Both the position numbers and the translations under genes were made by a program. DNA of 64,000 nt, from positions 186,001 to 250,000 of the forward strand of contig NZ_CM001555.1 of the NCBI RefSeq assembly GCF_000275865.1, read 5' to 3'. The DNA is from Methanofollis liminatans DSM 4140. Its GTDB lineage: Archaea > Halobacteriota > Methanomicrobia > Methanomicrobiales > Methanofollaceae. The notes below the pieces were generated by a model. The model was not told where the DNA came from, did no database searches, and saw only the letters and a program-made list of their open reading frames with translations. Below are positions 1 through 64,000 of the stretch, piece by piece. The number at the start of each line of letters is the position of its first letter. The first letter of the stretch is position 1.

Positions 1-1
1 A

Positions 2-649
2 ACAGAGACGACAGGACAGTTCGTACAGGCCGTCAGAGATGACGACTGGCTATCTGTCCATGATCTCATGATGGGATATCCGTATTATGCTGCGTTCTAT
101 CGTGGGGTGAAGAATTCCGGACCTATCGAGTTACACGATCTCCAGGACCTCATCTCTGATGAAGAGTTCAACTTCAACGAAACAGCTCTCTCCGTTATCT
201 CAGACTGGACATTGAGGATCGGATCGCTTCAACGGAACGTCTTCAACAACCATTATTATGACGTTGATGGCACAGGTGAATCCTTTACAAAGGTCTTATT
301 GAATGCATACGATGACTTGAACCTCTCCGGGAGCGGGAACCTCAAACAACGATATGTCGAGATTCCGAAGATCCGGGAATATGTCTGTGAGCAATTGAAA
401 ATTTCAAGAAAGAAGTTTGATACAACATTTGTCGATCTCTATGGGAACAATATTGGAAGATGGGAACTGGCCGGCGCTCCGATCACTACACACGCAAAAA
501 AATCCAGCACTAAGATAAAATCTCTTGTTTTCTCTCAGATGCTCGATAGAGTGTCGATAGAACTCACATCTGATCGATATTTACAGGGGATCGAGTACGG
601 GAGAAAGCAGTACTATTATCTGGCAATTCACACGAGGGATGTTTTATGA
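2..649 (+). CDS. Unknown protein, 5' end outside the window
   Basis: The reading frame is open from base 2, so the gene starts upstream of the window; the visible part codes for 215 residues. An internal ATG exists at 68, but the open frame before it argues against that as the start. I do not recognise a family. The protein is hydrophilic, has no membrane segment or signal peptide, and ends with a basic, tyrosine-rich tail. Its stop overlaps the ATG of the following ATPase gene by 4 bp, so the two are almost certainly co-translated and probably partners. The base composition is AT-richer than the right half of the window, as for the rest of the island. Confidence 0.6.
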   Translation, partial: TETTGQFVQAVRDDDWLSVHDLMMGYPYYAAFYRGVKNSGPIELHDLQDLISDEEFNFNETALSVISDWTLRIGSLQRNVFNNHYYDVDGTGESFTKVLLNAYDDLNLSGSGNLKQRYVEIPKIREYVCEQLKISRKKFDTTFVDLYGNNIGRWELAGAPITTHAKKSSTKIKSLVFSQMLDRVSIELTSDRYLQGIEYGRKQYYYLAIHTRDVL

Positions 650-1827
650 GTGATTTAAAAATTATCATTTCTAAGAAAAATTATGAAGTTTTCGGGCTGA
701 ATGCAAATCCGTTCCCCTATTCGGGTATACCCGATCAGGTTCCAAATATTTACGTCGGCCAACCGGAGGTGATGGGCAAGGTGAGTGCTGTTCTATCCTC
801 GGTGTTCTCGACCGGCCACTCGAATCACCTGATCCTCACCGGATCCTATGGCAACGGGAAGAGTCACACCCTGAAGTTTATTCAAGCTCAGGTACAAAAC
901 AAATTTTTTGAAGGTTCGGCCATCAAACCAGTTGCAGGATATGTTGCCCAACCTGGGGAGTCTTTTCTGGATATATACCGGGATTTTATCTACGACCTTG
1001 GTTCGGCGTATTTGAAATCATGTTCGCAGGAATATATCGGCACAGTATGCGAGGAGATATCGGAGAACGGGACGATCGAGGAAGACATTCAACCGGGGAT
1101 GGGCTGGCGAGCCATTGAGAAGGGAAAGGTCCTGCTCTCTGACATCGTCCCTCAGGCATATGTTCGGCTCTCCGAGTTGACGAGGTACCCTGATTTTTCC
1201 CGGGCGTTTTTGAACCTCTCCTATGAGGAGAATGCCTACACCTCATGGGAGTGGTTGAGCGGAGAGTCTATCGAGTATTCACGTCGGAGAGAACTGCATC
1301 TGACCTCGAACATCACGGCCCATCACGCACAACGTGCGTTTATGGCATTGAAGACGGCGCTGGAGGCGATCGGTCATTCGCCGATGATCATGCTCATCGA
1401 CGAGTTTGAATGTATCGAAACGCTTCAGGCCAGGACGAAACAGAATATGCTCAATGCACTCCGGCATTTGATCGATATCAATCCAACGGGTCTTTCGATG
1501 ATCATCGCCTGTGCGCCAGAGGTCTGGGAGCCACTTGTTGCCGAATATCATGCATTTTCTGATCGTATTGCAAAAGAAGCCAACCTGAAGCCTCTGGATA
1601 AGAATTCAGTTGTTCACCTTATCACTGAATACCTCAATACCTGTAGGCCGAATCCCTCTGATTCTCTTGAGCCATTCACTGAGGAGTGTGTGCAACGGAT
1701 TTTCGTGGAAGGTAACGGGAATGCACGGCGGATTATTACGATATGTGGTCAGGCGATTGATGAGGCTCTCTCGAAAGAGATGGAGGGTGTTGATCTGGGG
1801 GTGCTTGAACGTATGAGTGGAATATGA
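646..1827 (+). CDS. Orc/Cdc6-like AAA+ ATPase
   Basis: This 393-aa protein opens with a GLNANPFPYSG motif around residues 18-27, followed by Walker A GSYGNGKSH (about 66-74) and Walker B MIMLIDEFE (about 248-256), so it should bind and hydrolyse ATP. The GLNxNPF signature followed by a P-loop is shared with the much larger ATPase at 12733-16089 and is typical of Orc-like ATPases in BREX, Dpd and transposition systems (known of the families). It overlaps the upstream unknown gene by 4 bp. It is convergent with the nuclease gene at 1889. A role as a loading or signalling ATPase for a defence or mobile system is inference from the context. Confidence 0.8.
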   Translation: MSDLKIIISKKNYEVFGLNANPFPYSGIPDQVPNIYVGQPEVMGKVSAVLSSVFSTGHSNHLILTGSYGNGKSHTLKFIQAQVQNKFFEGSAIKPVAGYVAQPGESFLDIYRDFIYDLGSAYLKSCSQEYIGTVCEEISENGTIEEDIQPGMGWRAIEKGKVLLSDIVPQAYVRLSELTRYPDFSRAFLNLSYEENAYTSWEWLSGESIEYSRRRELHLTSNITAHHAQRAFMALKTALEAIGHSPMIMLIDEFECIETLQARTKQNMLNALRHLIDINPTGLSMIIACAPEVWEPLVAEYHAFSDRIAKEANLKPLDKNSVVHLITEYLNTCRPNPSDSLEPFTEECVQRIFVEGNGNARRIITICGQAIDEALSKEMEGVDLGVLERMSGI

Positions 1828-1888
1828 CATAATATCCATCATGCTGACTCAGTTAATATTCCATTCATCCACTCAATAAGATCAACAA

Positions 1889-2968
1889 TTATTTACACAT
1901 CCCTTTTTTTATCAGTTCATCTGTTACAATCGGCATCGTCATTTCAATCAACCCCCTCATCCCCTCAGCGATCTTCGATGGATGGATGTCTCCGTTGTAT
2001 GAAACCTGCAACCGAGCCCAACCATTATATTTACCTCCATTCAGCACATTTACAGGATAATTCGGGAAGTTTTCTTGGACCAATGGTTTCAGTGAAATGA
2101 TAGCCTCCTGCATATCAGGGACGAGTGCAAGATTGGCTTGTATCTCGACCCCTATGCGATTCTCATCAAGCCAATCAGTAAACTCATAGTGCACTTCTTT
2201 CCCAGGCCAATGGGTATTAAGAATCACGCAGTTTGTTGCCATCTCCCTACCTATCACGATTCCTTCGACCATTTTTTCCCTGAAGGCATTGATGATGTCT
2301 TGGAAGTTTGATCGGATATTGCCGCGACTGCTGACCGTGTGCGATTTATATGAGACGAGGTGATAAGGAACGAGGATCTCCGAACCATCATTGAGACGAT
2401 ATGCATTGATCGCAACCAGTCTTATGTCAAGTTTAGAATGGGCATTTTCATAGAGCCAAGTCCTGAGTAGTTCGTTTGGTGCTGAATCGACAGCGATTAT
2501 GAGTCGGAAATCTCCGTCTCGAATTTTCCCCTCAAAGCGACTCTTGAGCCGATTATACATCATTTCCTGATCTTCTGAGTTCTGATGGTCTTTGCAGAAG
2601 GATCGAAGGACTTCTTCGAGGTTTCTACCTGTCTTTGCATTCAGCTGATCAAAAGTCAGGAATGGAAGAGACGATGCGTAGTCGTGGATCTGACCAACAA
2701 CTTCACGCTGGCATTGGTAGTTGTCATGCATCTTCACTTCGACGATAATTGGCAATCCTTCGGAGTCCGCCATGAAGATATCGACATCTCCAGTGTCTAT
2801 TCTCAGTTCGCGGTAGATTGTCTTTACCTGTGGTTCGTTCCTGTAAGTCAATAGTTCGGGGTGATCTGCGATCAGTTCCTGTAATCTCTTCTCCTTGAAT
2901 TCCAAACGCTGAAAGAATTCGGGTGGACCGAGGGATTTTGTGTTATCTTTTATTAAGACAGCGGGCAT
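1889..2968 (-). CDS. PD-(D/E)XK nuclease-superfamily protein (NucS/DUF91-like core)
   Basis: This 359-aa protein has a predicted restriction-endonuclease-like core: E31, then GDVDIFMAD (about 60-68), IIVEVKMHD (about 74-82) and QREVVGQIHDYAS (about 87-99). These give the D...ExK...QxxxY order seen in NucS, DUF91 and related PD-(D/E)XK enzymes, so the catalytic residues look intact. A C-terminal domain of about 150 residues is of unknown type. A purine-rich GGGAGA lies 7 bases before the ATG. It is set apart from the operon to its right by about 400 bp, so it may be a separate accessory nuclease of the same island. Target and cleavage type cannot be read from sequence. Confidence 0.7.
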   Translation of the reverse strand: MPAVLIKDNTKSLGPPEFFQRLEFKEKRLQELIADHPELLTYRNEPQVKTIYRELRIDTGDVDIFMADSEGLPIIVEVKMHDNYQCQREVVGQIHDYASSLPFLTFDQLNAKTGRNLEEVLRSFCKDHQNSEDQEMMYNRLKSRFEGKIRDGDFRLIIAVDSAPNELLRTWLYENAHSKLDIRLVAINAYRLNDGSEILVPYHLVSYKSHTVSSRGNIRSNFQDIINAFREKMVEGIVIGREMATNCVILNTHWPGKEVHYEFTDWLDENRIGVEIQANLALVPDMQEAIISLKPLVQENFPNYPVNVLNGGKYNGWARLQVSYNGDIHPSKIAEGMRGLIEMTMPIVTDELIKKGMCK

Positions 2969-3377
2969 GAAGTATCTCCCTTAACATAGGCCTTTTGGCG
3001 TCAACAACTGGATATGGGAATACTGTAGACAGAAGAGAAAAGAGTTTGTAATTGTTCCGGACCGATCCGAGCAGTATTCTGCTGTAATTCCATGTCTCAA
3101 ACTGTGAGATTCGTTGTCATTTCCTGGTAGTATTCCAGCATGATCCTAACGTTAAGATGCCATCCAACAACACTCTGAGGTCTATACGCTCACTGTTGTA
3201 ACTCTCCGTCTATGAAAAGTCATGGGTTTCGGCATCGTGATTTGCCTAACAGTTAAATGAAATCATGAGTGGTCGTGCTATCAAGCCTGAAATGAAGTTC
3301 TAAATCATCCTTGGTTCAACAAAATCATTACTTCATCTCCTTTAAAATTTTTGTTTAGTATCTTTCTGAGATTATTT
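2969..3377. other. Intergenic region without a recognisable gene
   Basis: About 410 bp between the nuclease gene and the HEAT-repeat gene, both on the minus strand. I see no open frame with a credible start, no tRNA and no long inverted repeat. It probably holds the nuclease promoter and the 3' end of the upstream operon transcript. Confidence 0.5.
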
Positions 3378-4853
3378 CTATTGGTTGAGAATCCTTTCAA
3401 TTGCCTCTCGAACAACCACTGAGTTCTCGGTTTCCATATGGTTTTTAAGAATCTTAATCGCTAGTGGACTACCAATGATCCCTAGGGATCGAACACAGGC
3501 TTCCCGAACCTGAGTATTATAATCAGAAAACCCCTTTTCAAGGGCCATGACTGATGCTTGAGTATTCAGACCAGACAAGGCCTGTGCAGCAGTAACACGG
3601 GCTTTGGGATGTGGGACTGAATGCAGAATATCTGCAAGTACCTCAGGCGTACGGGAGAGGGGGAATGTGCTAATGCATTCAGTTGCATAGACAGCAAATG
3701 CCTGGTTGCATCGAAATACTTCTTGGTGCAGTAGATTCAGAGCTTCATCGGTTTTCAGGTTAGATAGTTGTTCTATAGCCTCTATCTTAACTTTGAGGTC
3801 GGAGGAGTGAAGAGATGAGATGATAGAATGGATTAATGGATTAGGGTCCATATTGTCATCACAATTTTTTGGTGCGATTATTGGATCTGATATTGTTTGA
3901 AGGGTTTGCTGCTGTAAATCTTTATTAAATTCTGTCTTTTGAATTTTTTGGGTCCATTTTGTTGTTTTTTGTGGTCTCTCTGCTGGGGGAAGAGACGTCA
4001 TTTTCGGATTTAGAGTAATCATTTTTAAGAGATTTCTGTTGATCTCCTGAAACCGCCTATATTCTTGCACAAGAGTGTGTTCCCTACAATACTCCAGTAT
4101 ATCGTGAAGTTTTACAACACAATAACGAAGATCAGTTATTGAACCCGGACCTTGATTTAAAAATGCCCAGTAATATCGATATTCTGTACTGAAGATCCGT
4201 TTGTAAGATTTCTGTGCTAAAGTTTCTGTACTCTGTGTAAATTTGTCCAGGATTTGCTGGTAGAGTATAGGATTGCTGAGCACCGGCAGGGGTCCATATA
4301 CCGTGTTAACAAAAAGTGTCTTTTCTGAGTTAAAATGATTCAGAATTTTATCCTCTGGGATCCCCCAATATGAGGTTAGATTCTGAAAATAATCTTCTTT
4401 TTTTACTTCATATGGAGCACTAATAGGTATGTCTTCATCTTGTAAAATATCTGACCATTTCAGGAGGCTAAATCCAAGTGAGGGGTCAAATATTCGAGCC
4501 TGAATAGGAATTGGGATAAAAGAATATCTATAACTTGTACGATGTCCGTTTTGATCGTTTGGAATTATTCTGCGGGGAATGTATCCTTCCTTAAATACTG
4601 AAGCATCATCCATGAGGGGATTGAGTACATTTCTAATATCCTGTTTATCAATCCCATATTTTGATACGAACTCCTCAATAGTCCACGAACCGGCTATAAG
4701 ATCATCGATGAGCAGTTGGGATAAGGGCCTCTCGAGAATCCGGTAACTATTTGGATCAAATTTTTCAAAATGACTCACTAGACGGCCATTCGAGACTACC
4801 TGCTGAGAGTTGATCAAATCATAAATTTGCCGTCTGTTGATAGATATACTCAC
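3378..4853 (-). CDS. HEAT-repeat protein, last gene of the Dpd-type operon
   Basis: The 491-aa product starts at a GTG preceded by GAGGATGATC, a good archaeal Shine-Dalgarno. Residues 1-300 are of unknown fold. A low-complexity basic linker (about 300-345) leads to a C-terminal array of about four HEAT/PBS-lyase-like repeats (for example ARVTAAQALSGL, QVREACVRSLGIIG, VVREAIERIL). Such arrays are protein- or nucleic-acid-binding scaffolds, so a structural role is likely but no catalytic function is visible. It lies 50 bp downstream of the Dna2-like gene on the same strand, so it is probably in the same transcript. Confidence 0.7.
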   Translation of the reverse strand: MSISINRRQIYDLINSQQVVSNGRLVSHFEKFDPNSYRILERPLSQLLIDDLIAGSWTIEEFVSKYGIDKQDIRNVLNPLMDDASVFKEGYIPRRIIPNDQNGHRTSYRYSFIPIPIQARIFDPSLGFSLLKWSDILQDEDIPISAPYEVKKEDYFQNLTSYWGIPEDKILNHFNSEKTLFVNTVYGPLPVLSNPILYQQILDKFTQSTETLAQKSYKRIFSTEYRYYWAFLNQGPGSITDLRYCVVKLHDILEYCREHTLVQEYRRFQEINRNLLKMITLNPKMTSLPPAERPQKTTKWTQKIQKTEFNKDLQQQTLQTISDPIIAPKNCDDNMDPNPLIHSIISSLHSSDLKVKIEAIEQLSNLKTDEALNLLHQEVFRCNQAFAVYATECISTFPLSRTPEVLADILHSVPHPKARVTAAQALSGLNTQASVMALEKGFSDYNTQVREACVRSLGIIGSPLAIKILKNHMETENSVVVREAIERILNQ

Positions 4854-4903
4854 CTAGATCATCCTCACAATCTCTTCATCCGGTTCTGATGTATGAAATG
4901 ACA

Positions 4904-7900
4904 TTATATCTCATCCGGAGAACGATTTTCTGAAATAATCTCTGCAATCAATCTACTCTGTCCAATCGTCTCTCTATCCCCCACAACAATGAGATTTTCT
5001 TCAGCAGAGGTAAACATCGTATACAGCACACCAGGATCGGTCAGTGGGTACCTGATGACCCGTTCTGCGTTGGCACTCACAAGCGAGATGATACATGAAC
5101 GGAAACTCCGGCCACTGATCTGGAAGGGGAGCCACACCGAGACGCAACCGATCCCGGCCATGTACAACCGTTTCTTCAGAAGCGAGGCCTGCGAGATAAA
5201 CGGTGTGATGACGGCCGTCTCTTTTTGTTCATCCGGGGACATCGCCTTCAGAAGTGCAATGACCTCTTCTGCCTCCTCCTCATTGGAATACAGCAGTTCT
5301 TGAAGGGTTTCAGACAATGAGATTGGAATCCGGATCACGACAGAGACATTCTCCTTCGGATCCGACGCATTCGCACTCCCGAGCGGATCGATCTGGACGA
5401 CCCTGCACGAACACTCCCCGACCTGGAACGAACTTCCGGGGCCGTAGTTGCTTATGGAGTGTTTCGTAAGATTTTCAAGGAGTGTCTCTATCGTTGCGGC
5501 ATCCAGAACGCGGTCAGGTTCGATGACCATCTGGTAGTTCATCCGCTCATCTCCCATGCAGATCTGATAGAGGCAGTCGACACGGAAAACCGACCTCTCA
5601 TGTCCCTTTACATCAATATATGTGAGGTTCCCGTCAATCCGTTCTGAGGAGATCTCCGAATCGATCTTCTCGAAGGCTCGAACTACACTCCCGGGGAGTC
5701 GCCTGAAGGGCTCATGGTAGACCGCGTAATCGTTTGACTCAAAATATGAATCATAGAGGACGAGTCGCTCAAAGGGCCTTTCCTCAAGCCCCAGTGAGCG
5801 AGCCTCTCGACTGCGCACCGGGTACGACATCCTGAATGCATCGCCGATGAGAAGCGTTGAATATCCCAGATTTTTGATATAGTAAAACATCGGTTCAAAG
5901 AATTGTTCGGCCCCTGTTGCACACACATAATCAAAGTAATACGACCTTTCTGGATGTGAGAGAGCCTCAAAGAAATGAGAGCGTTGAAGGAATCCAATAT
6001 CGGTGATGATCACACGCGACAGAGATATTTTTTCCTGAATATCTCTGGGGGAATTATTCTCTCCGATCTCACAGACCCTGGGTTTGGGTGGGAAATCTTC
6101 CTCTCGATCGATGATGAGGAGATCGTGCGTTCTGGGATATCGCTGGACAAACTCCTCAATCTCCGATCGATTTCTGAGAACAACGAGAACAGAAAATTTC
6201 TCTGAAAGGTGGCCAAGAATTTCCACGCATCGTTCGACATCAGAGGTCTGGGATGGGGAATGGATCGCAACCAGTTTGCTCCTGAAGAGATCCTTGGCCA
6301 CAGCCACTGGATCATACTCTTTCAGTGCCCGCGTTTCGAGGATTTTTCCCCGGGACCCGGAGGAGAGGCGCATCTCCTGCCGATTGCGCTCAGTATAATC
6401 GCTCACCCTGAGCAGATACCGCATGATCGCTTTCTCAGAATAATCTCTGGAAAGAGCATATCTGGGTGATCCAAAGAACTCTTCAGAGGGAGAACCGCCG
6501 AAGAGGACCTGCACCTCATTGAGGCCGATTCCAGCCAGAGTTCCAGAATAGGTGTTTTTTCCATCTTCCGTCGAGATCGACACCCTATCTCCAGGAATGC
6601 AATCGAGGCATGGGAGGGCCTCATCAGAACTGAAGATACAGACCTGATCAGATCTGGTCATAAGTTTTAGATTGCTCACTTTCTGACCGCCCATCCGAAG
6701 CGTTTCTTCAGGGAGGTTGCGAAGTTGTCTGGCAAGGAGGGTCAACTCTTCGTTTTCTGCCGAGATGGCCTTTCTCATCTTGTTCCAATGATCGATGATC
6801 TCTGTATCGAAGTAGGAAAATTTGAGTTCGCAGTCATCAAACAGCGGGCATAATGCTGTAATCTGACCGTGTTCATCATACAAATAACAATCCCAGTATC
6901 GTTCAGTCTGACAGTAAAATGAACACGCAGGATACATTTTTTGCAGAGAATAAGGAGAAGGACGCCGATATCTACATTCTTCACAGTCCATGTTCTGGGG
7001 GGATGGGAGCTGCATCCCTCTTCTCATGAGCAAAACACGGTGACGGCCATAAAGAATGGCGTCGATATCTTCTTCGGTCAGTTCTACAGGGTGAATGTGA
7101 CGACACTCACCTGAACTCCTCGATTCTACGCACTTCGAATACATGAGATGCCCCATGCGATTGCCTGAGTCCAGATAACTCACAAGGAGGTAGACCTTGA
7201 GCTGGATCAGGTGTTCTTCATGGAGTTGAGAGGAGGTTTTGAGTTCTACCGGAACAGATCCATCAATAAGAAAGTCGAGCACACCTGAAAATCCATAGAG
7301 CTGGTTGACCATCCGCTCGGTGACCACATTTCTTCCCCTGAAAAAATCTGCTACCTCTGTTTCCTGCGTGAGATCTTTAAGATGGAAATATGCATCCTTC
7401 TGGACACTTTCAAGCGTGTCATCTGCGAGAAGGTGGAGGGCAGAGCTCATTCTGAACGTCGTATTTGTCTCATTTTCGACGATCTCCCGCAGTCTTCCCG
7501 TTCTCTCCCTCCCCCCCATCTCAGAAAGGTGGACTATCTCTCCCGATAGGGTGAGATGTTCGCAGATGCTATGGACTACGTTTCCACGGGAAATCTGTTT
7601 CACGGGCCTTCTGAGAATATTGTCCGTGGTGTTTTTGATATATTCAAGATAATAGATCCTCGGACAATGAAGTGCGCCAATGATCTCCCGTGGTCCGATT
7701 GCAATGGAAGGATGAGCAATGAGAATCCGTTCGACATTTATCCAGAATATTTCGGCAGAATATTTCAGAAAACCCTCAAAGAACACCTCCTCTCCCTGAC
7801 TGAAGAGATGGCACATCTTTTTACACTCTTCATCATCGCTCCCGAAGAGCGAGACGAGGTTCGGTGAGGTTTCGGTGTAGGGGAGCCAGGAGGGAGGATG

Positions 7901-8092
7901 TTCCCAGATTACAATCCTGATATCGTGTCGGTATCCAGAGGGCACCTCAAGGTTCAGCAGATACTTCGGCCCTCCCTGAGTCGTTGCATAGTAGGGCTGC
8001 GAGGATAAACGGGCCCGGCTCTGAATCCATTGGTCTTTGTAGGCCTCCGGTTCTTTCACCAGCGTATCAAAGGGAACATATGTTCCAGTCAA
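4904..8092 (-). CDS. Cas4/Dna2-like nuclease fused to a catalytically degenerate SF1 helicase
   Basis: The 1062-aa product begins at a TTG directly after the stop of the upstream gene, which implies translational coupling. After an N-terminal OB-like part there is a RecB/Cas4-type nuclease (about 130-390): LHCPRIYYLEYI, ISRGNVVHSICEHL, GVLDFLIDGSVPVELKTSS, QLKVYLL and a later CEEC cluster. This matches a PD-(D/E)XK site with a probable Fe-S cluster. The C-terminal half aligns by eye with Dna2/Upf1 helicases, but the motifs are ruined. The P-loop position reads HSPSQTSDVER, motif II FDYVCATGAEQ, motif III LIGDAFRMSYPV and motif VI LYTMFTSAEENLIVVGD. I infer a live nuclease carrying a dead, probably structural or DNA-binding, helicase half, comparable to AddB. 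Confidence 0.8.
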   Translation of the reverse strand: MTGTYVPFDTLVKEPEAYKDQWIQSRARLSSQPYYATTQGGPKYLLNLEVPSGYRHDIRIVIWEHPPSWLPYTETSPNLVSLFGSDDEECKKMCHLFSQGEEVFFEGFLKYSAEIFWINVERILIAHPSIAIGPREIIGALHCPRIYYLEYIKNTTDNILRRPVKQISRGNVVHSICEHLTLSGEIVHLSEMGGRERTGRLREIVENETNTTFRMSSALHLLADDTLESVQKDAYFHLKDLTQETEVADFFRGRNVVTERMVNQLYGFSGVLDFLIDGSVPVELKTSSQLHEEHLIQLKVYLLVSYLDSGNRMGHLMYSKCVESRSSGECRHIHPVELTEEDIDAILYGRHRVLLMRRGMQLPSPQNMDCEECRYRRPSPYSLQKMYPACSFYCQTERYWDCYLYDEHGQITALCPLFDDCELKFSYFDTEIIDHWNKMRKAISAENEELTLLARQLRNLPEETLRMGGQKVSNLKLMTRSDQVCIFSSDEALPCLDCIPGDRVSISTEDGKNTYSGTLAGIGLNEVQVLFGGSPSEEFFGSPRYALSRDYSEKAIMRYLLRVSDYTERNRQEMRLSSGSRGKILETRALKEYDPVAVAKDLFRSKLVAIHSPSQTSDVERCVEILGHLSEKFSVLVVLRNRSEIEEFVQRYPRTHDLLIIDREEDFPPKPRVCEIGENNSPRDIQEKISLSRVIITDIGFLQRSHFFEALSHPERSYYFDYVCATGAEQFFEPMFYYIKNLGYSTLLIGDAFRMSYPVRSREARSLGLEERPFERLVLYDSYFESNDYAVYHEPFRRLPGSVVRAFEKIDSEISSERIDGNLTYIDVKGHERSVFRVDCLYQICMGDERMNYQMVIEPDRVLDAATIETLLENLTKHSISNYGPGSSFQVGECSCRVVQIDPLGSANASDPKENVSVVIRIPISLSETLQELLYSNEEEAEEVIALLKAMSPDEQKETAVITPFISQASLLKKRLYMAGIGCVSVWLPFQISGRSFRSCIISLVSANAERVIRYPLTDPGVLYTMFTSAEENLIVVGDRETIGQSRLIAEIISENRSPDEI

Positions 8093-10168
8093 TCAGATCA
8101 CGTCCAGCAGATTCAGGAGCAGGCGCTTGTCACGATGTGCATAATGAGCAGATGTCATTCCATACTGATTGTCAAGATCAATGCATTCCGGGCAGGCATT
8201 TATACAGACAGGCACGATTTCATCGACCCGTGCGGCAATTTCGGCCAGATCGCTTTTATGCCTTGCGCGGAATTCATCGAACAACTTGAGGGCCCGCGGG
8301 TCATAGAACGGGTGGGCGGAACAATAGAGAAGCAGGTCAACACCCCTCGGTGTCCTCTTCAGAAACACCTCCAACCGGTCGTAGCCGAGCACAAGCTCCC
8401 GGTAGAATGCGATCAGATCTTCAGACGTCGTGAGCCGTTTGAGATCAAGCCTGACAAACGTACGAATATCATCTCGCTTTTTGTCTTCGAGTGAGATATG
8501 TTGGAGTTCCTCCAGATCGTCAAGTGCATTGTTGATCACCTGATCCTGCAGATCTTTATCCTCTAAAAACACCCCGGAGAGGAAATGCGTGTTGTATTTC
8601 TTGAATATCCATCTGATAACCGCATCCCCAATATCTACGTCACACTGGATGGCTTGCTTGATCTGATCATTGATGCTGTCGGCAGGTTCGGCGGCAAGAA
8701 CCTGGATCTTTCCATAAAATTCACGGGCGATCCCTGTTCCTCCCTGGTAGGTGTCGTAGGCATAGACACGCAATTTCCCTCCTTCATCACTGGTATCAGA
8801 CCAGAATGTGAGTCCTTCACCGACCACACTGAATATTTGTTGGCTCCAGACCTGGATCGCTTTTTCAATGGTCTGCGAGAGAACCTGTTGAATGAACCCT
8901 CTAAACGAGGCCTCGTTGAATGCCTCCTCAACAAGTGCGCAGAGTCTTTTCTGGTGATTCTCGAGGATCTCATTGATTTCGCCCCGTCGTTCAGGGGTGA
9001 ACCCGGCAAGACGGAGCCTGATCTCGCTCTCCTGTGGAATCAGTTGTGAAACTATTCTTTTCTGTTCATCCAGATCACGTCTGAAAAATGCACGCAGGTC
9101 GGTGTCCGGTTTCATCTCTTTCAGAATATACTCCACACCACACAGGAAATCGAGGCACCATTCCACGTCATAGAGTGAGCCCAGCAGTCCCTCTTTCTGG
9201 AGAACAGAGGTGTGTAGCAGCAAGCCGAGATAGGCAAGTCTCAGGTCATTCTGCAACACCGGGTCTGATGCCACATCTGCCATGGCTCTCTCGAGATATG
9301 GCCGGAGGTCAATCGTAAAAACAACGGCCTGGGAAATATGTTCTGTGCCGATGAGGGCATACCGATCATCACTGTCATGGTAGAAGGGAATGAGTCTGGT
9401 GATTGATTGGCCGCTGGTGAAGAGTTGAAGGCAGTTTGCATAATAACAGCGTGCCAGTCTGAAATCAGGAATATATGCTGCAGATTGCAGAAGGGAACCC
9501 TGTTGGAAGGTTAAGGGATCGGTGTCTCCACCGATTCCTGTTATATCGGCAACACAGAGGGGAACGGTCTCCCATAAGGGTGAAGATATCGGATCCCGTT
9601 TGGCTTCATGGGTGGTGCCTTCGGTACGGCATTGCGTCAGCAGATGAATTGTATCGTTCCAATAGAACGTGCCATGGGGTTCTATCTCCTCGACATAGAC
9701 CGTTTCAGGGAAGTAGACCGAGGTCCTTTCTGTCGGAAGACCGAGAGGCGAGAAGGTTTCATGCGCATATATCTCATTCAAAGCGACGACTTTTGCACAA
9801 TTAAATGTCTGCTCGATCTTTGAAGCACCCTGTAAACAGCTGCTCGGTTGCCAGAGTGCACGGAAATGTTTGAACCCCCACCGTTTCTTGTAGCCCCCGG
9901 GTAAGAAATTGCTCAAAATGAACTCTTTTCCCTCGGCATCAAGCCTCTGCTGCCTTCCTCCTGTGCGCTGAACAATGGCGATCGTTCCCCCGACCCGCTC
10001 CGGAATAAAATTCGCCGGAACACAGTAGGGTTTGACCGTTGCCGGGTCCAGGCCGAAGAGATCAGGGGGGTGCATATAGGCATAACTGAATTTTCCGGGT
10101 CCATGACCGAATTTTTGCCAGTACTTATGGGCGGCTCGCAATCTGGAAATCTGTTCTTCCCGGTTCAT
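8093..10168 (-). CDS. DUF1998 / DrmB-like protein, helicase partner
   Basis: This 691-aa protein carries the DUF1998 hallmark: a YAYDTYQGGTGIA segment around residues 480-492 and a C-terminal CINACPECI...DKRLLL zinc-type motif (about 650-690). DUF1998 proteins act with, or are fused to, SF2 helicases (MrfA repair helicases, DISARM DrmA/DrmB, and some Dpd genes). Here the helicase is the adjacent upstream gene, overlapping by 4 bp, so the pair is a split version of that architecture. It joins the following Dna2-like gene stop to start. I infer a role in recognising or remodelling target DNA. I do not assign a dpd letter. Confidence 0.8.
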   Translation of the reverse strand: MNREEQISRLRAAHKYWQKFGHGPGKFSYAYMHPPDLFGLDPATVKPYCVPANFIPERVGGTIAIVQRTGGRQQRLDAEGKEFILSNFLPGGYKKRWGFKHFRALWQPSSCLQGASKIEQTFNCAKVVALNEIYAHETFSPLGLPTERTSVYFPETVYVEEIEPHGTFYWNDTIHLLTQCRTEGTTHEAKRDPISSPLWETVPLCVADITGIGGDTDPLTFQQGSLLQSAAYIPDFRLARCYYANCLQLFTSGQSITRLIPFYHDSDDRYALIGTEHISQAVVFTIDLRPYLERAMADVASDPVLQNDLRLAYLGLLLHTSVLQKEGLLGSLYDVEWCLDFLCGVEYILKEMKPDTDLRAFFRRDLDEQKRIVSQLIPQESEIRLRLAGFTPERRGEINEILENHQKRLCALVEEAFNEASFRGFIQQVLSQTIEKAIQVWSQQIFSVVGEGLTFWSDTSDEGGKLRVYAYDTYQGGTGIAREFYGKIQVLAAEPADSINDQIKQAIQCDVDIGDAVIRWIFKKYNTHFLSGVFLEDKDLQDQVINNALDDLEELQHISLEDKKRDDIRTFVRLDLKRLTTSEDLIAFYRELVLGYDRLEVFLKRTPRGVDLLLYCSAHPFYDPRALKLFDEFRARHKSDLAEIAARVDEIVPVCINACPECIDLDNQYGMTSAHYAHRDKRLLLNLLDVI

Positions 10169-12720
10169 ATCTGCCCTCCCATCTGAATGATTGTCCTGAG
10201 AATCTCGTTTTTGATTTCTTCGATGCCCCGCCCCTGATTCTCTTTGTCGTACCGGCAGAGGTCGATAAATGAACTCTCTTCACGACCCGGTTCGAGAGGT
10301 TCAAGCGAGGATCGATAATAGGCACAGAGATGCTCAAGGATCTGGTTGGCATCTGACGGACTGATCTGGAATGTTTCGATCACCTCTTTGATAATGTGGT
10401 CTTTATTGTTTTTAATCAGCTGAAGCGTCTCTTTCACATCGAGATTATAGTAATGGACCCTGAGGTCACGCTTATATGCATGTGTACTGATATAGTCGTA
10501 AATAAACGAGACGACATGCATGGCTTTGATATACTTGTTTGCCGGGTCTATGGGTATTTCCAGTTTATCTGACCCGGGATCCGTCAGAAGCGTGGTGTGG
10601 TGGAAGTAAAAATTATCGAGAGGGTGCGATCCAAGCACCACAACTGAGACGGGCATATCAGAGGGAGAACGCCCGCCCCGCCCGATCCTCTGCACAAACC
10701 CGGGGATATTCATCGGAGCCTTATACTGGAATGTTCCGATGATGGCCGGATGATCAAACCCTACTTCCAGCGAGGAGGTGGTGATCATCATGTCCCAATC
10801 GTCGGTTTTAACCTCTTTATTCTGGCAATTGCAGGTGTTGCCCGATTTGTGGACATGGATATTCATCGGGGAGGTATCACGATCCTCCATCGTCCACCAG
10901 CACTCTCCGTCGAGATAGGCCTGGCAGCGGTTGGTGTATGGATTGGGTGGAAGTGTCTCACAGGCCACATGGGGGCAGTTGCGATTCAGAGCCGTGTCAA
11001 GCTTGTGATCCGGGGTCCGTAACTGATAGAGTTTCCTCTGTCGTTCGGCATCACAGAGTTTGTCTCCGAGGCGCTTGATAATATCAATGGAGTCGACGAA
11101 TCCGATGATCCGATCCTTCTCTTTCATCTTGAGCATCGTATGGTAGAAACAGAAGGCAGTCTGTATCATCGCTGAGAGGTTTGTGGCGATAGTGAGTCGC
11201 TCCTTCTCCTCCCCGGGCTTGGGGATCAGGATCTTGCGGGGATTGGTGGCTTTGAGAAAAACCACATATTCACGTCCTATCTCCTCCAGGTCTGTATCTC
11301 GGGGCCTGATGGCCTGAGCATTATCCGTCGAAAAGAGCTGGCAGGCAAACGTTTCAGGGGCACCGACGGTTGCACTTGATGCAATGAATATCGGTTCAGC
11401 GGATGTCTTCGACCGGATCTTCTGCCGGAGTCGCTGTACGATATTTGCGACATGCATCCCTGACTGGTTTGAATAGATGTGGGCCTCGTCAAAGACGATA
11501 AATTTTGGAAGAACGTCCTTCCCGTCCCATATATTCTCTTTCCCGTATTGGTCCATCAACCTACGGTGCATGGAATCGGGTGTTGAGATGATGATGTCGG
11601 CCGGGCTGTTTTTATCGACAATATAGTCGATGAGGTGGTCGGCGTTCTGGTCACATCGATAAAACCGGTCGCCATTCTGTGTGACCAGCTTGCCGGTGCA
11701 CCCATCATACGGACACGCGAGCGATAGACCGTCTGTCCGGCTGTGGTGAATGCCGATTTTGATCTTTTTTGTTCCAGGCAATCCCGAATCATTGATGATC
11801 GCAACGTAGCGGAGGAGGCGCTGGACCTGATCGTTACAGAGGTCGATCCGGGGGTAGAGGAGGAGTGCTTTTGTCCCTGACTTTTTGCTCATCAATAACG
11901 TATAGAGCAAAATCGGGAAGAGAAAGGTCTCTGTTTTTCCAGAACCGGTGCTGGACTGGATGATATAAGAGAGATTATCTGATGAAAAATCCTTTGATAT
12001 GGCTGCTTTCAAGATCTCCTTGAATCCATCGACCTGGAACCGGGAAAGATAAATTTCTGAAGGGTCTCGATTGAAGTTACTCTTGATCATCAAACGGAGC
12101 CACTCAAATGCCTTTTTATATGTTCCATCTTGAATGGCGCCCTGGATGGATTCATTCAGCCGCACTTCATCTTTGACGGTGAAGACGCTCTGGAGTGCAT
12201 TTTTGAGGATGATATCACGTTTAGGCCTTCTTCGACTCTTTGTCTTCAGTTTTACCATCTGAGTGAGGCCGGGTGACGACTCATAATCGTCATCGAAGCG
12301 CTGTTTTAGATAGGAAAAATAACGGACGAGTTCTGCAATCCGGCTCCTCACCCGTTGTTTATCGTACACATAGAGGAGCACTCCATCATTGACCATTTCC
12401 CTGAGGCACTGGAGAATGATCACACGGTATATCTCTGAGAGGTCGTTTTTATCAAAAGAGCCACTATCAAATCCACAATGGTCGGCGAGAGAAGTGAGCA
12501 GGACAGGATCTTCTGTCCCTTCAATATCGTGTAAAATATCACATATCGGGACAAAACAGTCATAATCTCCTCTATTGATATCCTGTTCGTTCCGGTCTTC
12601 GACGTATTTTAAAAGAGCGTATTTTAGGGATTGTATTTCTTTTTTTCCCTGAGAATTGCCATTATTCCCAAGGAAAGAGGCCCAGGAAACATGAAAATTC
12701 TCAAGGATGTCACCGTCCAT
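10165..12720 (-). CDS. SF2 DEAH-box helicase of the Dpd-type operon
   Basis: This 851-aa helicase has Walker A SSTGSGKTE (about 256-264), a DEAH box in FIVFDEAHIYSN, motif III SSATVG and motif VI FVQRIGRGGRS. A zinc-ribbon-like insert (CPYDGCTGK with later Cys) follows motif I, and a second Cys-rich patch lies between the two RecA domains. All ATPase motifs are intact. The layout matches the MrfA/DrmA/DpdJ-type DEAD helicases that work with DUF1998 proteins, and the next gene is DUF1998. The N-terminal 200 residues are unassigned. It should use ATP to translocate on or remodel DNA. It is the third gene from the divergent promoter at about 16.9 kb, 12 bp after the large ATPase gene. Confidence 0.85.
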   Translation of the reverse strand: MDGDILENFHVSWASFLGNNGNSQGKKEIQSLKYALLKYVEDRNEQDINRGDYDCFVPICDILHDIEGTEDPVLLTSLADHCGFDSGSFDKNDLSEIYRVIILQCLREMVNDGVLLYVYDKQRVRSRIAELVRYFSYLKQRFDDDYESSPGLTQMVKLKTKSRRRPKRDIILKNALQSVFTVKDEVRLNESIQGAIQDGTYKKAFEWLRLMIKSNFNRDPSEIYLSRFQVDGFKEILKAAISKDFSSDNLSYIIQSSTGSGKTETFLFPILLYTLLMSKKSGTKALLLYPRIDLCNDQVQRLLRYVAIINDSGLPGTKKIKIGIHHSRTDGLSLACPYDGCTGKLVTQNGDRFYRCDQNADHLIDYIVDKNSPADIIISTPDSMHRRLMDQYGKENIWDGKDVLPKFIVFDEAHIYSNQSGMHVANIVQRLRQKIRSKTSAEPIFIASSATVGAPETFACQLFSTDNAQAIRPRDTDLEEIGREYVVFLKATNPRKILIPKPGEEKERLTIATNLSAMIQTAFCFYHTMLKMKEKDRIIGFVDSIDIIKRLGDKLCDAERQRKLYQLRTPDHKLDTALNRNCPHVACETLPPNPYTNRCQAYLDGECWWTMEDRDTSPMNIHVHKSGNTCNCQNKEVKTDDWDMMITTSSLEVGFDHPAIIGTFQYKAPMNIPGFVQRIGRGGRSPSDMPVSVVVLGSHPLDNFYFHHTTLLTDPGSDKLEIPIDPANKYIKAMHVVSFIYDYISTHAYKRDLRVHYYNLDVKETLQLIKNNKDHIIKEVIETFQISPSDANQILEHLCAYYRSSLEPLEPGREESSFIDLCRYDKENQGRGIEEIKNEILRTIIQMGGQI

Positions 12721-12732
12721 TGGATCACCTGA

Positions 12733-15700
12733 TTATCTGAAACTGATATTGATATCCGAGATCTTTCCCTGTTGGTAGAGCGATTTAATATACGCAAAAG
12801 TTTCATCGACAGAATGAACTCCTTTTAGATCCTGGAACCGGACATTATTTTGCCCCCCATAATCATCTATCAACTTTTCTTCCGGAGTCTTGATGACCTC
12901 TTTTCGCGATTTCCGAAGGGCATTATATTTTTTCAGTGCAAGTTCAACGCTCGCAAAATCCCATTCATCGAGGGAGCGTTGTGCCGCATCGAGGAGTTCA
13001 ATGAGGCCTGTATCCTCTCCGGAAATGGTTCGGTATTCTCCAATCTTTCCGGAGTAACTTTTATACTGGGTATCTATATTCCGCAGATCCTGGTTGAGCG
13101 TCTGGAGGTTGCTATAGATTTTATTGATACACTCCTTGGCTTCATTGAATTTTCCGGCGTTGAAGAGTGGGTTATATTCATCGGTGTACTGCTTCGCGAG
13201 ACTTGCAAGAGTGCTTCTTTTATCTGTACCGGTATATCCAAGATCTTCCAGAGAGTCCAGGGTTCCCTCACAGATGCCCCTGAGGTCACCGTATTTTTCT
13301 GCATATGTGATGCATGGGTCTTTACTGCTCTTTCTATCCTGGATCTGAGTCTTGTACGTCTTGATTTTATTCTCAAGATCGTTTGAGCCTATAGCGAGGT
13401 GGATATAGTCCTCTGATTTAAGGTGTTTTTCAATGTCAGAAACAGCATTATTCAGCGATTTAGTCCATTCATCTTTTTCAATTCCAGAGCGATAGCCTTC
13501 TTCGCATCCCTTATTGATCCACTCCAGGAGCTGCTCTACCTGACTTTTTTTGTTGTCAAAGCCTGAGATATATTCTCCTTTTTTATTTTTTACTTCTCTA
13601 TCCAGGTTTTTCCGCTTTTCAATGATATTTTCGATGAGATTCTTGCACTCTTCGACGTGCTGTGCATTGTACTCAAACTCATCCTGAAGAGAGTCCAGAT
13701 CTGATGCATATTGTTCAATCGCATTCCTGTGATCTGATAGGGGGATCTGAAGGTTCTCGGCAAGAGGTACCAACCCGCGATAGGTTTCGAGTTCATCTTC
13801 AAATGTTGCAAGGTACTGGTTTACCTGACTCGAAAAGTCCATTGGTTTATGGAATACTTCACCATGGTCTGATTCAGAATCAATCATGCTCTGTTTTTGC
13901 AGGATCTCCAGGTACCAGGAGACCATACGCATCTCATCCCCCGGCGGGGTCTGAACGATGTAGTTGTCCTCGATATACTCCCAGATTTCTCTGGTTGTGG
14001 CTCTTGTATTTTTGCTGACAAATGAAAAAATCGACTTCCAGGGAGGGTTCTGGTCCAGTGTGGCGATTTTCCACTTGGCGCCATCAGCTTCAACAAAGTG
14101 TTGATGCTGTAAACCTTGCATGAGATTTTTATCGATATAATTCAGTTTTAGTGCTGTTTTTAATTCTGTGATTGAATACGATTTCAAGGAATTCGATGCA
14201 AGGTGATCGATAATCCTTCGACGGTTTTCTTCAGGGAATGCGATCGCCTTTTCTTCGATCAGCTCGGTGATCTTCTTTGCGACTCCAATAGTCTCGAAGA
14301 GTCTGGCTGTGTCAATTTCTCCAATAGAATCGATCTCTCTGTTCCCAAGGAGTTTGATCATCCCCATCATTGTGTCCCTGTCATCAGAGAGTTCATGGAC
14401 TCCTATAGAACAGATATTTCCAAAAAATCGTTCATTTTCGGTATTTTGAAGAGAATTTTTGAATTTGTTGAAGTTTGGATCTGCCTTGAAGTAAAAACCC
14501 TCATAGATCACAAAACCGATCGTTGCAACTTTTTGGTCCAGGAGATTGAGAATGCCGTTATATAATTCTGTAGGGAACTCTCTGCCTTTATAGGCTGCAA
14601 ACGCAACACTCACCGGTGCTGGTGAGGTCTCCAGTCGCAGATTTCCAACAATCGCCCGATAGGAGTTAAATGATTTATCTGTTTTATACTCAGCCTTCGC
14701 CTCTTTTTGCAGCAGTGTCCAGAGCCCTGTAGTCAATTGAGGCTGATACCGTTCAGGGTTCTGCATCAGTTCGATCAGTTCACGATCAAGGTTTTGTTCG
14801 ATTTGAGAGTCGTATCTTTTCCCCTTGAAGATCTCATTTTTGACCTCCTGGTGGATGACGTAGGTTGTCTCACCATGTTCGCTGAATTTTCGCTCAAGGA
14901 TACGAATCCCCTGAATCGGCTGGGTCAACCCGTCAGGATTCGAATCAAGGCTGAATTCATCCTGGGAAACCTCGGCCTCCTCTCCAATCAGCTTTCCCTG
15001 CAATCTTTCAAAATCTTTAAAGAGGGGTTCATCCCTCTCCTTGATGGCGGTCGTGATCCGGCTGAGAGCCCCATAATCAAGGACCACATTCTCCTTATCA
15101 AAAAATGAGGTGTGGGTCGCGAGAACCTGAAGGATACATCCCCCATCTACTTCTTTTATCCCACTTTTTTGCGCGTATATGAGACCTTTGTTCAGGATCG
15201 AGAGGATCTCTCTGGGATGTCCGCCAGTCAATCGTGCAACAACACCTACAACGCCCTCGTGAAGTGGGTAAAGGCTTTCACTTGGTGTTATTCTGGAACT
15301 ATTGAGCCTATCATGGACCATGGCCAGTACATCTTTTTCAGAGAGGTAGCCAAGAACGATCTCATCATTATTCTGGAAACGCTGTAGTAATGCATCTCCA
15401 AGTCTGCTCTCTGAGGATTCAGGACCGTTGATCACAGTAATTTTTGCAAGTGCTTCCCGTGAAAAACCCATGATGAAATGGAGGGGAGCTCCGGAAAAAT
15501 GGTTGACCAGATGAAGCAGCGTCTGGACAAAGTACTGAATTTCATCATTGTCACTTGATTGAACAATATCCTCTGCCTCATCGATCAGGAGAAATATCCC
15601 ATTGTAACCCTGCAACTGTGAGGTGGCGACGATTTTTTGTATGTTTGCAATGACGTTGTCGCGAAGTCTCTCTTTTTTATAGGCTTGATCGACGCTTTCA

Positions 15701-16089
15701 GCGGGCTCCACGGGAGGGAGAGCCGCGATGATATCCTGAAAGTCTGAACCATACGGAGAAAATGACTCAATGAACTTCTCATAAAACCGTCTGATACTTA
15801 TACCGAGATTTCCCAGATAGACCGCTACTGCACCATCCCCGTACATACCTGAGCGGATCTCATCCTGGAGGCGCAGAAGGTGATGGGTCTTTCCGGTACC
15901 ATATTCTCCACGCACGAGCATACGCTGCTGTTTTTTTTCATGTAAGGCCCTTTTCACAAAGAACTCTGCTTTTTCCAACTGGTCTTCCCGTCCGAACAAT
16001 CTGTATTTTTTCGAGGATTCCTGGTCTCCTATGATCGTATCAAAGGGATTGGAATTCAGTCCGAGGTCTGAGAGGTCAAGGTCACTCAT
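12733..16089 (-). CDS. Large Orc-like ATPase with coiled coils, DpdH-like
   Basis: The 1118-aa product begins with an LGLNSNPFDTI motif, then Walker A GEYGTGKTHH (61-70) and Walker B GIFLLIDEAED (about 163-173), followed by Orc-type lid features and winged-helix-like segments (about 600-770). The last 330 residues are long charged coiled-coil stretches. The order small protein then large ATPase resembles dpdG-dpdH in bacterial 7-deazaguanine restriction clusters, and BrxC-type ATPases are a second analogy. The start overlaps the upstream gene by 8 bp. I infer that it is the motor or signalling ATPase of the restriction module. The dpdH label rests on architecture and order, not on an alignment. 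Confidence 0.75.
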   Translation of the reverse strand: MSDLDLSDLGLNSNPFDTIIGDQESSKKYRLFGREDQLEKAEFFVKRALHEKKQQRMLVRGEYGTGKTHHLLRLQDEIRSGMYGDGAVAVYLGNLGISIRRFYEKFIESFSPYGSDFQDIIAALPPVEPAESVDQAYKKERLRDNVIANIQKIVATSQLQGYNGIFLLIDEAEDIVQSSDNDEIQYFVQTLLHLVNHFSGAPLHFIMGFSREALAKITVINGPESSESRLGDALLQRFQNNDEIVLGYLSEKDVLAMVHDRLNSSRITPSESLYPLHEGVVGVVARLTGGHPREILSILNKGLIYAQKSGIKEVDGGCILQVLATHTSFFDKENVVLDYGALSRITTAIKERDEPLFKDFERLQGKLIGEEAEVSQDEFSLDSNPDGLTQPIQGIRILERKFSEHGETTYVIHQEVKNEIFKGKRYDSQIEQNLDRELIELMQNPERYQPQLTTGLWTLLQKEAKAEYKTDKSFNSYRAIVGNLRLETSPAPVSVAFAAYKGREFPTELYNGILNLLDQKVATIGFVIYEGFYFKADPNFNKFKNSLQNTENERFFGNICSIGVHELSDDRDTMMGMIKLLGNREIDSIGEIDTARLFETIGVAKKITELIEEKAIAFPEENRRRIIDHLASNSLKSYSITELKTALKLNYIDKNLMQGLQHQHFVEADGAKWKIATLDQNPPWKSIFSFVSKNTRATTREIWEYIEDNYIVQTPPGDEMRMVSWYLEILQKQSMIDSESDHGEVFHKPMDFSSQVNQYLATFEDELETYRGLVPLAENLQIPLSDHRNAIEQYASDLDSLQDEFEYNAQHVEECKNLIENIIEKRKNLDREVKNKKGEYISGFDNKKSQVEQLLEWINKGCEEGYRSGIEKDEWTKSLNNAVSDIEKHLKSEDYIHLAIGSNDLENKIKTYKTQIQDRKSSKDPCITYAEKYGDLRGICEGTLDSLEDLGYTGTDKRSTLASLAKQYTDEYNPLFNAGKFNEAKECINKIYSNLQTLNQDLRNIDTQYKSYSGKIGEYRTISGEDTGLIELLDAAQRSLDEWDFASVELALKKYNALRKSRKEVIKTPEEKLIDDYGGQNNVRFQDLKGVHSVDETFAYIKSLYQQGKISDINISFR

Positions 16090-16888
16090 ATAATTTCAAC
16101 TCCTGTGCCATGTCCATGTTAATCGAGAATTTTTCATAACTTCCAGCAGTAATGAGATCAGGGAGAAGCGAATTTTTCAGAATCGAAAACCGTTCATCAA
16201 ATTCAGGGTAGTTCATGTTATATCTGAGAGAAAAGCGTTCTTTCATTGAGTATAATGGGACCGTACCGTCCTTGTCTTTCAATTCACAGTATTCCTCAAC
16301 CAGAAGTTGAGCAAAGATCATGTTGTGGAGGTTTACAAGGGTATATGAGGCCGGAGACTCTCCATCTTTCTTTTTCTGGAGGAGAGATAGTCGTTCCAGT
16401 TCCGCAAGTGAGGTCTCAATCGTGAAGGGATTAAATGAGTGTCCAAAAACATTCCTTTTGTCATATTTCATGCCAATTTCTGATTTGGATAACTGTTTCC
16501 TGCGGAATATGAATGCAGCCAGATCCCTGATCTCCGGTGAATAGTAGAGCGCGTTTGTCTGCAGCATGAGCAGCGCACCCTGTTTATCGCCATTGAGATC
16601 GGCCGCATAGATCTGTTTTCCAGAATAGAGATTGATATGGTCCTGATTTAGGGCTGATGTCAGAACCAGATTCTTGTCATCCTCGGCAACAAACTGGAGA
16701 ACCTTCAAATTATAGAGAACATCGGTTGTCGCACCGGACAGGGATTTTTTCCCTTTTTTTTCGATCTCTTCATTATCACAAAATTGTTTCAGATAATTAA
16801 AGAGTTTTTCTTTGGAAATCGGGCCATTTTTGCCTATATAATTAATGGCAAGAATAATTCGATTTGGATCAGATATTGCTCTTCGCAT
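16082..16888 (-). CDS. DpdG-like small protein, first gene of the operon
   Basis: This 268-aa protein has an N-terminal segment that looks like a winged helix (about 8-60, ILAINYIGKNGPISKEKLFN) and a second helical domain; no enzyme motif is visible. A GAGATGAT Shine-Dalgarno precedes the ATG, and a TATA-like CTATTTAT sits about 45 bp upstream on the minus strand. In bacterial dpd loci a protein of this size (DpdG) precedes the ATPase DpdH, and here too it overlaps the ATPase gene, by 8 bp. An adaptor or DNA-binding role is inferred. Confidence 0.65.
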   Translation of the reverse strand: MRRAISDPNRIILAINYIGKNGPISKEKLFNYLKQFCDNEEIEKKGKKSLSGATTDVLYNLKVLQFVAEDDKNLVLTSALNQDHINLYSGKQIYAADLNGDKQGALLMLQTNALYYSPEIRDLAAFIFRRKQLSKSEIGMKYDKRNVFGHSFNPFTIETSLAELERLSLLQKKKDGESPASYTLVNLHNMIFAQLLVEEYCELKDKDGTVPLYSMKERFSLRYNMNYPEFDERFSILKNSLLPDLITAGSYEKFSINMDMAQELKLYE

Positions 16889-17009
16889 GAACCATCATCT
16901 CATGGAACAGATTACTATTGGGTAGATTCGATAAATAGGTTTGGAATAGACACTTTCGGGCTCCGCTCCAAATTATTAATCCGGAGTAATACTACATAAT
17001 TATAGAAAC
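16889..17009. promoter_or_regulatory. Divergent promoter between the restriction operon and dpdA
   Basis: In these 121 bp a minus-strand TATA-like box (CTATTTAT, about 16931-16938) would place a start site about 20 bases before the first operon gene, leaving room for its Shine-Dalgarno. A plus-strand box (AATTATTAAT, 16971-16980) would place the dpdA start site about 8 bases before its ATG. The layout would let modification and restriction be controlled together. The boxes are read by eye. Confidence 0.45.
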
Positions 17010-18731
17010 ATGCGCTACTTCATTCCAGAATGGGACGATCGGGTGGACCCCCACTATGACTTTCTCACCGATACGCATTCGCAGACTCATTCCGACGATC
17101 CGGTCAAAAACGACTCCTACATGTGGGACCTCTTAGGAGTTGAAAATGTTCCATTTAATGGTGTGCTGGTTTCAATAGCCACGATTGAGCAAAATAAGAA
17201 GAAATACGCGATGATAAAAGAACAGGGGATCCATCGTTTCTTCGGTCTCCCCGATTCTTTCCCGATAATGGCCGACTGCGGGGCGTTCTCCTATATTGAT
17301 GAAGATGTGCCGCCCTATCGCACCTCCGACATCCTGGAAAAATATTCTGAGATGGGTTTTAACTATGGGGTGAGCGTCGATCACCTCGTTGTCAAAGCTT
17401 TTGAAGAGAAAAAAGAAGAAAGGATGGAAATTACTTATCAGAACGGCCTTTCTGCATTTGAAGAGTGGAACAAAAAATATCGTGATGATTTTCAGTTGAT
17501 CGTTGCAGTCCAGGGTTTTTCCACGGATGATTATCTCAGAATGTACCATAAGTTTCTGGATCGAGGGATAACCCATATGGCTATGGGAGGTCTTGTACGA
17601 TCTCAAACTTCGGAAATCATTGATTTGATAGATCGTCTTATCGCCGACCTAAAGAAAAACAGCAAAATACATGGTGCTTCCAGAAAACCCGAATACCTCC
17701 ATTTTTTCGGTGTTGCACGACCAGACCTGTTTTTCAGGTTGAAAGAGCTTGAATCACTGGGAGTGGAGGTTGCATTTGACTCTGCCTCATATCTCAGACG
17801 GGCGTGGTTGGCCTCTCCGACCAGTCAGATGAACTATATCACCCAGGACCAGATTGGCTATACGGCCATCCGCATACCCCAGGATTTGTCCAAAAAACAG
17901 CGAGAGTCTTTAGACCCTGAGATCTATCATCGTCTGGAAGAAAAAGCCCTGAGCACTCTCCGAGCATACGATCACGATAAGGCCGACCTCGACGAGGCCC
18001 TGGATGTTTTGCGGGATCTAGGCGATTATATCGGTGAGAGGCCGGAGATTCTTGAACATTATCGGCGCACTCTCAAGGATCAACCGTGGAAGAAGTGTCC
18101 CTGTCCGATATGCCGGAAAAATGGAATGGATACGATTATATTCAGAGGAAATAATCGCAACCGAAGGAGAGGATTTCATAACACTATTTCGTTCTTCACT
18201 CTCCTCAGAAATGAGGGTCAGTGGGATAGAACGTATGCAGGAACCGAGATTGAAACACTGGAGGAATTCTCATATGGTCAATCTGTTCTGGTCATCACTG
18301 GATGTACGAAAAATAAATGTGAAATCGGGGAAAATCGAAAGGTTGCTGCTAAAGACTTGTATACTGGGACACTTTTCACGAAAGTACGGGCCTTTTGCGA
18401 GGGGATGGGATATGATTACCGGATCATCTCTGCGAAATATGGCATATTGTCACCTGAAGATCAGATCACGACCTATGAAAAAGTATTGAAAAGTCGGGCC
18501 GATGCCGATCAGATCCGTCCCTCTGTGGAAGCCGGGCTCAAACCCATCCTGGATATGTACGATACGATACTTGTGATTGCAGGGGTGCAATATCGCGACG
18601 TCCTAAAGCATATCATAGATGAACGATTTGTCTTTTTAAAAGCGAAAGGAATTGGCGATCTGATCCATAAGGTGTCGGTTGCCATTCCGGATGTAAATAG
18701 GACAATCAATGAGTTTTCGCGTGATCAATAA
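17010..18731 (+). CDS. dpdA: DpdA-type DNA 7-deazaguanine transglycosylase fused to a YaaA/DUF6884-like domain
   Basis: This 573-aa protein has a complete TGT-like barrel. It shows D89 in MADCGAF (general acid/base position), AMGGLV (191-196), the probable nucleophile D257 in VAFDSASY, and the zinc site C363-x-C365-x2-C368...H390. The PUA domain of archaeal tRNA transglycosylases is absent. Instead residues about 425-573 form a second domain (VLVITGCTKNKC, AAKDLYTG, IISAKYGIL) of the YaaA/DUF6884 kind. DpdA enzymes exchange guanine for preQ0 in DNA (known). Archaea make preQ0 for archaeosine, so the substrate should be available. It is transcribed away from a helicase/nuclease operon, as expected of a modification gene. 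Confidence 0.85.
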   Translation: MRYFIPEWDDRVDPHYDFLTDTHSQTHSDDPVKNDSYMWDLLGVENVPFNGVLVSIATIEQNKKKYAMIKEQGIHRFFGLPDSFPIMADCGAFSYIDEDVPPYRTSDILEKYSEMGFNYGVSVDHLVVKAFEEKKEERMEITYQNGLSAFEEWNKKYRDDFQLIVAVQGFSTDDYLRMYHKFLDRGITHMAMGGLVRSQTSEIIDLIDRLIADLKKNSKIHGASRKPEYLHFFGVARPDLFFRLKELESLGVEVAFDSASYLRRAWLASPTSQMNYITQDQIGYTAIRIPQDLSKKQRESLDPEIYHRLEEKALSTLRAYDHDKADLDEALDVLRDLGDYIGERPEILEHYRRTLKDQPWKKCPCPICRKNGMDTIIFRGNNRNRRRGFHNTISFFTLLRNEGQWDRTYAGTEIETLEEFSYGQSVLVITGCTKNKCEIGENRKVAAKDLYTGTLFTKVRAFCEGMGYDYRIISAKYGILSPEDQITTYEKVLKSRADADQIRPSVEAGLKPILDMYDTILVIAGVQYRDVLKHIIDERFVFLKAKGIGDLIHKVSVAIPDVNRTINEFSRDQ

Positions 18732-18864
18732 ACGGCATGATATAGTTGCAACTCAGAGGTTGCGCTTAATTTGAGGTTGGATTGCCGGTTGATGTAAACA
18801 ACAAATACAGACGTTATAATAACCTTGGGATCTTCCCCGCCTCCCAACCGCTCAAAAAACATTT

Positions 18865-18886
18865 TTGTCGTTATACGTAATTGAGT
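18865..18886. repeat. 22-bp direct repeat, copy 1
   Basis: Copy 1 contains TTGTCGTTATACGTAATTG and is followed by AGT, then TCGAT. It matches 19117-19138 at 21 of 22 positions. Confidence 0.7.
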
Positions 18887-19116
18887 CGATCAGAAGACGG
18901 TTTCAACCCCAGTATCTGTATGTGCCTCACTTTTATTTGAGGCTTGGTAATGTGATTGGAAGAGGTGGTGAACCCCGGTCTATAGAACCGGAGATCTATA
19001 GATCTGCTGTGATGAATCATTCGTTTTTCATAATAGATGTACACAAATGCTAAAATGCAAGACGGTCACTCAAAACATATCAAAATCTATAAATAATGCA
19101 AACGCCAAACCTCTCC

Positions 19117-19138
19117 TTGTCGTTATACGTAATTGGGT
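19117..19138. repeat. 22-bp direct repeat, copy 2
   Basis: Copy 2 has the same TTGTCGTTATACGTAATTG core, 252 bp to the right of copy 1, followed by GGT. It may be a promoter-proximal operator, a short-element end or an old attachment site; sequence alone does not decide. Confidence 0.7.
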
Positions 19139-19414
19139 GACTCGATGGGCTAATTCAGTATATTTCATCAATCCGGTCGACGTTCCTGTATTCTGGTGGG
19201 GTCTTCTGTTGCCTCCTCTGTGTAGGGACAACTCTGCCGTTCATCATCAGATATCAGTGTCGTACTTCATGTTCCCAGGGATAGGTTTCCCCCTCGATCT
19301 GGGTTCCCTGTCGGTGCAATCTATCAGATTCGATGATCGAATCCACACAAACTGCTCATCCCGGTCCCTTCGCGTATATCAGCAAATGATTGTTGATGAA
19401 CAGAAGTGACGCCA

Positions 19415-20194
19415 ATGAAAAAAAATCTGATAAATCAAATGGATGAGGATTCGGATCCCGGAAACTGGGGTGAAGATGAATCCTACCAGAACCATCCGGT
19501 ATTCTCTGGGTCACCTGATAAAATTCCATCACAGGAAGAGTTTGAGCGCCTTGAGTCGGCACTTCAAAAGACGACGTTGATGACGGGCATGACCATCCAC
19601 GACATTCTCAATAAGATATCTGTGATCTATGGATATCAGGCACTTATTGGTCGTCAGATGCCGAATCATGGTGATTTTCGCCGGCACTATGAAATCATGA
19701 TGGAGGCGGTAGACTGCATACGGCAGTATGCTGAGTTCAACAGGTTCTATCTGGGTCAGGGGATACCACCATCAACATGGCTCAGTCTCTCCCGCCTGGT
19801 TCAGGAGTCAGTGGTTGGCATATCCCATGAAAATGTTGATCTTGTGATCAATATTGGAAATGTCGAGATCTACGCCGATGAATTGATGAAAAAGGTATTT
19901 GTCAATCTAATCGAGAATGCCCTTTCCCATGGCGAAAAAGTTTCAAAGATTCAGATTGGGTTTTCTGAAAATGACGAAGGAGCCATCATTCTCATCGAAG
20001 ACGACGGATGTGGGATCCCGGCAGAAAACAAGTGCCGAATTTTCGAGTACGGCTTTGGGAACCATACTGGCATGGGCCTTTTCTTCAGCCGGCGGGTGCT
20101 TAATCTCTTCGGTTTTTCGATCCGCGAGACCGGCCAGGAAGGATGTGGCGCACGGTTTGAGATCAGAGTTCCTCTGGATCGGTATCGTTGCTAG
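19415..20194 (+). CDS. Compact sensor histidine kinase (DHp plus HATPase)
   Basis: The protein is about 259 aa from the ATG at 19415; a GTG at 19406 would add three residues, but AGTGAC before the ATG is a usable Shine-Dalgarno. It has a dimerisation helix with the phospho-acceptor region MTIHDILNK, an N box FVNLIENALSHG, a G1 box IEDDGCGIP and a G2 box TGMGLFFSRRVL, so it should autophosphorylate. No membrane segment or PAS sensor domain precedes it, so it is probably cytosolic and takes its input from a partner. No response regulator lies next to it. This short type is common in Methanomicrobiales. Its place between two defence-like loci may be chance. Confidence 0.85.
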   Translation: MKKNLINQMDEDSDPGNWGEDESYQNHPVFSGSPDKIPSQEEFERLESALQKTTLMTGMTIHDILNKISVIYGYQALIGRQMPNHGDFRRHYEIMMEAVDCIRQYAEFNRFYLGQGIPPSTWLSLSRLVQESVVGISHENVDLVINIGNVEIYADELMKKVFVNLIENALSHGEKVSKIQIGFSENDEGAIILIEDDGCGIPAENKCRIFEYGFGNHTGMGLFFSRRVLNLFGFSIRETGQEGCGARFEIRVPLDRYRC

Positions 20195-20343
20195 ATTGAT
20201 TCCTGATCTTCTTTTACTATTAGATATTACGTAATTTTCAGTAAAAGCCATTCATACCATCCACAGTTTACAGAGCAGACAAAAACGTTACTTATTTTAT
20301 CATATGAGAGAAAAATGGCATCAATAGTGGATAAGGTGACGAT

Positions 20344-22719
20344 TTGATTCAATTTCAGGATTTCATGGCCGCAGTACAATCTTCGCTGGACAGGACCATT
20401 ACACCCGACGGCAACCAGGGCCAGTATGAAGCCATTGAAAGTGCTCTGGATCGCTCGCTCTTTATCGTGGCCGGCCCGGGGAGCGGAAAGACGATGGTCA
20501 TGGCTCTGCGGGTATTGAAACTGATTTATGTGGACAAAATTGACTCTTCAACGATCCTTGCCACCACCTTTACCAAGAAGGCGGCCGCAGAGTTGCGGTC
20601 CCGCATTCTTGGATGGGGAGATCGTTTACGTGAGGCGTTTATTGAAAACCCGGCCTACACCGACCAACTGGAGGCCCTGCAGTCGATTGATTTCAATCAG
20701 ATCGTCACTGGAACCATCGACAGCATCTCTGAGAACATCCTGCAGGAGTACCGGGAGCCAGGAAGTCCGGCTCCGGTGATCATTGAGGATTTCATCGCGA
20801 ATGCCATGATGGTGCGATATGGCCTCCTCAGAGGTCATCGTTACCAGAACGAGGACCTGAAACAATACCTGAAAAATCTCAGTGGTAATACTCGTGGGCT
20901 GAACACTGGGGGGATGGCAGGAATCCTGCTCGAAATCCGGGATCGGATCTGTCACGACCAGGTCGACATCGATGCCTTCTGTGAGTCAGGGGAAGATCCT
21001 GGGATCGAAGTAGCCTGCGAGGCGATCCGGGCCTATATGCGGGAACTGGAAGAGCGACTGCTCTATGACTACAGCCAACTGGAGCAGGAATTCTATCAGA
21101 AACTGCTGGATGGAGGGCTCACCGAATTTACTGATAAAATTCGCTTCGTTCTTGTGGATGAGTACCAGGATACAAACCTGCTCCAGGAACACATCTACTT
21201 TGAACTGGCCTGCCACGCCCTGCAGAATGGGGGGAGCGTCACTGTGGTCGGTGACGACGACCAGTCGATCTACCGCTTCCGCGGGGCAACTGTGGACCTC
21301 TTCACTCACTTCCCTGCACGGATCCAGGAAGCGCTCGGGGTTCAACCTGCCACGATCACCCTCTCGAAAAACTACCGCTCCACCCACACTATCGTCGACT
21401 GCGTTGAGCACTATGTAGCATGCGATGAGAACTTCCAGCAGGCACGGGTGGCAGAAAAACCCGCCATCCAGCACGCGAGAATCGGAACACAGGAAAACAT
21501 TCCAATCCTGGGCATGTTCCGAGAAGATATTGATACTCTGGCAGAGGACCTCTCTGCCTTTCTCCGGGATGTGGTCGACAATGGAGGGGTCGAGATCACT
21601 CAGAACGTTACGACCTATACCCTCCGTATTGATGCTGATCACGGATCCTCGGCTGATATTTGTGTCCTCTGCAGTTCACCCCAGGAAGTGAAGGCCAACG
21701 GAGATCCACGTCTGCCATATTTGCTTCGCCACTATCTACACACATCCCCCAATCCAATTGATGTCTTCAACCCGCGTGGACAACAACTCAAGGATATCCC
21801 CGAAGTACAGGCGCTCTGCGGGCTCATGCTGGAATGTATCGATCCTGGGTGCCTTGTCCAGAACGGGATACGAAACCTTCCGAACGATGCACAGGACACC
21901 TTTAGCACCTGGAGGGAAGCGGCTCACACCTATATTCAGCAGCATACCGAAAAGCATGGAGAGATAACCCTCGAAGAGTTTGTGCAGGGCTGGCAGACCA
22001 GAACCCCGCGGAAAGCCTTTGAACAGAAACGTGAAGTTCCCCTCCTCGACCTGGTATACCGGCTGGTGACGTGGATTCCTGCCATGCAGGATGATGTGGA
22101 AGGACTCGTCTATCTCGAAGTGATCACCAGAACGGTCACTCAATCTGCCGTTTTCACCAGTTTCGGCAGTGAGATCATCTTTGATGCCAACGCACCAGAC
22201 CTCGAAGGAAAATCGATCAAAGATGCGATACGCGGGATCTTCATCCCCCTTGCAACTGGGGCCATCGATATCAACGAGGATCTCCTGGAAACCATCCCCA
22301 ACAATCGCATTCCGATCATGTCCATCCATCAGGCGAAGGGGCTCGAGTACCCCCTGGTCATTGTGGACGTAGGGTCCGATTTCAAGACCGATCACCATAC
22401 GCAGGCCTTCAAGCGCTATCCGAAAGAGGGGGGGAAGACATGCAGAATGGAGGATGAACTCCGTGCCTTCTCTCCCCTCCTGGTTCCTCAACGACCAGGA
22501 GTTGATCGAGCCTTCGACGACCTCATACGACAATATTTCGTGGCCTTCAGTCGTCCCCAGGATGTATTGCTCCTCGTCGGTCTGAACAGCGTGAAGGATG
22601 GCTACCTCACCAGGGGGAGGAGACCGAACCGTAAATTCATCCCTAACGTGGCGACAGGATGGGATCGCAACGATACTTGGCACTGGGGGCAGGGGCTGCC
22701 TAATATTGTTCATCTCTAG
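20344..22719 (+). CDS. UvrD/Rep-type SF1 helicase
   Basis: The 791-aa product starts at TTG, chosen because AAGGTGAC lies just upstream; the first ATG would cut into the N terminus. All SF1A motifs are intact: VAGPGSGKT (I), TFTKKAAAELRSRI (Ia), VLVDEYQDTN (II), VVGDDDQSIYRFRGA (III), LSKNYRST (IV), MSIHQAKGLEYPLVIV (V) and YFVAFSRPQD (VI). It should be an active 3'-5' DNA translocase. It is followed 13 bp later by a RecB-like nuclease gene on the same strand, giving an AddAB-like or two-gene defence pair. No OLD nuclease (Gabija) is present. Confidence 0.9.
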   Translation: MIQFQDFMAAVQSSLDRTITPDGNQGQYEAIESALDRSLFIVAGPGSGKTMVMALRVLKLIYVDKIDSSTILATTFTKKAAAELRSRILGWGDRLREAFIENPAYTDQLEALQSIDFNQIVTGTIDSISENILQEYREPGSPAPVIIEDFIANAMMVRYGLLRGHRYQNEDLKQYLKNLSGNTRGLNTGGMAGILLEIRDRICHDQVDIDAFCESGEDPGIEVACEAIRAYMRELEERLLYDYSQLEQEFYQKLLDGGLTEFTDKIRFVLVDEYQDTNLLQEHIYFELACHALQNGGSVTVVGDDDQSIYRFRGATVDLFTHFPARIQEALGVQPATITLSKNYRSTHTIVDCVEHYVACDENFQQARVAEKPAIQHARIGTQENIPILGMFREDIDTLAEDLSAFLRDVVDNGGVEITQNVTTYTLRIDADHGSSADICVLCSSPQEVKANGDPRLPYLLRHYLHTSPNPIDVFNPRGQQLKDIPEVQALCGLMLECIDPGCLVQNGIRNLPNDAQDTFSTWREAAHTYIQQHTEKHGEITLEEFVQGWQTRTPRKAFEQKREVPLLDLVYRLVTWIPAMQDDVEGLVYLEVITRTVTQSAVFTSFGSEIIFDANAPDLEGKSIKDAIRGIFIPLATGAIDINEDLLETIPNNRIPIMSIHQAKGLEYPLVIVDVGSDFKTDHHTQAFKRYPKEGGKTCRMEDELRAFSPLLVPQRPGVDRAFDDLIRQYFVAFSRPQDVLLLVGLNSVKDGYLTRGRRPNRKFIPNVATGWDRNDTWHWGQGLPNIVHL

Positions 22720-22732
22720 AAAAGAGGGAAAA

Positions 22733-23941
22733 ATGGCACTTTCAGTGAAATCAAAACCCTATATAATTCCTGAGTACAGCCTCACTGGCGATTTGTTGAG
22801 TTATCAGGCGTGTGGATTGCAGTATCGCTACCAGAATCGGGGAGCCCTCCCGCCCTCGACACCGGTACAGCTCTGGTTTGGAGAGTTTATCCACGGTGTC
22901 ATGGAGGAGGCGTACAAAACCTGGCGTGAAGATCCTATGGCGTTCCGCTTCCCTCGCGGGTGGAAAGAGGAGATCCGGGTGATAGAGATGAACGTCAACC
23001 GTCGCCTCAGGGCAAAAGGCCTCCTTCCTCCTCCCCGCCTCTTCTGCCCGTATGATGAGACGATGAGAACGCAGGGCCTCTGCCCTGACGCCAACCATCC
23101 CCACCCACTCCTGGCCAGTCAACGAGCCGAAGCTGCGATCAATACGTGGGGCCCTCACCTTTTTCCGCTCATCGACAATGCTGAGGTGAAACTTAAGGGG
23201 TGCAGGGACATGGTTGGCTACCAGTCAGGGGTCCATCGGGCACAAACCTACAGTGTTACAGGTGTCGTCGACGTCATCAGCTCGATCTCTCTGGAGAGGG
23301 CGGAGATGGGAAATCTGATCCTCCACTACATCAACACACATCCCGATATCCGGGCAATCATTGATGACCTCTCCTCGCTGAACTACGAGATCATCATCGA
23401 CTACAAAGGGATGCGCCGCCCTCCCATGTACCTCAGTCCAGGTGTCCCAAACCCTACCTGGAAGGCCCATGAATGGCAGGTGCTCACCTATGCTTGGTTG
23501 CGCTCCCACCAGAAAGATGCCCATCGACCGGTTGCAGGAATCATTTTCTATCTAAACGAATTGATCCCTTCAGCAGACGACATCGGTGATCTCAAAAAGG
23601 AGGTAAAGGACAGATTGACCGATATATCGCCGACAAGTCGAGTGGATAAACAGGCGCTGGAGCAGTGGAGGAAGGGATCGAAAAAGAGTGTTCTCTCTGC
23701 GAACTTGCGCGAACAGCGATCCATACGCCTGATTCCCATCACCGAAGAGAGTCAACAGCAGAGTCTTCAGGCGTTTGACGGCGTCGTTCTAGAGATCGAA
23801 GACTCTATCGCTCGGGAGATGAGGTGTGGATCGATCCGGGAGTGCTGGAGGCAAAATCCTCAGGAGAAAACCTGTACGGCATGCGACTTCAAGCTCTATT
23901 GTCCGGCCGTTCAGGGGAAGTATCGGGTGAGCCTACCATAA
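22733..23941 (+). CDS. Fe-S PD-(D/E)XK nuclease (RecB/AddB/Cas4-like), partner of UvrD
   Basis: The protein is 402 aa from the ATG at 22733, which follows AGAGGGAAAA; the longer upstream frame overlaps the helicase and is rejected. Nuclease motifs are GVVDVISS (about 180), EIIIDYKG (about 222-229) and EWQVLTYAWL (about 250). A cysteine near residue 23 (YQACGLQY) and CTACDFKLYC at the C terminus give the C...C-x2-C-x5-C pattern of an AddB/Cas4/Dna2 iron-sulfur cluster. It should be a DNA end-processing nuclease acting with the adjacent helicase. Whether the pair serves repair or defence cannot be told from the window. Confidence 0.85.
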   Translation: MALSVKSKPYIIPEYSLTGDLLSYQACGLQYRYQNRGALPPSTPVQLWFGEFIHGVMEEAYKTWREDPMAFRFPRGWKEEIRVIEMNVNRRLRAKGLLPPPRLFCPYDETMRTQGLCPDANHPHPLLASQRAEAAINTWGPHLFPLIDNAEVKLKGCRDMVGYQSGVHRAQTYSVTGVVDVISSISLERAEMGNLILHYINTHPDIRAIIDDLSSLNYEIIIDYKGMRRPPMYLSPGVPNPTWKAHEWQVLTYAWLRSHQKDAHRPVAGIIFYLNELIPSADDIGDLKKEVKDRLTDISPTSRVDKQALEQWRKGSKKSVLSANLREQRSIRLIPITEESQQQSLQAFDGVVLEIEDSIAREMRCGSIRECWRQNPQEKTCTACDFKLYCPAVQGKYRVSLP

Positions 23942-24128
23942 CATGGGCCGCGTTTTTCAGGTCACTGCCCCGGTCGAACCGATCGGGGCAGAACAGGTGG
24001 TTACTCTTCGCTCTGGCCCTGATCAGATGGGCCTACCCTCTACATCAAAACACTGAAAATCCCTACTGACAGCAGCAATGTACTCCCCGGCCTGTTTAAT
24101 GCCGATGAAAAATCTCTTCCCCTTCCAG

Positions 24129-26705
24129 TTATTGGCCCCGCAGTCTGCACAGTGCCCGTCCAGCCTCTTTCCTCACCCCCGGATCAGGGTCACGCTGCAG
24201 TTTCATCAGGTCAAATCTGGCCCTCGGATCCCCGATCAAACCGAGGGCTCGTGCCGCCCGCTCACGGATATCCTGGTCTTGGTCCTTTAAGAGGCTGATC
24301 AGGGGATCGATCGCTGCCGGTCCTTGCTGAACAAGAGAGGTAACCGCTCTGTCACGCTCTGCCCGCTTCTGGTTTTGCTTCAGTGATAAAATTAAAAAGT
24401 CTAAATTGCTTTGATTCGCACAATTCAAGATCGGATCGGGGCAAGGGAGGACGTCTGGTTTGTGACTGCCAGATGGATAAGACTTGGTTTTCTCGACAGC
24501 CGCCCCTCCATACCGCCCGATCAACTCCCTGATCCTTTTTGGCTCCCTCCCGGCAATGACCAGCAGCCAGCGCTGGCTCGGTATCTCCAGCATCTGTTCG
24601 TCCCTGTACGCCGACCTGAGCACCCGGGCCCATCTCTCATCGGTGAGGGGGCCGGTCATCCCCTCCAGGAGCCCGACCAGCCGCGCCCGCGCCTCCGGCA
24701 GGATAGAATCGACGATATTTCTGACCTTGATCACGCCGAAGTCGTCGGTCGTCAGGCCGTCATGGCTGGCATAATACGTCCTGACCGCCTCCTCGGACTC
24801 CCGCTCAAACGCGGAGAACACACCTGACTCATCAGAGACCTCCTCCGTGATCGGGATACCCATCTTCAGGGCCACATCGGTGATCCATGCGAGGTCGTTC
24901 TGGTAGGATAACGAGTCCTCGGAGATGATATACTGGCGGGGAACGGCCACAAAGTGGTGGAAGACCGGCTTTTTGCCCGGCCTGTTCCGCAAGATCCTGC
25001 CCAGGCGCTGGATGAGCTGAAGTTTTGTCTTGGACGAGGCTACGTTGATCCCGACCTCTGCATCCGGTATATCGACACCCTCGTCGAGCATCTTCGGAGC
25101 GATCAGGACACCGATTTGGGCTGCCCTGAACGCCTGGAGCGACTGCTTCACCTCCTGGTCCTTGAGGTCCGAATGAACGATGAACGCCGGCACCGTCCCA
25201 GAGATACGCTCATAGATTCGCTCGCAGGTTGCAATATCCATCGCAAACAGCACGCACTTCTTCGTCCCGGCCAACTCCCGCACCAGGGCGACTGCACTCT
25301 CGAGTTTCGGCGACGACCGGTGGATCACCAGACGCCGTTTATTTATGAGACCGCGCATCTGGAGCCACTCCACCGGAATATCGACACTGCGGTACCGGAG
25401 GTCTGTCATCAGGCTGAAAAAGTCCCCCAGGTTCTCAAACCGTTCAAACCGGTTCCTCGACAATACCCTGATCCGCTCTTTCTGGGTGGCGTTGATGTAA
25501 TTCAGGAGTTTTCTGATGCTCTCGGTGATCGACGCGAACTCGACCTCCTCTGCAATATCCAGGAACGTCTTGTGGATCGTCAGGTTAAACTCAGGGACGA
25601 TCCCGTCCCGTCGTGCATTGGCCAGCGTATAGGTGAATATTGTATTCCCGAGATAGCGGTCCAGCACATTCGAACGTTCCCGCCCCTCCACCGTCGCCGA
25701 CAGCCCCATCCTCCACTGGCAGGGAACGGTGAGGGCGTTTCGAAACTTCAGGCCAGCCCCGTGGTGGACCTCGTCGACGATGAGGAGTTCTGTGCCGTAC
25801 TCCCCTGGATCTTTCATCACCATCTGGAAGGTGTTGAACGAGATCTCGAACTTCCCTTTATACGAGACCGGCACCGTATAATCCTCGTCCGGGTCGCCCA
25901 GGAACCCCAGTTTTTCGATCGCCTCCCGCCGCCACTGGTTCAGGATTGCCCGCGAATGGCAGAGCACCAGCACCTTCAGCGAGTGATGTATTTTAAAAAG
26001 ATGATAGGCCGTTGCAAGGCCGACAAGGGTCTTACCGGTCGCTGTGGCCATTTCCAGCACCCCTTTCCCGCCGACACCGAGCCAGGAGTCCCGGGCCTGG
26101 ACCTGGTGTTTCCACAGGGAAAGAAGAACTTCAGGTGTTTCGGCGATCTCGCGGATGGCTTCGTCGGAAGATGGCCAGGCTTTGTTGAACAACTCCCATT
26201 TGCCGGATTTTTTCAGACCGAGATAAAACTCCATGGCAAAGAGCGAACTTCCCACACAAAAGAGATGGACACTCTCTTCGATCTCTGATGGCGACAATGC
26301 GATTTTAACGGCGATTTTTTTGAGGATCTGGATCTTTTGGATCTCAGGGTAGGTATGGAGGGCGGTTACCAGGTGTTTCCGGAATTCTGAAAATTCAGCC
26401 CAGGAATAGTGCGAATCAGATCCTTCTATGAACCGCTCTGAAAGGACGGCCGCAGATTTCTGTGCGACATACTCCTCCAGGTTCTGGTAGGCAGGCCCAT
26501 AGACGTCGAGCTGGGAAACAAACAGGGTGTGATGAAAATTGCGGTTGTGGTATTCGTTATCGTAATGGTTGAGGAGTTCCTCATCGGCCAGGCTCAGGGC
26601 GACCGGGATAGGCTGCGGGTCGAGTTTTTGCTGCCTGAAATACTCAAAGGTAAAACACTCCGGGTGCTCAAGATATTCCAGTTCAAATGCCGAGAGATGT
26701 TTCAT
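24129..26705 (-). CDS. SF2 helicase with C-terminal HEAT repeats
   Basis: This 858-aa protein has an N-terminal region of about 210 residues of unknown fold and then SF2 motifs: EMATATGKTLVG (I), LLIVDEVHHG (II, a DEVH variant), MGLSATVEG (III) and LQLIQRLGRILR (VI). About 780-858 form two HEAT repeats (IRERAARALGLIGDPRA, VRKEAGRALCRL). The helicase core resembles XPB/RecG-like defence or repair enzymes. The gene is convergent with the UvrD-nuclease pair. Its composition is intermediate between island and core chromosome. Function beyond ATP-driven DNA or RNA remodelling is not known to me. Confidence 0.85.
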   Translation of the reverse strand: MKHLSAFELEYLEHPECFTFEYFRQQKLDPQPIPVALSLADEELLNHYDNEYHNRNFHHTLFVSQLDVYGPAYQNLEEYVAQKSAAVLSERFIEGSDSHYSWAEFSEFRKHLVTALHTYPEIQKIQILKKIAVKIALSPSEIEESVHLFCVGSSLFAMEFYLGLKKSGKWELFNKAWPSSDEAIREIAETPEVLLSLWKHQVQARDSWLGVGGKGVLEMATATGKTLVGLATAYHLFKIHHSLKVLVLCHSRAILNQWRREAIEKLGFLGDPDEDYTVPVSYKGKFEISFNTFQMVMKDPGEYGTELLIVDEVHHGAGLKFRNALTVPCQWRMGLSATVEGRERSNVLDRYLGNTIFTYTLANARRDGIVPEFNLTIHKTFLDIAEEVEFASITESIRKLLNYINATQKERIRVLSRNRFERFENLGDFFSLMTDLRYRSVDIPVEWLQMRGLINKRRLVIHRSSPKLESAVALVRELAGTKKCVLFAMDIATCERIYERISGTVPAFIVHSDLKDQEVKQSLQAFRAAQIGVLIAPKMLDEGVDIPDAEVGINVASSKTKLQLIQRLGRILRNRPGKKPVFHHFVAVPRQYIISEDSLSYQNDLAWITDVALKMGIPITEEVSDESGVFSAFERESEEAVRTYYASHDGLTTDDFGVIKVRNIVDSILPEARARLVGLLEGMTGPLTDERWARVLRSAYRDEQMLEIPSQRWLLVIAGREPKRIRELIGRYGGAAVEKTKSYPSGSHKPDVLPCPDPILNCANQSNLDFLILSLKQNQKRAERDRAVTSLVQQGPAAIDPLISLLKDQDQDIRERAARALGLIGDPRARFDLMKLQRDPDPGVRKEAGRALCRLRGQ

Positions 26706-26862
26706 GTGCGCTCTCCATGAAATCAGGGGTCAGGACATGCTTTGTTATCTCTTCACGATTAATGCTGTTTTCGGTATTGTTCTCGTGCATCTGGGTCTGA
26801 AAGATAATAGGTGGTGTTATGCCGGGCATATGAACTGAAATAGGGAAAAATAGAGAAGAATC

Positions 26863-27042
26863 TCACTTCTTCCGATACACATTCACCCCGATCTTCACCT
26901 CCTCCCTCCCCGGCACCGAAACATTCCCATCCGTCGAAGCGATCGTGATCGACTTCCCTGACTTCGACGCCCCGAACTCCTGCGAGAGATCGACCGTGAT
27001 CACCAGCCTATCCCCCTCCACCTTCATATCAACATTTTTCAT
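26863..27042 (-). CDS. 59-aa conserved small protein
   Basis: The protein starts MKNVDMKVEGDRLVI and ends IGVNVYRKK. It is a small soluble beta-rich protein of a type widespread in methanogens and some bacteria, of unknown function. Its start lies inside the 3' end of the Orc-like gene (14-bp overlap), so it is probably co-transcribed with that gene. Alternating hydrophobic and polar residues and the conserved look argue for a real gene. Confidence is moderate because the family is recognised from memory only. Confidence 0.7.
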   Translation of the reverse strand: MKNVDMKVEGDRLVITVDLSQEFGASKSGKSITIASTDGNVSVPGREEVKIGVNVYRKK

Positions 27043-28216
27043 CGTCGCACACTCCTGCAGGACCGTTCACCGGCACCCCCGATGAACCTGCCGGGACCTG
27101 GAGCACCTCCTCCACCCCCTCCCGCACCAGGATCACCCGCGTCAGCCCCCGTCTCCTGACCACGGCCAGGTCCACCAGCCTGAGGAGTTCGAGCCTCCGC
27201 AGCCGCTCGTGAAACGCCGTGTAACTCATCTGCATGCGGTCGCCGAGGCGCTCGTACACCCGCCCGGAGATCACCGGCTCCTCCTCGTCCTCCAGCCCGG
27301 CCGCCACGATCGAGTCGAGCACCGCCCGCTCCCCGGCGTCCAGGGACCGCACCGCCCGCTCCACCTGCAGGTTCAGGGAGGCCGCATACGCGGCGAGCAC
27401 GTCCGCCGCCTCCACCTCCCGCCGGGCGTCCATCTCGGCCGCGAGGGCCGCCCGCCTGATCATCTCCGGCCCCACCCTGAGGTCCCCGCAGGCGTGCGTC
27501 CGCTCCACCAGGAGGTCGAGCACGGCCGGGGGCACGACGCCGGGGTACAGCCCGGCCCGGATCCGGTCGGCGAGGATCCCCCTGATCTCCTCGGGCGTGT
27601 ACAGGGGGAAATAGACCTCGGAGGCCTGGAGCACCGAGCGCGTCGCCGGGTCCAGGCAGCGGACCAGGTCGACGTCCACGTCCGAGACGACCAGCATCAC
27701 CCCGGCCCGCGTCCCGGGATAGCCCTCGTGCATCCTGAGGATCCCGGCGAGCAGGTCGTTCAACACGTTGTCCGGGAGGAGATACCCGGCATCGTCCAGG
27801 CAGACGACGAGCACCGCACCCCGGGCGGTCAGTTCGCCGGCGATCCGGCCCATGAGCCGCCTGAGCGGGACGCCCGACCCCGGCGGCACCTGGCCGAAGA
27901 GGGCGAGATAGACCTGGCCGAAGACTGCATAGGCCGTGCGGTGGACCTGGCAGGAGACGAGCACCGGCACGACCGCCTGCGTCGCCTCCTCCACCTCGGC
28001 GAAGATCCGGCGGACGGCCGTGGTCTTCCCGGTCCCGGGCGGCCCCCGCAGCACCGTGTTCAGGGGCGCGGACCCGCGGAGCGTCGGCCGCAGGGCGAAG
28101 GCGAGGTCTCTGATCTGGGCGTCGCGGTAGTTGAAGGTCTCAGGGAGGTGGGTGGTATCGAAGGTCCTGGAGTCCCGGAAGAGCGTCTGGTCCGCCATGA
28201 GGGGAGTACGGGTCAT
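27029..28216 (-). CDS. orc1: Orc1/Cdc6-family AAA+ ATPase
   Basis: The protein is 395 aa if it starts at the ATG at 28216. A TATA box (TATATA, 28240-28245) about 26 bp before that ATG suggests a leaderless message; the next ATG at 28198 is the alternative. Motifs are Walker A RGPPGTGKTTAVRR, a Walker B-like VVCLDDAGYLL (DD in place of the usual DE), sensor-type residues and a C-terminal winged helix (about 300-380). Orc1/Cdc6 proteins bind origin boxes and load the replicative helicase, and many methanogens carry several, some on mobile units. The upstream stretch has no clear origin repeats, so an initiator role is not shown. Confidence 0.8.
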   Translation of the reverse strand: MTRTPLMADQTLFRDSRTFDTTHLPETFNYRDAQIRDLAFALRPTLRGSAPLNTVLRGPPGTGKTTAVRRIFAEVEEATQAVVPVLVSCQVHRTAYAVFGQVYLALFGQVPPGSGVPLRRLMGRIAGELTARGAVLVVCLDDAGYLLPDNVLNDLLAGILRMHEGYPGTRAGVMLVVSDVDVDLVRCLDPATRSVLQASEVYFPLYTPEEIRGILADRIRAGLYPGVVPPAVLDLLVERTHACGDLRVGPEMIRRAALAAEMDARREVEAADVLAAYAASLNLQVERAVRSLDAGERAVLDSIVAAGLEDEEEPVISGRVYERLGDRMQMSYTAFHERLRRLELLRLVDLAVVRRRGLTRVILVREGVEEVLQVPAGSSGVPVNGPAGVCDDEKC

Positions 28217-28237
28217 GGTGAAGGGGTGGTCGGGAGG

Positions 28238-28248
28238 AGTATATAGGG
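28238..28248 (-). promoter_or_regulatory. TATA box of the Orc-like gene
   Basis: The minus strand reads CCTATATACT here, 25-30 bp before the ATG at 28216. That spacing fits a leaderless archaeal transcript and decides the start choice. Confidence 0.6.
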
Positions 28249-28343
28249 GCGGGCCGTGCGTGCGGGGTGAAAGTGAATGTGAACCCTCGCATGGGGAAGA
28301 CCGCTCAGGTGGAACCGTTCCGGCACCTTTATGGGTGAGGGTA

Positions 28344-28352
28344 TTATATTTA
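28344..28352 (+). promoter_or_regulatory. TATA box of the S-layer-like gene
   Basis: TTATATTTA lies about 110 bp before the ATG at 28458, which would give a leader of about 80 bases. Confidence 0.45.
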
Positions 28353-28457
28353 CTCCAGCGCACGGGAGGCCCCCTCTGCCTTTTCGGAGAGTTCGCACGT
28401 TGAGAATTGTTCCGGCGCCGCGCTCCCTCCCGCCGATCTGATAGAAAAGGGACGATC

Positions 28458-31136
28458 ATGAGATCCGGACGAATGACGGCAGGTGTCCTCCTGCTCATCG
28501 GGCTCTGCCTCCTGGCGGCGCCCGGGGGGGCGGGAGCAAACGAAAGCGGCGATACGATGTTCGACGACGAGCAGGCATTCGATATCCCGGCAGCCGCCGG
28601 CGTCGCCGGCTCTGCGACGAACGATGTCGGCATCACCTCCACCAAAGAGACTCTCATCAGGAGCAACCCCTTCGTCGTGACCGTCACCGGCGGCCCGAAT
28701 ACCGAATACTACCTCTACGTGAGGGACGCCGCCGTTGCGGCGAAAAAATACCCGTACATCAAGACCGGCCAGCCCTCCGTGACGATCGCCGACGCCGCCT
28801 TTGCGGGCGCCCCCGATCCCGCCGCCGACACCCTCGCCAACAGCGAGCGGGCAAAAGCCGGCGGCGCATACGTCCCCGGCACCGCGGCCGTCCTCACCAC
28901 CGACGCCGAAGGAGCCCGTTACGTGGAGTTCGGCACCACCGCCAACACCACCCCCTCGACCTACTTCATCACGGTCGTTGACCCGGCCGACGCCTCGAAC
29001 TTCGGCGACCTCAGGGTCACGGTGAGGGTGGGGGATGTCACCATCACCGCCGAGGGCGCGGGCACCTACTACATGGGCGATAGGATCAAACTCTCCGGCA
29101 CCAACACCGACAGCAACGACGTCTACCTCTTCATGACCGGTCCGAACCTCGGCGATGGGGCGGGCGTGGAACTGGACGACCTTTCGGCCTGGGCCTCGGC
29201 CGGCAACTACGTCCGGCGCCCGGTCGAGTCCGACGACACCTGGGAGTACGGGTGGGACACCGCCTTCCTCTCAAGGGGCTACTGTGTCCTGGACGCCGGC
29301 ACCTACACCGTCTACGCATGCAGCAACCGTGTCGACGACCAGGGCAACAACGTCGACAAATACCACCTCTCGGGCGTGCGGTACCAGACCTTCTCGCTCG
29401 TGTTCAAGCCGCCCACCATCTCCCTGGACGGGATCGAAGCGGTCGTCGCCAAGGGCGATCGGCTGACGATCAGCGGCACCGCCACCGGAAACCCCGATCA
29501 GGTAAGGATCTGGATCATCGGCACGAGGTACCGCCTGCTCGGTGTAACCGCCTTTGCCGAAGAGGACGGCACCTTCTCCTACACCCTCGGGCGCCTGGAC
29601 ACACGACACCTCAGCTCGGGCCAGTACTATGTTGTCGTCCAGCACCCGATGTGCGAGCATGTATTCAACGTCTTTGCCTTCGCACCGGGCTCCACCAGCG
29701 ACTTCAGGATCGCTAACACCTGGTCGTCGGAGACCGTCGACCTCGGCTCCATGGCTGCCTCCGACGCCGTGACTGCCCTCGTTGACATGATCGAGTCGCC
29801 GCACTGTGACGACATCTGCCGCAAATTTACCTTCAGTGTCGAGGAAGCCTGGATCGCGTTCGACCCCGTCGCCAACCATACCGTCGGCGAGACCTTCACG
29901 GTCGCCGGGAGCACCAACCTCGCCGCCGGCGACATTCTCGTCTACGATGTGTTCTGCGCCTCCTTCAACCCGACCGTTCCGGGCGATGAGCCCGGATACG
30001 GGGCGAGCGGCACTACCACGGTCAGGACCGGCACCGGCACGAACGAGTGGTCCTTTGAGGTCAATACGACCATATTTTCCGCCGAACCGTACCGAATAAC
30101 CGTCGAATCGGTGGAAGCCGACGTGAGCAAAGCCGCCACGCTTTACCTGGACGGCGAGTCGTATACGCCGCCTGATCCGCCGGTGGGTCCGACGGGCGGG
30201 AACTACGGGATCGAGTATATCTTCATCGACCCGGAGACGGACAGGATCGTTGCCGGGGAGAGCGTATGTCTGCGCGGTGGGTTCTCCCTCAAAGATGACG
30301 GCGATTCCACCTTCCCTGCCGGCGACCGTCTCGAATGGCGTACCGATCTCGAAAACCCCTGCTGGCGGTATACCATTGAGGTAGGAGATGTCTCCGCCGG
30401 GTCCCGGACGGTGTACGCTCGAAATCTCACCATCGACGGCTTCGACCTCTCGTACAACGCTGATCTCGATGTCCGGATACGGCTCTCTCTCTCCGGCAAC
30501 GCCTCTTTGACCTCGGCCGCCCTGAACCAGACGCTGCTTGCGGTCAGGCAGGTGGACGGAGACGGGGCGTGCGTGAACGGGAGCGAGTATCTCCTCCGCT
30601 TTACCCCTTCAGGAGCGCCGTCAACCACCATCGCCCTCTCCCCCGGCTGGAACTTCGTCTCCACCCCGAAGACCCTCGCCGCCGGGAAGGACACGGCAGC
30701 GATCTTCGCCGGGGTGGACACGGCGGGCCACTCGGTCCTCCGCTACGACACGCCGACGGGAACCTGGGTCGCCCTGAAACCCACCGACCGGATCCGCCCC
30801 CTGGAGGGCTACTGGATCTACGCGGCGGCGGCCACCGAGATCACCCTCTTCTCCTCCACCGCCTCCCCGCAGGCCCCGCCGGAGCGTGCCCTTGCGGCCG
30901 GGTGGAACGCCGTCGGCTTTTCCGACACCGAACCGGCCGCCGCCCGCGACGCCCTCGTCTCCCTCGGCGGCACATGGTCGGTGGTGATGGGCTTCGACGC
31001 CGCCGCCCAGACCTACGAGACCTCGATCATCAGGGGTGGGAGCGGGGAGCACAGCGATGCGGGCTGGCTGCTCCCGGCGAAGGGATACTGGCTGTACATG
31101 ACGGAAGACGGAACGCTCGCCGCCATCGGGGCGTGA
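28458..31136 (+). CDS. Secreted S-layer-like protein
   Basis: The protein is 892 aa from the ATG at 28458, which starts a clean signal peptide (MRSGRMTAGVLLLIGLCLLA, cut near GAGA/NES); the longer frame would bury it. The mature part is a series of acidic, threonine-rich beta-sandwich-like modules of the kind in Methanomicrobiales S-layer proteins (VTGGPNTEYYLYVRD near the N terminus, repeats starting GDRIKLSG and GDRLTISG). It ends in two related WNFVSTPK/WNAVGFSD modules. No C-terminal membrane anchor or PGF-type sorting tail is visible, so anchoring is unclear. The downstream PKD-dockerin gene is 11 bp away, so they form one unit of envelope proteins. Confidence 0.8.
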   Translation: MRSGRMTAGVLLLIGLCLLAAPGGAGANESGDTMFDDEQAFDIPAAAGVAGSATNDVGITSTKETLIRSNPFVVTVTGGPNTEYYLYVRDAAVAAKKYPYIKTGQPSVTIADAAFAGAPDPAADTLANSERAKAGGAYVPGTAAVLTTDAEGARYVEFGTTANTTPSTYFITVVDPADASNFGDLRVTVRVGDVTITAEGAGTYYMGDRIKLSGTNTDSNDVYLFMTGPNLGDGAGVELDDLSAWASAGNYVRRPVESDDTWEYGWDTAFLSRGYCVLDAGTYTVYACSNRVDDQGNNVDKYHLSGVRYQTFSLVFKPPTISLDGIEAVVAKGDRLTISGTATGNPDQVRIWIIGTRYRLLGVTAFAEEDGTFSYTLGRLDTRHLSSGQYYVVVQHPMCEHVFNVFAFAPGSTSDFRIANTWSSETVDLGSMAASDAVTALVDMIESPHCDDICRKFTFSVEEAWIAFDPVANHTVGETFTVAGSTNLAAGDILVYDVFCASFNPTVPGDEPGYGASGTTTVRTGTGTNEWSFEVNTTIFSAEPYRITVESVEADVSKAATLYLDGESYTPPDPPVGPTGGNYGIEYIFIDPETDRIVAGESVCLRGGFSLKDDGDSTFPAGDRLEWRTDLENPCWRYTIEVGDVSAGSRTVYARNLTIDGFDLSYNADLDVRIRLSLSGNASLTSAALNQTLLAVRQVDGDGACVNGSEYLLRFTPSGAPSTTIALSPGWNFVSTPKTLAAGKDTAAIFAGVDTAGHSVLRYDTPTGTWVALKPTDRIRPLEGYWIYAAAATEITLFSSTASPQAPPERALAAGWNAVGFSDTEPAAARDALVSLGGTWSVVMGFDAAAQTYETSIIRGGSGEHSDAGWLLPAKGYWLYMTEDGTLAAIGA

Positions 31137-31147
31137 AGGAGATGCGT

Positions 31148-31963
31148 ATGAAAACATATGCATGTGTCTGCCTCTTCCTCCTCGCCCTCGCTCTCCCGGC
31201 CGGAGCCGTGCCCGTCCTCCCGCAGGAGGTCTACGGGACGGTGACCTGCAACGGCACCCCGGCCCCGGCCGGAACGGTCGTCGCCGCCCTGATCGACGGG
31301 GTGGTCTGCGGGCGGTTTTCCCTCGACGAGGCGGGCGTGATGGGCGGTGCCGGCACCTTCGACGAGCGGCTGATCGTAGGCGGCGAAAGTGCAGGAAAAA
31401 CCGTTTCCTTCATCGTGAACGGGGAGGCGGCCACCGAGACCCTGGCGTTTTCGCCCGGCACCGTCGCCCGCCTGGACCTCACCGCTCCCGAGGACGCTCT
31501 CATCCCGCAGGGCCCCCATGCGGCCTTCTCCGCCTCGCCCACCCTGGGCGTCGCCCCCCTCACCGTCAGGTTCGCCGACCTCTCGGCGAACGCCTCGGCC
31601 TGGGCGTGGACCTTCGGCGACGGGACGACCTCGACGGTGCAGTACCCGATCCACACCTACACCGCGGGCGGCACCTACACCGTCGTCCTCTCGGTCAACG
31701 GCGGGGCGGGGGTAGCCAACGCCACGATCGGCGTTTTGCCCGTCCTCTTCGGCGACGCCAACGACAACGGCGCCGTCGACCAGGCCGACACCCTCCGGGT
31801 GCTCAAGCAGGTCGTGGGTCTGGCGGCGATGCCGGCGAGCGGGACGGATCTCTTCAGGCAGACCGACGTGCACGAGAACGGTGCGATCGAGATCGGGGAC
31901 GCCCTCTTCATCGCCCAGTACAATGTGGGGCTGCGGGGGGCGTGGTTCGGGATGGGGGGATGA
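31148..31963 (+). CDS. Secreted PKD-domain protein with C-terminal dockerin-like repeats
   Basis: The protein is 271 aa. The ATG at 31148 is preferred over 31142 because GGAG then sits 7 bases upstream. A signal peptide (MKTYACVCLFLLALALPAGA) precedes a beta-rich domain, a PKD domain (about 120-190, with APLTVRFAD and WAWTFGDGT) and two EF-hand/dockerin type I repeats (GDANDNGAVDQADTLRVLKQ and TDVHENGAIEIGDALFIAQ). Dockerins bind cohesins in a calcium-dependent way; no cohesin is in the window. Coupled to the S-layer-like gene upstream, it is probably displayed on the cell surface. The first copy of the repeated promoter block begins right after its stop. Confidence 0.85.
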   Translation: MKTYACVCLFLLALALPAGAVPVLPQEVYGTVTCNGTPAPAGTVVAALIDGVVCGRFSLDEAGVMGGAGTFDERLIVGGESAGKTVSFIVNGEAATETLAFSPGTVARLDLTAPEDALIPQGPHAAFSASPTLGVAPLTVRFADLSANASAWAWTFGDGTTSTVQYPIHTYTAGGTYTVVLSVNGGAGVANATIGVLPVLFGDANDNGAVDQADTLRVLKQVVGLAAMPASGTDLFRQTDVHENGAIEIGDALFIAQYNVGLRGAWFGMGG

Positions 31964-31966
31964 GAT

Positions 31967-32013
31967 CCCATCCGCACACTATACATGAACGCATGCACCA
32001 CCCGAAACCAGAT
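31967..32013 (+). promoter_or_regulatory. Repeated promoter block, copy 1
   Basis: This block reads CCCATCCGCACACTATACAT then GAACGCATGCACCACCCGAA, ending just before an ATG at 32014. It matches the blocks at 32678 and 33401. In this copy the TATA element is damaged (TATACAT instead of TATAAAT), in keeping with the decayed gene behind it. Confidence 0.8.
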
Positions 32014-32515
32014 ATGCCCTCCCTCGCCCTGACCCCGTCCGCATCTTCATCAGCAGCGTGCAGAAGGAGTTCGCCGGGGAACGGGCGGCCCTCCGCGACT
32101 ACCTGCGGGGCGACGCACTGATGCGGCGGTTCTTCGAGGTCTTCCTCTTCGAGGACGTCCCGGCCGCCGACCGCCGCACCGACGACCTGTACCTCGACGA
32201 AAAAATCCCCGATCGTCAGATATCGGACACCCTAAAAACGGAAGATGTCCGATAAATGTCCGATAAATGTCCGTTATCTTGCCGGGTATACTTCGACACA
32301 TCAGGCTTTCCCGGGCAAGGCCGGGCTGCGCTCGCGAAAGGCTCCGGAGGGGATACGCCATGAGCATCGTCGGCGACCAAGGAACTCACCGTCGGCGCCA
32401 GCACCGCACTGAGAGACCTGCACGACATGGTCGCAAAGCATGTTCTTGAACGGCGGGGCGCATCTCGGCGGGACATGCACTATGTCCTGTTCAGGGAGAC
32501 GAGGGGGTCACCGTG
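32014..32515 (+). pseudogene. Decayed DUF4062 / AlbA_2-type ATP-binding protein gene
   Basis: Two fragments remain. Bases about 32040-32210 encode RIFISSVQKEFAGERAALRD and FFEVFLFEDVPAADRR, the start of a DUF4062 domain, but out of frame with the ATG at 32014. After a stop at 32253-32255 and a scrambled stretch, bases 32380-32515 encode KELTVGASTALRDLHDMVAK followed by a VLERRGASRRDMHYVLFRE-type end. That end is nearly the same as the C terminus of the intact gene at 33448-34848. The middle (AlbA_2 and HATPase) is deleted. The intact relative lacks DUF4062, so this was a sister gene with a longer N terminus. Confidence 0.8.
32219..32275. repeat. Cluster of TGTCCGATA direct and inverted repeats
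   Basis: TATCGGACA (32219-32227) is inverted relative to TGTCCGATA (32246-32254), which is itself tandemly repeated with an 11-bp period (ATGTCCGATAA at 32244 and 32255, then ATGTCCGTTA at 32266). It lies in the scar of the decayed gene. Confidence 0.65.
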
Positions 32516-32567
32516 ATGTGGTGTGATAAGGAGTGATGTGGTGTGATAAGGAGTGATGTGGTGTGAT
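32513..32567. repeat. 20-bp tandem repeat, 2.75 units
   Basis: The unit GTGATGTGGTGTGATAAGGA occurs at 32513 and 32533, with a partial third unit at 32553. It begins exactly at the stop codon of the decayed AlbA_2-type gene. Confidence 0.9.
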
Positions 32568-32610
32568 GATCTCCCGACAGATCGCAAAGGCTCTTTCCGG
32601 CACGGGGTAA

Positions 32611-32659
32611 CCCCTCACCCCCACCCGATCATCTGCAGCACGATCGCCACCGCCCCGCC
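32611..32659 (-). repeat. Duplicated 3' end of the small membrane-protein gene, copy A
   Basis: The minus strand encodes GGAVAIVLQMIGWG and a stop, almost identical to the end of the gene at 34908-35150. It is a fragment only, with no start. Confidence 0.85.
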
Positions 32660-32677
32660 GGAACCGATCGGGGGGCG

Positions 32678-32724
32678 CCCATCCGAACACTATAAATGAA
32701 CGCACGCGCCACCCGAAACCAGAT
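32678..32724 (+). promoter_or_regulatory. Repeated promoter block, copy 2
   Basis: The block reads CCCATCCGAACACTATAAAT then GAACGCACGCGCCACCCGAA. The TATAAAT element is about 30 bp before the ATG of the nucleotidyltransferase gene at 32725, which fits a very short leader. Confidence 0.85.
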
Positions 32725-33009
32725 ATGCACCCTCTCGCCCTGGTCCGCCAGAACCTCCGCACCATCCGGGAACGCTACGGTGTGGCACGCATCGGCGTAT
32801 TCGGGTCGGTCGTGCGGGGCGAGGCCACCCCGGAAAGCGACATCGACATCCTGGTGGAGTTTCGGGAGGGGGAGGAGACCTTCGACCATTTCATGGACCT
32901 CAAGTTCTACCTCGAAGACCTCCTGGGCCGGCCGGCCGATCTCGTCATTGCCGATACCTTAAAGGCCAGGATCAGGAGCACCGTTCTGGCAGAGGTGGTC
33001 TATGCCTAG
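32725..33009 (+). CDS. mntA: MNT-domain nucleotidyltransferase, MntA-type antitoxin
   Basis: This 94-aa protein has the minimal nucleotidyltransferase signature GSVVRGEATPESDID (GS-x10-D-x-D, about residues 27-41), so it should be catalytically able. MntA-type proteins neutralise HEPN toxins by adding AMP to the tyrosine of RX4HXY (known). Such a HEPN gene overlaps its 3' end by 8 bp. The promoter is one of three near-identical blocks in this region. The pair is a plausible type VII toxin-antitoxin module, but see the frameshift in the toxin. Confidence 0.85.
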   Translation: MHPLALVRQNLRTIRERYGVARIGVFGSVVRGEATPESDIDILVEFREGEETFDHFMDLKFYLEDLLGRPADLVIADTLKARIRSTVLAEVVYA

Positions 33010-33329
33010 AGACCTCCTGCTCTCCCTGGAGGACATCAGGGATGCCCTCTGTGGGGGAACGGTCGTTTGAGGATGTTGTGGACGATCCGATGTGCCTCGA
33101 CGCCGTCGTGCTGCGGTTCATCACCATCGGGGAGGCGGTGAAACATCTCCCGGCCGACCTCACCGCCGGCCATCCCGAGATCGAGTGGCGAAAGATTGCC
33201 GGGCTCCGGGACATCAGTGTTCATTCGTATTATTCGGTGAAACCGACGATTCTCTGGGATATCATCCAGACCAAACTCGATCCCCTTGACGAGGCCGTCG
33301 AGGGTATGATCCGGGATGAAGGGGAATAA
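33002..33329 (+). pseudogene. hepT: HEPN (HepT/DUF86-like) toxin gene with an N-terminal frameshift
   Basis: The natural ATG at 33002 starts MPRDLLLSLEDIRDA but reaches a stop after 22 codons. The rest of the protein lies in another frame (33042-33329, 95 aa) and includes ERSFEDVVDDPMCLDAVV and the active-site motif RDISVHSYY (R-x4-H-x-Y). Compared with usual HepT proteins about 8 residues are missing at the junction, so a small deletion has shifted the frame. The ATG at 33042 could still give a shortened protein that keeps the catalytic motif, so activity is not excluded. A sequencing error is a further possibility. Confidence 0.75.
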
Positions 33330-33380
33330 CCCTCTTCACCCCCACTCGTTCATCTGCAAAACAATCGCCACCGCCTGCCC
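33330..33380 (-). repeat. Duplicated 3' end of the small membrane-protein gene, copy B
   Basis: The minus strand encodes AVAIVLQMNEWG and a stop, a more diverged copy of the end of the gene at 34908-35150. It begins directly after the HEPN stop codon. Confidence 0.8.
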
Positions 33381-33400
33381 GGCCCCGTCATGCGGCACAA

Positions 33401-33447
33401 CCCATCCGAACACTATAAATGAACGCATGCACCACCCGAAAAGAGCG
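33401..33447 (+). promoter_or_regulatory. Repeated promoter block, copy 3
   Basis: The block reads CCCATCCGAACACTATAAAT then GAACGCATGCACCACCCGAA and leads to the ATG at 33448. It is the same block as at 31967 and 32678. Confidence 0.85.
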
Positions 33448-34848
33448 ATGAAAACCCCCACGGCTGACCTCTCCTCCCTCCTCACCCGCTATGAAGGGCG
33501 GCAGATCGACTTCAAGGAAGAGGTGAGCAGCACCTTCTACAAACTCCTTTCCGCCTTCGCCAACACCGCCGGCGGCACCGCCGTCCTCGGCGCGAGGGAC
33601 CGCGACCACGCCGTCACCGGCATCGACCTGCGCAACAACGCCCAGAAAAAACTCGCAGACAGCATCACAAGCCGGCTCGGCATCCACCCGGTCATCGAGA
33701 CCCACGAGATCGACGGCAAAAATATCCTCATCGTCACCGTCGAGCAGAGCCGCACGCCGGTCGCCTATGACGGCCGCTACTACACCCGCGTCGGCGACAC
33801 CACCCGCGAGATGCTCCCGGACGAACTGCGGGGCTTCTTCCAGGAGAGCATCGAGTGGGACAGCGTCCCCGGGACGTTCGACCTCGATGAGATCGACGCG
33901 GCGAGCGTCCGGCGGTTCCTCGCCCTCGCCCGGAAAGCTGGCCGCCTCACGGCCACCGACCCGGAAGAACCGGTCGAGGCCGTCCTCCGCCGTCTCGGCC
34001 TCATCAGGGACGGCCGCATCACCAACGGCGCCATCGCCCTCTTCGGCACCGACCCGCAGCACCACTTCCCGAACACCGTCCTGCGGATCGGGAGGTTCAG
34101 GCGGGCCGACATCATCATCGGCGACCACGAGATCAGGGGCAACCTCTTCGCCCAGTTCGAGGAGGCCGAGCGGACCATCAAGAACTACATCGGCGTCCGC
34201 TACGATATCTCCGAGGAGGCGATGCGGGAGTCCTTCCAGCGAAAGGAGGTCTGGGACTACCCGCTCCCGGCGATCCGGGAGGCCCTCCTCAACGCCCTCA
34301 TCCACCGTGACTACTTCAACAACACCGTCCAGACCCAGGTCAGGATCTTCGACGACCACATCCGCTTCCACAACCCGGGCCGCCTCCCCGAGGGCGTCAC
34401 CATCGAGATGATCCTCAGGGAGCACTACTCCTACCTCCGTAACCCGCGGATCGCTGACATCTTCTACCGTGCCGGCCTGGTGGAGCGCTACGGGTCTGGG
34501 ATCGAACGGATCATCAGGGCACTGATGGAGGAAAACCTGCCGGCGCCAGAGATCGTCAGCACGCCCCTCGGCTTCACGCTCACCATGCGTTCAAACCCCT
34601 TCACCGACGAATTCCTGCAGGCACTCGATCTGAACGATCGGCAGATCGCGGCCGTTTCCTACCTCAAGGAGCATGGCACCATCACCAACAGCCAGTACCA
34701 GGAACTCACCGCCGTCGCTGCCCGGACCGCACTGAAAGACCTGAACGACATGGTTGCAAAGCATGTTCTTGAACGTCGTGGCACTTCACGGCGGGATACT
34801 CACTATGTTCTGTTTAGGGAGATGGGGGGTCACCGTGATAATGCGTGA
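33448..34848 (+). CDS. AlbA_2 / HATPase_c_4 ATP-binding protein
   Basis: The protein is 466 aa from the ATG at 33448, placed by the TATA box of the repeated promoter block. An N-terminal AlbA_2 (Schlafen-core-like) domain covers about 10-130 (EGRQIDFKEE, ANTAGGTAVLGA, YTRVGDTTREM). A GHKL-type ATPase (HATPase_c_4) covers about 260-390 (IREALLNALIHRDY as N box, NPGRLPEG, RYGSGIERI). A winged helix follows (GTITNSQYQELT). Proteins of this type (COG2865) are often called RecG-like regulators and are frequent in defence regions, but their role is unsettled. The final codons run into a tandem repeat. It is a paralogue of the decayed gene at 32014-32515. Confidence 0.85.
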   Translation: MKTPTADLSSLLTRYEGRQIDFKEEVSSTFYKLLSAFANTAGGTAVLGARDRDHAVTGIDLRNNAQKKLADSITSRLGIHPVIETHEIDGKNILIVTVEQSRTPVAYDGRYYTRVGDTTREMLPDELRGFFQESIEWDSVPGTFDLDEIDAASVRRFLALARKAGRLTATDPEEPVEAVLRRLGLIRDGRITNGAIALFGTDPQHHFPNTVLRIGRFRRADIIIGDHEIRGNLFAQFEEAERTIKNYIGVRYDISEEAMRESFQRKEVWDYPLPAIREALLNALIHRDYFNNTVQTQVRIFDDHIRFHNPGRLPEGVTIEMILREHYSYLRNPRIADIFYRAGLVERYGSGIERIIRALMEENLPAPEIVSTPLGFTLTMRSNPFTDEFLQALDLNDRQIAAVSYLKEHGTITNSQYQELTAVAARTALKDLNDMVAKHVLERRGTSRRDTHYVLFREMGGHRDNA

Positions 34849-34886
34849 TCAATGCGTGATAATGCGTGATCAGTGCGTGATAATGC
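34835..34886. repeat. 21-bp tandem repeat, 2.5 units
   Basis: GTGATAATGC and GTGATCAATGC (or GTGATCAGTGC) alternate, giving a 21-bp unit from 34835 to 34886. It starts within the last codons and stop of the AlbA_2 gene. Confidence 0.9.
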
Positions 34887-34907
34887 CCTAGGCAAAGGAG
34901 TGACCCC

Positions 34908-35150
34908 TCACCCCCACCCGAGCATCTGCAGCACGATCGCCACCGCCCCGCCCACGACCCCCCCAGCCCCGGCGGCGATCTGCCTGTCCCGCCTGCTCTC
35001 CCCCACCGTCTCGCTCCGCCACCCCTCCAGGGCGCGGAGCCTCTCCTCCCGGCAGGTCCCCTCCTCCTCCATCCTTGAGAGGGTCCGGCAGATCCATTTT
35101 ACGTCCCTGGCCGTCTCGGCGACCAGCTCCCGCGTCGTCTTCTCGGGCAT
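34908..35150 (-). CDS. Small holin-like membrane protein
   Basis: The 80-aa product has an acidic/basic helical N-terminal part (ARDVKWICRTLSRMEEEG) and one C-terminal membrane helix (GAGGVVGGAVAIVLQMLGWG). GAGGAG lies just before the ATG. The layout resembles small phage-derived coiled-coil/holin-type proteins, but I recognise no named family. Fragments of its 3' end recur at 32611 and 33330, so this is the likely parent copy and its 3' end may be a recombination target. Confidence 0.7.
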   Translation of the reverse strand: MPEKTTRELVAETARDVKWICRTLSRMEEEGTCREERLRALEGWRSETVGESRRDRQIAAGAGGVVGGAVAIVLQMLGWG

Positions 35151-35318
35151 GGCTCCTCGCCAGGGAGATCGCCGGGAACGGAGATGAGCGTTTCTTAACC
35201 CTGCCGTACGCCCCGCCCGTTCGGCCGTCCGATGTTAAGGCAGGCAGATATCCCCCAGGGTCATAGGAGAATGTGCCTGTTCATGTGCCCCGGAGCATGC
35301 GGGCAGGAGAAACACAAA

Positions 35319-35822
35319 ATGGCAGACTTTGTCGAGACCAGCAACACCAAGACCGCCGTGCGGCAGATCCCGGCCCCGATCGCAGACATTGCGACCTTCG
35401 AGGCGATCGTCGCCGGCGTGATCGCCGACAACCCCTTCGGGTGTGTGGAGTACGTCCAGAGCGGTTCGACCCATCCTGGGGTCGAGCGCAACCGCGAGTC
35501 CTACACCCTCCGGGTGAACTACGAGGACGTCGAGGGCAACGTCGTCGGGACCGTCACCGTCAGGGCGCCGGACATGGCCGCCTTCAACGCGGCGGCGACC
35601 GCCGTCCTGAACGATGCGGCCCTCGAGACCGCCCTCGGGGGCGACGCCGTCAGGAACCCGGATGCCGACGCCTTCAGCTGCCAGCTGAAGTGCCATGACG
35701 CGAACGGGGAGACCTACTACGTCGCCCTGGCCCGCGAGAGCGTGCGGATCACCTCGTACGAGGACGACGCCGTCCTGGCCACTGTCGAGACCTGGGCGGA
35801 CGGGGTCGCGGCCCTGAACTGA
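35319..35822 (+). CDS. Unknown 167-aa soluble protein
   Basis: The ATG at 35319 is preceded by CAGGAGA; the longer frame from 35232 has no ribosome site. The protein is acidic, beta-rich and without membrane segments. A central part reads VNYEDVEGNVVGTVTVRAPD and a later part LKCHDANGETYYVALARES, suggesting two related strands-and-loop units. I do not recognise the family. It sits between two small membrane-protein genes, a grouping that could be a relic of a provirus or a conserved methanogen cluster. Confidence 0.65.
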   Translation: MADFVETSNTKTAVRQIPAPIADIATFEAIVAGVIADNPFGCVEYVQSGSTHPGVERNRESYTLRVNYEDVEGNVVGTVTVRAPDMAAFNAAATAVLNDAALETALGGDAVRNPDADAFSCQLKCHDANGETYYVALARESVRITSYEDDAVLATVETWADGVAALN

Positions 35823-35853
35823 GGGGGGATCTTCCCCCTCTTCCGGGTGGATC

Positions 35854-36048
35854 ATGCCGATTGATGCGACCGTGATCGTCGCCGGGGTGTCGGTCGTGGG
35901 GATGGCGGTTGCCGCGATCCCCACCGTCGCCGACGCCCTGGACCGCCGGGCCCGCCGGAATGCCGGCATCGATCCTTTCGGACCAGGCGCAGAAATTCGA
36001 CTTTGCCCGGGATTCGATTGCCGGACGGGAGTCGTCTGCGTGGGATGA
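35854..36048 (+). CDS. Small membrane protein, 64 aa
   Basis: GGGTGGATC, a near-perfect Shine-Dalgarno, lies directly before the ATG. One membrane helix (VIVAGVSVVGMAVAAIPTVA) precedes a basic stretch (DRRARRNAGI). The last 15 residues look like read-through rather than conserved sequence, so the 3' end may be altered. It starts 31 bp after the preceding gene, so the two are probably co-transcribed. Confidence 0.6.
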   Translation: MPIDATVIVAGVSVVGMAVAAIPTVADALDRRARRNAGIDPFGPGAEIRLCPGFDCRTGVVCVG

Positions 36049-36390
36049 GCGGTGAGGGAGGGGGGATTCCGATCCCTCACCCGCGTAAAAGAAGGCCCTA
36101 TTGGTCGCTGTTTTGGGAAATGTGGGTGCTGATCTGTTCATATTGGGCGTCTTTTGAGAAACACTCGTATGGGCGTGTAAATAGGGATTTGATGAGAAAA
36201 CGTGCCGTTTCCTGTGGACGTATGCGGCCGGTCGGGAGGGATGACGGCCCGGAGAGGGGAACGCCTGGGCAGGGGAGGGAGAAGGCGGGAAATAAGGTGG
36301 AAATCGACGGAAAATGCAGCACCCCATAGAAGACCCGGGAGGCCACACCCTGCCATTTGATATATATAGTTATATAACAAAAGATCATCC
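36049..36390. other. Intergenic region with an AT-rich promoter at its right end
   Basis: About 340 bp with no supportable gene. The only clear signal is the TATA region at its right end. Confidence 0.5.
36360..36377 (+). promoter_or_regulatory. TATA region of the small winged-helix gene
   Basis: ATATATATAGTTATATAA begins about 30 bp before the ATG at 36391, the spacing of a leaderless or very short leader transcript. Confidence 0.6.
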
Positions 36391-36663
36391 ATGCCAGCCT
36401 CCAGCTCAGCCTCGCACTCCCCCACCCTGGAGACCATCCGCATGATCGAGGAGTTCGCCCGGGAACACAGCGGCGAATACCGGCGCCGTGCCATGTGGTC
36501 CAGCCTTCCGAGAAAGACGATGTACCAGACGTTCAAGACGGCGATCGACTATCTCATCGAGTCGAACAAGATCGCGATCGACGCCGGAGGCAAGGTCTGC
36601 TGGATCTTCGACCCCGACCTCACGCGACGGTACCTGGGGCGTGAAGACCTGCGGATCCGATGA
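36391..36663 (+). CDS. Small winged-helix-like protein, possible antitoxin
   Basis: The 90-aa product has a helix-turn-helix-like pattern (GEYRRRAMWSSLPRKTMYQT, FKTAIDYLIESNKI) followed by a beta hairpin (IAIDAGGKVCWIF), as in archaeal winged-helix proteins. It overlaps by 4 bp with a gene that begins like a RelE/ParE-superfamily archaeal toxin but is broken. An antitoxin or regulator role is inferred from that neighbour only. Confidence 0.65.
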   Translation: MPASSSASHSPTLETIRMIEEFAREHSGEYRRRAMWSSLPRKTMYQTFKTAIDYLIESNKIAIDAGGKVCWIFDPDLTRRYLGREDLRIR

Positions 36664-36900
36664 AGGCGAAGATCTTCTTCGCGGATGAAAAGGTCAGGGA
36701 TACCTTCGCCGAACTGAAGGACTCACGCCGCACCCCCCACCTTCGCCGCCCTCGATGCGATCGTCCGGACCCCGATCTTCACCTCCCCGGAGTTTCAGCA
36801 GCACGCTCTGATCCCCAGAAAAACCGCCGACCGCATTCCTGGACCGTTGAACGAGGATGCGATCGTCGAGGTGCTCTGCGATCGTTACGTCTTCTGCTGA
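36660..36900 (+). pseudogene. Broken toxin remnant joined to the end of another gene
   Basis: The ATG frame reads MKAKIFFADEKVRDTFAELK, like the start of archaeal RelE/ParE-type toxins, then loses sense. From 36721 a different frame reads TFAALDAIVRTPIFTSPEF and ends EVLCDRYVFC at 36900. This resembles the C-terminal winged helix of archaeal Fic proteins. So two unrelated gene ends are joined, presumably by deletion. Confidence 0.55.
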
Positions 36901-37045
36901 TCGCCACGCAGGGAAGGGACGGTTGTGCGACACCCGGCCCGGCACTCCTGACACCCGCCTGACCGGCAAAAGAACCGCTGGCATTGGGAAAAACCCCATC
37001 AGCCAATTTGGGCAGGTTTATTCCTTCGGGAGAGGAGTTCATCTC

Positions 37046-38254
37046 ATGAAAATCCTCTCCATTCTTATCGCACTTTCCCTCATCGTCCCGGCGATGGCGA
37101 TCGCCCTCGCCCCGGCGAGTGCGGATGGTGCCGGCACCGATGCCGGGCTGAATCAGGTTGCCGTCTTCGGCAACGGCACGCGCTACGAGGCCGGATCGTA
37201 TCACGTCGTCGTCCTCTCCGGCACCTACCGGGAGATGGGACGGCAGTTCGGCGCCCTGATGAAGGACGAACTCAAAGAAGAGTATGCGATGCTCCGCTCC
37301 CACTTCACGGCATCGGGATACACCGACGCAGAAGTGGGTGCATTCGCTCAAGAGGCAACAGCACTCCAGGCGAAACGCATGAAGGAGATACGGGCAGGCA
37401 TCGCGGAGACCTCCGGTCTTTCCGCGGCTGAGGTCGATGTCCTCTACGAAGGGCCGATCGTCTACCTCACGACCTTCGGCGCGAAGGCGGGGTGCTCGTT
37501 CATGGCGGTATGGGGCAATTACACCCCGGACGGTTCGGTGGTCCTCTCCCGGAACTACGACCTTCCCAACGTCTTCTCGGCATTCTACCCCTACTACACC
37601 CTCACAGTCTACAACCCGACCGACGGGAGCAACGGCGTCGCGACCTTCGGACCGGCCGGGGCACGCCCCGAAACCCTGATGAACAGCGCCGGACTCTTCA
37701 TCGCCGACGATAACGCTGCGGACTCCGGCAGCACCCTCGAGATCGCCGGCAGGCCCGACCTGATCGGGGAGTTCTTCAGGCTGATGCTCGACTACTCGGA
37801 TATGGACGGACTCGACGCCGGGATCATGACCACCCGTGCGGACTGCGCATGGATCGTGAACGCGGCCGGGCCTGACCGCGCCTACTCCTATGAGGAGACG
37901 GTTTACGATATCAAGCGCCGCGAGGGCGAGGGCGTGATCGCGGCCGCGAACCACTTCGTCGACCCGTCGTGGCGGCTTGCGGCGCCCCCGGCCGAGCACT
38001 CGACCACGCGGTACGCCAATCTGCTCAGCCTCGCGGAGAAAAACCGGGGTTCGATCGACGGGGAGCGGATGGTCGAGATCCGCGACGTCCTGGTAGAGGA
38101 CGGGGGCGCGACCTTCAGGCACACCATGCTCGGAGGCATGGCGTACTCCTCGGATCACCAGGTGGTCTTCGTCCCGGAGACCCGTATGCTCTGGATGAAG
38201 GTCGTGGACCGGGACTGGCAGAAGGTGGCGCTTGGGCCGCTCTTCTCGGTGTGA
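37046..38254 (+). CDS. Secreted C45-type Ntn hydrolase / acyltransferase-like protein
   Basis: The protein is 402 aa from the ATG at 37046 (AGGAG 9 bases before); the frame upstream lacks a site. A signal peptide (MKILSILIALSLIVPAMAIA) is followed by VVLSGTYREMGRQFGALMKD, typical of the C45 / acyl-CoA:6-APA acyltransferase family. The probable nucleophile Cys lies in KAGCSFMAVWGN near residue 150, followed by the VVLSRNYDLP strand. Ntn hydrolases mature by self-cleavage before that Cys. The substrate is unknown; an extracytoplasmic amide hydrolase is the safe statement. It is monocistronic. Confidence 0.85.
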   Translation: MKILSILIALSLIVPAMAIALAPASADGAGTDAGLNQVAVFGNGTRYEAGSYHVVVLSGTYREMGRQFGALMKDELKEEYAMLRSHFTASGYTDAEVGAFAQEATALQAKRMKEIRAGIAETSGLSAAEVDVLYEGPIVYLTTFGAKAGCSFMAVWGNYTPDGSVVLSRNYDLPNVFSAFYPYYTLTVYNPTDGSNGVATFGPAGARPETLMNSAGLFIADDNAADSGSTLEIAGRPDLIGEFFRLMLDYSDMDGLDAGIMTTRADCAWIVNAAGPDRAYSYEETVYDIKRREGEGVIAAANHFVDPSWRLAAPPAEHSTTRYANLLSLAEKNRGSIDGERMVEIRDVLVEDGGATFRHTMLGGMAYSSDHQVVFVPETRMLWMKVVDRDWQKVALGPLFSV

Positions 38255-38412
38255 TGGCGGCGGGCCATCCTGTGCCCCCCGCCTCTCGCAGGGCGACGCG
38301 GATGCACCACGCACTACAAAAACCAATCGATCCGCTCTCCCCTCTCTCCTCAAATCTCCTTTAAAAAAATTGATGAATCCCGAAGATCCACCTCTACCCG
38401 GAGACAATAGAC

Positions 38413-39138
38413 GTGACCCCCGCACTCACCGCCCACACCCTCACCAAAACCTACGGCGAGACCACCGCCCTGGACGCCGTCACCCTCTCGGTCGAGCAGG
38501 GTGCGCTCTTCGGCCTCCTCGGCCCCAACGGATCGGGAAAGACCACGATGATCAAACTCCTCACCGGGCAGGTGCGCCCCTCGGGCGGCACGGCGACCGT
38601 CCTCGGCCGCGACGTCGCCGCCGATCCCGTCGGGGTCCGCTCCCTGGTCGGGATCATCCCCGAGCAGGAGACGCCCCCGAGTTTCCTCACCGCAGAGGAG
38701 TACCTCCGCCTGGTCGGGGCGATCAGGAAAATCCCGGACGTCGAGGAGGGGATGGCCTGGTGGTTTGACTACCTCGAATTCGGGGACAAACGCGACGTCC
38801 TCTGCAAGGACCTCTCGCGGGGCACCCGGCAGAAACTGATGTTCGCCCAGGCCTTCCTTCACCGCCCGGTCCTCGCCCTCATCGACGAACCCCTCATCAA
38901 CTTCGACCCCATCATGCAGGAGCAGGTGAAGGACTACCTGGCCGGCTACGTGAAGGAGGGCAACACCATCTTCATCTCCACGCATATCCTGGAGATCGCC
39001 GAGGAGATCTGCTCGGACTTCGCCGTCCTCCACCGGGGCAGACTCCTCTCCACCGGGAAGGTGGCCGATATCACGGGGGCGGGCCGGCACCTCGGCGACT
39101 ACTTCCTCTCCCTGGTCAGGACGGGCGGCCATGCTTGA
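38413..39138 (+). CDS. ABC transporter ATP-binding protein
   Basis: The 241-aa product starts at GTG, about 45 bp after a TTTAAAAAA box. It has Walker A GPNGSGKTT, Q loop region GIIPEQE, signature LSRGTRQK, Walker B LALIDEP and H loop ISTH. It belongs to the ABC-2 exporter type. The permease gene overlaps its 3' end by 8 bp, so the two make one transporter. The substrate cannot be deduced. Confidence 0.9.
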   Translation: MTPALTAHTLTKTYGETTALDAVTLSVEQGALFGLLGPNGSGKTTMIKLLTGQVRPSGGTATVLGRDVAADPVGVRSLVGIIPEQETPPSFLTAEEYLRLVGAIRKIPDVEEGMAWWFDYLEFGDKRDVLCKDLSRGTRQKLMFAQAFLHRPVLALIDEPLINFDPIMQEQVKDYLAGYVKEGNTIFISTHILEIAEEICSDFAVLHRGRLLSTGKVADITGAGRHLGDYFLSLVRTGGHA

Positions 39139-40525
39139 ACTCTTCGTCGGCATGATGAAGGAGGAGTGGCGGGTCCATGCCACGATGTTCGGGAGCCTCA
39201 GCTTCGCCCTCTACCCGGTGCTGATCTGCGCCATCGCCTTCATGGGCTCGTTCCTCCTCCCCCTGATCCGCCCGCTCCTCCCGTTCGGCGACCTCGCCCT
39301 CCTCACGCACGCCCTCTTCCTCCTCCTCGGCCTCATGATCGGGGCCTTCGGCCTCCTCATGAACGAGGTGATGGAGCGGCGCTTCGGCGAGGCGAGCACC
39401 CTTGCCTATGCCGCCCGCACCCTCCCCGTCCCGGAGCGGCTCCTCTTCGCAACCTTCGTCGTGAAGGACACCGTCTACTACTTCGCCCTCTGGGTGCTCC
39501 CCTTTGTCGCCGGGTTCGCCGTCGCCTCGCCCTTCGTCGGCATCCCCCTCTCGGTGCCGGCGCTTCTCCTCCTCACGCTCTCCCTCTCCTTCCTCACCGG
39601 CCTTGCGGCGGCCTTCTTCCTCTCGACCGTCTATACCCGATCGAAGCGGCTCTTTGCCGCCGTCTGCGCCGTCCTCCTCCTCGCCGCCGGAGCGGCGCAC
39701 CTCGCCGGCCTCACCCTCTTCCTCCCGCTGGCCCTCTTCGCGTCCTTCTCGTGGGGGACGCTCCTTGCGGCCTGTGCCCTCGTCCTCGTCCCGGCCGCCC
39801 TCGCCGTCGCCCTGGTGCGGCCCGGATCGGCGGCGCGGGCGAAACGCCATGCCGACCTGCTCACCCCCCTCTCCGGGCGCCTCGCCCTCTTCCCGCACCC
39901 GGCCCTCGCCGCAAAGGACTGCATCGACCTCGTCCGGAGCGGCAGCGCCGTCGGCCAGACCCTCTTCTCCTTCCTCATCCCCCTCGGGGTCATCTGGTTC
40001 TTCCTCTCCCTGCTCGGCCGCTTCCTCCCGGCGTCAGGGATCCTCCTCCTCTTTGCGGTCCTCACCGGCGTGATCGCCTCGACGATCTACATCTGGCTCA
40101 CGATGTTCGAGACCTTCGGGCCGTACGCCTGCCTCCCCCTGGGGGTCGCCGACGTGCTGAAGAGCAAGATCTGCAGTTTTGCGGTGCTGCAGGCGATCCC
40201 GGCCGCCTTCATCGCCGCCGTCACCCTCCTTGCCGGGGAGGCGGCCTACCTCCTGCCGGCACTCGTGCTCTGCCTCGCGGTCTCCTTCTACGGCCTCGCG
40301 GTGACGGTCTACCTCACCGGCCTCTCCCCGTCCGTCCTCCTCTACGATCCCCGGGTGCTCGTGCTCTACCTCTCTGCCATCGGCGCCCCGCTCGTCGCCC
40401 TCATCGCCCTCGCCTTTGCAAACCCCTGGTATGCGATGGCCTCCCTCGTGCTGCCCGCGGCCGGGTGGCGGATCGTGCAGCGGGGGTTTGTGAAATGGGA
40501 GGGGCGGGAGGTGACGGGGTTTTGA
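39131..40525 (+). CDS. ABC-2-like transporter permease
   Basis: This 464-aa protein has about ten hydrophobic segments, for example ALYPVLICAIAFMGSFLLPL, LLLGLMIGAFGLL and LFSFLIPLGVIWFFLSLL, and a large cytosolic start with MKEEWRVH. It overlaps the ATPase gene by 8 bp. It should be the membrane partner of that ATPase in an exporter or membrane-maintenance role. Substrate is unknown. Confidence 0.85.
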   Translation: MLELFVGMMKEEWRVHATMFGSLSFALYPVLICAIAFMGSFLLPLIRPLLPFGDLALLTHALFLLLGLMIGAFGLLMNEVMERRFGEASTLAYAARTLPVPERLLFATFVVKDTVYYFALWVLPFVAGFAVASPFVGIPLSVPALLLLTLSLSFLTGLAAAFFLSTVYTRSKRLFAAVCAVLLLAAGAAHLAGLTLFLPLALFASFSWGTLLAACALVLVPAALAVALVRPGSAARAKRHADLLTPLSGRLALFPHPALAAKDCIDLVRSGSAVGQTLFSFLIPLGVIWFFLSLLGRFLPASGILLLFAVLTGVIASTIYIWLTMFETFGPYACLPLGVADVLKSKICSFAVLQAIPAAFIAAVTLLAGEAAYLLPALVLCLAVSFYGLAVTVYLTGLSPSVLLYDPRVLVLYLSAIGAPLVALIALAFANPWYAMASLVLPAAGWRIVQRGFVKWEGREVTGF

Positions 40526-40637
40526 GGAGGAGATCGGCCCTATACGGTGGGCGGGCAGATCCCGGCAACCGGCCCGTCACCGCGCCGGGAACAGCGTTTG
40601 CAGCAGCAGCATTTTCCCTTCCGGGGTCGCAATCACC

Positions 40638-42773
40638 ATGATGGGCGGCAGAAGGGCCTGGCACCGGATGACCGTCAGGGCGAAGATCCTGGCGGTTTTT
40701 CTCTCGATATCGATGGCGGCGCTCGGTATCGTCGGCTTTGCGGCGTTTTCGACGATGGGCGAGATGGGGTCGTACGCCCTCGAGAGCAGCGGTCAGCTGG
40801 GGAGCCGCGCCGTCTCGGACAGCACCGCCGCACTGGAGGCAAACGCCGAATCGTCGCTGGTGCGCCTTGCGACCGACCAGGCCGAGATCAGCGACGTGGT
40901 CTTCGAGCAGGTGGGCTCGGAGATGGAGGCCCTTGCAGGCTATGCCGATGCCGTGCGCCGGCGCCCGGTCTCCCCTGCGGCGCCCCGGCTCTACTCGCAG
41001 AGCGAACGCCCCGCGGACCCTGAATCGGCGTCGGTCTCTATTCTTGCGCCCGGCGTTGCGCAATCGTCGGTGAGCGGCGAACTCGCCGCCCTCTCGGTGA
41101 TGGACGACCTCATCCGCCCCCTGCGGTCCTCCGACCCCCGCCTCACCCAGGCCTATATCGGCACGGGCTCGGGCATCCTGTGGGTCAACCCCTGGGTCGA
41201 GGGCGTCCCGTCGTCCTATGACCCGCGGACGCGGGAGTGGTTCGTCCGGGCGGCCGGGAGCGACCGCCTCATCTGGTCGGACCCTTATGTCGACGCCGGG
41301 GGAAAAGGGCTCATGGTCACCTGTTCGCGCCGGGTCGGGGCCGATGACGGCGGGTGGACCTGGGTCGTCGGGGCGGACGTGACCCTCGAGACGATCAACA
41401 CCAGGATCATCGCCACGCAGGTCAGCGACCGCGGCTACGCCTTCCTCCTCGACAGCCGCGGGAACGTCGTCTCCCGCCCGGGGATCGGGGCCGGCGACCT
41501 GAGATGGGACGAGTCGTTCACCGCGGAGAACCTGCTCGACAGCGACAACGCGGCGCTCGGCGCCGTCGCCCGGGCGATGGTCGCGGGAAAGAGCGGGACG
41601 GCGCGGGTCGCCCTGGGCGGTGAAGAGAAGTACGTCGCCTACGCCCCGGTGCCAAGCGTGAACTGGAGCCTTGCCGTCGTGATGCCGGTCGACGAGATCG
41701 TCGCCCCGGCCGAGGAGACCCGGGCCCTGATCGTCGCCGCGACCGGAGAGAGCGGGGCCCACTTAAACCGGGAGATGGACGCCGCAAAAAGCCTGTTCTT
41801 TGCTCTCTTCGTCGCCCTCTTCATCGCGGTGACGCTCCTCTCGGTCCTCTTCGCCCGGGTCGTCACCCGCCCGGTCGAAGACCTCAGGCGCGGTTCCGAG
41901 GCGATCGGGGCCGGCGACCTCGACTACCGCGTCGAGATCGCCACCGGCGACGAGTTCGAGGACCTGGCGCACTCGTTCAACAGGATGGCGGCTGACCTCA
42001 AGGGTCATATCGACGAACTCCAGCGCACGACCGCGGAAAAAGAGCGGTTCGAGAAGGAGCTCGAGATCGCAAAAGGGATCCAGCAGAGTTTCCTCCCTGA
42101 CCGTGCGCCCGAGATCCCCGGGATCGAACTCGCCGCGAAGAACGTGCCGGCGCTCGAAGTCGGCGGCGACTTCTACGATTTCATCCCGATTGCAAAAGAC
42201 CGGTGGGGGCTGGTGATCGCCGATGTCTCGGGCAAGGGCGTCCCTGCGGCGCTGTTCATGGCCCTTTCCCGGACGCTGATCCGGGCGAGCGCCATGACCG
42301 ATGCCGACCCGGCACGCTCGATCGAGCATGCAAACCGGCTGATCTGCGAGGACTCGAAGACCTCGATGTTCGTCACCCTCTTCTACGCCGTCCTGGATGC
42401 GCGGGAGATGACCCTGCACTATGTCAATGCCGGGCACAACCCGCCCCTGCTCTTCCAGGGTGCGGCCACCGACGTCCGTCTCCTCAGGGCCGAGGGGATC
42501 GCCCTCGGGGTGATCGACGACGCCGAACTCCAGTCGGTCAGGGTGGACCTTGCGCCCGGCGACGTCCTGGTGCTCTACACGGACGGGGTCACCGAGGCGA
42601 TCAACGATAAAGATGAGGAGTTCGGGGAGGAGCGGCTGCTCAGGATCATCGCGGAGCACAGGGGCCGTCCGGCCGGGGAGATCCAGGAGCGGATCCTCGA
42701 TGCGATCGCCGCCTTTGCCGGGGACTGCCCGCAGTTCGACGATATCACCCTGATGGTGCTGCGGGCGCTCTGA
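40638..42773 (+). CDS. dCache-HAMP-PP2C (RsbU-type) membrane phosphatase
   Basis: The 711-aa product has a first membrane helix (ILAVFLSISMAALGIVGFAA), an extracytoplasmic dCache domain (about 40-370, with YDPRTREWFVRAA and WSDPYVDA), a second helix (SLFFALFVALFIAVTLLSVL), a HAMP domain (RPVEDLRRGSEAIGAGDLDY), a short coiled coil and a C-terminal PP2C/SpoIIE phosphatase (GGDFYDF, VIADVSGKGVPAALFMA, VLYTDGVTEA, FDDITLMVLR). The metal-binding Asp residues are present. In bacteria such RsbU-like enzymes dephosphorylate an anti-sigma antagonist; archaea have no sigma factor, so the target here is unknown. No partner anti-anti-sigma gene is adjacent. Confidence 0.9.
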   Translation: MMGGRRAWHRMTVRAKILAVFLSISMAALGIVGFAAFSTMGEMGSYALESSGQLGSRAVSDSTAALEANAESSLVRLATDQAEISDVVFEQVGSEMEALAGYADAVRRRPVSPAAPRLYSQSERPADPESASVSILAPGVAQSSVSGELAALSVMDDLIRPLRSSDPRLTQAYIGTGSGILWVNPWVEGVPSSYDPRTREWFVRAAGSDRLIWSDPYVDAGGKGLMVTCSRRVGADDGGWTWVVGADVTLETINTRIIATQVSDRGYAFLLDSRGNVVSRPGIGAGDLRWDESFTAENLLDSDNAALGAVARAMVAGKSGTARVALGGEEKYVAYAPVPSVNWSLAVVMPVDEIVAPAEETRALIVAATGESGAHLNREMDAAKSLFFALFVALFIAVTLLSVLFARVVTRPVEDLRRGSEAIGAGDLDYRVEIATGDEFEDLAHSFNRMAADLKGHIDELQRTTAEKERFEKELEIAKGIQQSFLPDRAPEIPGIELAAKNVPALEVGGDFYDFIPIAKDRWGLVIADVSGKGVPAALFMALSRTLIRASAMTDADPARSIEHANRLICEDSKTSMFVTLFYAVLDAREMTLHYVNAGHNPPLLFQGAATDVRLLRAEGIALGVIDDAELQSVRVDLAPGDVLVLYTDGVTEAINDKDEEFGEERLLRIIAEHRGRPAGEIQERILDAIAAFAGDCPQFDDITLMVLRAL

Positions 42774-42801
42774 GCGGACGGCCCCCCCTCTCCCTCGCGG
42801 C

Positions 42802-43548
42802 TCAGCGTCTCCTCAGGATGAAGAACGCGTAGCCGTACTCGTCCCCGTGCTCCCGGTGCACCTCGATCTCCCGCTCGGAGAAGGCGACATGCGCTTCGGC
42901 GTCGGGATTGCCGGCCGCCGCCTTCTTCAGGTCGGGGAGCCGTTTCTGGAGCGGCGTATAGTAGTTGTCCCACCACGCCGATCCCGGGAGCCGGAAGGTG
43001 GCGACGACCTCATAGCCGGCGTTCCCGGCGATCGCAGCGGTTTCCCGCGCCCCTTTTATCGCCGGGTAGCAGTCGTTCCAGAACGCCACCGCCTCGGGCG
43101 AGGGCCGGTCGGTGAACCAGACCGCTTCGGTGAGGCATAGGTAGCCGCCCGGCCTGAGCAGCCGCTTCCACGACCGGAGCCCCTCCTCGAACCCCACGAT
43201 GAAGATGGAGCTCTCCGCCCAGAGGACGTCGAAGGATGCATCCTCAAAGGGGAGGTCGTCCATGGACGCCCTCACCGTCGTGATCCGGTCGCCCACGCCG
43301 GCCGCCGCCGCTTTCCTGGCGAGATCGTCCAGGTACGGCTGGTGGATGTCGACGGCGGTGACATGGCAGTTCGGGCAGATCCGGGCGAGCTCGATCGTCT
43401 GCATCCCTGAGCCGCACCCGATGTCCAGGATCTCCGGGCGTTCAGGGAGGTCCTTCAGCATCGAAAACGCTTTTCTCGTGCACTCGTTGCTTCCCGGCCC
43501 CTGGCGGGGGAGCCCCTCGTGCATGGTAAAGAGGAATGATAGGTCCAT
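42802..43548 (-). CDS. SAM-dependent methyltransferase, copy 1
   Basis: The protein is 248 aa, starting MDLSFLFTMHEGLPRQGPGS; an ATG nine codons upstream is possible, but the paralogue at 45140 supports this start. SAM-binding motif ILDIGCGSGMQT, acidic end of strand 2 TAVDIHQP, and RLLRPGGYLCLTE are class I methyltransferase hallmarks. It matches the gene at 45140-45886 with roughly 90% identity over its full length. Substrate unknown; ubiE-like small-molecule methyltransferase is the general class. Confidence 0.9.
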   Translation of the reverse strand: MDLSFLFTMHEGLPRQGPGSNECTRKAFSMLKDLPERPEILDIGCGSGMQTIELARICPNCHVTAVDIHQPYLDDLARKAAAAGVGDRITTVRASMDDLPFEDASFDVLWAESSIFIVGFEEGLRSWKRLLRPGGYLCLTEAVWFTDRPSPEAVAFWNDCYPAIKGARETAAIAGNAGYEVVATFRLPGSAWWDNYYTPLQKRLPDLKKAAAGNPDAEAHVAFSEREIEVHREHGDEYGYAFFILRRR

Positions 43549-43782
43549 TGCGGTTGATGCGTCGTCTGATCTCATAAAGGGTCTGGTTTTAGGGGGTGCT
43601 CGGGGAGGAGTGTGCGGGTTTGAAGCATAACAACCCTTATCAATCGTTATAAGTGTCGCCATCTGTAATGCACGTGAGCGCATCGGAAGGGCGGCTCCGC
43701 TTTCACCCCCGCACGATAAAACGTGGAACGCCGGTTTTATCACAATGGTTATACCTTCCGCCACGAGGATAGGAGCTCAAAG

Positions 43783-45093
43783 ATGTCGTACCTCATCGAG
43801 ATTGCCATCATCATTCTCCTCATCGTCCTCAACGGCATCCTCTCGTTGTCGGAGTTCGCCATCGTCTCCGCCAGGAGGGCGAAGCTCAGGCAGAGGGCGG
43901 ACGAGGGGGACGCCGGGGCGGCGGTGGCGCTGGAACTCGCGGAAGAACCGACGCCGTTTCTTTCGACCATCCAGATCGGGATCACGCTGGTCGGCATCTT
44001 CGCCGGCGCATATGGCGGTGCGACGGTGGCCGAAGGGCTTGCCGCCTCCTTCGCCGCATTCCCGGCCCTCGCCCCCTATGCCGGGGCGCTCGGGATTACC
44101 CTGGTCGTCCTCGTCATTACGTACCTCACCCTGATCTTCGGAGAACTCGTCCCCAAACGCATCGCCCTCAATAACCCCGAAGATATCGCATCGGCCGTCT
44201 CGAAGCCGATGCGCATCCTCTCCCTGGCCTCGGCGCCTCTCGTGTTCATGCTCAGCCGGTCGACCGAAGCGGTACTGGGGATCATGCGCATTCGCGAGAG
44301 CACCGGGTCCCCGGTGACGGAAGAGGAGATCAAGATCATGCTCGAGGAGGGGACCGAGGCCGGGATCTTCGAGAAGGCCGAACTGAGCATGGTGCAGGGA
44401 GTGTTTGGCCTGGGCGACCGCCGCATCGAGTCCCTGATGACGCCCCGCTACGAGATCGTCGCCCTCGATCTCGACGACCCCGATGCGGAGAACCTGAAGA
44501 AGATGGTACGGAGCGGCCGCTCCAGCTTTCCTGCATATGAGGAGGACCTGGATGCCGTCGTCGGGATGGTATCGGTAAAAGATGTCCTCGCATCTCTGGT
44601 GGAAAGGGGATCGTCAGATGTCAGGGGGGCGATCACGGCACCGTTCTTCGTTCCCGAGTCCACCCCGGCCCTCAACGTGCTTGAGTCGTTCAAGGAAACA
44701 GGCATGCATATCGCGCTCGTCACCGACGAGTACGGCAATGTCACGGGTCTTGTCACCCTTCACGATATCCTCGAGGCCATCGTCGGCGACGTCCGCACCC
44801 CCGGAGAACCGGAAGAGACACCGGTCGTCGTCCGGGAAGACGGGTCGTGGCTGATTGACGGGAGCACCCCGATTGAAGAGGTCAAGGATGTTCTGGGGGT
44901 CAAACGCTTTCCCGGCGAGGCAGAGGGGCACTACCGTACCGTCGCGGGCCTGATCATGTATGCCCTGAACCGGATACCTGCGACAGGCGATCGCATCGTA
45001 ATCGGGGATCTGCGGTATGAGGTCGTGGATATGGACGGAAACCGGGTGGACAAGGTGATGGTGGCGAGAGTTCCTCCGGCTCTTTCCGATTGA
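43783..45093 (+). CDS. CNNM/CorC-type transporter with CBS pair
   Basis: The protein is 436 aa from the ATG at 43783, with GGAG 8 bases upstream. A DUF21/CNNM membrane domain (about 1-190; IAIIILLIVLNGILSLSEFA, LGITLVVLVITYLTLIFGEL) is followed by a CBS pair (about 205-330; RIESLMTPRYEIV, ALVTDEYGNVTGLVTLHDI) and a CorC_HlyC domain at the C terminus. The family includes magnesium/cobalt efflux and haemolysin-III-type proteins. It is framed by two copies of a methyltransferase gene on the opposite strand, which looks like a duplication accident rather than a pathway. Confidence 0.9.
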   Translation: MSYLIEIAIIILLIVLNGILSLSEFAIVSARRAKLRQRADEGDAGAAVALELAEEPTPFLSTIQIGITLVGIFAGAYGGATVAEGLAASFAAFPALAPYAGALGITLVVLVITYLTLIFGELVPKRIALNNPEDIASAVSKPMRILSLASAPLVFMLSRSTEAVLGIMRIRESTGSPVTEEEIKIMLEEGTEAGIFEKAELSMVQGVFGLGDRRIESLMTPRYEIVALDLDDPDAENLKKMVRSGRSSFPAYEEDLDAVVGMVSVKDVLASLVERGSSDVRGAITAPFFVPESTPALNVLESFKETGMHIALVTDEYGNVTGLVTLHDILEAIVGDVRTPGEPEETPVVVREDGSWLIDGSTPIEEVKDVLGVKRFPGEAEGHYRTVAGLIMYALNRIPATGDRIVIGDLRYEVVDMDGNRVDKVMVARVPPALSD

Positions 45094-45139
45094 GGAATTC
45101 TTCGGGTTCGCACCGTCGCCCCGGCCCCTCCCCGGCGGA

Positions 45140-45886
45140 TCAGAGGCTCCTGAGAACGAAGAACTCGTAGCCGTACTCGCTTCCGTGCTCCCGGTAGATC
45201 TCGATCTCCCGCTCGGAGAACGCCACCCGCGCCTCGGCGTCCGGGTTGCCGGCCGCCGCCTTCTTCAGGTCGGGCAGCCGTTTCTGGAGCGGCATATAGT
45301 AGTTGTCCCACCACGCGGAGCCCGGGAGCCGGAAGGCGGCGACGACCTCGTAGCCGGTGTTCCCGGCGATCGCAGCGGTTTCCCGCGCCCCTTTTATCGC
45401 CGGGTAGCAGTCGTTCCAGAACGCCGCGGCCTCGGGCGAGGGCCGGTCGGTGAACCAGACCGATTCGGTGAGGCAGAGGTAGCCGCCCGGCCTGAGCAGC
45501 CGCTTCCACGACCGGAGCCCCTCCTCGAACCCCACGATGAAGATGGAGCCCTCCGCCCAGAGGACGTCGAAGGATGCATCTTCAAACGGCAGGTCGTCCA
45601 TGGACGCCCTCACCGTCGTGATCCGGTCCCCCACGCCGGCCGCCGCCGCCCTCCGGGCGAGGTCGTCCAGGAACGGCTGGTGGATGTCGACGGCGGTGAT
45701 CTGGCAGCCCGGGCAGATCCGGGCGAGCTCGATCGTCTGCATCCCTGACCCGCACCCGATATCCAGGATCTCCGGCCGCTCCGGGAGGTCCTTCAGCATC
45801 GAAAACGCTTTTCTCGTGCACTCGTTGCTCCCCGGCCCCTGGCGGGGGAGCCCCTCGTGCATCGTTAAGATGAATGAAATGTCCAT
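45140..45886 (-). CDS. SAM-dependent methyltransferase, copy 2
   Basis: The 248-aa product starts MDISFILTMHEGLPRQGPGS and has the same motifs as copy 1 (ILDIGCGSGMQT, TAVDIHQP, LLRPGGYLCLTE). By eye about 22 residues differ, mostly conservative and concentrated at the two ends. Both copies point the same way, so they are direct repeats of about 750 bp with the transporter gene between them. Which copy is ancestral is not visible. Confidence 0.9.
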   Translation of the reverse strand: MDISFILTMHEGLPRQGPGSNECTRKAFSMLKDLPERPEILDIGCGSGMQTIELARICPGCQITAVDIHQPFLDDLARRAAAAGVGDRITTVRASMDDLPFEDASFDVLWAEGSIFIVGFEEGLRSWKRLLRPGGYLCLTESVWFTDRPSPEAAAFWNDCYPAIKGARETAAIAGNTGYEVVAAFRLPGSAWWDNYYMPLQKRLPDLKKAAAGNPDAEARVAFSEREIEIYREHGSEYGYEFFVLRSL

Positions 45887-45969
45887 TGCCGTAGAATTAT
45901 GCAGTCCCGGTTATTATACGGCGGTGGTCCGGAACCCAAAAGAGCGGGAATATCTTCGCTCCCGCGATT

Positions 45970-46695
45970 TTAAGGTTCTTGCCCCTTTCTCTTCTTGGGC
46001 GCCGGAGGTTCTGTTACATGGAATCCGAACGCCGCGAAATCCCTGACGTCCATCCTGTGGGAACCCTCGCCGGGAGAAAGCGCCGGCATGATGAACCTGA
46101 AGAATTCACCGGCGAACTGCTCGTAAGAAAATCCCTCCGCCTCGATCGCCAGTTTCCATTTATGCTCCATCGACAATATGCCCATAAAGGATGTCATCAG
46201 GTACATCGAGGTCAGGAACGGGTCGAGATCGGCCCGGATCGTCCTGTCGTCGATGCCCTCCTGGACCGCATCCTGCAGGATCTGGCGGCAGGTGCCGTAG
46301 CCCTTTCCGATCTCTGCGGTATAGGGGTTCTCTCCAGAGAAGCGCTCGGACCCGTAGAAGTGGATCAGGCGGAGATACTCCGGGTACTCCTGTGAGAACC
46401 GGTAATAGGCCTGGCCCATCAGGGCTACCTTGACGATGCCGGGGGCCTGTGCTCCCATGCATGCCAGGTATTTTTCCTTGAGGATCTCGACGCCGCGGAG
46501 GACGATCGTGGCGAAAAGCGTCTCCTTGTTTTTAAAATACAGGTAGATGGTCGCCTTGTTCAGTTCGACCTCCCGGGCGATATCGTCCATGGAGACGTCT
46601 TCGTACCTCCGGGAGAAGAAGAGACGCTCGGCTGCATCGATGATCGCGGTCTTTCGCTGTTCTTTTTCTCGCTGTCTTCTCTCTGCTGTTCCCAT
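45970..46695 (-). CDS. TetR/AcrR-family transcriptional regulator
   Basis: The protein is 241 aa from the ATG at 46695, with GGAG 7 bases before; the longer frame has no site. The N-terminal TetR domain is clear (KTAIIDAAERLFFSRRYEDV, MDDIAREVELNKATIYLYF). The C-terminal ligand domain is about 180 residues and unassigned, and a basic proline-rich tail (APKKRKGQEP) follows. The methyltransferase gene downstream on the same strand, about 80 bp away, may be its target or operon partner. Confidence 0.9.
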   Translation of the reverse strand: MGTAERRQREKEQRKTAIIDAAERLFFSRRYEDVSMDDIAREVELNKATIYLYFKNKETLFATIVLRGVEILKEKYLACMGAQAPGIVKVALMGQAYYRFSQEYPEYLRLIHFYGSERFSGENPYTAEIGKGYGTCRQILQDAVQEGIDDRTIRADLDPFLTSMYLMTSFMGILSMEHKWKLAIEAEGFSYEQFAGEFFRFIMPALSPGEGSHRMDVRDFAAFGFHVTEPPAPKKRKGQEP

Positions 46696-46868
46696 CCTGA
46701 TGCTCCCGTTCGTGTGCCGGTGTTCACGACGCCGGATCTGATAGAGTCCCGCGATCTGCCGGTCCGGGCTGGCCCATGGGCGGATCCGACCGGCTTTGAT
46801 TGTTTCCGTCAATTCGTTTCGAGGAAGAAACCTTTTCGGCTCCTTTCGCTCGTGATACCCGGCGGCGT

Positions 46869-47711
46869 TTAGACTTCCCGCCGGATCCAGGCCTCGATGA
46901 GCGCCCGCGTGATGCTCGCCCTCCGGGGAACGGGGGGCAGGGTGTCGCGGGTAAACCACCGGGCATCTTCAATTTCCCGGCCGTCGACCCGGATCTCTCC
47001 TCCGGCATAATCTGCGACAAAGCCGATCATGAGCGAATCGGGAAACGGCCAGGGCTCGCTCCCGAAGTACCGGAGGTTTTGCACCGCAACGCCGACCTCC
47101 TCGCCGACTTCGCGGTGGACGGTCTGCTCGAGGTTCTCGCCGGGCTCGTTGAAGCCGGCGATGACCGAGAAGGCCCCCGGCGGGGAGGCGGGGGAACGGG
47201 CGAGCAGGACCTCCTCACCGGATTTGATCAGCACGATGATGGCCGGGGAGATCCTGGGGTAGGTGATGCGGCTGCAGGCCGTGCAGATCCGTGCCCGCTC
47301 GGTCGTGAGCGGGCGGGTTCGTGCGCCGCACCTCCCGCAGAAGGCGGTCGACCGGTCGAAGTCGAGGATCCGCACGGCATAGGAGGCGACGGCCATGTCG
47401 CCGTCCGGGACCTTTCCGGACAGTTCCCTGACCGGCGACGGCTGCCAGCCGCCCGGCGGCGCGGCACCGTCCGGGACCTCGGCCGCATAGTAGACGAGGT
47501 CGTCGCGGGTGCCGAGGTACGCCGGCGCACCGCACGCCAGACCGGCGGGAAGGGGATCGGGCATGAGCACGGTGCCGGGGGCCGGGTCGCTCTGGAAGAG
47601 CACGGAACTGCCCTGGACCAGGACCCAGCGTTTCCGTGCGGGCGCCGGCTCCTCCGGCTCCGGGTAGACCGGGAGGAGGGGGCGGACTGCGTAGAACGGG
47701 CGGTGCTCCAT
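46869..47711 (-). CDS. nudC: NADH pyrophosphatase-type Nudix hydrolase
   Basis: The 280-aa product has the NudC layout: an N-terminal domain, a zinc ribbon (CGRCGARTRPL, CTAC), and a Nudix box GFNEPGENLEQTVHREVGEE that fits GX5EX7REUXEE, followed by the NudC-specific SEPWPFPDSLM (usual form SQPWPFPxS). It should hydrolyse NAD(H) or NAD-capped RNA to a mononucleotide. It is a single gene on the minus strand. Confidence 0.9.
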   Translation of the reverse strand: MEHRPFYAVRPLLPVYPEPEEPAPARKRWVLVQGSSVLFQSDPAPGTVLMPDPLPAGLACGAPAYLGTRDDLVYYAAEVPDGAAPPGGWQPSPVRELSGKVPDGDMAVASYAVRILDFDRSTAFCGRCGARTRPLTTERARICTACSRITYPRISPAIIVLIKSGEEVLLARSPASPPGAFSVIAGFNEPGENLEQTVHREVGEEVGVAVQNLRYFGSEPWPFPDSLMIGFVADYAGGEIRVDGREIEDARWFTRDTLPPVPRRASITRALIEAWIRREV

Positions 47712-47769
47712 CAGGTATCCCCGGTATGGAGCCGTGAAGATCTCCTCGTTGCCATGATGAATCTCCTCG

Positions 47770-48570
47770 TTATAGGAAGTATTCCGGCTCTTTTCGCTCG
47801 CTATAGAGCGTATGGAGGCGCAACGATGCGTCCCTCACCAGGCCGGGCTTCATCGTCCTCGCGTGTTTTGGGCAGCGTTTGATGCAGGCGCAGCAGGTGA
47901 TGCATTTTTTCGTGTCGATCGCCGTGCTGTCCTCCGGATCGATGGCGCCGACCGGGCATACCTCCGCACAGGTCCCGCACCGGACGCACGCATCGCCGAC
48001 CGCGATGAAATCGACCGTCCAGAGCTTCGAGTCCCCCCGGTACGGGCGGCATCCGGGTATCGCTCCATCGGGGATCTGGTCGGCCGATGCGATGGCATCG
48101 AGTTTTTCCCGGATTTTCCGTCCGAACGACTCCGCGTGGTGCAGGTCGCCTGCATCCGGGCGATCTTTAGCCGTCGGCGTCTCGTCGGTGGAGAACGAGT
48201 GCTCCCCGATATAGGCCGCCCCGGCGATCGGTCTGCACCCGCACCCGGTCAGGATATCTTCGAGCTCGATGAGTGCATCGTCATACACCCGGTTGCCGTA
48301 GACGACGACACATACCGCCGGCGTGTTCCGGGCGGCAATCGCGTGCAGCCATTCGGTTACGAGGGCCGGCACCCTCCCCATATACACCGGCACGCCGACG
48401 ACGAGCAGTTCGTTTTCCGATGTTTCGAGCGGTTGCACTCTCGCATCAGGTCGGGTGATATCCAGCAGTTCCACGTTTTCATGCTGTATTCCGCGTGCAA
48501 TGCCCTGGACCACCGCTTTCGTCGTTCCCGTGGGTGAGAAATATACCAGTTTCACCGATTCCGTTTTCAT
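47770..48570 (-). CDS. EFR1-type flavodoxin-ferredoxin fusion protein
   Basis: The protein is 266 aa from the ATG at 48570; the frame extends upstream only with a TTG. A flavodoxin-like FMN domain (VKLVYFSPTGTTKAVVQGIA, VVGVPVYMGRVP) is followed by two 4Fe-4S motifs (CVRCGTCAEVCPVGAI and CITCCACIKRCP). EFR1 proteins are electron carriers that probably pass electrons between flavin and clusters in the cytosol. A palindromic AT-rich site about 150 bp upstream may control it. Confidence 0.85.
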   Translation of the reverse strand: MKTESVKLVYFSPTGTTKAVVQGIARGIQHENVELLDITRPDARVQPLETSENELLVVGVPVYMGRVPALVTEWLHAIAARNTPAVCVVVYGNRVYDDALIELEDILTGCGCRPIAGAAYIGEHSFSTDETPTAKDRPDAGDLHHAESFGRKIREKLDAIASADQIPDGAIPGCRPYRGDSKLWTVDFIAVGDACVRCGTCAEVCPVGAIDPEDSTAIDTKKCITCCACIKRCPKHARTMKPGLVRDASLRLHTLYSERKEPEYFL

Positions 48571-48718
48571 TTCATCTGCCCCGTCAATAGTCTCTGAATT
48601 GTGCAAACGACACCGTTCATTCGCCTTCAATCCCCCGTGGGTCCTCGTCCCTCTCCCATCGGGGGGTGTCGCTCCGGGATGCTGCCCGGAGGGGGTTTCA
48701 CCAGAACTGTCTAACTCT

Positions 48719-48735
48719 TAGTTATATTATAACTA
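48719..48735. promoter_or_regulatory. 17-bp AT-rich palindrome upstream of the EFR1 gene
   Basis: TAGTTATATTATAACTA has perfect 8-bp arms about a central base. It overlaps possible TATA boxes on both strands, so it may be an operator or a symmetric promoter for the EFR1 gene. Confidence 0.5.
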
Positions 48736-48739
48736 TCGG

Positions 48740-49046
48740 TTATCGGATGGATGCGAGCTGGATATCATGGTGCACCGGGGGAAAAATGATCCGGTCTTCC
48801 TCGACGTCGGGCCGGCCCGCCGCAGAGCCCACGCCCGGTCGGATCACGTTCTCCCGATCGGGACGAAACGGGATATGCCGGACCCGGATCACGTCGCCCT
48901 GGCCCGGCCCCTCGAAGGTCAGGACGTGGTAGCCGCGTCTGATCCCTTCCATCGCATACGGGTGGAGTTCCTCCTGGCAGCCGTCGAAGCCGGTCTGGAC
49001 GATGAGGAGCGGCCTGGGTATAGTGGCGAAGTACTGAGATCACCAT
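48740..49046 (-). pseudogene. Fragment of an alpha/beta-hydrolase gene
   Basis: The minus strand reads RPLLIVQTGFDGCQEELHPY then AMEGIRRGYHVLTFEGPGQG and HIPFRPDRENVI. This is the middle of a dipeptidyl-peptidase-like alpha/beta hydrolase, before the nucleophile Ser. The frame ends before the catalytic GxSxG motif and no proper start is found, so only a piece remains. Confidence 0.65.
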
Positions 49047-49108
49047 TTTTTAGATGCTGCAAGCGGGCAAGAAATCTCAAAAATACACGCTCTTCCAATC
49101 TTAAGTTA

Positions 49109-49154
49109 GAAAAATGTGTACATCACACACAAAATAAGGTGGAAAAATGTGTAC
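49109..49154. repeat. Pair of 13-bp direct repeats near tRNA-Leu
   Basis: GAAAAATGTGTAC occurs at 49109-49121 and 49142-49154, both followed by a CAC-rich stretch. The pair lies between the tRNA 3' end and the hydrolase remnant. Confidence 0.6.
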
Positions 49155-49184
49155 GGGAGACACATAATCTATACTTAAAGAAAA

Positions 49185-49267
49185 TGCGAGAGGCCGGATT
49201 CGAACCGACGGACCCCTGCGGGAACAGATCTTGAGTCTGTCGCCGTTAGCCACTTGGCTACTCTCGC
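49185..49267 (-). tRNA. tRNA-Leu (CAA)
   Basis: The minus strand folds as a class II tRNA. The acceptor GCGAGAG pairs with CTCTCGC, the anticodon loop is CTCAAGA with anticodon CAA, there is a long variable arm (TCCCGCAGGGGTC), and the T loop is TTCGAAT. No CCA is encoded and no intron is seen. T-rich sequence follows its 3' end. Confidence 0.95.
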
Positions 49268-49330
49268 AATTTGCAGACAGTATTCGCCCGGCCCACTCTA
49301 ATACCTATCGCCGGGCAGAATCCCCGGCGC

Positions 49331-49606
49331 TCAGTACCGGATCGAAAACGCCCCTGACGCCCCGGCGGGCGCTTCCCGCCGCACCTCGACCCCGTCCACC
49401 CGCGCCCCGGGCGGTCCCCGCCGGCAGAAGGCGATCATCTCCTCGACCATCTCCTCCTCGCCCTCGAAGACCGCCTCCACCCGTCCGTCAGGGAGGTTTC
49501 GCACCCACCCGGCAACGCCGCGGCCTCTGGCCTCCTTTTCGGTTGCGTACCTGAAGCAGACCCCCTGCACAAGCCCGCTCACGACGACGTGCGCCCGCAG
49601 CCTCAT
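49331..49606 (-). CDS. acyP: Acylphosphatase
   Basis: The 91-aa product has the acylphosphatase core VVSGLVQGVCFRYAT, in which the Arg binds phosphate, and WVRNLPDGRVEAVFEG containing the catalytic Asn. It ends FSIRY as expected. It hydrolyses acyl phosphates in the cytosol. Its ATG overlaps the stop of the upstream gene (ATGA). Confidence 0.95.
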   Translation of the reverse strand: MRLRAHVVVSGLVQGVCFRYATEKEARGRGVAGWVRNLPDGRVEAVFEGEEEMVEEMIAFCRRGPPGARVDGVEVRREAPAGASGAFSIRY

Positions 49607-50049
49607 AACTCCTTCAGGATCTCCTCCACGATCCCGGCGGCGTCCGCCACATACCCGGTGCACCGCTCTGAAAACACCCCGGCCGCCCTGGCCGCCTCCA
49701 GGCCCCTCGGGCCGGAGAGGTCGAACCCCACCAGTTCGGTGCAGTTCACCGAGCCGTGGCGGGCAGAAAACCGGCGGATAAACTCCCGCACCAGGGCGTA
49801 GCACCGCTCCTTCCCCTCCCGGTCGCCGGGCACGGCGGTGCCGCGGGCGATGCCGAGCACCAGCACGGCGCCGCTCACCGCCCCGCAGGTCCGGTCGGTA
49901 TGGGCGAGCCCGCCGCCGAAGCCGCAGGCAAGTTTCCTCACCGTCTCTTCATCCAGGCCATAGTCGCGGGCGAACACGGAGGCGACCGCCTGCGCACAGT
50001 TCAGGCCGCCGTCAAAGGCGCGTGCAGCCTCTTCGGATCGTTCTGACAT
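49603..50049 (-). CDS. C_GCAxxG_C_C-family redox protein
   Basis: The 148-aa product has the family signature GGLNCAQAV, then CGFGGG and TCGAVSGAVLVLG, and later Cys residues. Such proteins are probable redox or metal-binding factors often found near oxidoreductases in anaerobes. It is in a tight minus-strand run with the cupin and ferredoxin-membrane genes upstream. Confidence 0.9.
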   Translation of the reverse strand: MSERSEEAARAFDGGLNCAQAVASVFARDYGLDEETVRKLACGFGGGLAHTDRTCGAVSGAVLVLGIARGTAVPGDREGKERCYALVREFIRRFSARHGSVNCTELVGFDLSGPRGLEAARAAGVFSERCTGYVADAAGIVEEILKEL

Positions 50050-50055
50050 CCGGGA

Positions 50056-50358
50056 TCATTCCTGCGGCCGCTTCTGCCCGGCCGCCGCCTGCCGGTATTC
50101 AGCCATCAAAGCCGCCGCATAGGCGTCGGCCTTCTTCGTCGGGACGTAGTTGAAGGCCCGCACCCTTCTGAGCACCTCCTCCCTCACCTCGTCCTCGCGG
50201 GAGAGGCCGAGGGCGATCACGTCGCCCAGGATCCGGTCGAGGTGGTCGATCCCGATCTCCTTCCCGTCGATGAGGATCTTCCTGATCGCCGGACCTTCCG
50301 GGACAACGCCGCCGCAGACCGTGCAGTAGTTCCCGTCTTTATCGTCCATCCGTATCAC
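50056..50358 (-). CDS. Small CxxC protein of unknown function
   Basis: The 100-aa product has one CxxC near the N terminus (NYCTVCGGVV) and is otherwise helical and charged. A short helix-rich domain follows (HLDRILGDVIALGLSRED). I recognise no named family with confidence. It overlaps the cupin gene by 4 bp and precedes the C_GCAxxG gene by 6 bp, so it is part of a small redox/metal operon. Confidence 0.75.
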   Translation of the reverse strand: MIRMDDKDGNYCTVCGGVVPEGPAIRKILIDGKEIGIDHLDRILGDVIALGLSREDEVREEVLRRVRAFNYVPTKKADAYAAALMAEYRQAAAGQKRPQE

Positions 50359-50690
50359 TCCCTGATCATGATCAGCATCATCTTAAAGGGCGTCACTGCC
50401 GAGAGGGCGTGGGGGGCGTTCGCCGGGAAGATGATCGTCTCCCCCTCGGTCATCTGGTGCGTCTCCCCGGCGAGCCAGACCTCGCACTCGCCCTCCAGGA
50501 TCGTGACGACGGCGTCGTAGGGCGCCGTGTGCTCGGAAAGCCCCTCGTCCTCGTCGAAGGAGAAGAGGGTGATGCTCCCGGCCGGGCGGTTGACGATCAT
50601 CCGGCTCGCCACGGTCCCGTCCTGGTAGGCGACAAGGTCCTTCAGGCGCAGGACCTTCCCTTTGATTTCGTTTCGTTTTTCATCGGTCAT
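50355..50690 (-). CDS. Cupin-domain protein
   Basis: The protein is 111 aa from the ATG at 50690. Cupin motifs are SEHTAPYDAVVTILEGECEV (motif 1) and EGETIIFPANAPHAL (motif 2), with His and Glu ligands for a metal. The lower end, MLIMIRE, is typical of small archaeal cupins. It lies between the 4Fe-4S membrane protein and the CxxC protein. Confidence 0.9.
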   Translation of the reverse strand: MTDEKRNEIKGKVLRLKDLVAYQDGTVASRMIVNRPAGSITLFSFDEDEGLSEHTAPYDAVVTILEGECEVWLAGETHQMTEGETIIFPANAPHALSAVTPFKMMLIMIRE

Positions 50691-50704
50691 GGATACTCCT
50701 CTCT

Positions 50705-51472
50705 TCACCGTCGTGCATAATGAAGAGCTCCCTCCGCCGGGCAGACCTCGACGCACCTGCCGCACATGTAGCACTCGGCCTTCGCGTCCGTCTTCTTCGC
50801 CTCGTCGACCGGGCACGCCCGCTCGCATCGCCCGCACTCGATGCAGAGGTCGGTGCGCACGAAGCGGTACAGGGACTCCGAGGAGGCGACGGCGAGCAGG
50901 GCGCCGTACGGGCAGATAAACCGGCAGAAGGGACGGTAGACGAACGCCGAAAGGGCGAGGATGCCGAGGAATATCGCCGCCGGGACCCCGAGGGCGAGGT
51001 GGAAGAGGTCGTGGACGCCGAGGGCGCCCAGCAGGTTGAAGGAGAAGAGCAGCCCCGCGGCGAAGAAGGCCAGGAAAACCCCGCCCCGCACCGCCATGGA
51101 GACCTTCTTCTGCGTCCGCCCGACCTTCTTCGGGGAGAGGTGTGCGGCGATCTCCTGCAGGGCCCCGACCGGGCAGAAGTGCCCGCAGAAGATCCGCCCG
51201 AAGAGGAGGGCGAGCCCGAGCATCACGGCAAGCCCGACGGCGACCAGCAGCACCGGCGCCCCGAGCCCCGCAACGTCCCGCAGGACGAGGAGCTGGAACT
51301 GGTACGGCGCCACCGGGGAGAAGATCAGAAAACCGAGCAGGGCGGTGACGGCAAGAATGGGCAGCCCTTTCCTGCGCGAGAACCTGCCGGTGTGCCAGAG
51401 GTAGGCAAGGGCGAGAATGCCGGCAAGGGCGTAGACCAGCCCGACCGCTTTCGGAACCGATGCGAAGACCAT
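50705..51472 (-). CDS. 4Fe-4S membrane protein, NapH/YccM-like
   Basis: The 255-aa product has about five membrane helices and four Cys motifs: CGHFCPVGA and CRFICPYGA between helices, then CIECGRCERACP and CYMCGRCVEVCP at the C terminus. This is the NapH/NosR-type electron-transfer arrangement. It probably carries electrons across or along the membrane for an unknown partner. It is the first gene of the cluster with the cupin, CxxC, C_GCAxxG and acylphosphatase genes. Confidence 0.9.
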   Translation of the reverse strand: MVFASVPKAVGLVYALAGILALAYLWHTGRFSRRKGLPILAVTALLGFLIFSPVAPYQFQLLVLRDVAGLGAPVLLVAVGLAVMLGLALLFGRIFCGHFCPVGALQEIAAHLSPKKVGRTQKKVSMAVRGGVFLAFFAAGLLFSFNLLGALGVHDLFHLALGVPAAIFLGILALSAFVYRPFCRFICPYGALLAVASSESLYRFVRTDLCIECGRCERACPVDEAKKTDAKAECYMCGRCVEVCPAEGALHYARR

Positions 51473-51509
51473 ATCCTCTCACTCTCCGGCAAGGGATAAA
51501 ATGGTGGTG

Positions 51510-51980
51510 TCACCGGGAGGATAACACCGGCCGGGCGAACTCCTGTTCGAAGAAGACGTAGTCTGAACGGGCCATGCCGAGGCGGCGGTAGGTCTCCTGG
51601 GCGGCCGTGTTCTCCTTCTCCACGTACAGGCGGAGCCCGACCACGCCGGGCCGCTCCCGTGCGGCCGCCTCGACGGCGGCGAAGATCCTGGTGAAGACCC
51701 CCTGCCGCCTGAAGGCCGGCGCCACATAGACGCTCTGGATCCACCAGAAATCGCCGTTGCGCCAATCGCTCCACTCGTAGGTGACCATCGCCTGCCCGAC
51801 CACCTCGCCTCCGGTTTCGGCGAGGAGGTAAAACCCCCGCCGCGGCTCGGCGAGCACCGCCTCCACCCCCGCCCTGACCGTCGCCGGGTCGAGGGCCCGC
51901 CCCTCGGTCTCCATTGCCATGGCGATGTTGTGGGCGGCGATCACGCCGGCGTCATCAGGCGCGGCCGGACGCAGCCTCAT
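51510..51980 (-). CDS. GNAT-family N-acetyltransferase
   Basis: The protein is 156 aa from the ATG at 51980, with GGGAGAG just upstream. Acetyl-CoA binding pattern VYVAPAFRRQGVFTRIFAAV (Q/RxxGxxG/A type) and the C-terminal LYVEKENTAAQETYRRLGM are diagnostic. The acceptor is unknown. Confidence 0.9.
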   Translation of the reverse strand: MRLRPAAPDDAGVIAAHNIAMAMETEGRALDPATVRAGVEAVLAEPRRGFYLLAETGGEVVGQAMVTYEWSDWRNGDFWWIQSVYVAPAFRRQGVFTRIFAAVEAAARERPGVVGLRLYVEKENTAAQETYRRLGMARSDYVFFEQEFARPVLSSR

Positions 51981-52042
51981 CTCTCTCCCGTTCACGCGGG
52001 AGAGGTTGGGAATGCAGGGTAAGGTGTTTTTCGGTCGGCCCT

Positions 52043-52258
52043 CTACCGCGGCGGCCGGCATTTTTCCGGGCAAGCGGAGATCCGCCCGGTCTCGGGATCG
52101 AGTTCGTAGTCGCCCGGGTGCTCCACGAGGTCCAGGGCGTTGATCTTTTGATCGATTAAGTCCTGGTAGGTGAACCCATAGGTCGCGGAATCGGTCCCTT
52201 TTTTGTATTCGACTACGATGCCGTTCACTTTCTTCGACGCCCCCGTAATGGCTTCCAT
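52043..52258 (-). CDS. Unknown small protein, 71 aa
   Basis: The frame from the ATG at 52258 (MEAITGASKKVNGIVVEYKK) is preferred to the longer one at 52291, which overlaps the MerR gene. A beta-strand-rich start and a later YELDPETGRISACPEKC part are seen, with two Cys near the end. I do not recognise the family. It lies between a GNAT and a MerR gene on the same strand. Confidence 0.55.
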   Translation of the reverse strand: MEAITGASKKVNGIVVEYKKGTDSATYGFTYQDLIDQKINALDLVEHPGDYELDPETGRISACPEKCRPPR

Positions 52259-52287
52259 GGTGCTGAATGCACGACACCATACTTGAA

Positions 52288-53118
52288 TCATTCGGCCGGC
52301 TGGATGGGGTACTGCACTTCGGTGCGGATCTCCTCCCTGCCGACCTCGTGCGGGCTGTTATAGTAGAGCTCCCGGTCGGGCCCGGCGAGGGCGAGGCCGT
52401 GCTCAGCGGCGTATGCGGCGATCGCACCGTACGCCCCGAAAAGATCTTCGTACGGCCCGGTGTGGACGACAGAGATCGCCGTCACCGCGGGGAGCACCTT
52501 CACCTCCACCCCCTCTTCGACGGCGATCCGGCCGGCGACCGGGACGGCGATCTCAATGTCGGCGTCGCTCTCCCTGTACTCCTCGTCGTGGCAGAGCATC
52601 ATCACCGGGCCGGTGATCCGCACGCCGTTGCGCAGGTTCTCCGGCGTATGGATGGCGGCCATCAACTCCTCGATCAACCGGTGGCATACGTCCTCGTAGG
52701 TGCCCTTTTCTCTCCGTGCGATCACCCGGATCTCCGGGATCTCCTTTACATTTGGTTCTGACAGCGACATGATATACACCTCTTCGGGGGAGGCCCACCT
52801 CTGGAGGGCCTCCTCGATCGCGCTGAGGCGCCCCATCTCCTGCCGCACCGCGGCAAGACGCCCCTGCATCATGGCCGCCGCCGTCGTCTCGTCTGCATCA
52901 AGGATCCGCCCGATCTCGTCGAGGGAGAAGCCGAGGTAAGAGAGGCTCCGGATCCGGATCCCCCGCTCGATCTGCGAGATGGTGTACGAGCGGTAGCCGG
53001 TGATCCGGTCCTTCGCTCCCGGCACCAGAAGACCTTTCTGGTCGTAGAGGCGCAGTGCCTTCTGCGTCAGGTGCGTGATAAGCGAGAACCGGCCGATGGG
53101 AATCTGGTCGACGGTCAT
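52288..53118 (-). CDS. MerR-family regulator with GyrI-like effector domain
   Basis: The 276-aa product has an N-terminal MerR helix-turn-helix (IGRFSLITHLTQKALRLYDQ, GYRSYTISQIERGIRIRSL), a coiled-coil dimer helix, and a C-terminal GyrI/AraC-effector-type domain from about residue 120 (PEIRVIARREKGTYED, VHTGPYEDLFGAYGAI). This is the BmrR-like multidrug-binding type. The ligand is unknown. Confidence 0.9.
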   Translation of the reverse strand: MTVDQIPIGRFSLITHLTQKALRLYDQKGLLVPGAKDRITGYRSYTISQIERGIRIRSLSYLGFSLDEIGRILDADETTAAAMMQGRLAAVRQEMGRLSAIEEALQRWASPEEVYIMSLSEPNVKEIPEIRVIARREKGTYEDVCHRLIEELMAAIHTPENLRNGVRITGPVMMLCHDEEYRESDADIEIAVPVAGRIAVEEGVEVKVLPAVTAISVVHTGPYEDLFGAYGAIAAYAAEHGLALAGPDRELYYNSPHEVGREEIRTEVQYPIQPAE

Positions 53119-53266
53119 GTGCGACAGAGCATGGGGGAGGTGTTCACATCATATGCCGCAGTCTGCCCCGGGTCAGGGTCGAGAAACGCCGGAGCGGACC
53201 TTCCTGAGATCGATCGGCATGACGGTATAAGAACGGATCGTGATGGAAAAAGACCTGCACAAAAAG

Positions 53267-53341
53267 TGGGATCGCTGAGATTTGAACTCAGGTCAGAGCG
53301 TCCCGAACGCCCTAGGATGGACCAGGCTACCCTACGATCCC
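53267..53341 (-). tRNA. tRNA-Pro (CGG)
   Basis: The minus strand folds with acceptor GGGATCG/CGATCCC, anticodon stem GGGCG/CGCTC, loop TTCGGGA with anticodon CGG, and T arm CTGAG-TTCAAAT-CTCAG. No CCA is encoded and no intron is seen. Confidence 0.95.
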
Positions 53342-53442
53342 GCTGAAGCACATAAGTTTGGCGCCGGTAGTATTTGAGCACTTCGGAAAACGACGGACGT
53401 GTGGTGCCGGGAGAGAGGGAGAGGCCGGGGGGCCGCGCGTGG

Positions 53443-53485
53443 TATCAATATCTATCAATTTGTTTCATATTGATAGATACTGATA
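53443..53485. promoter_or_regulatory. Large inverted repeat upstream of the Fic gene, probable operator
   Basis: TATCAATATCTATCAAT (53443-53459) and ATTGATAGATACTGATA (53469-53485) are inverted copies with one mismatch in 17, around a 9-base spacer. Each arm itself holds two TATCAAT half-sites. The site lies 45 bp before the Fic gene, where a regulator would overlap the promoter. It might be bound by the winged helix of the Fic protein itself. Confidence 0.8.
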
Positions 53486-53530
53486 TCAGGTACCAGGTGA
53501 AAAGGATCGTTCGGCCAGGAGACCAGGTCC

Positions 53531-54829
53531 ATGAAGATACCGCAGATGCCCACCTATACGGACGAAGACGAGAAGATGGCCTGGGAGATGGCCAGGGATA
53601 TGGACGTAATCGACGCCGTCTTCGCCTGCAACAAAAAATACCTCCACTGGGAGGAGATAAAATACCGGAAACTTCCGGCAGACCCGAAACACATCTGGTT
53701 CCTGATGAAGGTTTTCAGGGCGAGGAATACACGTTCTGTCGGTTTCGGGCCGTGGAAGTTCCGTTTTGCGCTCGATGACGAGTGCTGGAAAAAACTTCAT
53801 CTCCTGGATACATCGGCCGGGGGAAGCCTTGCGAGTATGATCGACGCCGTGGGGCAGGATAAAGAGCGCTATATCGTCAACTCCCTGATGGAAGAGGCGA
53901 TCGCCTCAAGCCAGATCGAGGGGGCGGCGACGACCAGGGTCGCGGCGAAACAGATGCTCCAGGAGCGGAAGAAGCCGAGAAATCGGGACGAGTTGATGAT
54001 CCTGAACAACTACCTGACGATGAAGGAGGTGGCCGGGCTCAGGGGCGAACCCCTCTCGCCGGAACTGGTCCGGAGGCTCCATGCGATGATCACCCGCGGC
54101 ACGCTTGAGGATCCCGCGTATGAAGGAGCGTTCAGGGAGAACGATGATATCCGCGTCGTCGACTCGAGCGGGGCCGTCCTCCACGTCCCGCCCCCCCACG
54201 AGGAGATCGAAGGGCTTGTCGACGAGCTCTGCGCCTTTGCAAATGGCGAGGAAGAGGAGTTCATCCACCCGGTGGTGAAGGGGATCGTGCTCCACTTCCT
54301 GATGGGGTATATCCATCCCTTCAATGACGGGAACGGCAGGTGCGCGCGGACGCTCTTCTACTGGTACGTGCTGAAACAGGACTACTGGCTCTTCGAGTAC
54401 ATGGCGATCTCGCGCGCGATCAGGGAGAGCCGGGGGCAGTACAAGCGGGCCTATCTGTACACGGAGACGGACGAAAACGACCTGACCTATTTCATCAGGT
54501 ACAACCTTGACGTCATCGAGAAGACGATCGAAGAGGTCCGGGCCTATATCAAAGAACAGCAGGAGAAGCAGATAGAAGCGCTCCACCTCATCGAGCATGC
54601 CGGGGACTTAAACCTCAGGCAGGTGGAGATCCTGAAGATGCTGATGAGGCGCCCGGAACGCCCCATGACCATCAAAGAGGTGATGGAGGTCTTCGGCGTG
54701 GCCTACGGGACGGCGAGGAGCGATCTTTTGCGGCTGGCCGGGGCCGGATACGTGGAGAAGAGGACGATGGGGAAGGAGTTTGTGTTTCTGTACGGGGGGT
54801 CGGGCGGTGCCCCGCCTTCTCGCCCGTAA
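53531..54829 (+). CDS. Fic-domain protein with C-terminal winged helix
   Basis: The 432-aa product has a DUF4172-like N-terminal domain, the inhibitory motif SSQIEG (S-x3-E-G, class II, about residue 127), the Fic active site HPFNDGNGRCAR (about 262-273) with the catalytic His, and a C-terminal winged helix (MTIKEVMEVFGVAYGTARSD). Fic enzymes transfer AMP to target proteins, and the inhibitory helix keeps them off (known). The winged helix and the upstream inverted repeat suggest autoregulation. It is a single gene on the plus strand. Confidence 0.9.
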   Translation: MKIPQMPTYTDEDEKMAWEMARDMDVIDAVFACNKKYLHWEEIKYRKLPADPKHIWFLMKVFRARNTRSVGFGPWKFRFALDDECWKKLHLLDTSAGGSLASMIDAVGQDKERYIVNSLMEEAIASSQIEGAATTRVAAKQMLQERKKPRNRDELMILNNYLTMKEVAGLRGEPLSPELVRRLHAMITRGTLEDPAYEGAFRENDDIRVVDSSGAVLHVPPPHEEIEGLVDELCAFANGEEEEFIHPVVKGIVLHFLMGYIHPFNDGNGRCARTLFYWYVLKQDYWLFEYMAISRAIRESRGQYKRAYLYTETDENDLTYFIRYNLDVIEKTIEEVRAYIKEQQEKQIEALHLIEHAGDLNLRQVEILKMLMRRPERPMTIKEVMEVFGVAYGTARSDLLRLAGAGYVEKRTMGKEFVFLYGGSGGAPPSRP

Positions 54830-54864
54830 TCTCCCCCCGTTCGCTCAAAAAAGAGAGGGTGGCG

Positions 54865-55020
54865 CTACAGGAAGAACGAGATGATGGCGAGTATGATGAA
54901 GATGATCACGAGCCACTTCGCGATGGTCATCGAGAGCCCTGCAACACCCTTTGCCCCCAGCACATAGGCAACCAGCGCCAGGATGAGAAATAGGATCGCC
55001 AGTCCGATCAGGTCTGCCAT
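54865..55020 (-). CDS. DUF1328-family small membrane protein
   Basis: The 51-aa protein starts [20 protein letters not shown] and has a second hydrophobic segment ([16 protein letters not shown]), with GAKGVAGLS between, the usual DUF1328 (YtjA) pattern. GGAGG lies 8 bases before the ATG. Function unknown. Confidence 0.85.
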
Positions 55021-55341
55021 GATTCAATCCCTCCGGTGATCGGCAGATGGGGGGCGGGGATGATAATAGTATTGTCCCGGCAGGGCTTCGAGCGGGAAAT
55101 ACCCGGCGGGATGCGCAGGGAAGGCGGCGCCCCGGAAAACTCCCCGACGGGCGTATGAGGCGCTCCGACGTTTTTTTTTTCTGTCCAGATATTTTTCTTC
55201 GCCTCCGCACCGGCTTTGTGCGCTTCGATCTTCACGTCGTCGACGGCCGTATGGGCCCTGACACGGAGAAGTGTCCCCTGATGCCATGCGGGCCGATCTC
55301 CCGGCGCATTATTTATATCCGGCCCAATCCAGGTTATCACT
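55021..55341. other. Intergenic region between divergent genes
   Basis: About 320 bp between DUF1328 (minus) and the AI-2E-family gene (plus), presumably with both promoters. I see no further gene. Confidence 0.5.
55311..55320 (+). promoter_or_regulatory. TATA box of the AI-2E-family gene
   Basis: ATTTATATCC lies 26-30 bp before the ATG at 55342, predicting a leaderless transcript. Confidence 0.6.
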
Positions 55342-56367
55342 ATGGCGGTGGTGACGATCAGCGAAGATCAGAAACTGCTGCTGCTCATCGGCACGGTTTT
55401 CCTGATCGCCACTGTCGCATTCTGGCCGCTCATGACCGTGTTTGTCTGGGCGATCGCTCTTGCCAGCGCACTCATGCCCTTCCACAAACGGTTTTTACAG
55501 CGGGTGAAGCCATCGGTCTCTGCCACGTTAATCACCCTCGGCGTGGTCCTCGTGATCCTGGCCGTCAGTTCGCTGGCCGCGAGCGTGTTCTATGCCAACC
55601 TCGAGTTCATCGGGAGCATGGTTGCCGCGATGGTCCAGGGGCTGCAAAATACCAGACTTGCTGCATTCCTGCCTACGTTCACGGCAGACCAGCTCTCCGA
55701 TATGCCCCAGACGCTCGTCCAGCTGATGCTGCAAACGCTCCTCTCGACAACCCAGAACCCGGTGCTTTTCGTTCTCCAGATCATCATTCTCTTCCTCGCC
55801 CTCTCGATGCTGGTCTATTACGGCGAGCAGATCTGGGGGGTGTTGACGCGCAACCTCTCCCCGAAACTCTCGTCCGCCGTTGATATGATGGCGGAGATCA
55901 CCGAGAACACGATCTATTCCCTCATCATCATCCAGGTATCCGCGGCCGTGATCACGTTCATCCTTGCCGTTCCGTTCTTTTACTTCCTGGGCTACGGGCA
56001 CGAGTTCCTGTTTGCGACCATGGTCGGGTTTGCCATGTTGATCCCCCTCATCGGCGCCCAGCTGGTTCTGGTCTTTTTTGCGCTCTACCTGCTCGCCCTC
56101 GGGGACATCAAAGGGGTGTTCATCGTCATGTTCATCGGCTATCCCCTCCTGAGCGGCTGGATTGATTTCTATTACCGGCCCGTGATGATGAGGAGACGGG
56201 TTGCGGTGCATCCGGTCTTTATGATCATCGGGATTTTCGCCGGCGTCCCCTTCATGGGGTTCGTGGGCTTCATTATCGGGCCGGTGCTCGTTTCGCTCGC
56301 GGCGGTTTGCTTTAAAATATATGCCGACCGGACGAGAACGGCGGCGGTCGGCGAAGAATTCTCCTGA
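55342..56367 (+). CDS. AI-2E-family transporter
   Basis: The 341-aa product has about eight membrane segments with the usual layout: two N-terminal helix pairs, a central amphipathic stretch (ENTIYSLIIIQVSAAVITFI), and a conserved end (AGVPFMGFVGFIIGPVLVSL). Members include TqsA and Na+/H+ antiporters; the cargo here is not predictable. Confidence 0.85.
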   Translation: MAVVTISEDQKLLLLIGTVFLIATVAFWPLMTVFVWAIALASALMPFHKRFLQRVKPSVSATLITLGVVLVILAVSSLAASVFYANLEFIGSMVAAMVQGLQNTRLAAFLPTFTADQLSDMPQTLVQLMLQTLLSTTQNPVLFVLQIIILFLALSMLVYYGEQIWGVLTRNLSPKLSSAVDMMAEITENTIYSLIIIQVSAAVITFILAVPFFYFLGYGHEFLFATMVGFAMLIPLIGAQLVLVFFALYLLALGDIKGVFIVMFIGYPLLSGWIDFYYRPVMMRRRVAVHPVFMIIGIFAGVPFMGFVGFIIGPVLVSLAAVCFKIYADRTRTAAVGEEFS

Positions 56368-56390
56368 AGGGCCCGCGGTCGCCCTGGACC

Positions 56391-59300
56391 TCACATGAAG
56401 TCCGCGAGCCCCAGCTGCTTCTCCCGCTCCTTCCCGAAGGTCGAGTCGATCGCCATGTCCAGCACCTCGACCCGCTGCTTCGTGTAATCCGAGATGGCGT
56501 ACTTCTCGCACATCCGCCTGGACATCTCCAGGTACTTCTTCACCGAGGCCTCGTGGACCGTCTGGTTCACCTTGCCGCCGCACTTCGGGCACTTCCCGGC
56601 GAGCGGCATCCGGCGGTACTTCGTGGCGCATTTCGTGCACCGCACCGTCTGGGAGGCGAACGCCCGCAGGTTGCCCATCAGGTCGCGGATGAAATGGGTG
56701 TTGAGCACCCGTTCGGCGACGTCGTCGACGTCCACCGCCCGAATCTTCTCGCCGAGTTCGAGTTCGGCCTCCATCTTGTCGAACATCGAACCGAGCGTCG
56801 TATAGGTGGATTCGAGCGGGCCGGCCGAGATGTCGGCGGTGTCGTGGGTGAACCTGAACCCCTCGTACTGCCCGGGCGTCCCGACCCGCAGGTCGACGTG
56901 GTCGATCGCCTTCTCGAGCTCCTTGGGCGGGGCGTAGCGGAGGGCCGCCTCGTAGAGTTCGAGGGGATAGCGCTCCATCACGTCGACGTTGAGGCTCTCC
57001 TTGTCCACCTCTTTGGGGTCGAGGCGGGTGGTGAGGACGAGAGGGGCGTCCATCGACCCGCCCCTGGTCTCCGGCAGGAAGGAGCGGGAGAAGTTGATCA
57101 GCCCGTCGAGGAGGAACATCACGCAGTCCTCGTCGCCGTCGCACTGCCCGCAGAAGATCCCGTTTGCGGCGAGGGTGTGGTCCTCGGCGACCGTCAGGCA
57201 GTAGACCTGCTCCTCGGGGCAGAGGATGTACCTGACCGCCGTGACCGTATCGGCGATCACCTGACCGCCCTCGGCGACCGGCACCCGGTCGCCCTCCCGC
57301 ACCTCCATCGCCATCACCTTCCGCAGGTAGCAGAGGTCCCAGACGAGCATCGTGTGCTCTGGGGTCACTTCGAGGGTCTTGCCGCGGGCGGTCTCGAAAT
57401 GGATCAGGTGCTTCGGGGCGCGGTGGATCGAGACCGCCGTCACCCGCCTGAGTTTCGTGTTCCCCTGGGAGTCCACCGCCTGCACCGCCGCATACCGTTT
57501 CGGCGGCGACCAGTGGGTGCCGGCGGCGTCCAGGCCCGGTTCGGCGAGGTCGAAGTTCTCCAGGACGAACTGGCGGACCGGCATGCTCCGCCACCCCTTC
57601 TCTTCGAAGACCCGGATCTCCGTATCCCCGGCAAAACAGTTCCGCCGCTTGGCGGCGTGGTAGAAGGGGTGGGCATAGCCGACGCTCGCCTTCGTGAACC
57701 CGAGCAGGCGGCAGAGCACGCCGGCCGAGGTGTGCGGCGCAAGCCCGATGAGCATCTGGCCGATGAGGTCTGAGGGTTTTTCGGCGTTGTAAAACCGCGG
57801 CAGCCCGTAGAACTTCTCCAGCAGGTCGTCGAGGAACTGCGAGACCTTCAGGAGCCAGTCGCCGCACTTCTCCGAGACCAGGATGTCCTGGCAGCGGAGC
57901 TCCAGGACCTGGTCGGACGAGGTGAGGGGTGCGCCGTTGTAGTCGTGGGTGTAGCCGATCGCCACCAGCCGCTCGACCGGGGCGCCGATCTCGCGCGGGC
58001 GGACATGGGTGACCGGAAGATCGATCATGTCGTAGCGCACCGTCCCGTCCTTGAAGACGTAGACCTCGTGGGCCGCCCGCAGAACGCCCTTCTCCAGGGG
58101 CTCGATCGTCCGGTCGCGCGAGATCATCCCCTTGACGCCCTTCACGAGTTTCACGGCGTTCTCCCGCATCCCGAGACGGGCGCAGGCGGCGGCGTACTCC
58201 TCCTTCACCCGCAGGTCGGTCTCCAGCAGGCAGACCGTCGGCCCCTGGCAGGCCGGGCAGACCGGGCCCTGCACCTCGCGGTTGCAGCGCGGGCAGCGGT
58301 AGACCGGCGTCGTGTGGGTGCCGCATGCCTCGCAGCGGTTCTTGAAGGTGACGGCCCCGCACTGCGGGCAGCGCCGCTCCCCGGTCTCTGCGTGGATCGT
58401 CCCGCCGTCGGCGTTGCTCCGGTCCTTATACGCCCCGGCGTTCTGCACCGAGCGGCGGGCGCCGCCCGACTCCCCCACCGGAAAGAGCACGTGGGGTGCG
58501 GGCTTCATCTCGCGGGGCTTGGACTTGCCCGGCCTGCCCATCCGGCCGCCGATCCGTGTTCCCGCCTTCGAACGGAGCGTAAACCCGGAGAGGTGGGAGA
58601 CCAGCGCCAGGGAGGGCCCGTCAGGAGCGTCCTCCCATGTCCGGCGGAGGTTGAGATCCAGGCTCAGGCCCAGGCAGGCGAGGAAGACGAGATAGGTGCG
58701 GATCACGACCTCGTCGCCCTCGACCGTGTGCGGGACGAGCACCTCCTCCAGGATCGCCTTCAACTCGGGGTCGTTTACGACCCGCAGGGCGTCGCCTGCG
58801 ATCCGGCCGCGCTCCGAGACGATCCCGGCGAGGCGCCTGATCTGCGCCGGGGCGAGGTCGTCCCAGAACCAGGTGTAGTCCGGGTGCAGGGGGGCGCCGG
58901 AGAGGGCGAACTCGATCGCCTCCATCTCGTTCTCCGGGTGGCGGGGGCCGCCCTCCTGGAGCCACCACTCCTCGCAGTAGGACGATGGGATCAGGGGGTG
59001 GTTGTTCTCCAGGAACTCGCCGTACGAGATGAGGATCTCGCCGACGTCCAGGATCCGCACGATCGAGGGGCCGATCGCCAGCGCCTCGGCGGTGTCGTCG
59101 ACCCGCCGCACCTCGCCCGAGGCGAGGAGGACCGTCGGCCCCTCGATCGTGTCCACCGGGACCACGCCCGCCGCCTTGCCCGGGCGCTCGGTCTTCATCT
59201 GGGTGCCGACGGCCAGGTAATCGCCCAGGATGTGCAGGGTCGCCGGGTGAAAGCCGGCGGCGGCAAACCCGGTGTTTCTTGACCGGCCGTACCTGAGGCG

Positions 59301-60257
59301 AAACCCGCCTTTCCTCATCGGGTACGAGAAGACCGGCCTCCCGCCGATCAGGTCGCGGATGTACTTGTCCTTCGGGTGGACGCCGGGCTCCTCCTCCTCG
59401 TCGGACGACTTCGAGGCCACGCCGTCGATGATCTGCTGGAGCCAGTCCCAGCCTTCCATCTTCATCTTCTTGACGTTCTTCATCACCTTCGGGGCCTTGA
59501 GAGCAAGCCCCTCGGCGACGACCAGGCACATCCCGCCCCGCACGGTGTTCGTCTCCACCCGTTCGAGGTTCCGGTAGCCCGAGACCTCCTCGCGCTCGGT
59601 CGGTTCGCCGTCGATGCAGACCGGGCAGTTCTCGATGATCAGCCTGATCTCGGCCTCGCTGGGCATGTACTGCATCGACTGGATCCCGTTGTACTGCTTG
59701 AGCTCCTCGATGTAGCGCTCAACCTCTTCCTTGCGGGGCTTGTAGCGGTCGATCCCGAGGGCCTGGCGGACATAGTCGCCCACCAGCACGGAAAGCGCCT
59801 GGGCGGTCCCGCCGGCCGACCGGATCGGCCCGGCATAATAGACCTTCAGGTACTCGGTGCCGTCGTCGTTCTTGCCGAACGCCACCTTGGCGATCCCCTC
59901 GGTCGGCGCCGCCACCACGCCCTCGGTTAAAATCCCCATCGAGGTCCTGATGGCGTGGTCGACGATCTCCTCGCGCGTGGTCTCTCCGAAGATCTTCGCA
60001 ACGAAATCGTCGCCGATCTTCAGGGAGACCTCCTCGCGGGACATCTCTTTTTCCAGGATCCGGACCCGCTCTGCGACGCCCTTGACCCCGACGAGCACCT
60101 CGACGCGGTCGCCGATATCGTTCGCCCGCGGGATCTCGACCGTCGTCGTCGGGTCATACCCCCGGGACCGGGCTATTTCCGCGACGCTAAGGGCTTCGTT
60201 AAGGTTTTCCTCGAGCCTCCTGAAATATTCGGCCATTGCCGGGGAGACCGCAACCAT
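56391..60257 (-). CDS. polC: DNA polymerase D large subunit (DP2) with an intein
   Basis: The protein is 1288 aa from the ATG at 60257; the longer frame runs into the upstream region. It is the catalytic subunit of the archaeal replicative polymerase Pol[21 protein letters not shown] near the N terminus, [20 protein letters not shown], zinc motifs ([35 protein letters not shown]), the catalytic [20 protein letters not shown] region, and a C-terminal [20 protein letters not shown]. The host part without the intein is about 1123 aa, normal for the family. An in-frame mini-intein splits KRRN from CDGDED. The small subunit DP1 is not in the window. Confidence 0.95.
57144..57638 (-). mobile_element. 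165-residue mini-intein in PolD large subunit
   Basis: The insert begins with Cys in [11 protein letters not shown] (block A) after KRRN, has block [15 protein letters not shown], block [19 protein letters not shown] and ends CGQ before the Cys of CDGDED. The terminal residue is Gln rather than Asn, as known for Pol-II inteins of Thermococcales. No LAGLIDADG endonuclease is present, so it is splicing-only. Splicing is needed to rebuild the metal-binding loop of the polymerase. Confidence 0.9.
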
Positions 60258-60313
60258 GAGGGTACAATAGCACCCGCACCGGATAAAAAATATCTTCGAG
60301 GGAAGAGGTCGGG

Positions 60314-61615
60314 TCAGGACCCGTGATTGATCTCTTTTTTCAGGCCGACCGAGAGGATCTCCCGCGCCGCCTCCACGACGTCGGGGTCGCTGTCGGAGAG
60401 CGCTGCCAGCAGGGCGTTGACCCCGCGCTCGTCGCCCCGCTCCCCCAGGATCATCGCCGCCCCGATCCGCACCCAGCGGTTTTTCCGCTCCAGGGCGGCG
60501 AGGAGGGCGGGCTCCGCCTTCTCCTGCATGCGCCGCAGGGCTTCGACCGCTCCAAACCAGTAATCGTGCTGTCCGAGAGCGTCGATCAGGGCGCCGACCG
60601 CCGGTTCGCCCCTGGCCGCAAGGGCCGCGGCCACCTGACCGCGCACCTCCTCGTCCGCATCGCCGAGGGCCGCGACCAGGGGGGCCACCGCCTCGTCGCC
60701 GCCGACCGCCCCGAGCGCCTCTGCCGCCTTCCACCGCACGCCGGCGTCCGGGTCGGCGAGGAGGCGCGAGAGCGCCGGCACCCCGGCCCCTCCGTCCATT
60801 TTCCCGAGGGCCAGGGCGGCCGCCCAGCGTGCTTCGGGGCTGCCGGTATCGGCCGCCGTCTCGAGGGCCGCGATGGCGGGCTCGCCGATCGCCGCAAGGG
60901 CGAGGGCCGCACGCGTCCGTACGTAGCGGTCCTCGTCCTCCAGGGCGGCGGCCAGGGGGCCGACTGCCCCGGGGTTGCCGATATCGCCGAGTGCGATCGC
61001 CGCCCCCCACCTGATGTCCACCTCGGCCGAGGAGAGGAGGGAGATGAGGGTCTCGAGGGCGGGCTCGCCGATCGCCCCGAGGGCTTCCATGGCAACCCAG
61101 CGCACGCCGGGCTCGGGGTCGAAGAGCGCCTCTTCCAGGGGCTCGATCCCCTCGGGGTCGCCCCGTTTTCCGAGAGCGACGGCCGCCTCATACCGGGTTT
61201 CGGCGTTGCGGCTCTGCAGGGCGATGATCAGGTCCTCTGTCCCGGCATCGGCGGGGATCCCGTCTTTTCTTGAAAACGGCGATATCTCATCGAGCCTGAT
61301 CCGTTCGGCGACGAACCCGACCACCGCAGCCACCACCACGAACATCAGCGCCCGGCTCAGGGCCCCGGTGGTGATCGCCCCGTTCTGCAGGTAGCTGACC
61401 CCGACGTGGACGGCTCCGAGGGCGGCGCCGACCGGGACCGCCCGCATCCCGTACCAGAGGCCGGCCAGCACGATCGCTATGTAGAAGAAATGGGTGTAGA
61501 CGATATCCACACCGATAAAGAAGTGGACGACCACTTCGAGGACGAGGCTTGCCGCAAGCACCAGTGCCAGCAGGACCAGCCGCAGCCGTTTGTTCCCGCG
61601 CACGTTACCGGCCAT
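60314..61615 (-). CDS. Membrane protein with a long HEAT-repeat array
   Basis: The protein is about 433 aa from the ATG at 61615; a TTG one codon upstream is the alternative. Four membrane helices fill the first 105 residues ([54 protein letters not shown]). A short linker leads to about ten HEAT/PBS-type repeats of about 30 residues with the phrase VRWxAAxALGxIG. It is probably a membrane-anchored binding scaffold. The next gene on the strand is the PolD gene, 56 bp away. Confidence 0.85.
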
Positions 61616-61647
61616 CAACGATTGTGTTCTCCGGGGGATCTTAAAAA

Positions 61648-62160
61648 TTATCTGGTCTCGTCCTCATCGAGCGCTTCCACGAGTTCGTCGATCCCTTCCT
61701 CCCCCATCTTCCAGAGCGTTAAGGAAGCGCAGGACTGCATCCTCTCGTCGCCCTCTTTTGCGAGTTTTTTCAGGGGCGCGGTGGCCGGAGCGCCGATACG
61801 GCAGAGTGCGAGCGAGATAAAACCCCGCAGTTCCTTGTCCTCAGTTGCGAAGGCCTCGATCAGGGTCGCAACCGCAATCTCGCCCATCGATCCGAGGGCG
61901 GCGGCCGCATACCGCCTGAACTGCCGGTCATCCTCGACGACCATCGTCAGGATCAGGGGCTTGATCGCCGGTTCGCCGATCCGCGCCAGGGTCCGGGCGG
62001 CGTACCAGCGGGTATCGTCGGTATCGCCCTCCATCAGCACCTCGATCAGGGGGAGGACGGCGTCCTCTCCCATCGCCACCAGTCTGTCCTCTGCTCCATG
62101 CCTTTTATCAACATCGGGGGATGAAAGCGCCCCGATCAGTCCGATGATCTCGTCTTCCAT
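61648..62160 (-). CDS. HEAT-repeat protein
   Basis: The 170-aa product is made of about five HEAT repeats (DTRWYAARTLARIGEPAIKP, RRYAAAALGSMGEIAV, RGFISLALCRIGAPATA). No membrane segment is present. It lies 9 bp after the MscS gene on the same strand. It may have arisen with the larger array at 60314. Confidence 0.85.
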   Translation of the reverse strand: MEDEIIGLIGALSSPDVDKRHGAEDRLVAMGEDAVLPLIEVLMEGDTDDTRWYAARTLARIGEPAIKPLILTMVVEDDRQFRRYAAAALGSMGEIAVATLIEAFATEDKELRGFISLALCRIGAPATAPLKKLAKEGDERMQSCASLTLWKMGEEGIDELVEALDEDETR

Positions 62161-62169
62161 GATTCTACC

Positions 62170-63060
62170 TCAGATCGTATCGTCGCGGTCTCCTGCCGGG
62201 GTCAGGGACGACGGTCCCTCCTCCCTGACGCTGACCCTGCCCCCAAGTTCGTTCCTGAACCAGACATCCCGCTGCGGGAAGGGGATCTCGATGCCGTTCT
62301 TCTCGAGTTCGGCCTTGATCGTCCAGAGCAGTTCGGTCCGCACGTCCCACCAGTCCGACGACGGCGCCCAGACCCGCACCTTGATGTTCACCGCATTGTC
62401 CCCGAGTTCATCGACATAGACCGACGGACCGGGCTCACGCAGGGCGAGGGGGTGCTCCCTGATCACCTCTTTGATGATCCTGACGGCGACGGTGGCGTCG
62501 GCGGCGTACGGGATCCCGACCGTGTACTCGAACCGCCGCGCCACGTGGGCGACATAGTTTGTGATCGGGGAGGTAAAGACCGTTTCATTCGGGATCCGAA
62601 CATAGATCCCCTCGTAGGTTTTGATGATCGTCGAGAAGATGGTGATGTCGGTGACGGTCCCGGTGGTCGAGCCGATGTTGATCGTGTCCCCGATCGAGAC
62701 CGGGCGCTCGATGATGAGGAAGAGCCCGGAGACCATGTTGCCGATGACCGACTGGCTCGCAAACCCGATGACGATCGAGGCGAACCCGCCGGCCACCAGG
62801 AGCCCGCTCAGGTTCACCTCGAAGTAGGGCAGGATGACCAGGAAGGCGACGACCGCAATGCCGTATTTGACGGCCCTCATGAGAATGTCGAGCTGGCTGC
62901 GCTTTATCTTGTCGGTCAGGCTCTTTTTCAGGTAGATCGTCAGCACCCTGGAGACCACCGCCGCCGCGATCACGACCAGACAGACATAGATCAGGTGCCC
63001 CCAGGTGATCGCCGAGATCGAGGTGACGGGCGCGTCCAGGCTGAAGTTCAGGCCGTTCAT
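62170..63060 (-). CDS. MscS-family mechanosensitive channel
   Basis: The 296-aa product has three N-terminal membrane helices, the conserved pore-lining and beta region GFASQSVIGNMVSGLFLIIE followed by RPVSIGDTINIG, and a C-terminal cytosolic part (YTVGIPYAADATVAVRIIKE). It opens on membrane tension and releases solutes. It is 3 bp downstream of the DUF432 gene, a pairing common in methanogens. Confidence 0.95.
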   Translation of the reverse strand: MNGLNFSLDAPVTSISAITWGHLIYVCLVVIAAAVVSRVLTIYLKKSLTDKIKRSQLDILMRAVKYGIAVVAFLVILPYFEVNLSGLLVAGGFASIVIGFASQSVIGNMVSGLFLIIERPVSIGDTINIGSTTGTVTDITIFSTIIKTYEGIYVRIPNETVFTSPITNYVAHVARRFEYTVGIPYAADATVAVRIIKEVIREHPLALREPGPSVYVDELGDNAVNIKVRVWAPSSDWWDVRTELLWTIKAELEKNGIEIPFPQRDVWFRNELGGRVSVREEGPSSLTPAGDRDDTI

Positions 63061-63063
63061 ATC

Positions 63064-63768
63064 CTAGATCCCCTGGTCCATCAGGTACCGGGAACGCTCG
63101 ATTCCGGGGATCGAGCGCGCCGTGTAGAGTTCGAGCGATTTGTGCTGCCCCCCGGTCATGGGGGTGTCATAACAGCCGGTTTCCGCAACCTGCGTGCTTA
63201 TTATTCGCATCCACGCCTTCATCGAGGCCGAGTCGCCGTAGTAGATCTTCATCCCGTAGCCTTCGAGCACCAGGCGGGAGACGTTCACCCACTCTCGTGT
63301 GGTGTTGGTGATGGAGAGCGAGAGGGTGCCTTCCAGGCGGGGATCGACGTCCGGGGGGGAGAACGAGACCCGGCTCTCCCACCAGCGGGCGAGGTCCCCG
63401 CGCTCGGGCGATCCGTAGAGGGTGTACTTCTGCCGGTTCCACGAGAAGATGTCGACGACCTCGTAGTTCCCTTTCGCCGCGATGAAGACGCCCACCTCGA
63501 TCGGGAAGGTGAGGTAGATCGTCTCCTGCGCCCCGGGCTCGATCGCGAGCTGGTCGAACTCCACGAGGAGGTGGTGGGCCACTTCTTTCGGGAGGTTCAG
63601 CGGCTCGACCGGGTTGATGATGATCCGGCCCCCTGTGGAGATGAGGGTCCGCTCCTGTGTGCGGCCGCGGAGCGTGCGCCGATAGACGTACCTCCCGTTT
63701 TCGTGCTCGATGCCGATGGAAAAGTCCTTTCTCTCATCGTGAAAGGAGAAGTCGTAGGTGCCGTACAC
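63064..63768 (-). CDS. DUF432 protein
   Basis: The 234-aa product starts at GTG with no Shine-Dalgarno but with a CTTAATA box about 25-30 bp upstream, pointing to a leaderless start. It is soluble and beta-rich (INPVEPLNLPKEVAHHLLVE, FPIEVGVFIAAKG). DUF432 proteins usually sit next to MscS and may modulate it; this is inference from neighbourhood. Confidence 0.8.
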   Translation of the reverse strand: MYGTYDFSFHDERKDFSIGIEHENGRYVYRRTLRGRTQERTLISTGGRIIINPVEPLNLPKEVAHHLLVEFDQLAIEPGAQETIYLTFPIEVGVFIAAKGNYEVVDIFSWNRQKYTLYGSPERGDLARWWESRVSFSPPDVDPRLEGTLSLSITNTTREWVNVSRLVLEGYGMKIYYGDSASMKAWMRIISTQVAETGCYDTPMTGGQHKSLELYTARSIPGIERSRYLMDQGI

Positions 63769-63902
63769 GTCTTGAGTATCTCGGAGGAGCGGTATTAAGG
63801 TTTATCTCTCCGGGCGAATGAGCGGAACTCGTGCAATCAAAAAGGGGCGCACGGCCCGGTCTGTGGTGGCATCCCCGGGAAAAATAATTGTAATGGGGCT
63901 TT

Positions 63903-64000
63903 TTACTCGACGGTAACGACTTCCACCGCGAAGGTGAGGTCCTTTCCGGCGAGGGGATGGTTGGCGTCGAGGGTCACGGTCTCGCTGTCGAGGGCGGCGA
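63903..64000 (-). CDS. FKBP-type peptidyl-prolyl isomerase (SlyD-like), C-terminal end
   Basis: The minus strand from the window edge encodes AALDSETVTLDANHPLAGKD then LTFAVEVVTVE and a stop. DANHPLAGKDL is the SlyD-type FKBP signature. The gene continues beyond the window. Confidence 0.9.
   Translation of the reverse strand, partial: AALDSETVTLDANHPLAGKDLTFAVEVVTVE

What the first reader, a model, noticed from the sequence alone, without database searches (positions are those of the whole stretch)
4904..8092. Nuclease with a dead Dna2-type helicase half
The PD-(D/E)XK motifs and Fe-S cysteines look intact, yet the Walker A, DExQ, motif III Gln and motif VI Arg positions are all replaced. 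The overall alignment with Dna2/Upf1 is still easy to follow (FDYV..., LIGD..., VITPFISQ..., FQISGRSF). Loss of every catalytic residue with the fold kept suggests selection for a binding role, perhaps sensing modified bases, while the neighbouring DEAH helicase supplies the motor.
Basis: partly seen in the sequence, partly recalled or inferred. Interest (0 to 1): 0.62.

Follow-up and report, generated by a model that had tools for sequence, protein, structure and literature searches.

The report
Nuclease with a dead helicase half
An archaeal defence island that probably marks its own DNA with 7-deazaguanine-type bases carries a DNA-cutting protein whose attached helicase engine lost every catalytic part long ago yet has been kept in 23 relatives, so the engine seems to have become a non-motor grip or sensor for the cutter.

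Summary
The 1062-aa protein is a Cas4/AddB/Dna2-type PD-(D/E)XK nuclease joined to an Upf1/Dna2-type SF1B helicase that has lost Walker A, the DE of DExxQ, the motif III Gln and the motif VI Arg. This is no misalignment: 23 homologues in methanogens and haloarchaea share the losses (catalytic Glu is Gly in 23/23) and align motif for motif with intact archaeal Dna2-like proteins. Nuclease residues and eight cysteines are invariant. The dead half is under purifying selection; its former ATP cleft is its best conserved part. The gene always follows a Zn-binding 'canopy' gene and an intact DEAH (DpdJ-type) helicase gene, and its genomes carry DpdA, the 7-deazaguanine DNA transglycosylase (16/16 against 40/375 haloarchaea; 3/3 against 1/97 relatives). 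Best reading: the effector nuclease of a split Dpd/BRIGADE-like restriction system, with the dead helicase as a non-motor DNA- or partner-binding coupler and the DEAH protein as motor. That it reads the modified base, as RecC/AddB read Chi, is possible but untested. BRIGADE is published (preprint) for halophiles; the dead helicase, the methanogen branch and this gene split are not described in the text I could read.

The parts
4904..8092 (-). P5: PD-(D/E)XK nuclease fused to an inactivated Dna2/Upf1-type SF1B helicase, 1062 aa
6803..7693 (-). P5 nuclease domain, about residues 134-430: H174, D273, E283, K285, Q297, Y301 and eight invariant Cys (143, 370, 373, 390, 394, 402, 415, 421)
4925..6295 (-). 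P5 dead helicase half, about residues 600-1056
6236..6262 (-). former Walker A, HSPSQTSDV in place of HGPPGTGKT
5891..5935 (-). former motif II, FDYVCATGAEQFFEP (D to T726, catalytic E to G727; E729 new and conserved in 22/23)
5819..5851 (-). former motif III, LIGDAFRMSYP (Q to R754, Arg in 19/23)
5003..5035 (-). former motif VI, PGVLYTMFTSA (Arg to Ser/Cys/Ala in 23/23)
8093..10168 (-). P6: canopy-like protein with MrfA Zn-binding (DUF1998/MZB) domain, C-terminal half of a split DpdJ/DrmB-like unit
10165..12720 (-). P7: DEAH helicase, N-terminal half of a split DpdJ (NF041067 3e-63, 214 bits, below the 800-bit cut-off), intact motor motifs
12733..16089 (-). P8: AAA+ ATPase with coiled coil; only a short form of about 355 aa without Walker A in some haloarchaeal loci
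16082..16888 (-). P9: 268-aa partner, in 10 of the 23 loci
3378..4853 (-). P4: region shared with haloarchaeal partner proteins (weak winged-helix hits there), here with C-terminal HEAT repeats
17010..18731 (+). DpdA transglycosylase fused to a DUF6884/DpdC-like domain
646..1827 (+). P2: BrxD-like ATPase of the modification triad (TGT1, P1, P2)
68..649 (+). P1: 3' part of the second triad gene; the gene starts before the window, right after TGT1 (L101:14786-15814)

Best explanation
P5 is the effector nuclease of a Dpd-like, 7-deazaguanine-marked restriction system. Shown by computation: the nuclease residues are intact and invariant; the helicase half lacks what every known SF1 ATPase needs; this loss is ancestral to the family; the cleft is conserved with new residues; the gene directly follows a split DpdJ-type helicase (P7 motor plus P6 canopy); its genomes carry DpdA. 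Inferred: host DNA carries preQ0-derived bases made by DpdA, probably the amide form because DpdA is fused to a DpdC-like domain; P7-P6 load on invading DNA and translocate; the dead Dna2 half of P5 holds the displaced strand and/or docks P5 on P7-P6, so that cutting is tied to the motor of the partner rather than to P5's own.
For: 23/23 homologues keep the nuclease residues and lack catalytic Glu, P-loop Lys and motif VI Arg. Collinear with intact archaeal Dna2-like proteins; the fold prediction of the half from a haloarchaeal member hits Upf1, Ighmbp2 and Dna2 first (Foldseek E 2e-15 to 2e-13; Z 12-14). dN/dS 0.09 nuclease, 0.14 domain 1A, 0.19 domain 2A. Motif columns more conserved than other columns of the half (2 of 456 circular shifts reach it). 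P6 immediately upstream in 22/22 readable loci, mostly with a 4-nt overlap. P7 motor motifs intact in 19/19. DpdA in 16/16 against 40/375 haloarchaea (p = 4e-15) and 3/3 against 1/97 relatives (p = 2e-5). DpdA islands without P5 that were examined instead hold DpdJ-like helicases with a PLD protein or a DpdH-like ATPase, or a PglZ-like set.
Against: No experiment shows restriction or base modification in any of these archaea. Motifs that contact nucleic acid in active SF1B helicases are mostly altered too, so strand holding is not proven; net charge is uninformative. The conserved cleft may partly reflect buried strands of the fold. Only one closely related pair was available for dN/dS. The half-protein model has mean pLDDT 68, pTM 0.43, with uncertain domain arrangement.
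Confidence: 0.62

Rival explanations
1. Base reader: the dead helicase is a scanner, as the inactivated helicase domains of RecC and AddB are for Chi. The strand fed by P7 passes through it and 7-deazaguanine bases in its tunnel stop or spare the nuclease.
For: Precedent for inactive SF1 folds as ssDNA scanners (PMC4824097). Strict tie to DpdA genomes. New invariant or nearly invariant cleft residues G727, E729, R754.
Against: DpdA islands without P5 manage with other helicase and nuclease modules, so self-recognition need not lie in P5. DISARM sensing is assigned to DrmAB (PMC9142583). No binding data.
Confidence: 0.22
2. Pure scaffold: the half is kept only as a docking platform between the nuclease and P6-P7 and touches no DNA.
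For: Gene always adjacent to P6; canonical motifs lost, including those that bind nucleic acid.
Against: The cleft is the most conserved part, while a docking platform would rather conserve an outer surface.
Confidence: 0.25
3. Decoy or small-ligand sensor: the dead site traps viral inhibitors or binds a nucleotide signal, as proposed for other inactive domains in BREX-related systems.
For: Proposal for inactive domains (PMC12839542); conserved non-catalytic cleft.
Against: A decoy should evolve fast at the mimicked site, whereas the cleft is conserved.
Confidence: 0.08
4. Misaligned or still active helicase, or a decaying gene.
For: Arg in the P-loop Lys slot in 20/23.
Against: Catalytic Glu is Gly in 23/23, no GxxGxGK loop, intact controls collinear; purifying selection; full length in all 23 copies.
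Confidence: 0.02

Closest known systems
BRIGADE systems (Bell et al. 2025 preprint, PMC12458937)
   Same: 7-deazaguanine genes plus YprA-type helicases in archaea, with a PLD or occasionally a PD-(D/E)XK nuclease; six haloarchaeal loci here (G566, G464, G253a, G577, G731, G648) also hold a second YprA-like helicase of about 1600-1860 aa
   Different: The window has one YprA helicase, split in two genes, in a methanogen; the paper reports BRIGADE only in halophiles, and its main text does not mention an inactivated Dna2 helicase. Its supplement could not be read.
Dpd (dpdA-K) systems of bacteria
   Same: DpdA, DpdJ-type helicase, DpdC-like domain
   Different: P5 in place of the PLD nuclease; DpdJ split over two genes; no DpdB, D, E, G, H or I match among the ten island proteins scanned
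DISARM (DrmA-DrmB-DrmC)
   Same: separate helicase and Zn-binding canopy genes followed by a nuclease gene
   Different: no methyltransferase found; the mark is 7-deazaguanine-type; the nuclease is PD-(D/E)XK with a dead helicase rather than PLD
Dna2 nuclease-helicase
   Same: Fe-S PD-(D/E)XK nuclease N-terminal to an Upf1-type helicase, collinear
   Different: helicase dead; four extra invariant Cys; about 130 extra residues between the two RecA-like domains
AddB / RecC
   Same: nuclease or nuclease partner with an inactivated SF1 helicase fold beside an active motor
   Different: AddB/RecC are UvrD-like with the helicase-like domain N-terminal, so convergence and not membership

Membership tests
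Dna2 | Fe-S PD-(D/E)XK nuclease domain followed by an Upf1-type helicase | tested here: met
Dna2 | active SF1B ATPase motifs I, II, III, VI | tested here: not met
Dpd system | DpdA transglycosylase | tested here: met
   NF041059 3e-95, 319 bits over the 200-bit cut-off
Dpd system | complete single-gene DpdJ plus DpdK PLD nuclease | tested here: not met
   DpdJ match 214 bits, under the 800-bit cut-off and split over two genes; no PLD match in the ten proteins scanned
Dpd system | 7-deazaguanine present in DNA | not testable with these tools
   needs mass spectrometry
BRIGADE | 7-deazaguanine genes with a YprA helicase and a PLD or PD-(D/E)XK nuclease | tested here: met
   QueC of the preQ0 pathway present elsewhere in the genome
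BRIGADE | usually two YprA-like helicases, at least one ARMADA-like | tested here: not met
   only one YprA-type helicase found in the window island; second copy only in some haloarchaeal loci
DISARM | methyltransferase with DrmA, DrmB and DrmC | tested here: not met
   no methyltransferase gene among the ten island proteins scanned; only one weak partial hit in the HEAT protein
AddB/RecC | UvrD-like inactive helicase domain at the N-terminus | tested here: not met
   this helicase is Upf1/Dna2-like and C-terminal
AddB/RecC | recognition of a signal in DNA by the inactive helicase | not testable with these tools
   needs binding assays

The most novel reading that the evidence does not exclude
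Probability: 0.2. Interest if true: 0.82.

Novelty: new variant of a known kind. Interest (0 to 1): 0.57.

Why it matters
How 7-deazaguanine-based restriction tells marked from unmarked DNA is, as far as I know, unresolved. It also extends BRIGADE-like systems from halophiles to methanogens and gives a second, apparently independent, case of an SF1 helicase fold kept after losing its engine next to a nuclease.

Tried and rejected
Misalignment of motifs: rejected with intact collinear homologues. Decay of a gene: rejected. First fold job on the whole window protein was poor (pLDDT 55) and was not used. Viral contigs: no relative found by one scan. A bacterial branch: the genome-contig scan found only haloarchaea plus one weak partial Arcobacter hit, not followed. 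The islands seemingly without DpdA (G566, G464, G577, G731, G648) turned out to have it 24-77 kb away on the same contig. Net charge as a test of DNA binding was uninformative. A regex test first seemed to show P7 motor loss in haloarchaea; alignment showed GGGKT and DEVH variants, so that was dropped. NCBIfam PLuB_AAA matches only the last helicase domain, and no paper on the PLuB system was found. A published account of the dead helicase was searched for without success. Original Dpd papers (PMC6207457, PMC4801273, PMC10164549) are not held.

Full report
CHECK OF THE OBSERVATION. The ORF lies at 4904..8092 on the minus strand, 1062 aa. Pfam finds PD-(D/E)XK (PF12705, 9.5e-10) and Cas4 at residues 141-377 and AAA_12, the C-terminal domain of Upf1/Dna2-type helicases, at 917-1040 (2.9e-8). 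phmmer against solved structures aligns it with DNA2 and UPF1 in the same order, weakly (E 0.02-0.8).

HOMOLOGUES. Two related methanogen genomes (80% and 41% identity), three haloarchaeal plasmids (23-26%), nine further haloarchaeal contigs and 16 of 391 Halobacteria genomes hold full-length relatives, partly the same loci. The set used has 23 sequences; 17 are below 85% identical to one another. All keep the nuclease residues C143, H174, D273, E/D283, K285, Q297, Y301 and eight cysteines. The intact archaeal Dna2-like proteins have four, so a second metal site is likely (inference).

THE DEAD HALF. Aligned with intact archaeal proteins, each motif falls in register: IHGPPGTGKT to IHSPSQTSDV, FDVALVDEAAQLTEP to FDYVCATGAEQFFEP, GDHxQLPP to GDAFRMSYP, TRAK to TSAE (profile-profile probability 99.3). 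Catalytic Glu is Gly in 23/23; the P-loop Lys slot is Arg in 20, Asp in 2 and Glu in 1; the motif VI Arg is Ser, Cys or Ala in 23/23. A model of the C-terminal half from a haloarchaeal member (mean pLDDT 68) has Upf1, Ighmbp2 and Dna2 as best solved matches, so the fold is kept. Between the window and its 80% identical relative dN/dS is 0.09 in the nuclease and 0.14-0.19 in the two RecA-like domains. The former motif columns are more conserved than the rest of the half (2 of 456 shifts), with new residues: G727 in all, E729 in 22 of 23, R754 in 19. That fits re-use of the cleft better than drift, with the caution that these strands are also buried.

SURROUNDINGS. The gene follows P6 (MrfA-type Zn-binding domain) in every readable locus, usually with a 4-nt overlap, and P7 (DEAH helicase, best model DpdJ) precedes P6 wherever the contig reaches that far. 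P7 and P6 look like a split DpdJ, as DrmA and DrmB are in DISARM (architecture per PMC12458937). P7 keeps all motor motifs in 19/19 homologues. P8, an AAA+ ATPase with a coiled coil, is shortened and lacks Walker A in several haloarchaeal loci, so P7 is the one motor always beside P5. DpdA, fused to a DpdC-like DUF6884 domain, lies at 17010-18731. A second transglycosylase (TGT, 1.3e-40) lies just before the window, followed by P1 and the BrxD-like P2; this triad recurs in most DpdA islands.

ASSOCIATION. All 16 P5-positive haloarchaeal genomes carry DpdA, against 40 of 375 others (Fisher 4e-15); one of the 16 DpdA hits (G464) has E 3e-30 but was not flagged over the curated cut-off. Among 100 methanogen-order relatives it is 3 of 3 against 1 of 97. 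These tests treat genomes as independent, which related genomes are not; the spread over 15 haloarchaeal genera softens that. Ten DpdA islands without P5 were opened: several hold DpdJ-like helicases of about 1820-1870 aa; in those characterised, a PLD protein (G598), a DpdH-like ATPase (G607) or a PglZ-like set (G234) accompanies them. P5 therefore appears to be one interchangeable effector of this kind of island.

MECHANISM. Shown by computation: intact nuclease, dead and ancient helicase half, intact motor next door, strict link to DpdA. Inferred: P7-P6 drive, P5 cuts, and the dead half couples the two by holding DNA or the partner. RecC and AddB are the precedent for dead SF1 folds beside a motor (PMC4824097), but they are UvrD-like, so this would be convergent. 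Whether the half reads the modified base is open; in DISARM the helicase pair is proposed to do so (PMC9142583).

COMPARISON AND NOVELTY. The published class closest to this is BRIGADE (PMC12458937): Dpd-like archaeal systems, reported only in halophiles, in which PLD is occasionally replaced by PD-(D/E)XK. Six haloarchaeal loci here match its two-helicase layout. The window system lacks the second YprA helicase and lies in a methanogen (mcrA present). I rate it a new variant of a known kind. The supplement of that paper could not be read, so the dead helicase may already be annotated there.

Noticed in passing
window 20344-23941: UvrD-type helicase (791 aa) overlapping a PD-(D/E)XK nuclease (447 aa); the pair recurs in both related methanogen islands, and UvrD relatives of 1048-1078 aa (one also matching the nuclease) occur in haloarchaeal DpdA islands.
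   Followed up: partly
window 1-24000: G+C is 0.43-0.54 here against 0.57-0.69 beyond 24000, so the island looks foreign.
   Followed up: partly
window 24129-26705: XPB/ResIII-type helicase with C-terminal HEAT repeats; homologue in the haloarchaeal island G731.
   Followed up: no
window 1889-2968: NucS C-terminal-like protein next to the operon, not found in the other 22 loci.
   Followed up: no
window 33316-34848: Schlafen AlbA_2 domain protein with RecG-like C-terminal domain.
   Followed up: no
L008:19398-24185: In Halobaculum marinum a 1595-aa nuclease with AAA_11 and AAA_12 helicase domains and Mokosh MkoA similarity follows the dead-helicase nuclease.
   Followed up: no
window 4904-8092, residues 390-421: Four extra invariant cysteines beyond the usual Fe-S set suggest a second metal site.
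   Followed up: partly

Follow-up and report, generated by a model that had tools for sequence, protein, structure and literature searches.

Organization of the locus

The window, the whole 64,000-nucleotide stretch of Methanofollis liminatans DSM 4140 DNA that was analyzed, belongs to a genome assembled as one 2.475-Mb contig. In the window lie an Orc1/Cdc6 gene, three cargo units, a small membrane gene, and a MADF gene (Table 1). In related genomes, the Orc1/Cdc6 gene forms the left wall of a variable slot, and at most related loci it and the small gene are same-strand neighbors. The pair of secreted-type genes that follows orc1 in the window is present at loci A and B only and has 83% DNA identity to the locus B copy.

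Table 1. Genes and repeats of the locus, with positions in the window
Feature	Position	Strand	Evidence or remark
Orc1/Cdc6 replication initiator	27029..28237	-	NCBIfam ORC1-type DNA replication protein, 406 bits, over cut-off; Cdc6_lid
Two secreted-type genes, the second with PKD/dockerin	28458..31963	+	Pfam PKD/Dockerin_1; between orc1 and first P
Promoter P, copy 1	31967..32013	+	TATA about 30 nt before start codon
Unit 1 (dead)	32014..32603	+	DUF4062-HATPase_c_4 5' 190 bp, tail, AlbA_2 3' fragment (32389-32506), repeat tail
E, copy A	32604..32659	-	Duplicate of small gene 3' end, 95% to 34897-34952
Promoter P, copy 2	32678..32724	+	100% identical to L047 copy
Unit 2, MntA-type nucleotidyltransferase antitoxin	32725..33009	+	GS-X10-DID motif; Pfam NTP_transf_2, 5.8e-18; PADLOC PDC-S09
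Unit 2, HepT-like RNase toxin (predicted)	33002..33329	+	RX4HXY; Pfam HepT-like, 2e-20
E, copy B	33330..33380	-	Diverged duplicate of small gene 3' end, 85% to full copy over 33336-33375
Promoter P, copy 3	33401..33447	+	Repeat comparison
Unit 3, intact Schlafen AlbA_2 + HATPase_c_4 + winged-helix gene	33448..34848	+	Pfam SLFN_AlbA_2, 2.7e-17; HATPase_c_4, 4.8e-23
Repeat tail GTGATAATGCGTGATCA	34849..34896	+	92% to L050, 90% to L049
Small membrane gene, 80 aa	34908..35150	-	Right wall of slot; last ~50 bp = E
MADF gene, 167 aa	35319..35822	+	Beside small gene at nearly every locus of the genus

The first unit had been predicted to be a decayed DUF4062/AlbA_2 gene. Decayed it is, as a remnant with a frameshifted start in which a tail connects the opening ~190 bp of a DUF4062-HATPase gene to an AlbA_2 3' end. 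Its DUF4062-HATPase part is 97% identical to the intact DUF4062 gene of locus B (L009), whose 490-aa product has DUF4062 and lacks an AlbA_2 domain.

In the second unit, an MNT domain with the GSX10DXD motif adjoins a HEPN protein with RX4HXY (Pfam and sequence). Gene order, fold families, and key motifs are those of the type VII toxin-antitoxin system MntA/HepT (HEPN/MNT; PMC7641770). Both proteins scored under the NCBIfam cut-off of 60 bits (MntA, 48.8; HepT, 34.6), and the HepT gene is shortened. A further mark of such pairs is an RNase toxicity held in check by adenylylation. Unlike HepT of that system, the window HepT has its N-terminus out of frame, owing to a 17-bp deletion near the start that, by length comparison, is common to the window and L047 and absent in L052 and L055. 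The PADLOC match of MntA (PDC-S09) denotes a candidate system only. Unit 3, the innermost and nearest to the small gene, is the only one intact in all parts. The cargo may have a role in defense.

Repeats at the unit boundaries

P is a 47-bp promoter block whose TATA box lies ~30 nt upstream of the start codon, a spacing that suggests near-leaderless transcripts. Compared as a 65-nt family, copies 2 and 3 are 89% and 75% identical to the first, and the 41 nt common to all three copies have 95% identity. E corresponds to the last ~50 bp of the small membrane gene; beside the full copy within that gene (34897-34952), two further copies occur in the window. The stop of E copy B is 6 nt from the HepT stop, and its junction is 92% identical to the locus B junction. 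The AlbA_2 3' end is a further repeat, which closes units 1 and 3 (32389-32506 versus 34712-34829, 84%), and the repeat tail GTGATAATGCGTGATCA also occurs as a scar at emptied loci. Chance similarity was ruled out by the BLAST E-values (1e-7 to 1e-20) together with the recurrence of the repeats across the genome.

The original prediction of repeated promoter blocks and gene ends around differing cargo was therefore confirmed, with three copies of P and two of E in addition to the full one. The repeated gene end does recur as predicted; however, it belongs to the convergent minus-strand small gene and not to the cargo genes. P and E had also been placed at every boundary, which holds for the later boundaries but not for the first, where P follows directly after the stop of the PKD/dockerin gene at 31963 with no E before it.

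A family of paralogous slots

Recombination among paralogous loci is not visible from one window. The small gene and the MADF gene also occur together at two other loci of the window genome, arranged as E-P-DUF4062-E-small gene (locus B) and Orc1-E-P-AlbA_2 remnant-E-small gene (locus C, L010). The small gene is present in 12 of 12 Methanofollis genomes, at one to five copies per genome. The window locus is one member of a paralogous family with the arrangement Orc1/Cdc6, variable slot, small membrane gene, and MADF.

Related genomes keep the flanking genes but differ in slot contents, and the cargo is mostly on the strand opposite to Orc1 and the small gene. MntA/HepT fills the slot at L055, AlbA_2 at L060 and L089, MntA/HepT followed by AlbA_2 at L052, AlbA_2 followed by MntA/HepT at L047, a HerA-like ATPase with a 322-aa partner at L056, and a sensor kinase at L051. 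The slot is empty or nearly so at L053, L059, L062, L065, and L066, where the sequence leads from the TATA-like element of Orc1 via a conserved GAAAGTGAA-type box to the stop of the small gene.

P was found 15 times, in 7 of the 12 genomes, and each copy directly precedes a DUF4062, AlbA_2, or MntA/HepT gene. A genome-wide search for P had been proposed, with wide dispersal of the block without cargo as the outcome that would speak against capture; since all 15 copies stand before cargo, P is not so dispersed, and its reading as a dispersed repeat was rejected. Outside Methanofollis, the E-P junction was found in none of 187 Methanomicrobiales genomes at the sensitivity of that search.

In L060, L089, and L090, a fossil of ~100 bp from the start of MntA lies between P and AlbA_2, and other AlbA_2 copies look like deletion derivatives of this P-MntA fossil-AlbA_2 state. 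The DUF4062-HATPase genes and MntA also have their first codons in common. MntA/HepT was probably the founder of the slot, with its promoter P captured by the AlbA_2 and DUF4062 genes. Whether AlbA_2 took the place of MntA or MntA that of AlbA_2 is judged from a single kind of fossil.

Gain and loss of units in a conserved order

Pairs of loci differ by whole units, with the difference falling at E. At L047, HepT runs straight into the small gene, whereas the window reads HepT-E-P-AlbA_2-E-small gene, a difference of one unit; L056 and locus B differ at E by the DUF4062 unit. Empty loci such as L062 and L059 stand against the filled L055 and L060. At L049 and L050, the AlbA_2 repeat tail lies beside the small gene with no AlbA_2 gene, which reads as the scar of a lost unit. 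For any single pair such as these, the direction of change, gain or loss, is inferred.

The arrays of the window, L047, and L052 (genomes G000, G011, and G003) are colinear. The window and L047 share the order DUF4062, AlbA_2, MntA/HepT, followed in the window by a second AlbA_2; L052 corresponds to the final pair, MntA/HepT and AlbA_2. In window unit 1, the AlbA_2 3' end is 98% identical to that of L047; therefore, these two arrays are colinear, and a shuffled order of L047 relative to the window was dropped. Among comparable arrays, the order is constant and the differences lie in units gained or lost.

These comparisons bear out the prediction that defense-type genes accumulated at one target, as units with a common promoter and boundary, and relatives differ by the presence or absence of units. 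The accumulation was indeed repeated, but the "one target" is the gap between Orc1/Cdc6 and the small gene, which is multiplied in the genome. The suggested comparison across strains for gain or loss of cassettes likewise showed units that differ between relatives, though their order is the same in the three genomes, which in part is the outcome named beforehand as speaking against the prediction.

Colinearity would also be expected if a single ancestral array had descended vertically, with lineage-specific decay and no exchange between loci. AlbA_2 and MntA of the window are 90% and 87% identical to those of L052, values near those of the flanking MADF (85%) and Orc1 (78%) genes. However, the cargo genes are unrelated to each other, and units of P plus cargo are seen at several loci, with different Orc1 genes as neighbors. 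Purely vertical descent also conflicts with the junctions and trees described below; we regard it as quite unlikely.

Evidence for exchange between loci

The E-P junction that precedes MntA at L047 shares 94% identity with the locus B junction upstream of DUF4062 and 88% with the window junction upstream of AlbA_2, but only 72% with the one upstream of the window MntA. The MntA genes of the window and L047, in turn, are 98% identical over their first 200 nt, with identical P. Hence, the E-P junction types are independent of cargo.

The flanking genes gave conflicting trees. MADF copies clustered by genome (G000, G011, G003, and G004 sets), with one outlying G003 copy, whereas Orc1 copies grouped by locus, uniting the window and L047 at 100/99. 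MADF rejected the window-L047 clade (AU p 9e-8) and Orc1 rejected the window-locus C grouping (AU p 1e-6); the groups were picked after the first FastTree result, which makes these p-values optimistic, and the log-likelihood differences of 59 and 38 are large. The mismatch between junctions and cargo and the conflict between the MADF and Orc1 trees indicate that recombination takes place among the loci. The tree conflict could stem from gene conversion or from a small gene-MADF block moving between Orc1 loci. Vertical descent is contradicted by this conflict for the locus as a whole and may hold for parts of the array.

Search for a recombinase

Like integrative elements bounded by attL and attR, the array has a duplicated target 3' end at one edge and the complete gene at the other. 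E could accordingly serve as a 3'-terminal attachment site in the small gene, with an integrase provided in trans stacking P-cargo-E circles there. Breakpoints do cluster in E, and the window genome encodes five tyrosine integrases, the class that the integrase search covered in this genome. The cassettes themselves carry no integrase, and no recognizable tyrosine integrase was found in or near the window slot, the distance to the nearest one being >450 kb for the window locus, 32 kb for locus B, and 170 kb for locus C. Unlike 3'-end integrative elements, the Methanofollis units have a small protein gene as target and variable junction edges: at least three junction types differ in their spacer and in the right edge of E, and junctions recombine independently of cargo. 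Site-specific integration is thus improbable. No tRNA gene is present at the slot, and tRNA genes are only scattered near some loci; tRNA-targeted integration was rejected. A Pfam scan of cargo proteins detected no transposase or serine recombinase.

Archaea are known to have integrons (PMC9668308), and the locus resembles integron cassette arrays, archaeal ones included, in its stacked units of differing cargo with a repeated boundary; P would then be a cassette promoter and E an attC-like site. None of the five tyrosine integrases of the window genome reached the cut-off for an integron integrase (IntI; best, 60 of 265 bits), no attC-type RYYYAAC/GTTRRRY sites occur in 31900-35200, and the E-P junctions fold no more strongly than shuffles and form no hairpin beyond what shuffles give. 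In addition, a promoter precedes each unit instead of one serving the array. On the features tested, an integron-type array is refuted and retains next to no probability. The original comparison with integron-like or attachment-site stacking accordingly found no support.

A probable integrase-free slot maintained by homologous recombination

The best reading, which we consider likely, is an integrase-free slot kept up by homologous recombination between paralogous Orc1-small-gene loci. An early insertion, probably of MntA/HepT with its own P, would have copied the terminal ~50 bp of the small gene and so produced orc1-E-P-cargo-E-small gene. The direct repeats of E and the common P could then provide short stretches of homology: recombination of E copies from separate loci would add or delete whole P-cargo units, and exchange inside P would replace the gene behind the promoter. 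The MADF and small-gene copies would be homogenized by the same recombination. In at least one lineage, AlbA_2 may have come under P by breaking into an MntA gene. RadA-type homologous recombination is the presumed enzyme route. Against this reading, E (~50 bp) and P (47 bp) are short for efficient recombination, the moving part could be the small gene and MADF themselves, and for several of the reconstructed steps the evidence comes from one locus only, in some cases on a draft assembly.

The closest known counterparts are bacterial hotspots that lack mobile elements and are flanked by core genes undergoing homologous recombination (Oliveira 2017, PMC5635113). The Methanofollis slot resembles them in its variable cargo between conserved flanks, in the lack of a local integrase, and in the recombination signal of the flanking genes (MADF versus Orc1 trees). 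In contrast to those hotspots, it is multiplied beside several Orc1/Cdc6 paralogues per genome, its boundary is a duplicated gene 3' end, and unrelated cargo stands under one promoter. The Orc1 link, the duplicated gene end, and the single promoter for unrelated cargo are unusual, and literature searches returned no orc1-linked cassette of this kind among the papers covered.

A bolder proposal is a plug-in slot tied to Orc1/Cdc6, in which E and P are built-in homology arms for the gain, swap, and loss of unrelated stress or defense genes that bring no recombinase and the linkage to origins is itself selected; this we put forward as an unlikely but conceivable extension. The GC skew around the window Orc1 gene has no clear turn.

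The locus offers a compact case, traceable base by base across 12 genomes, of how toxin-antitoxin and defense-like genes that encode no integrase can be stacked, exchanged, and lost. In this order of methanogens, the turnover takes place next to genes for replication initiators. The locus also makes testable whether short common promoters and gene ends are sufficient for cassette exchange in archaea.

Origin and range of the scaffold

An origin of the scaffold from a provirus or plasmid was considered and rejected: MADF was absent from the viral contigs and plasmids searched, the small gene was absent from phage records, and the MADF structure model, although confident, gave no credible match in a structural search. 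The same scaffold extends beyond the genus to families f2 and f4 of Methanomicrobiales, with other cargo or a near-empty slot. Outside Methanofollis, the slot is nearly empty at L111 and L112 and contains a YnfA pair at L106.

Cargo and repeated elements of the Orc1 loci

The C-terminal winged-helix end of the Schlafen-AlbA_2 cargo genes came in two alternative versions, one per gene, as seen in locus C (L010) and the related loci L052 and L060. At locus C, the beginning and the end of the AlbA_2 gene were fused, giving a product of 90 aa. The 920-aa protein encoded in the same locus had no match in Pfam or NCBIfam and, judged by eye, resembles a primase-polymerase/helicase. A HerA-like ATPase and its 322-aa partner, a possible two-gene system, occupied the same slot in two species (locus B, L009, and L056).

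Tandem GTGATRATGCGTGATNA-type repeats, possibly a minisatellite or the iterons of an origin, were much expanded near the AlbA_2 gene of L064. A GGGGTGAAAGTGAA-type box, a candidate Orc1-binding site, was conserved between orc1 and the small membrane gene in L050, L053, L059, L062, L065, and L066.

The 167-aa MADF family was present in 168 of the 199 genomes of the order, at up to 17 copies per genome, and the copies of one genome were strikingly similar to each other. Searches of Pfam and NCBIfam gave no match; the predicted structure was confident (pLDDT 91), and no structural relative was found for it.

Ahead of the Orc1 locus, large genes stand in a row in DNA of approximately 44 to 50% G+C, versus 63% in the flanks. 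The stretch has the look of a distinct, acquired island, which may be of defence type.

Positions of the features described
Feature	Position	Context
Low-G+C stretch	window 4904-22719	ahead of Orc1 locus
GGGGTGAAAGTGAA-type box	window about 28260-28285	adjoins Orc1 TATA element
GTGATRATGCGTGATNA-type repeats	window 32513-32572 and 34830-34880	between AlbA_2 and small gene
MADF gene	window 35319-35822	
HerA-like ATPase, 322-aa partner	L009:8115-10177	pair also in L056
AlbA_2 fusion	L010:6575-6847	locus C
920-aa protein gene	L010:8173-10935	adjoins locus C Orc1 gene
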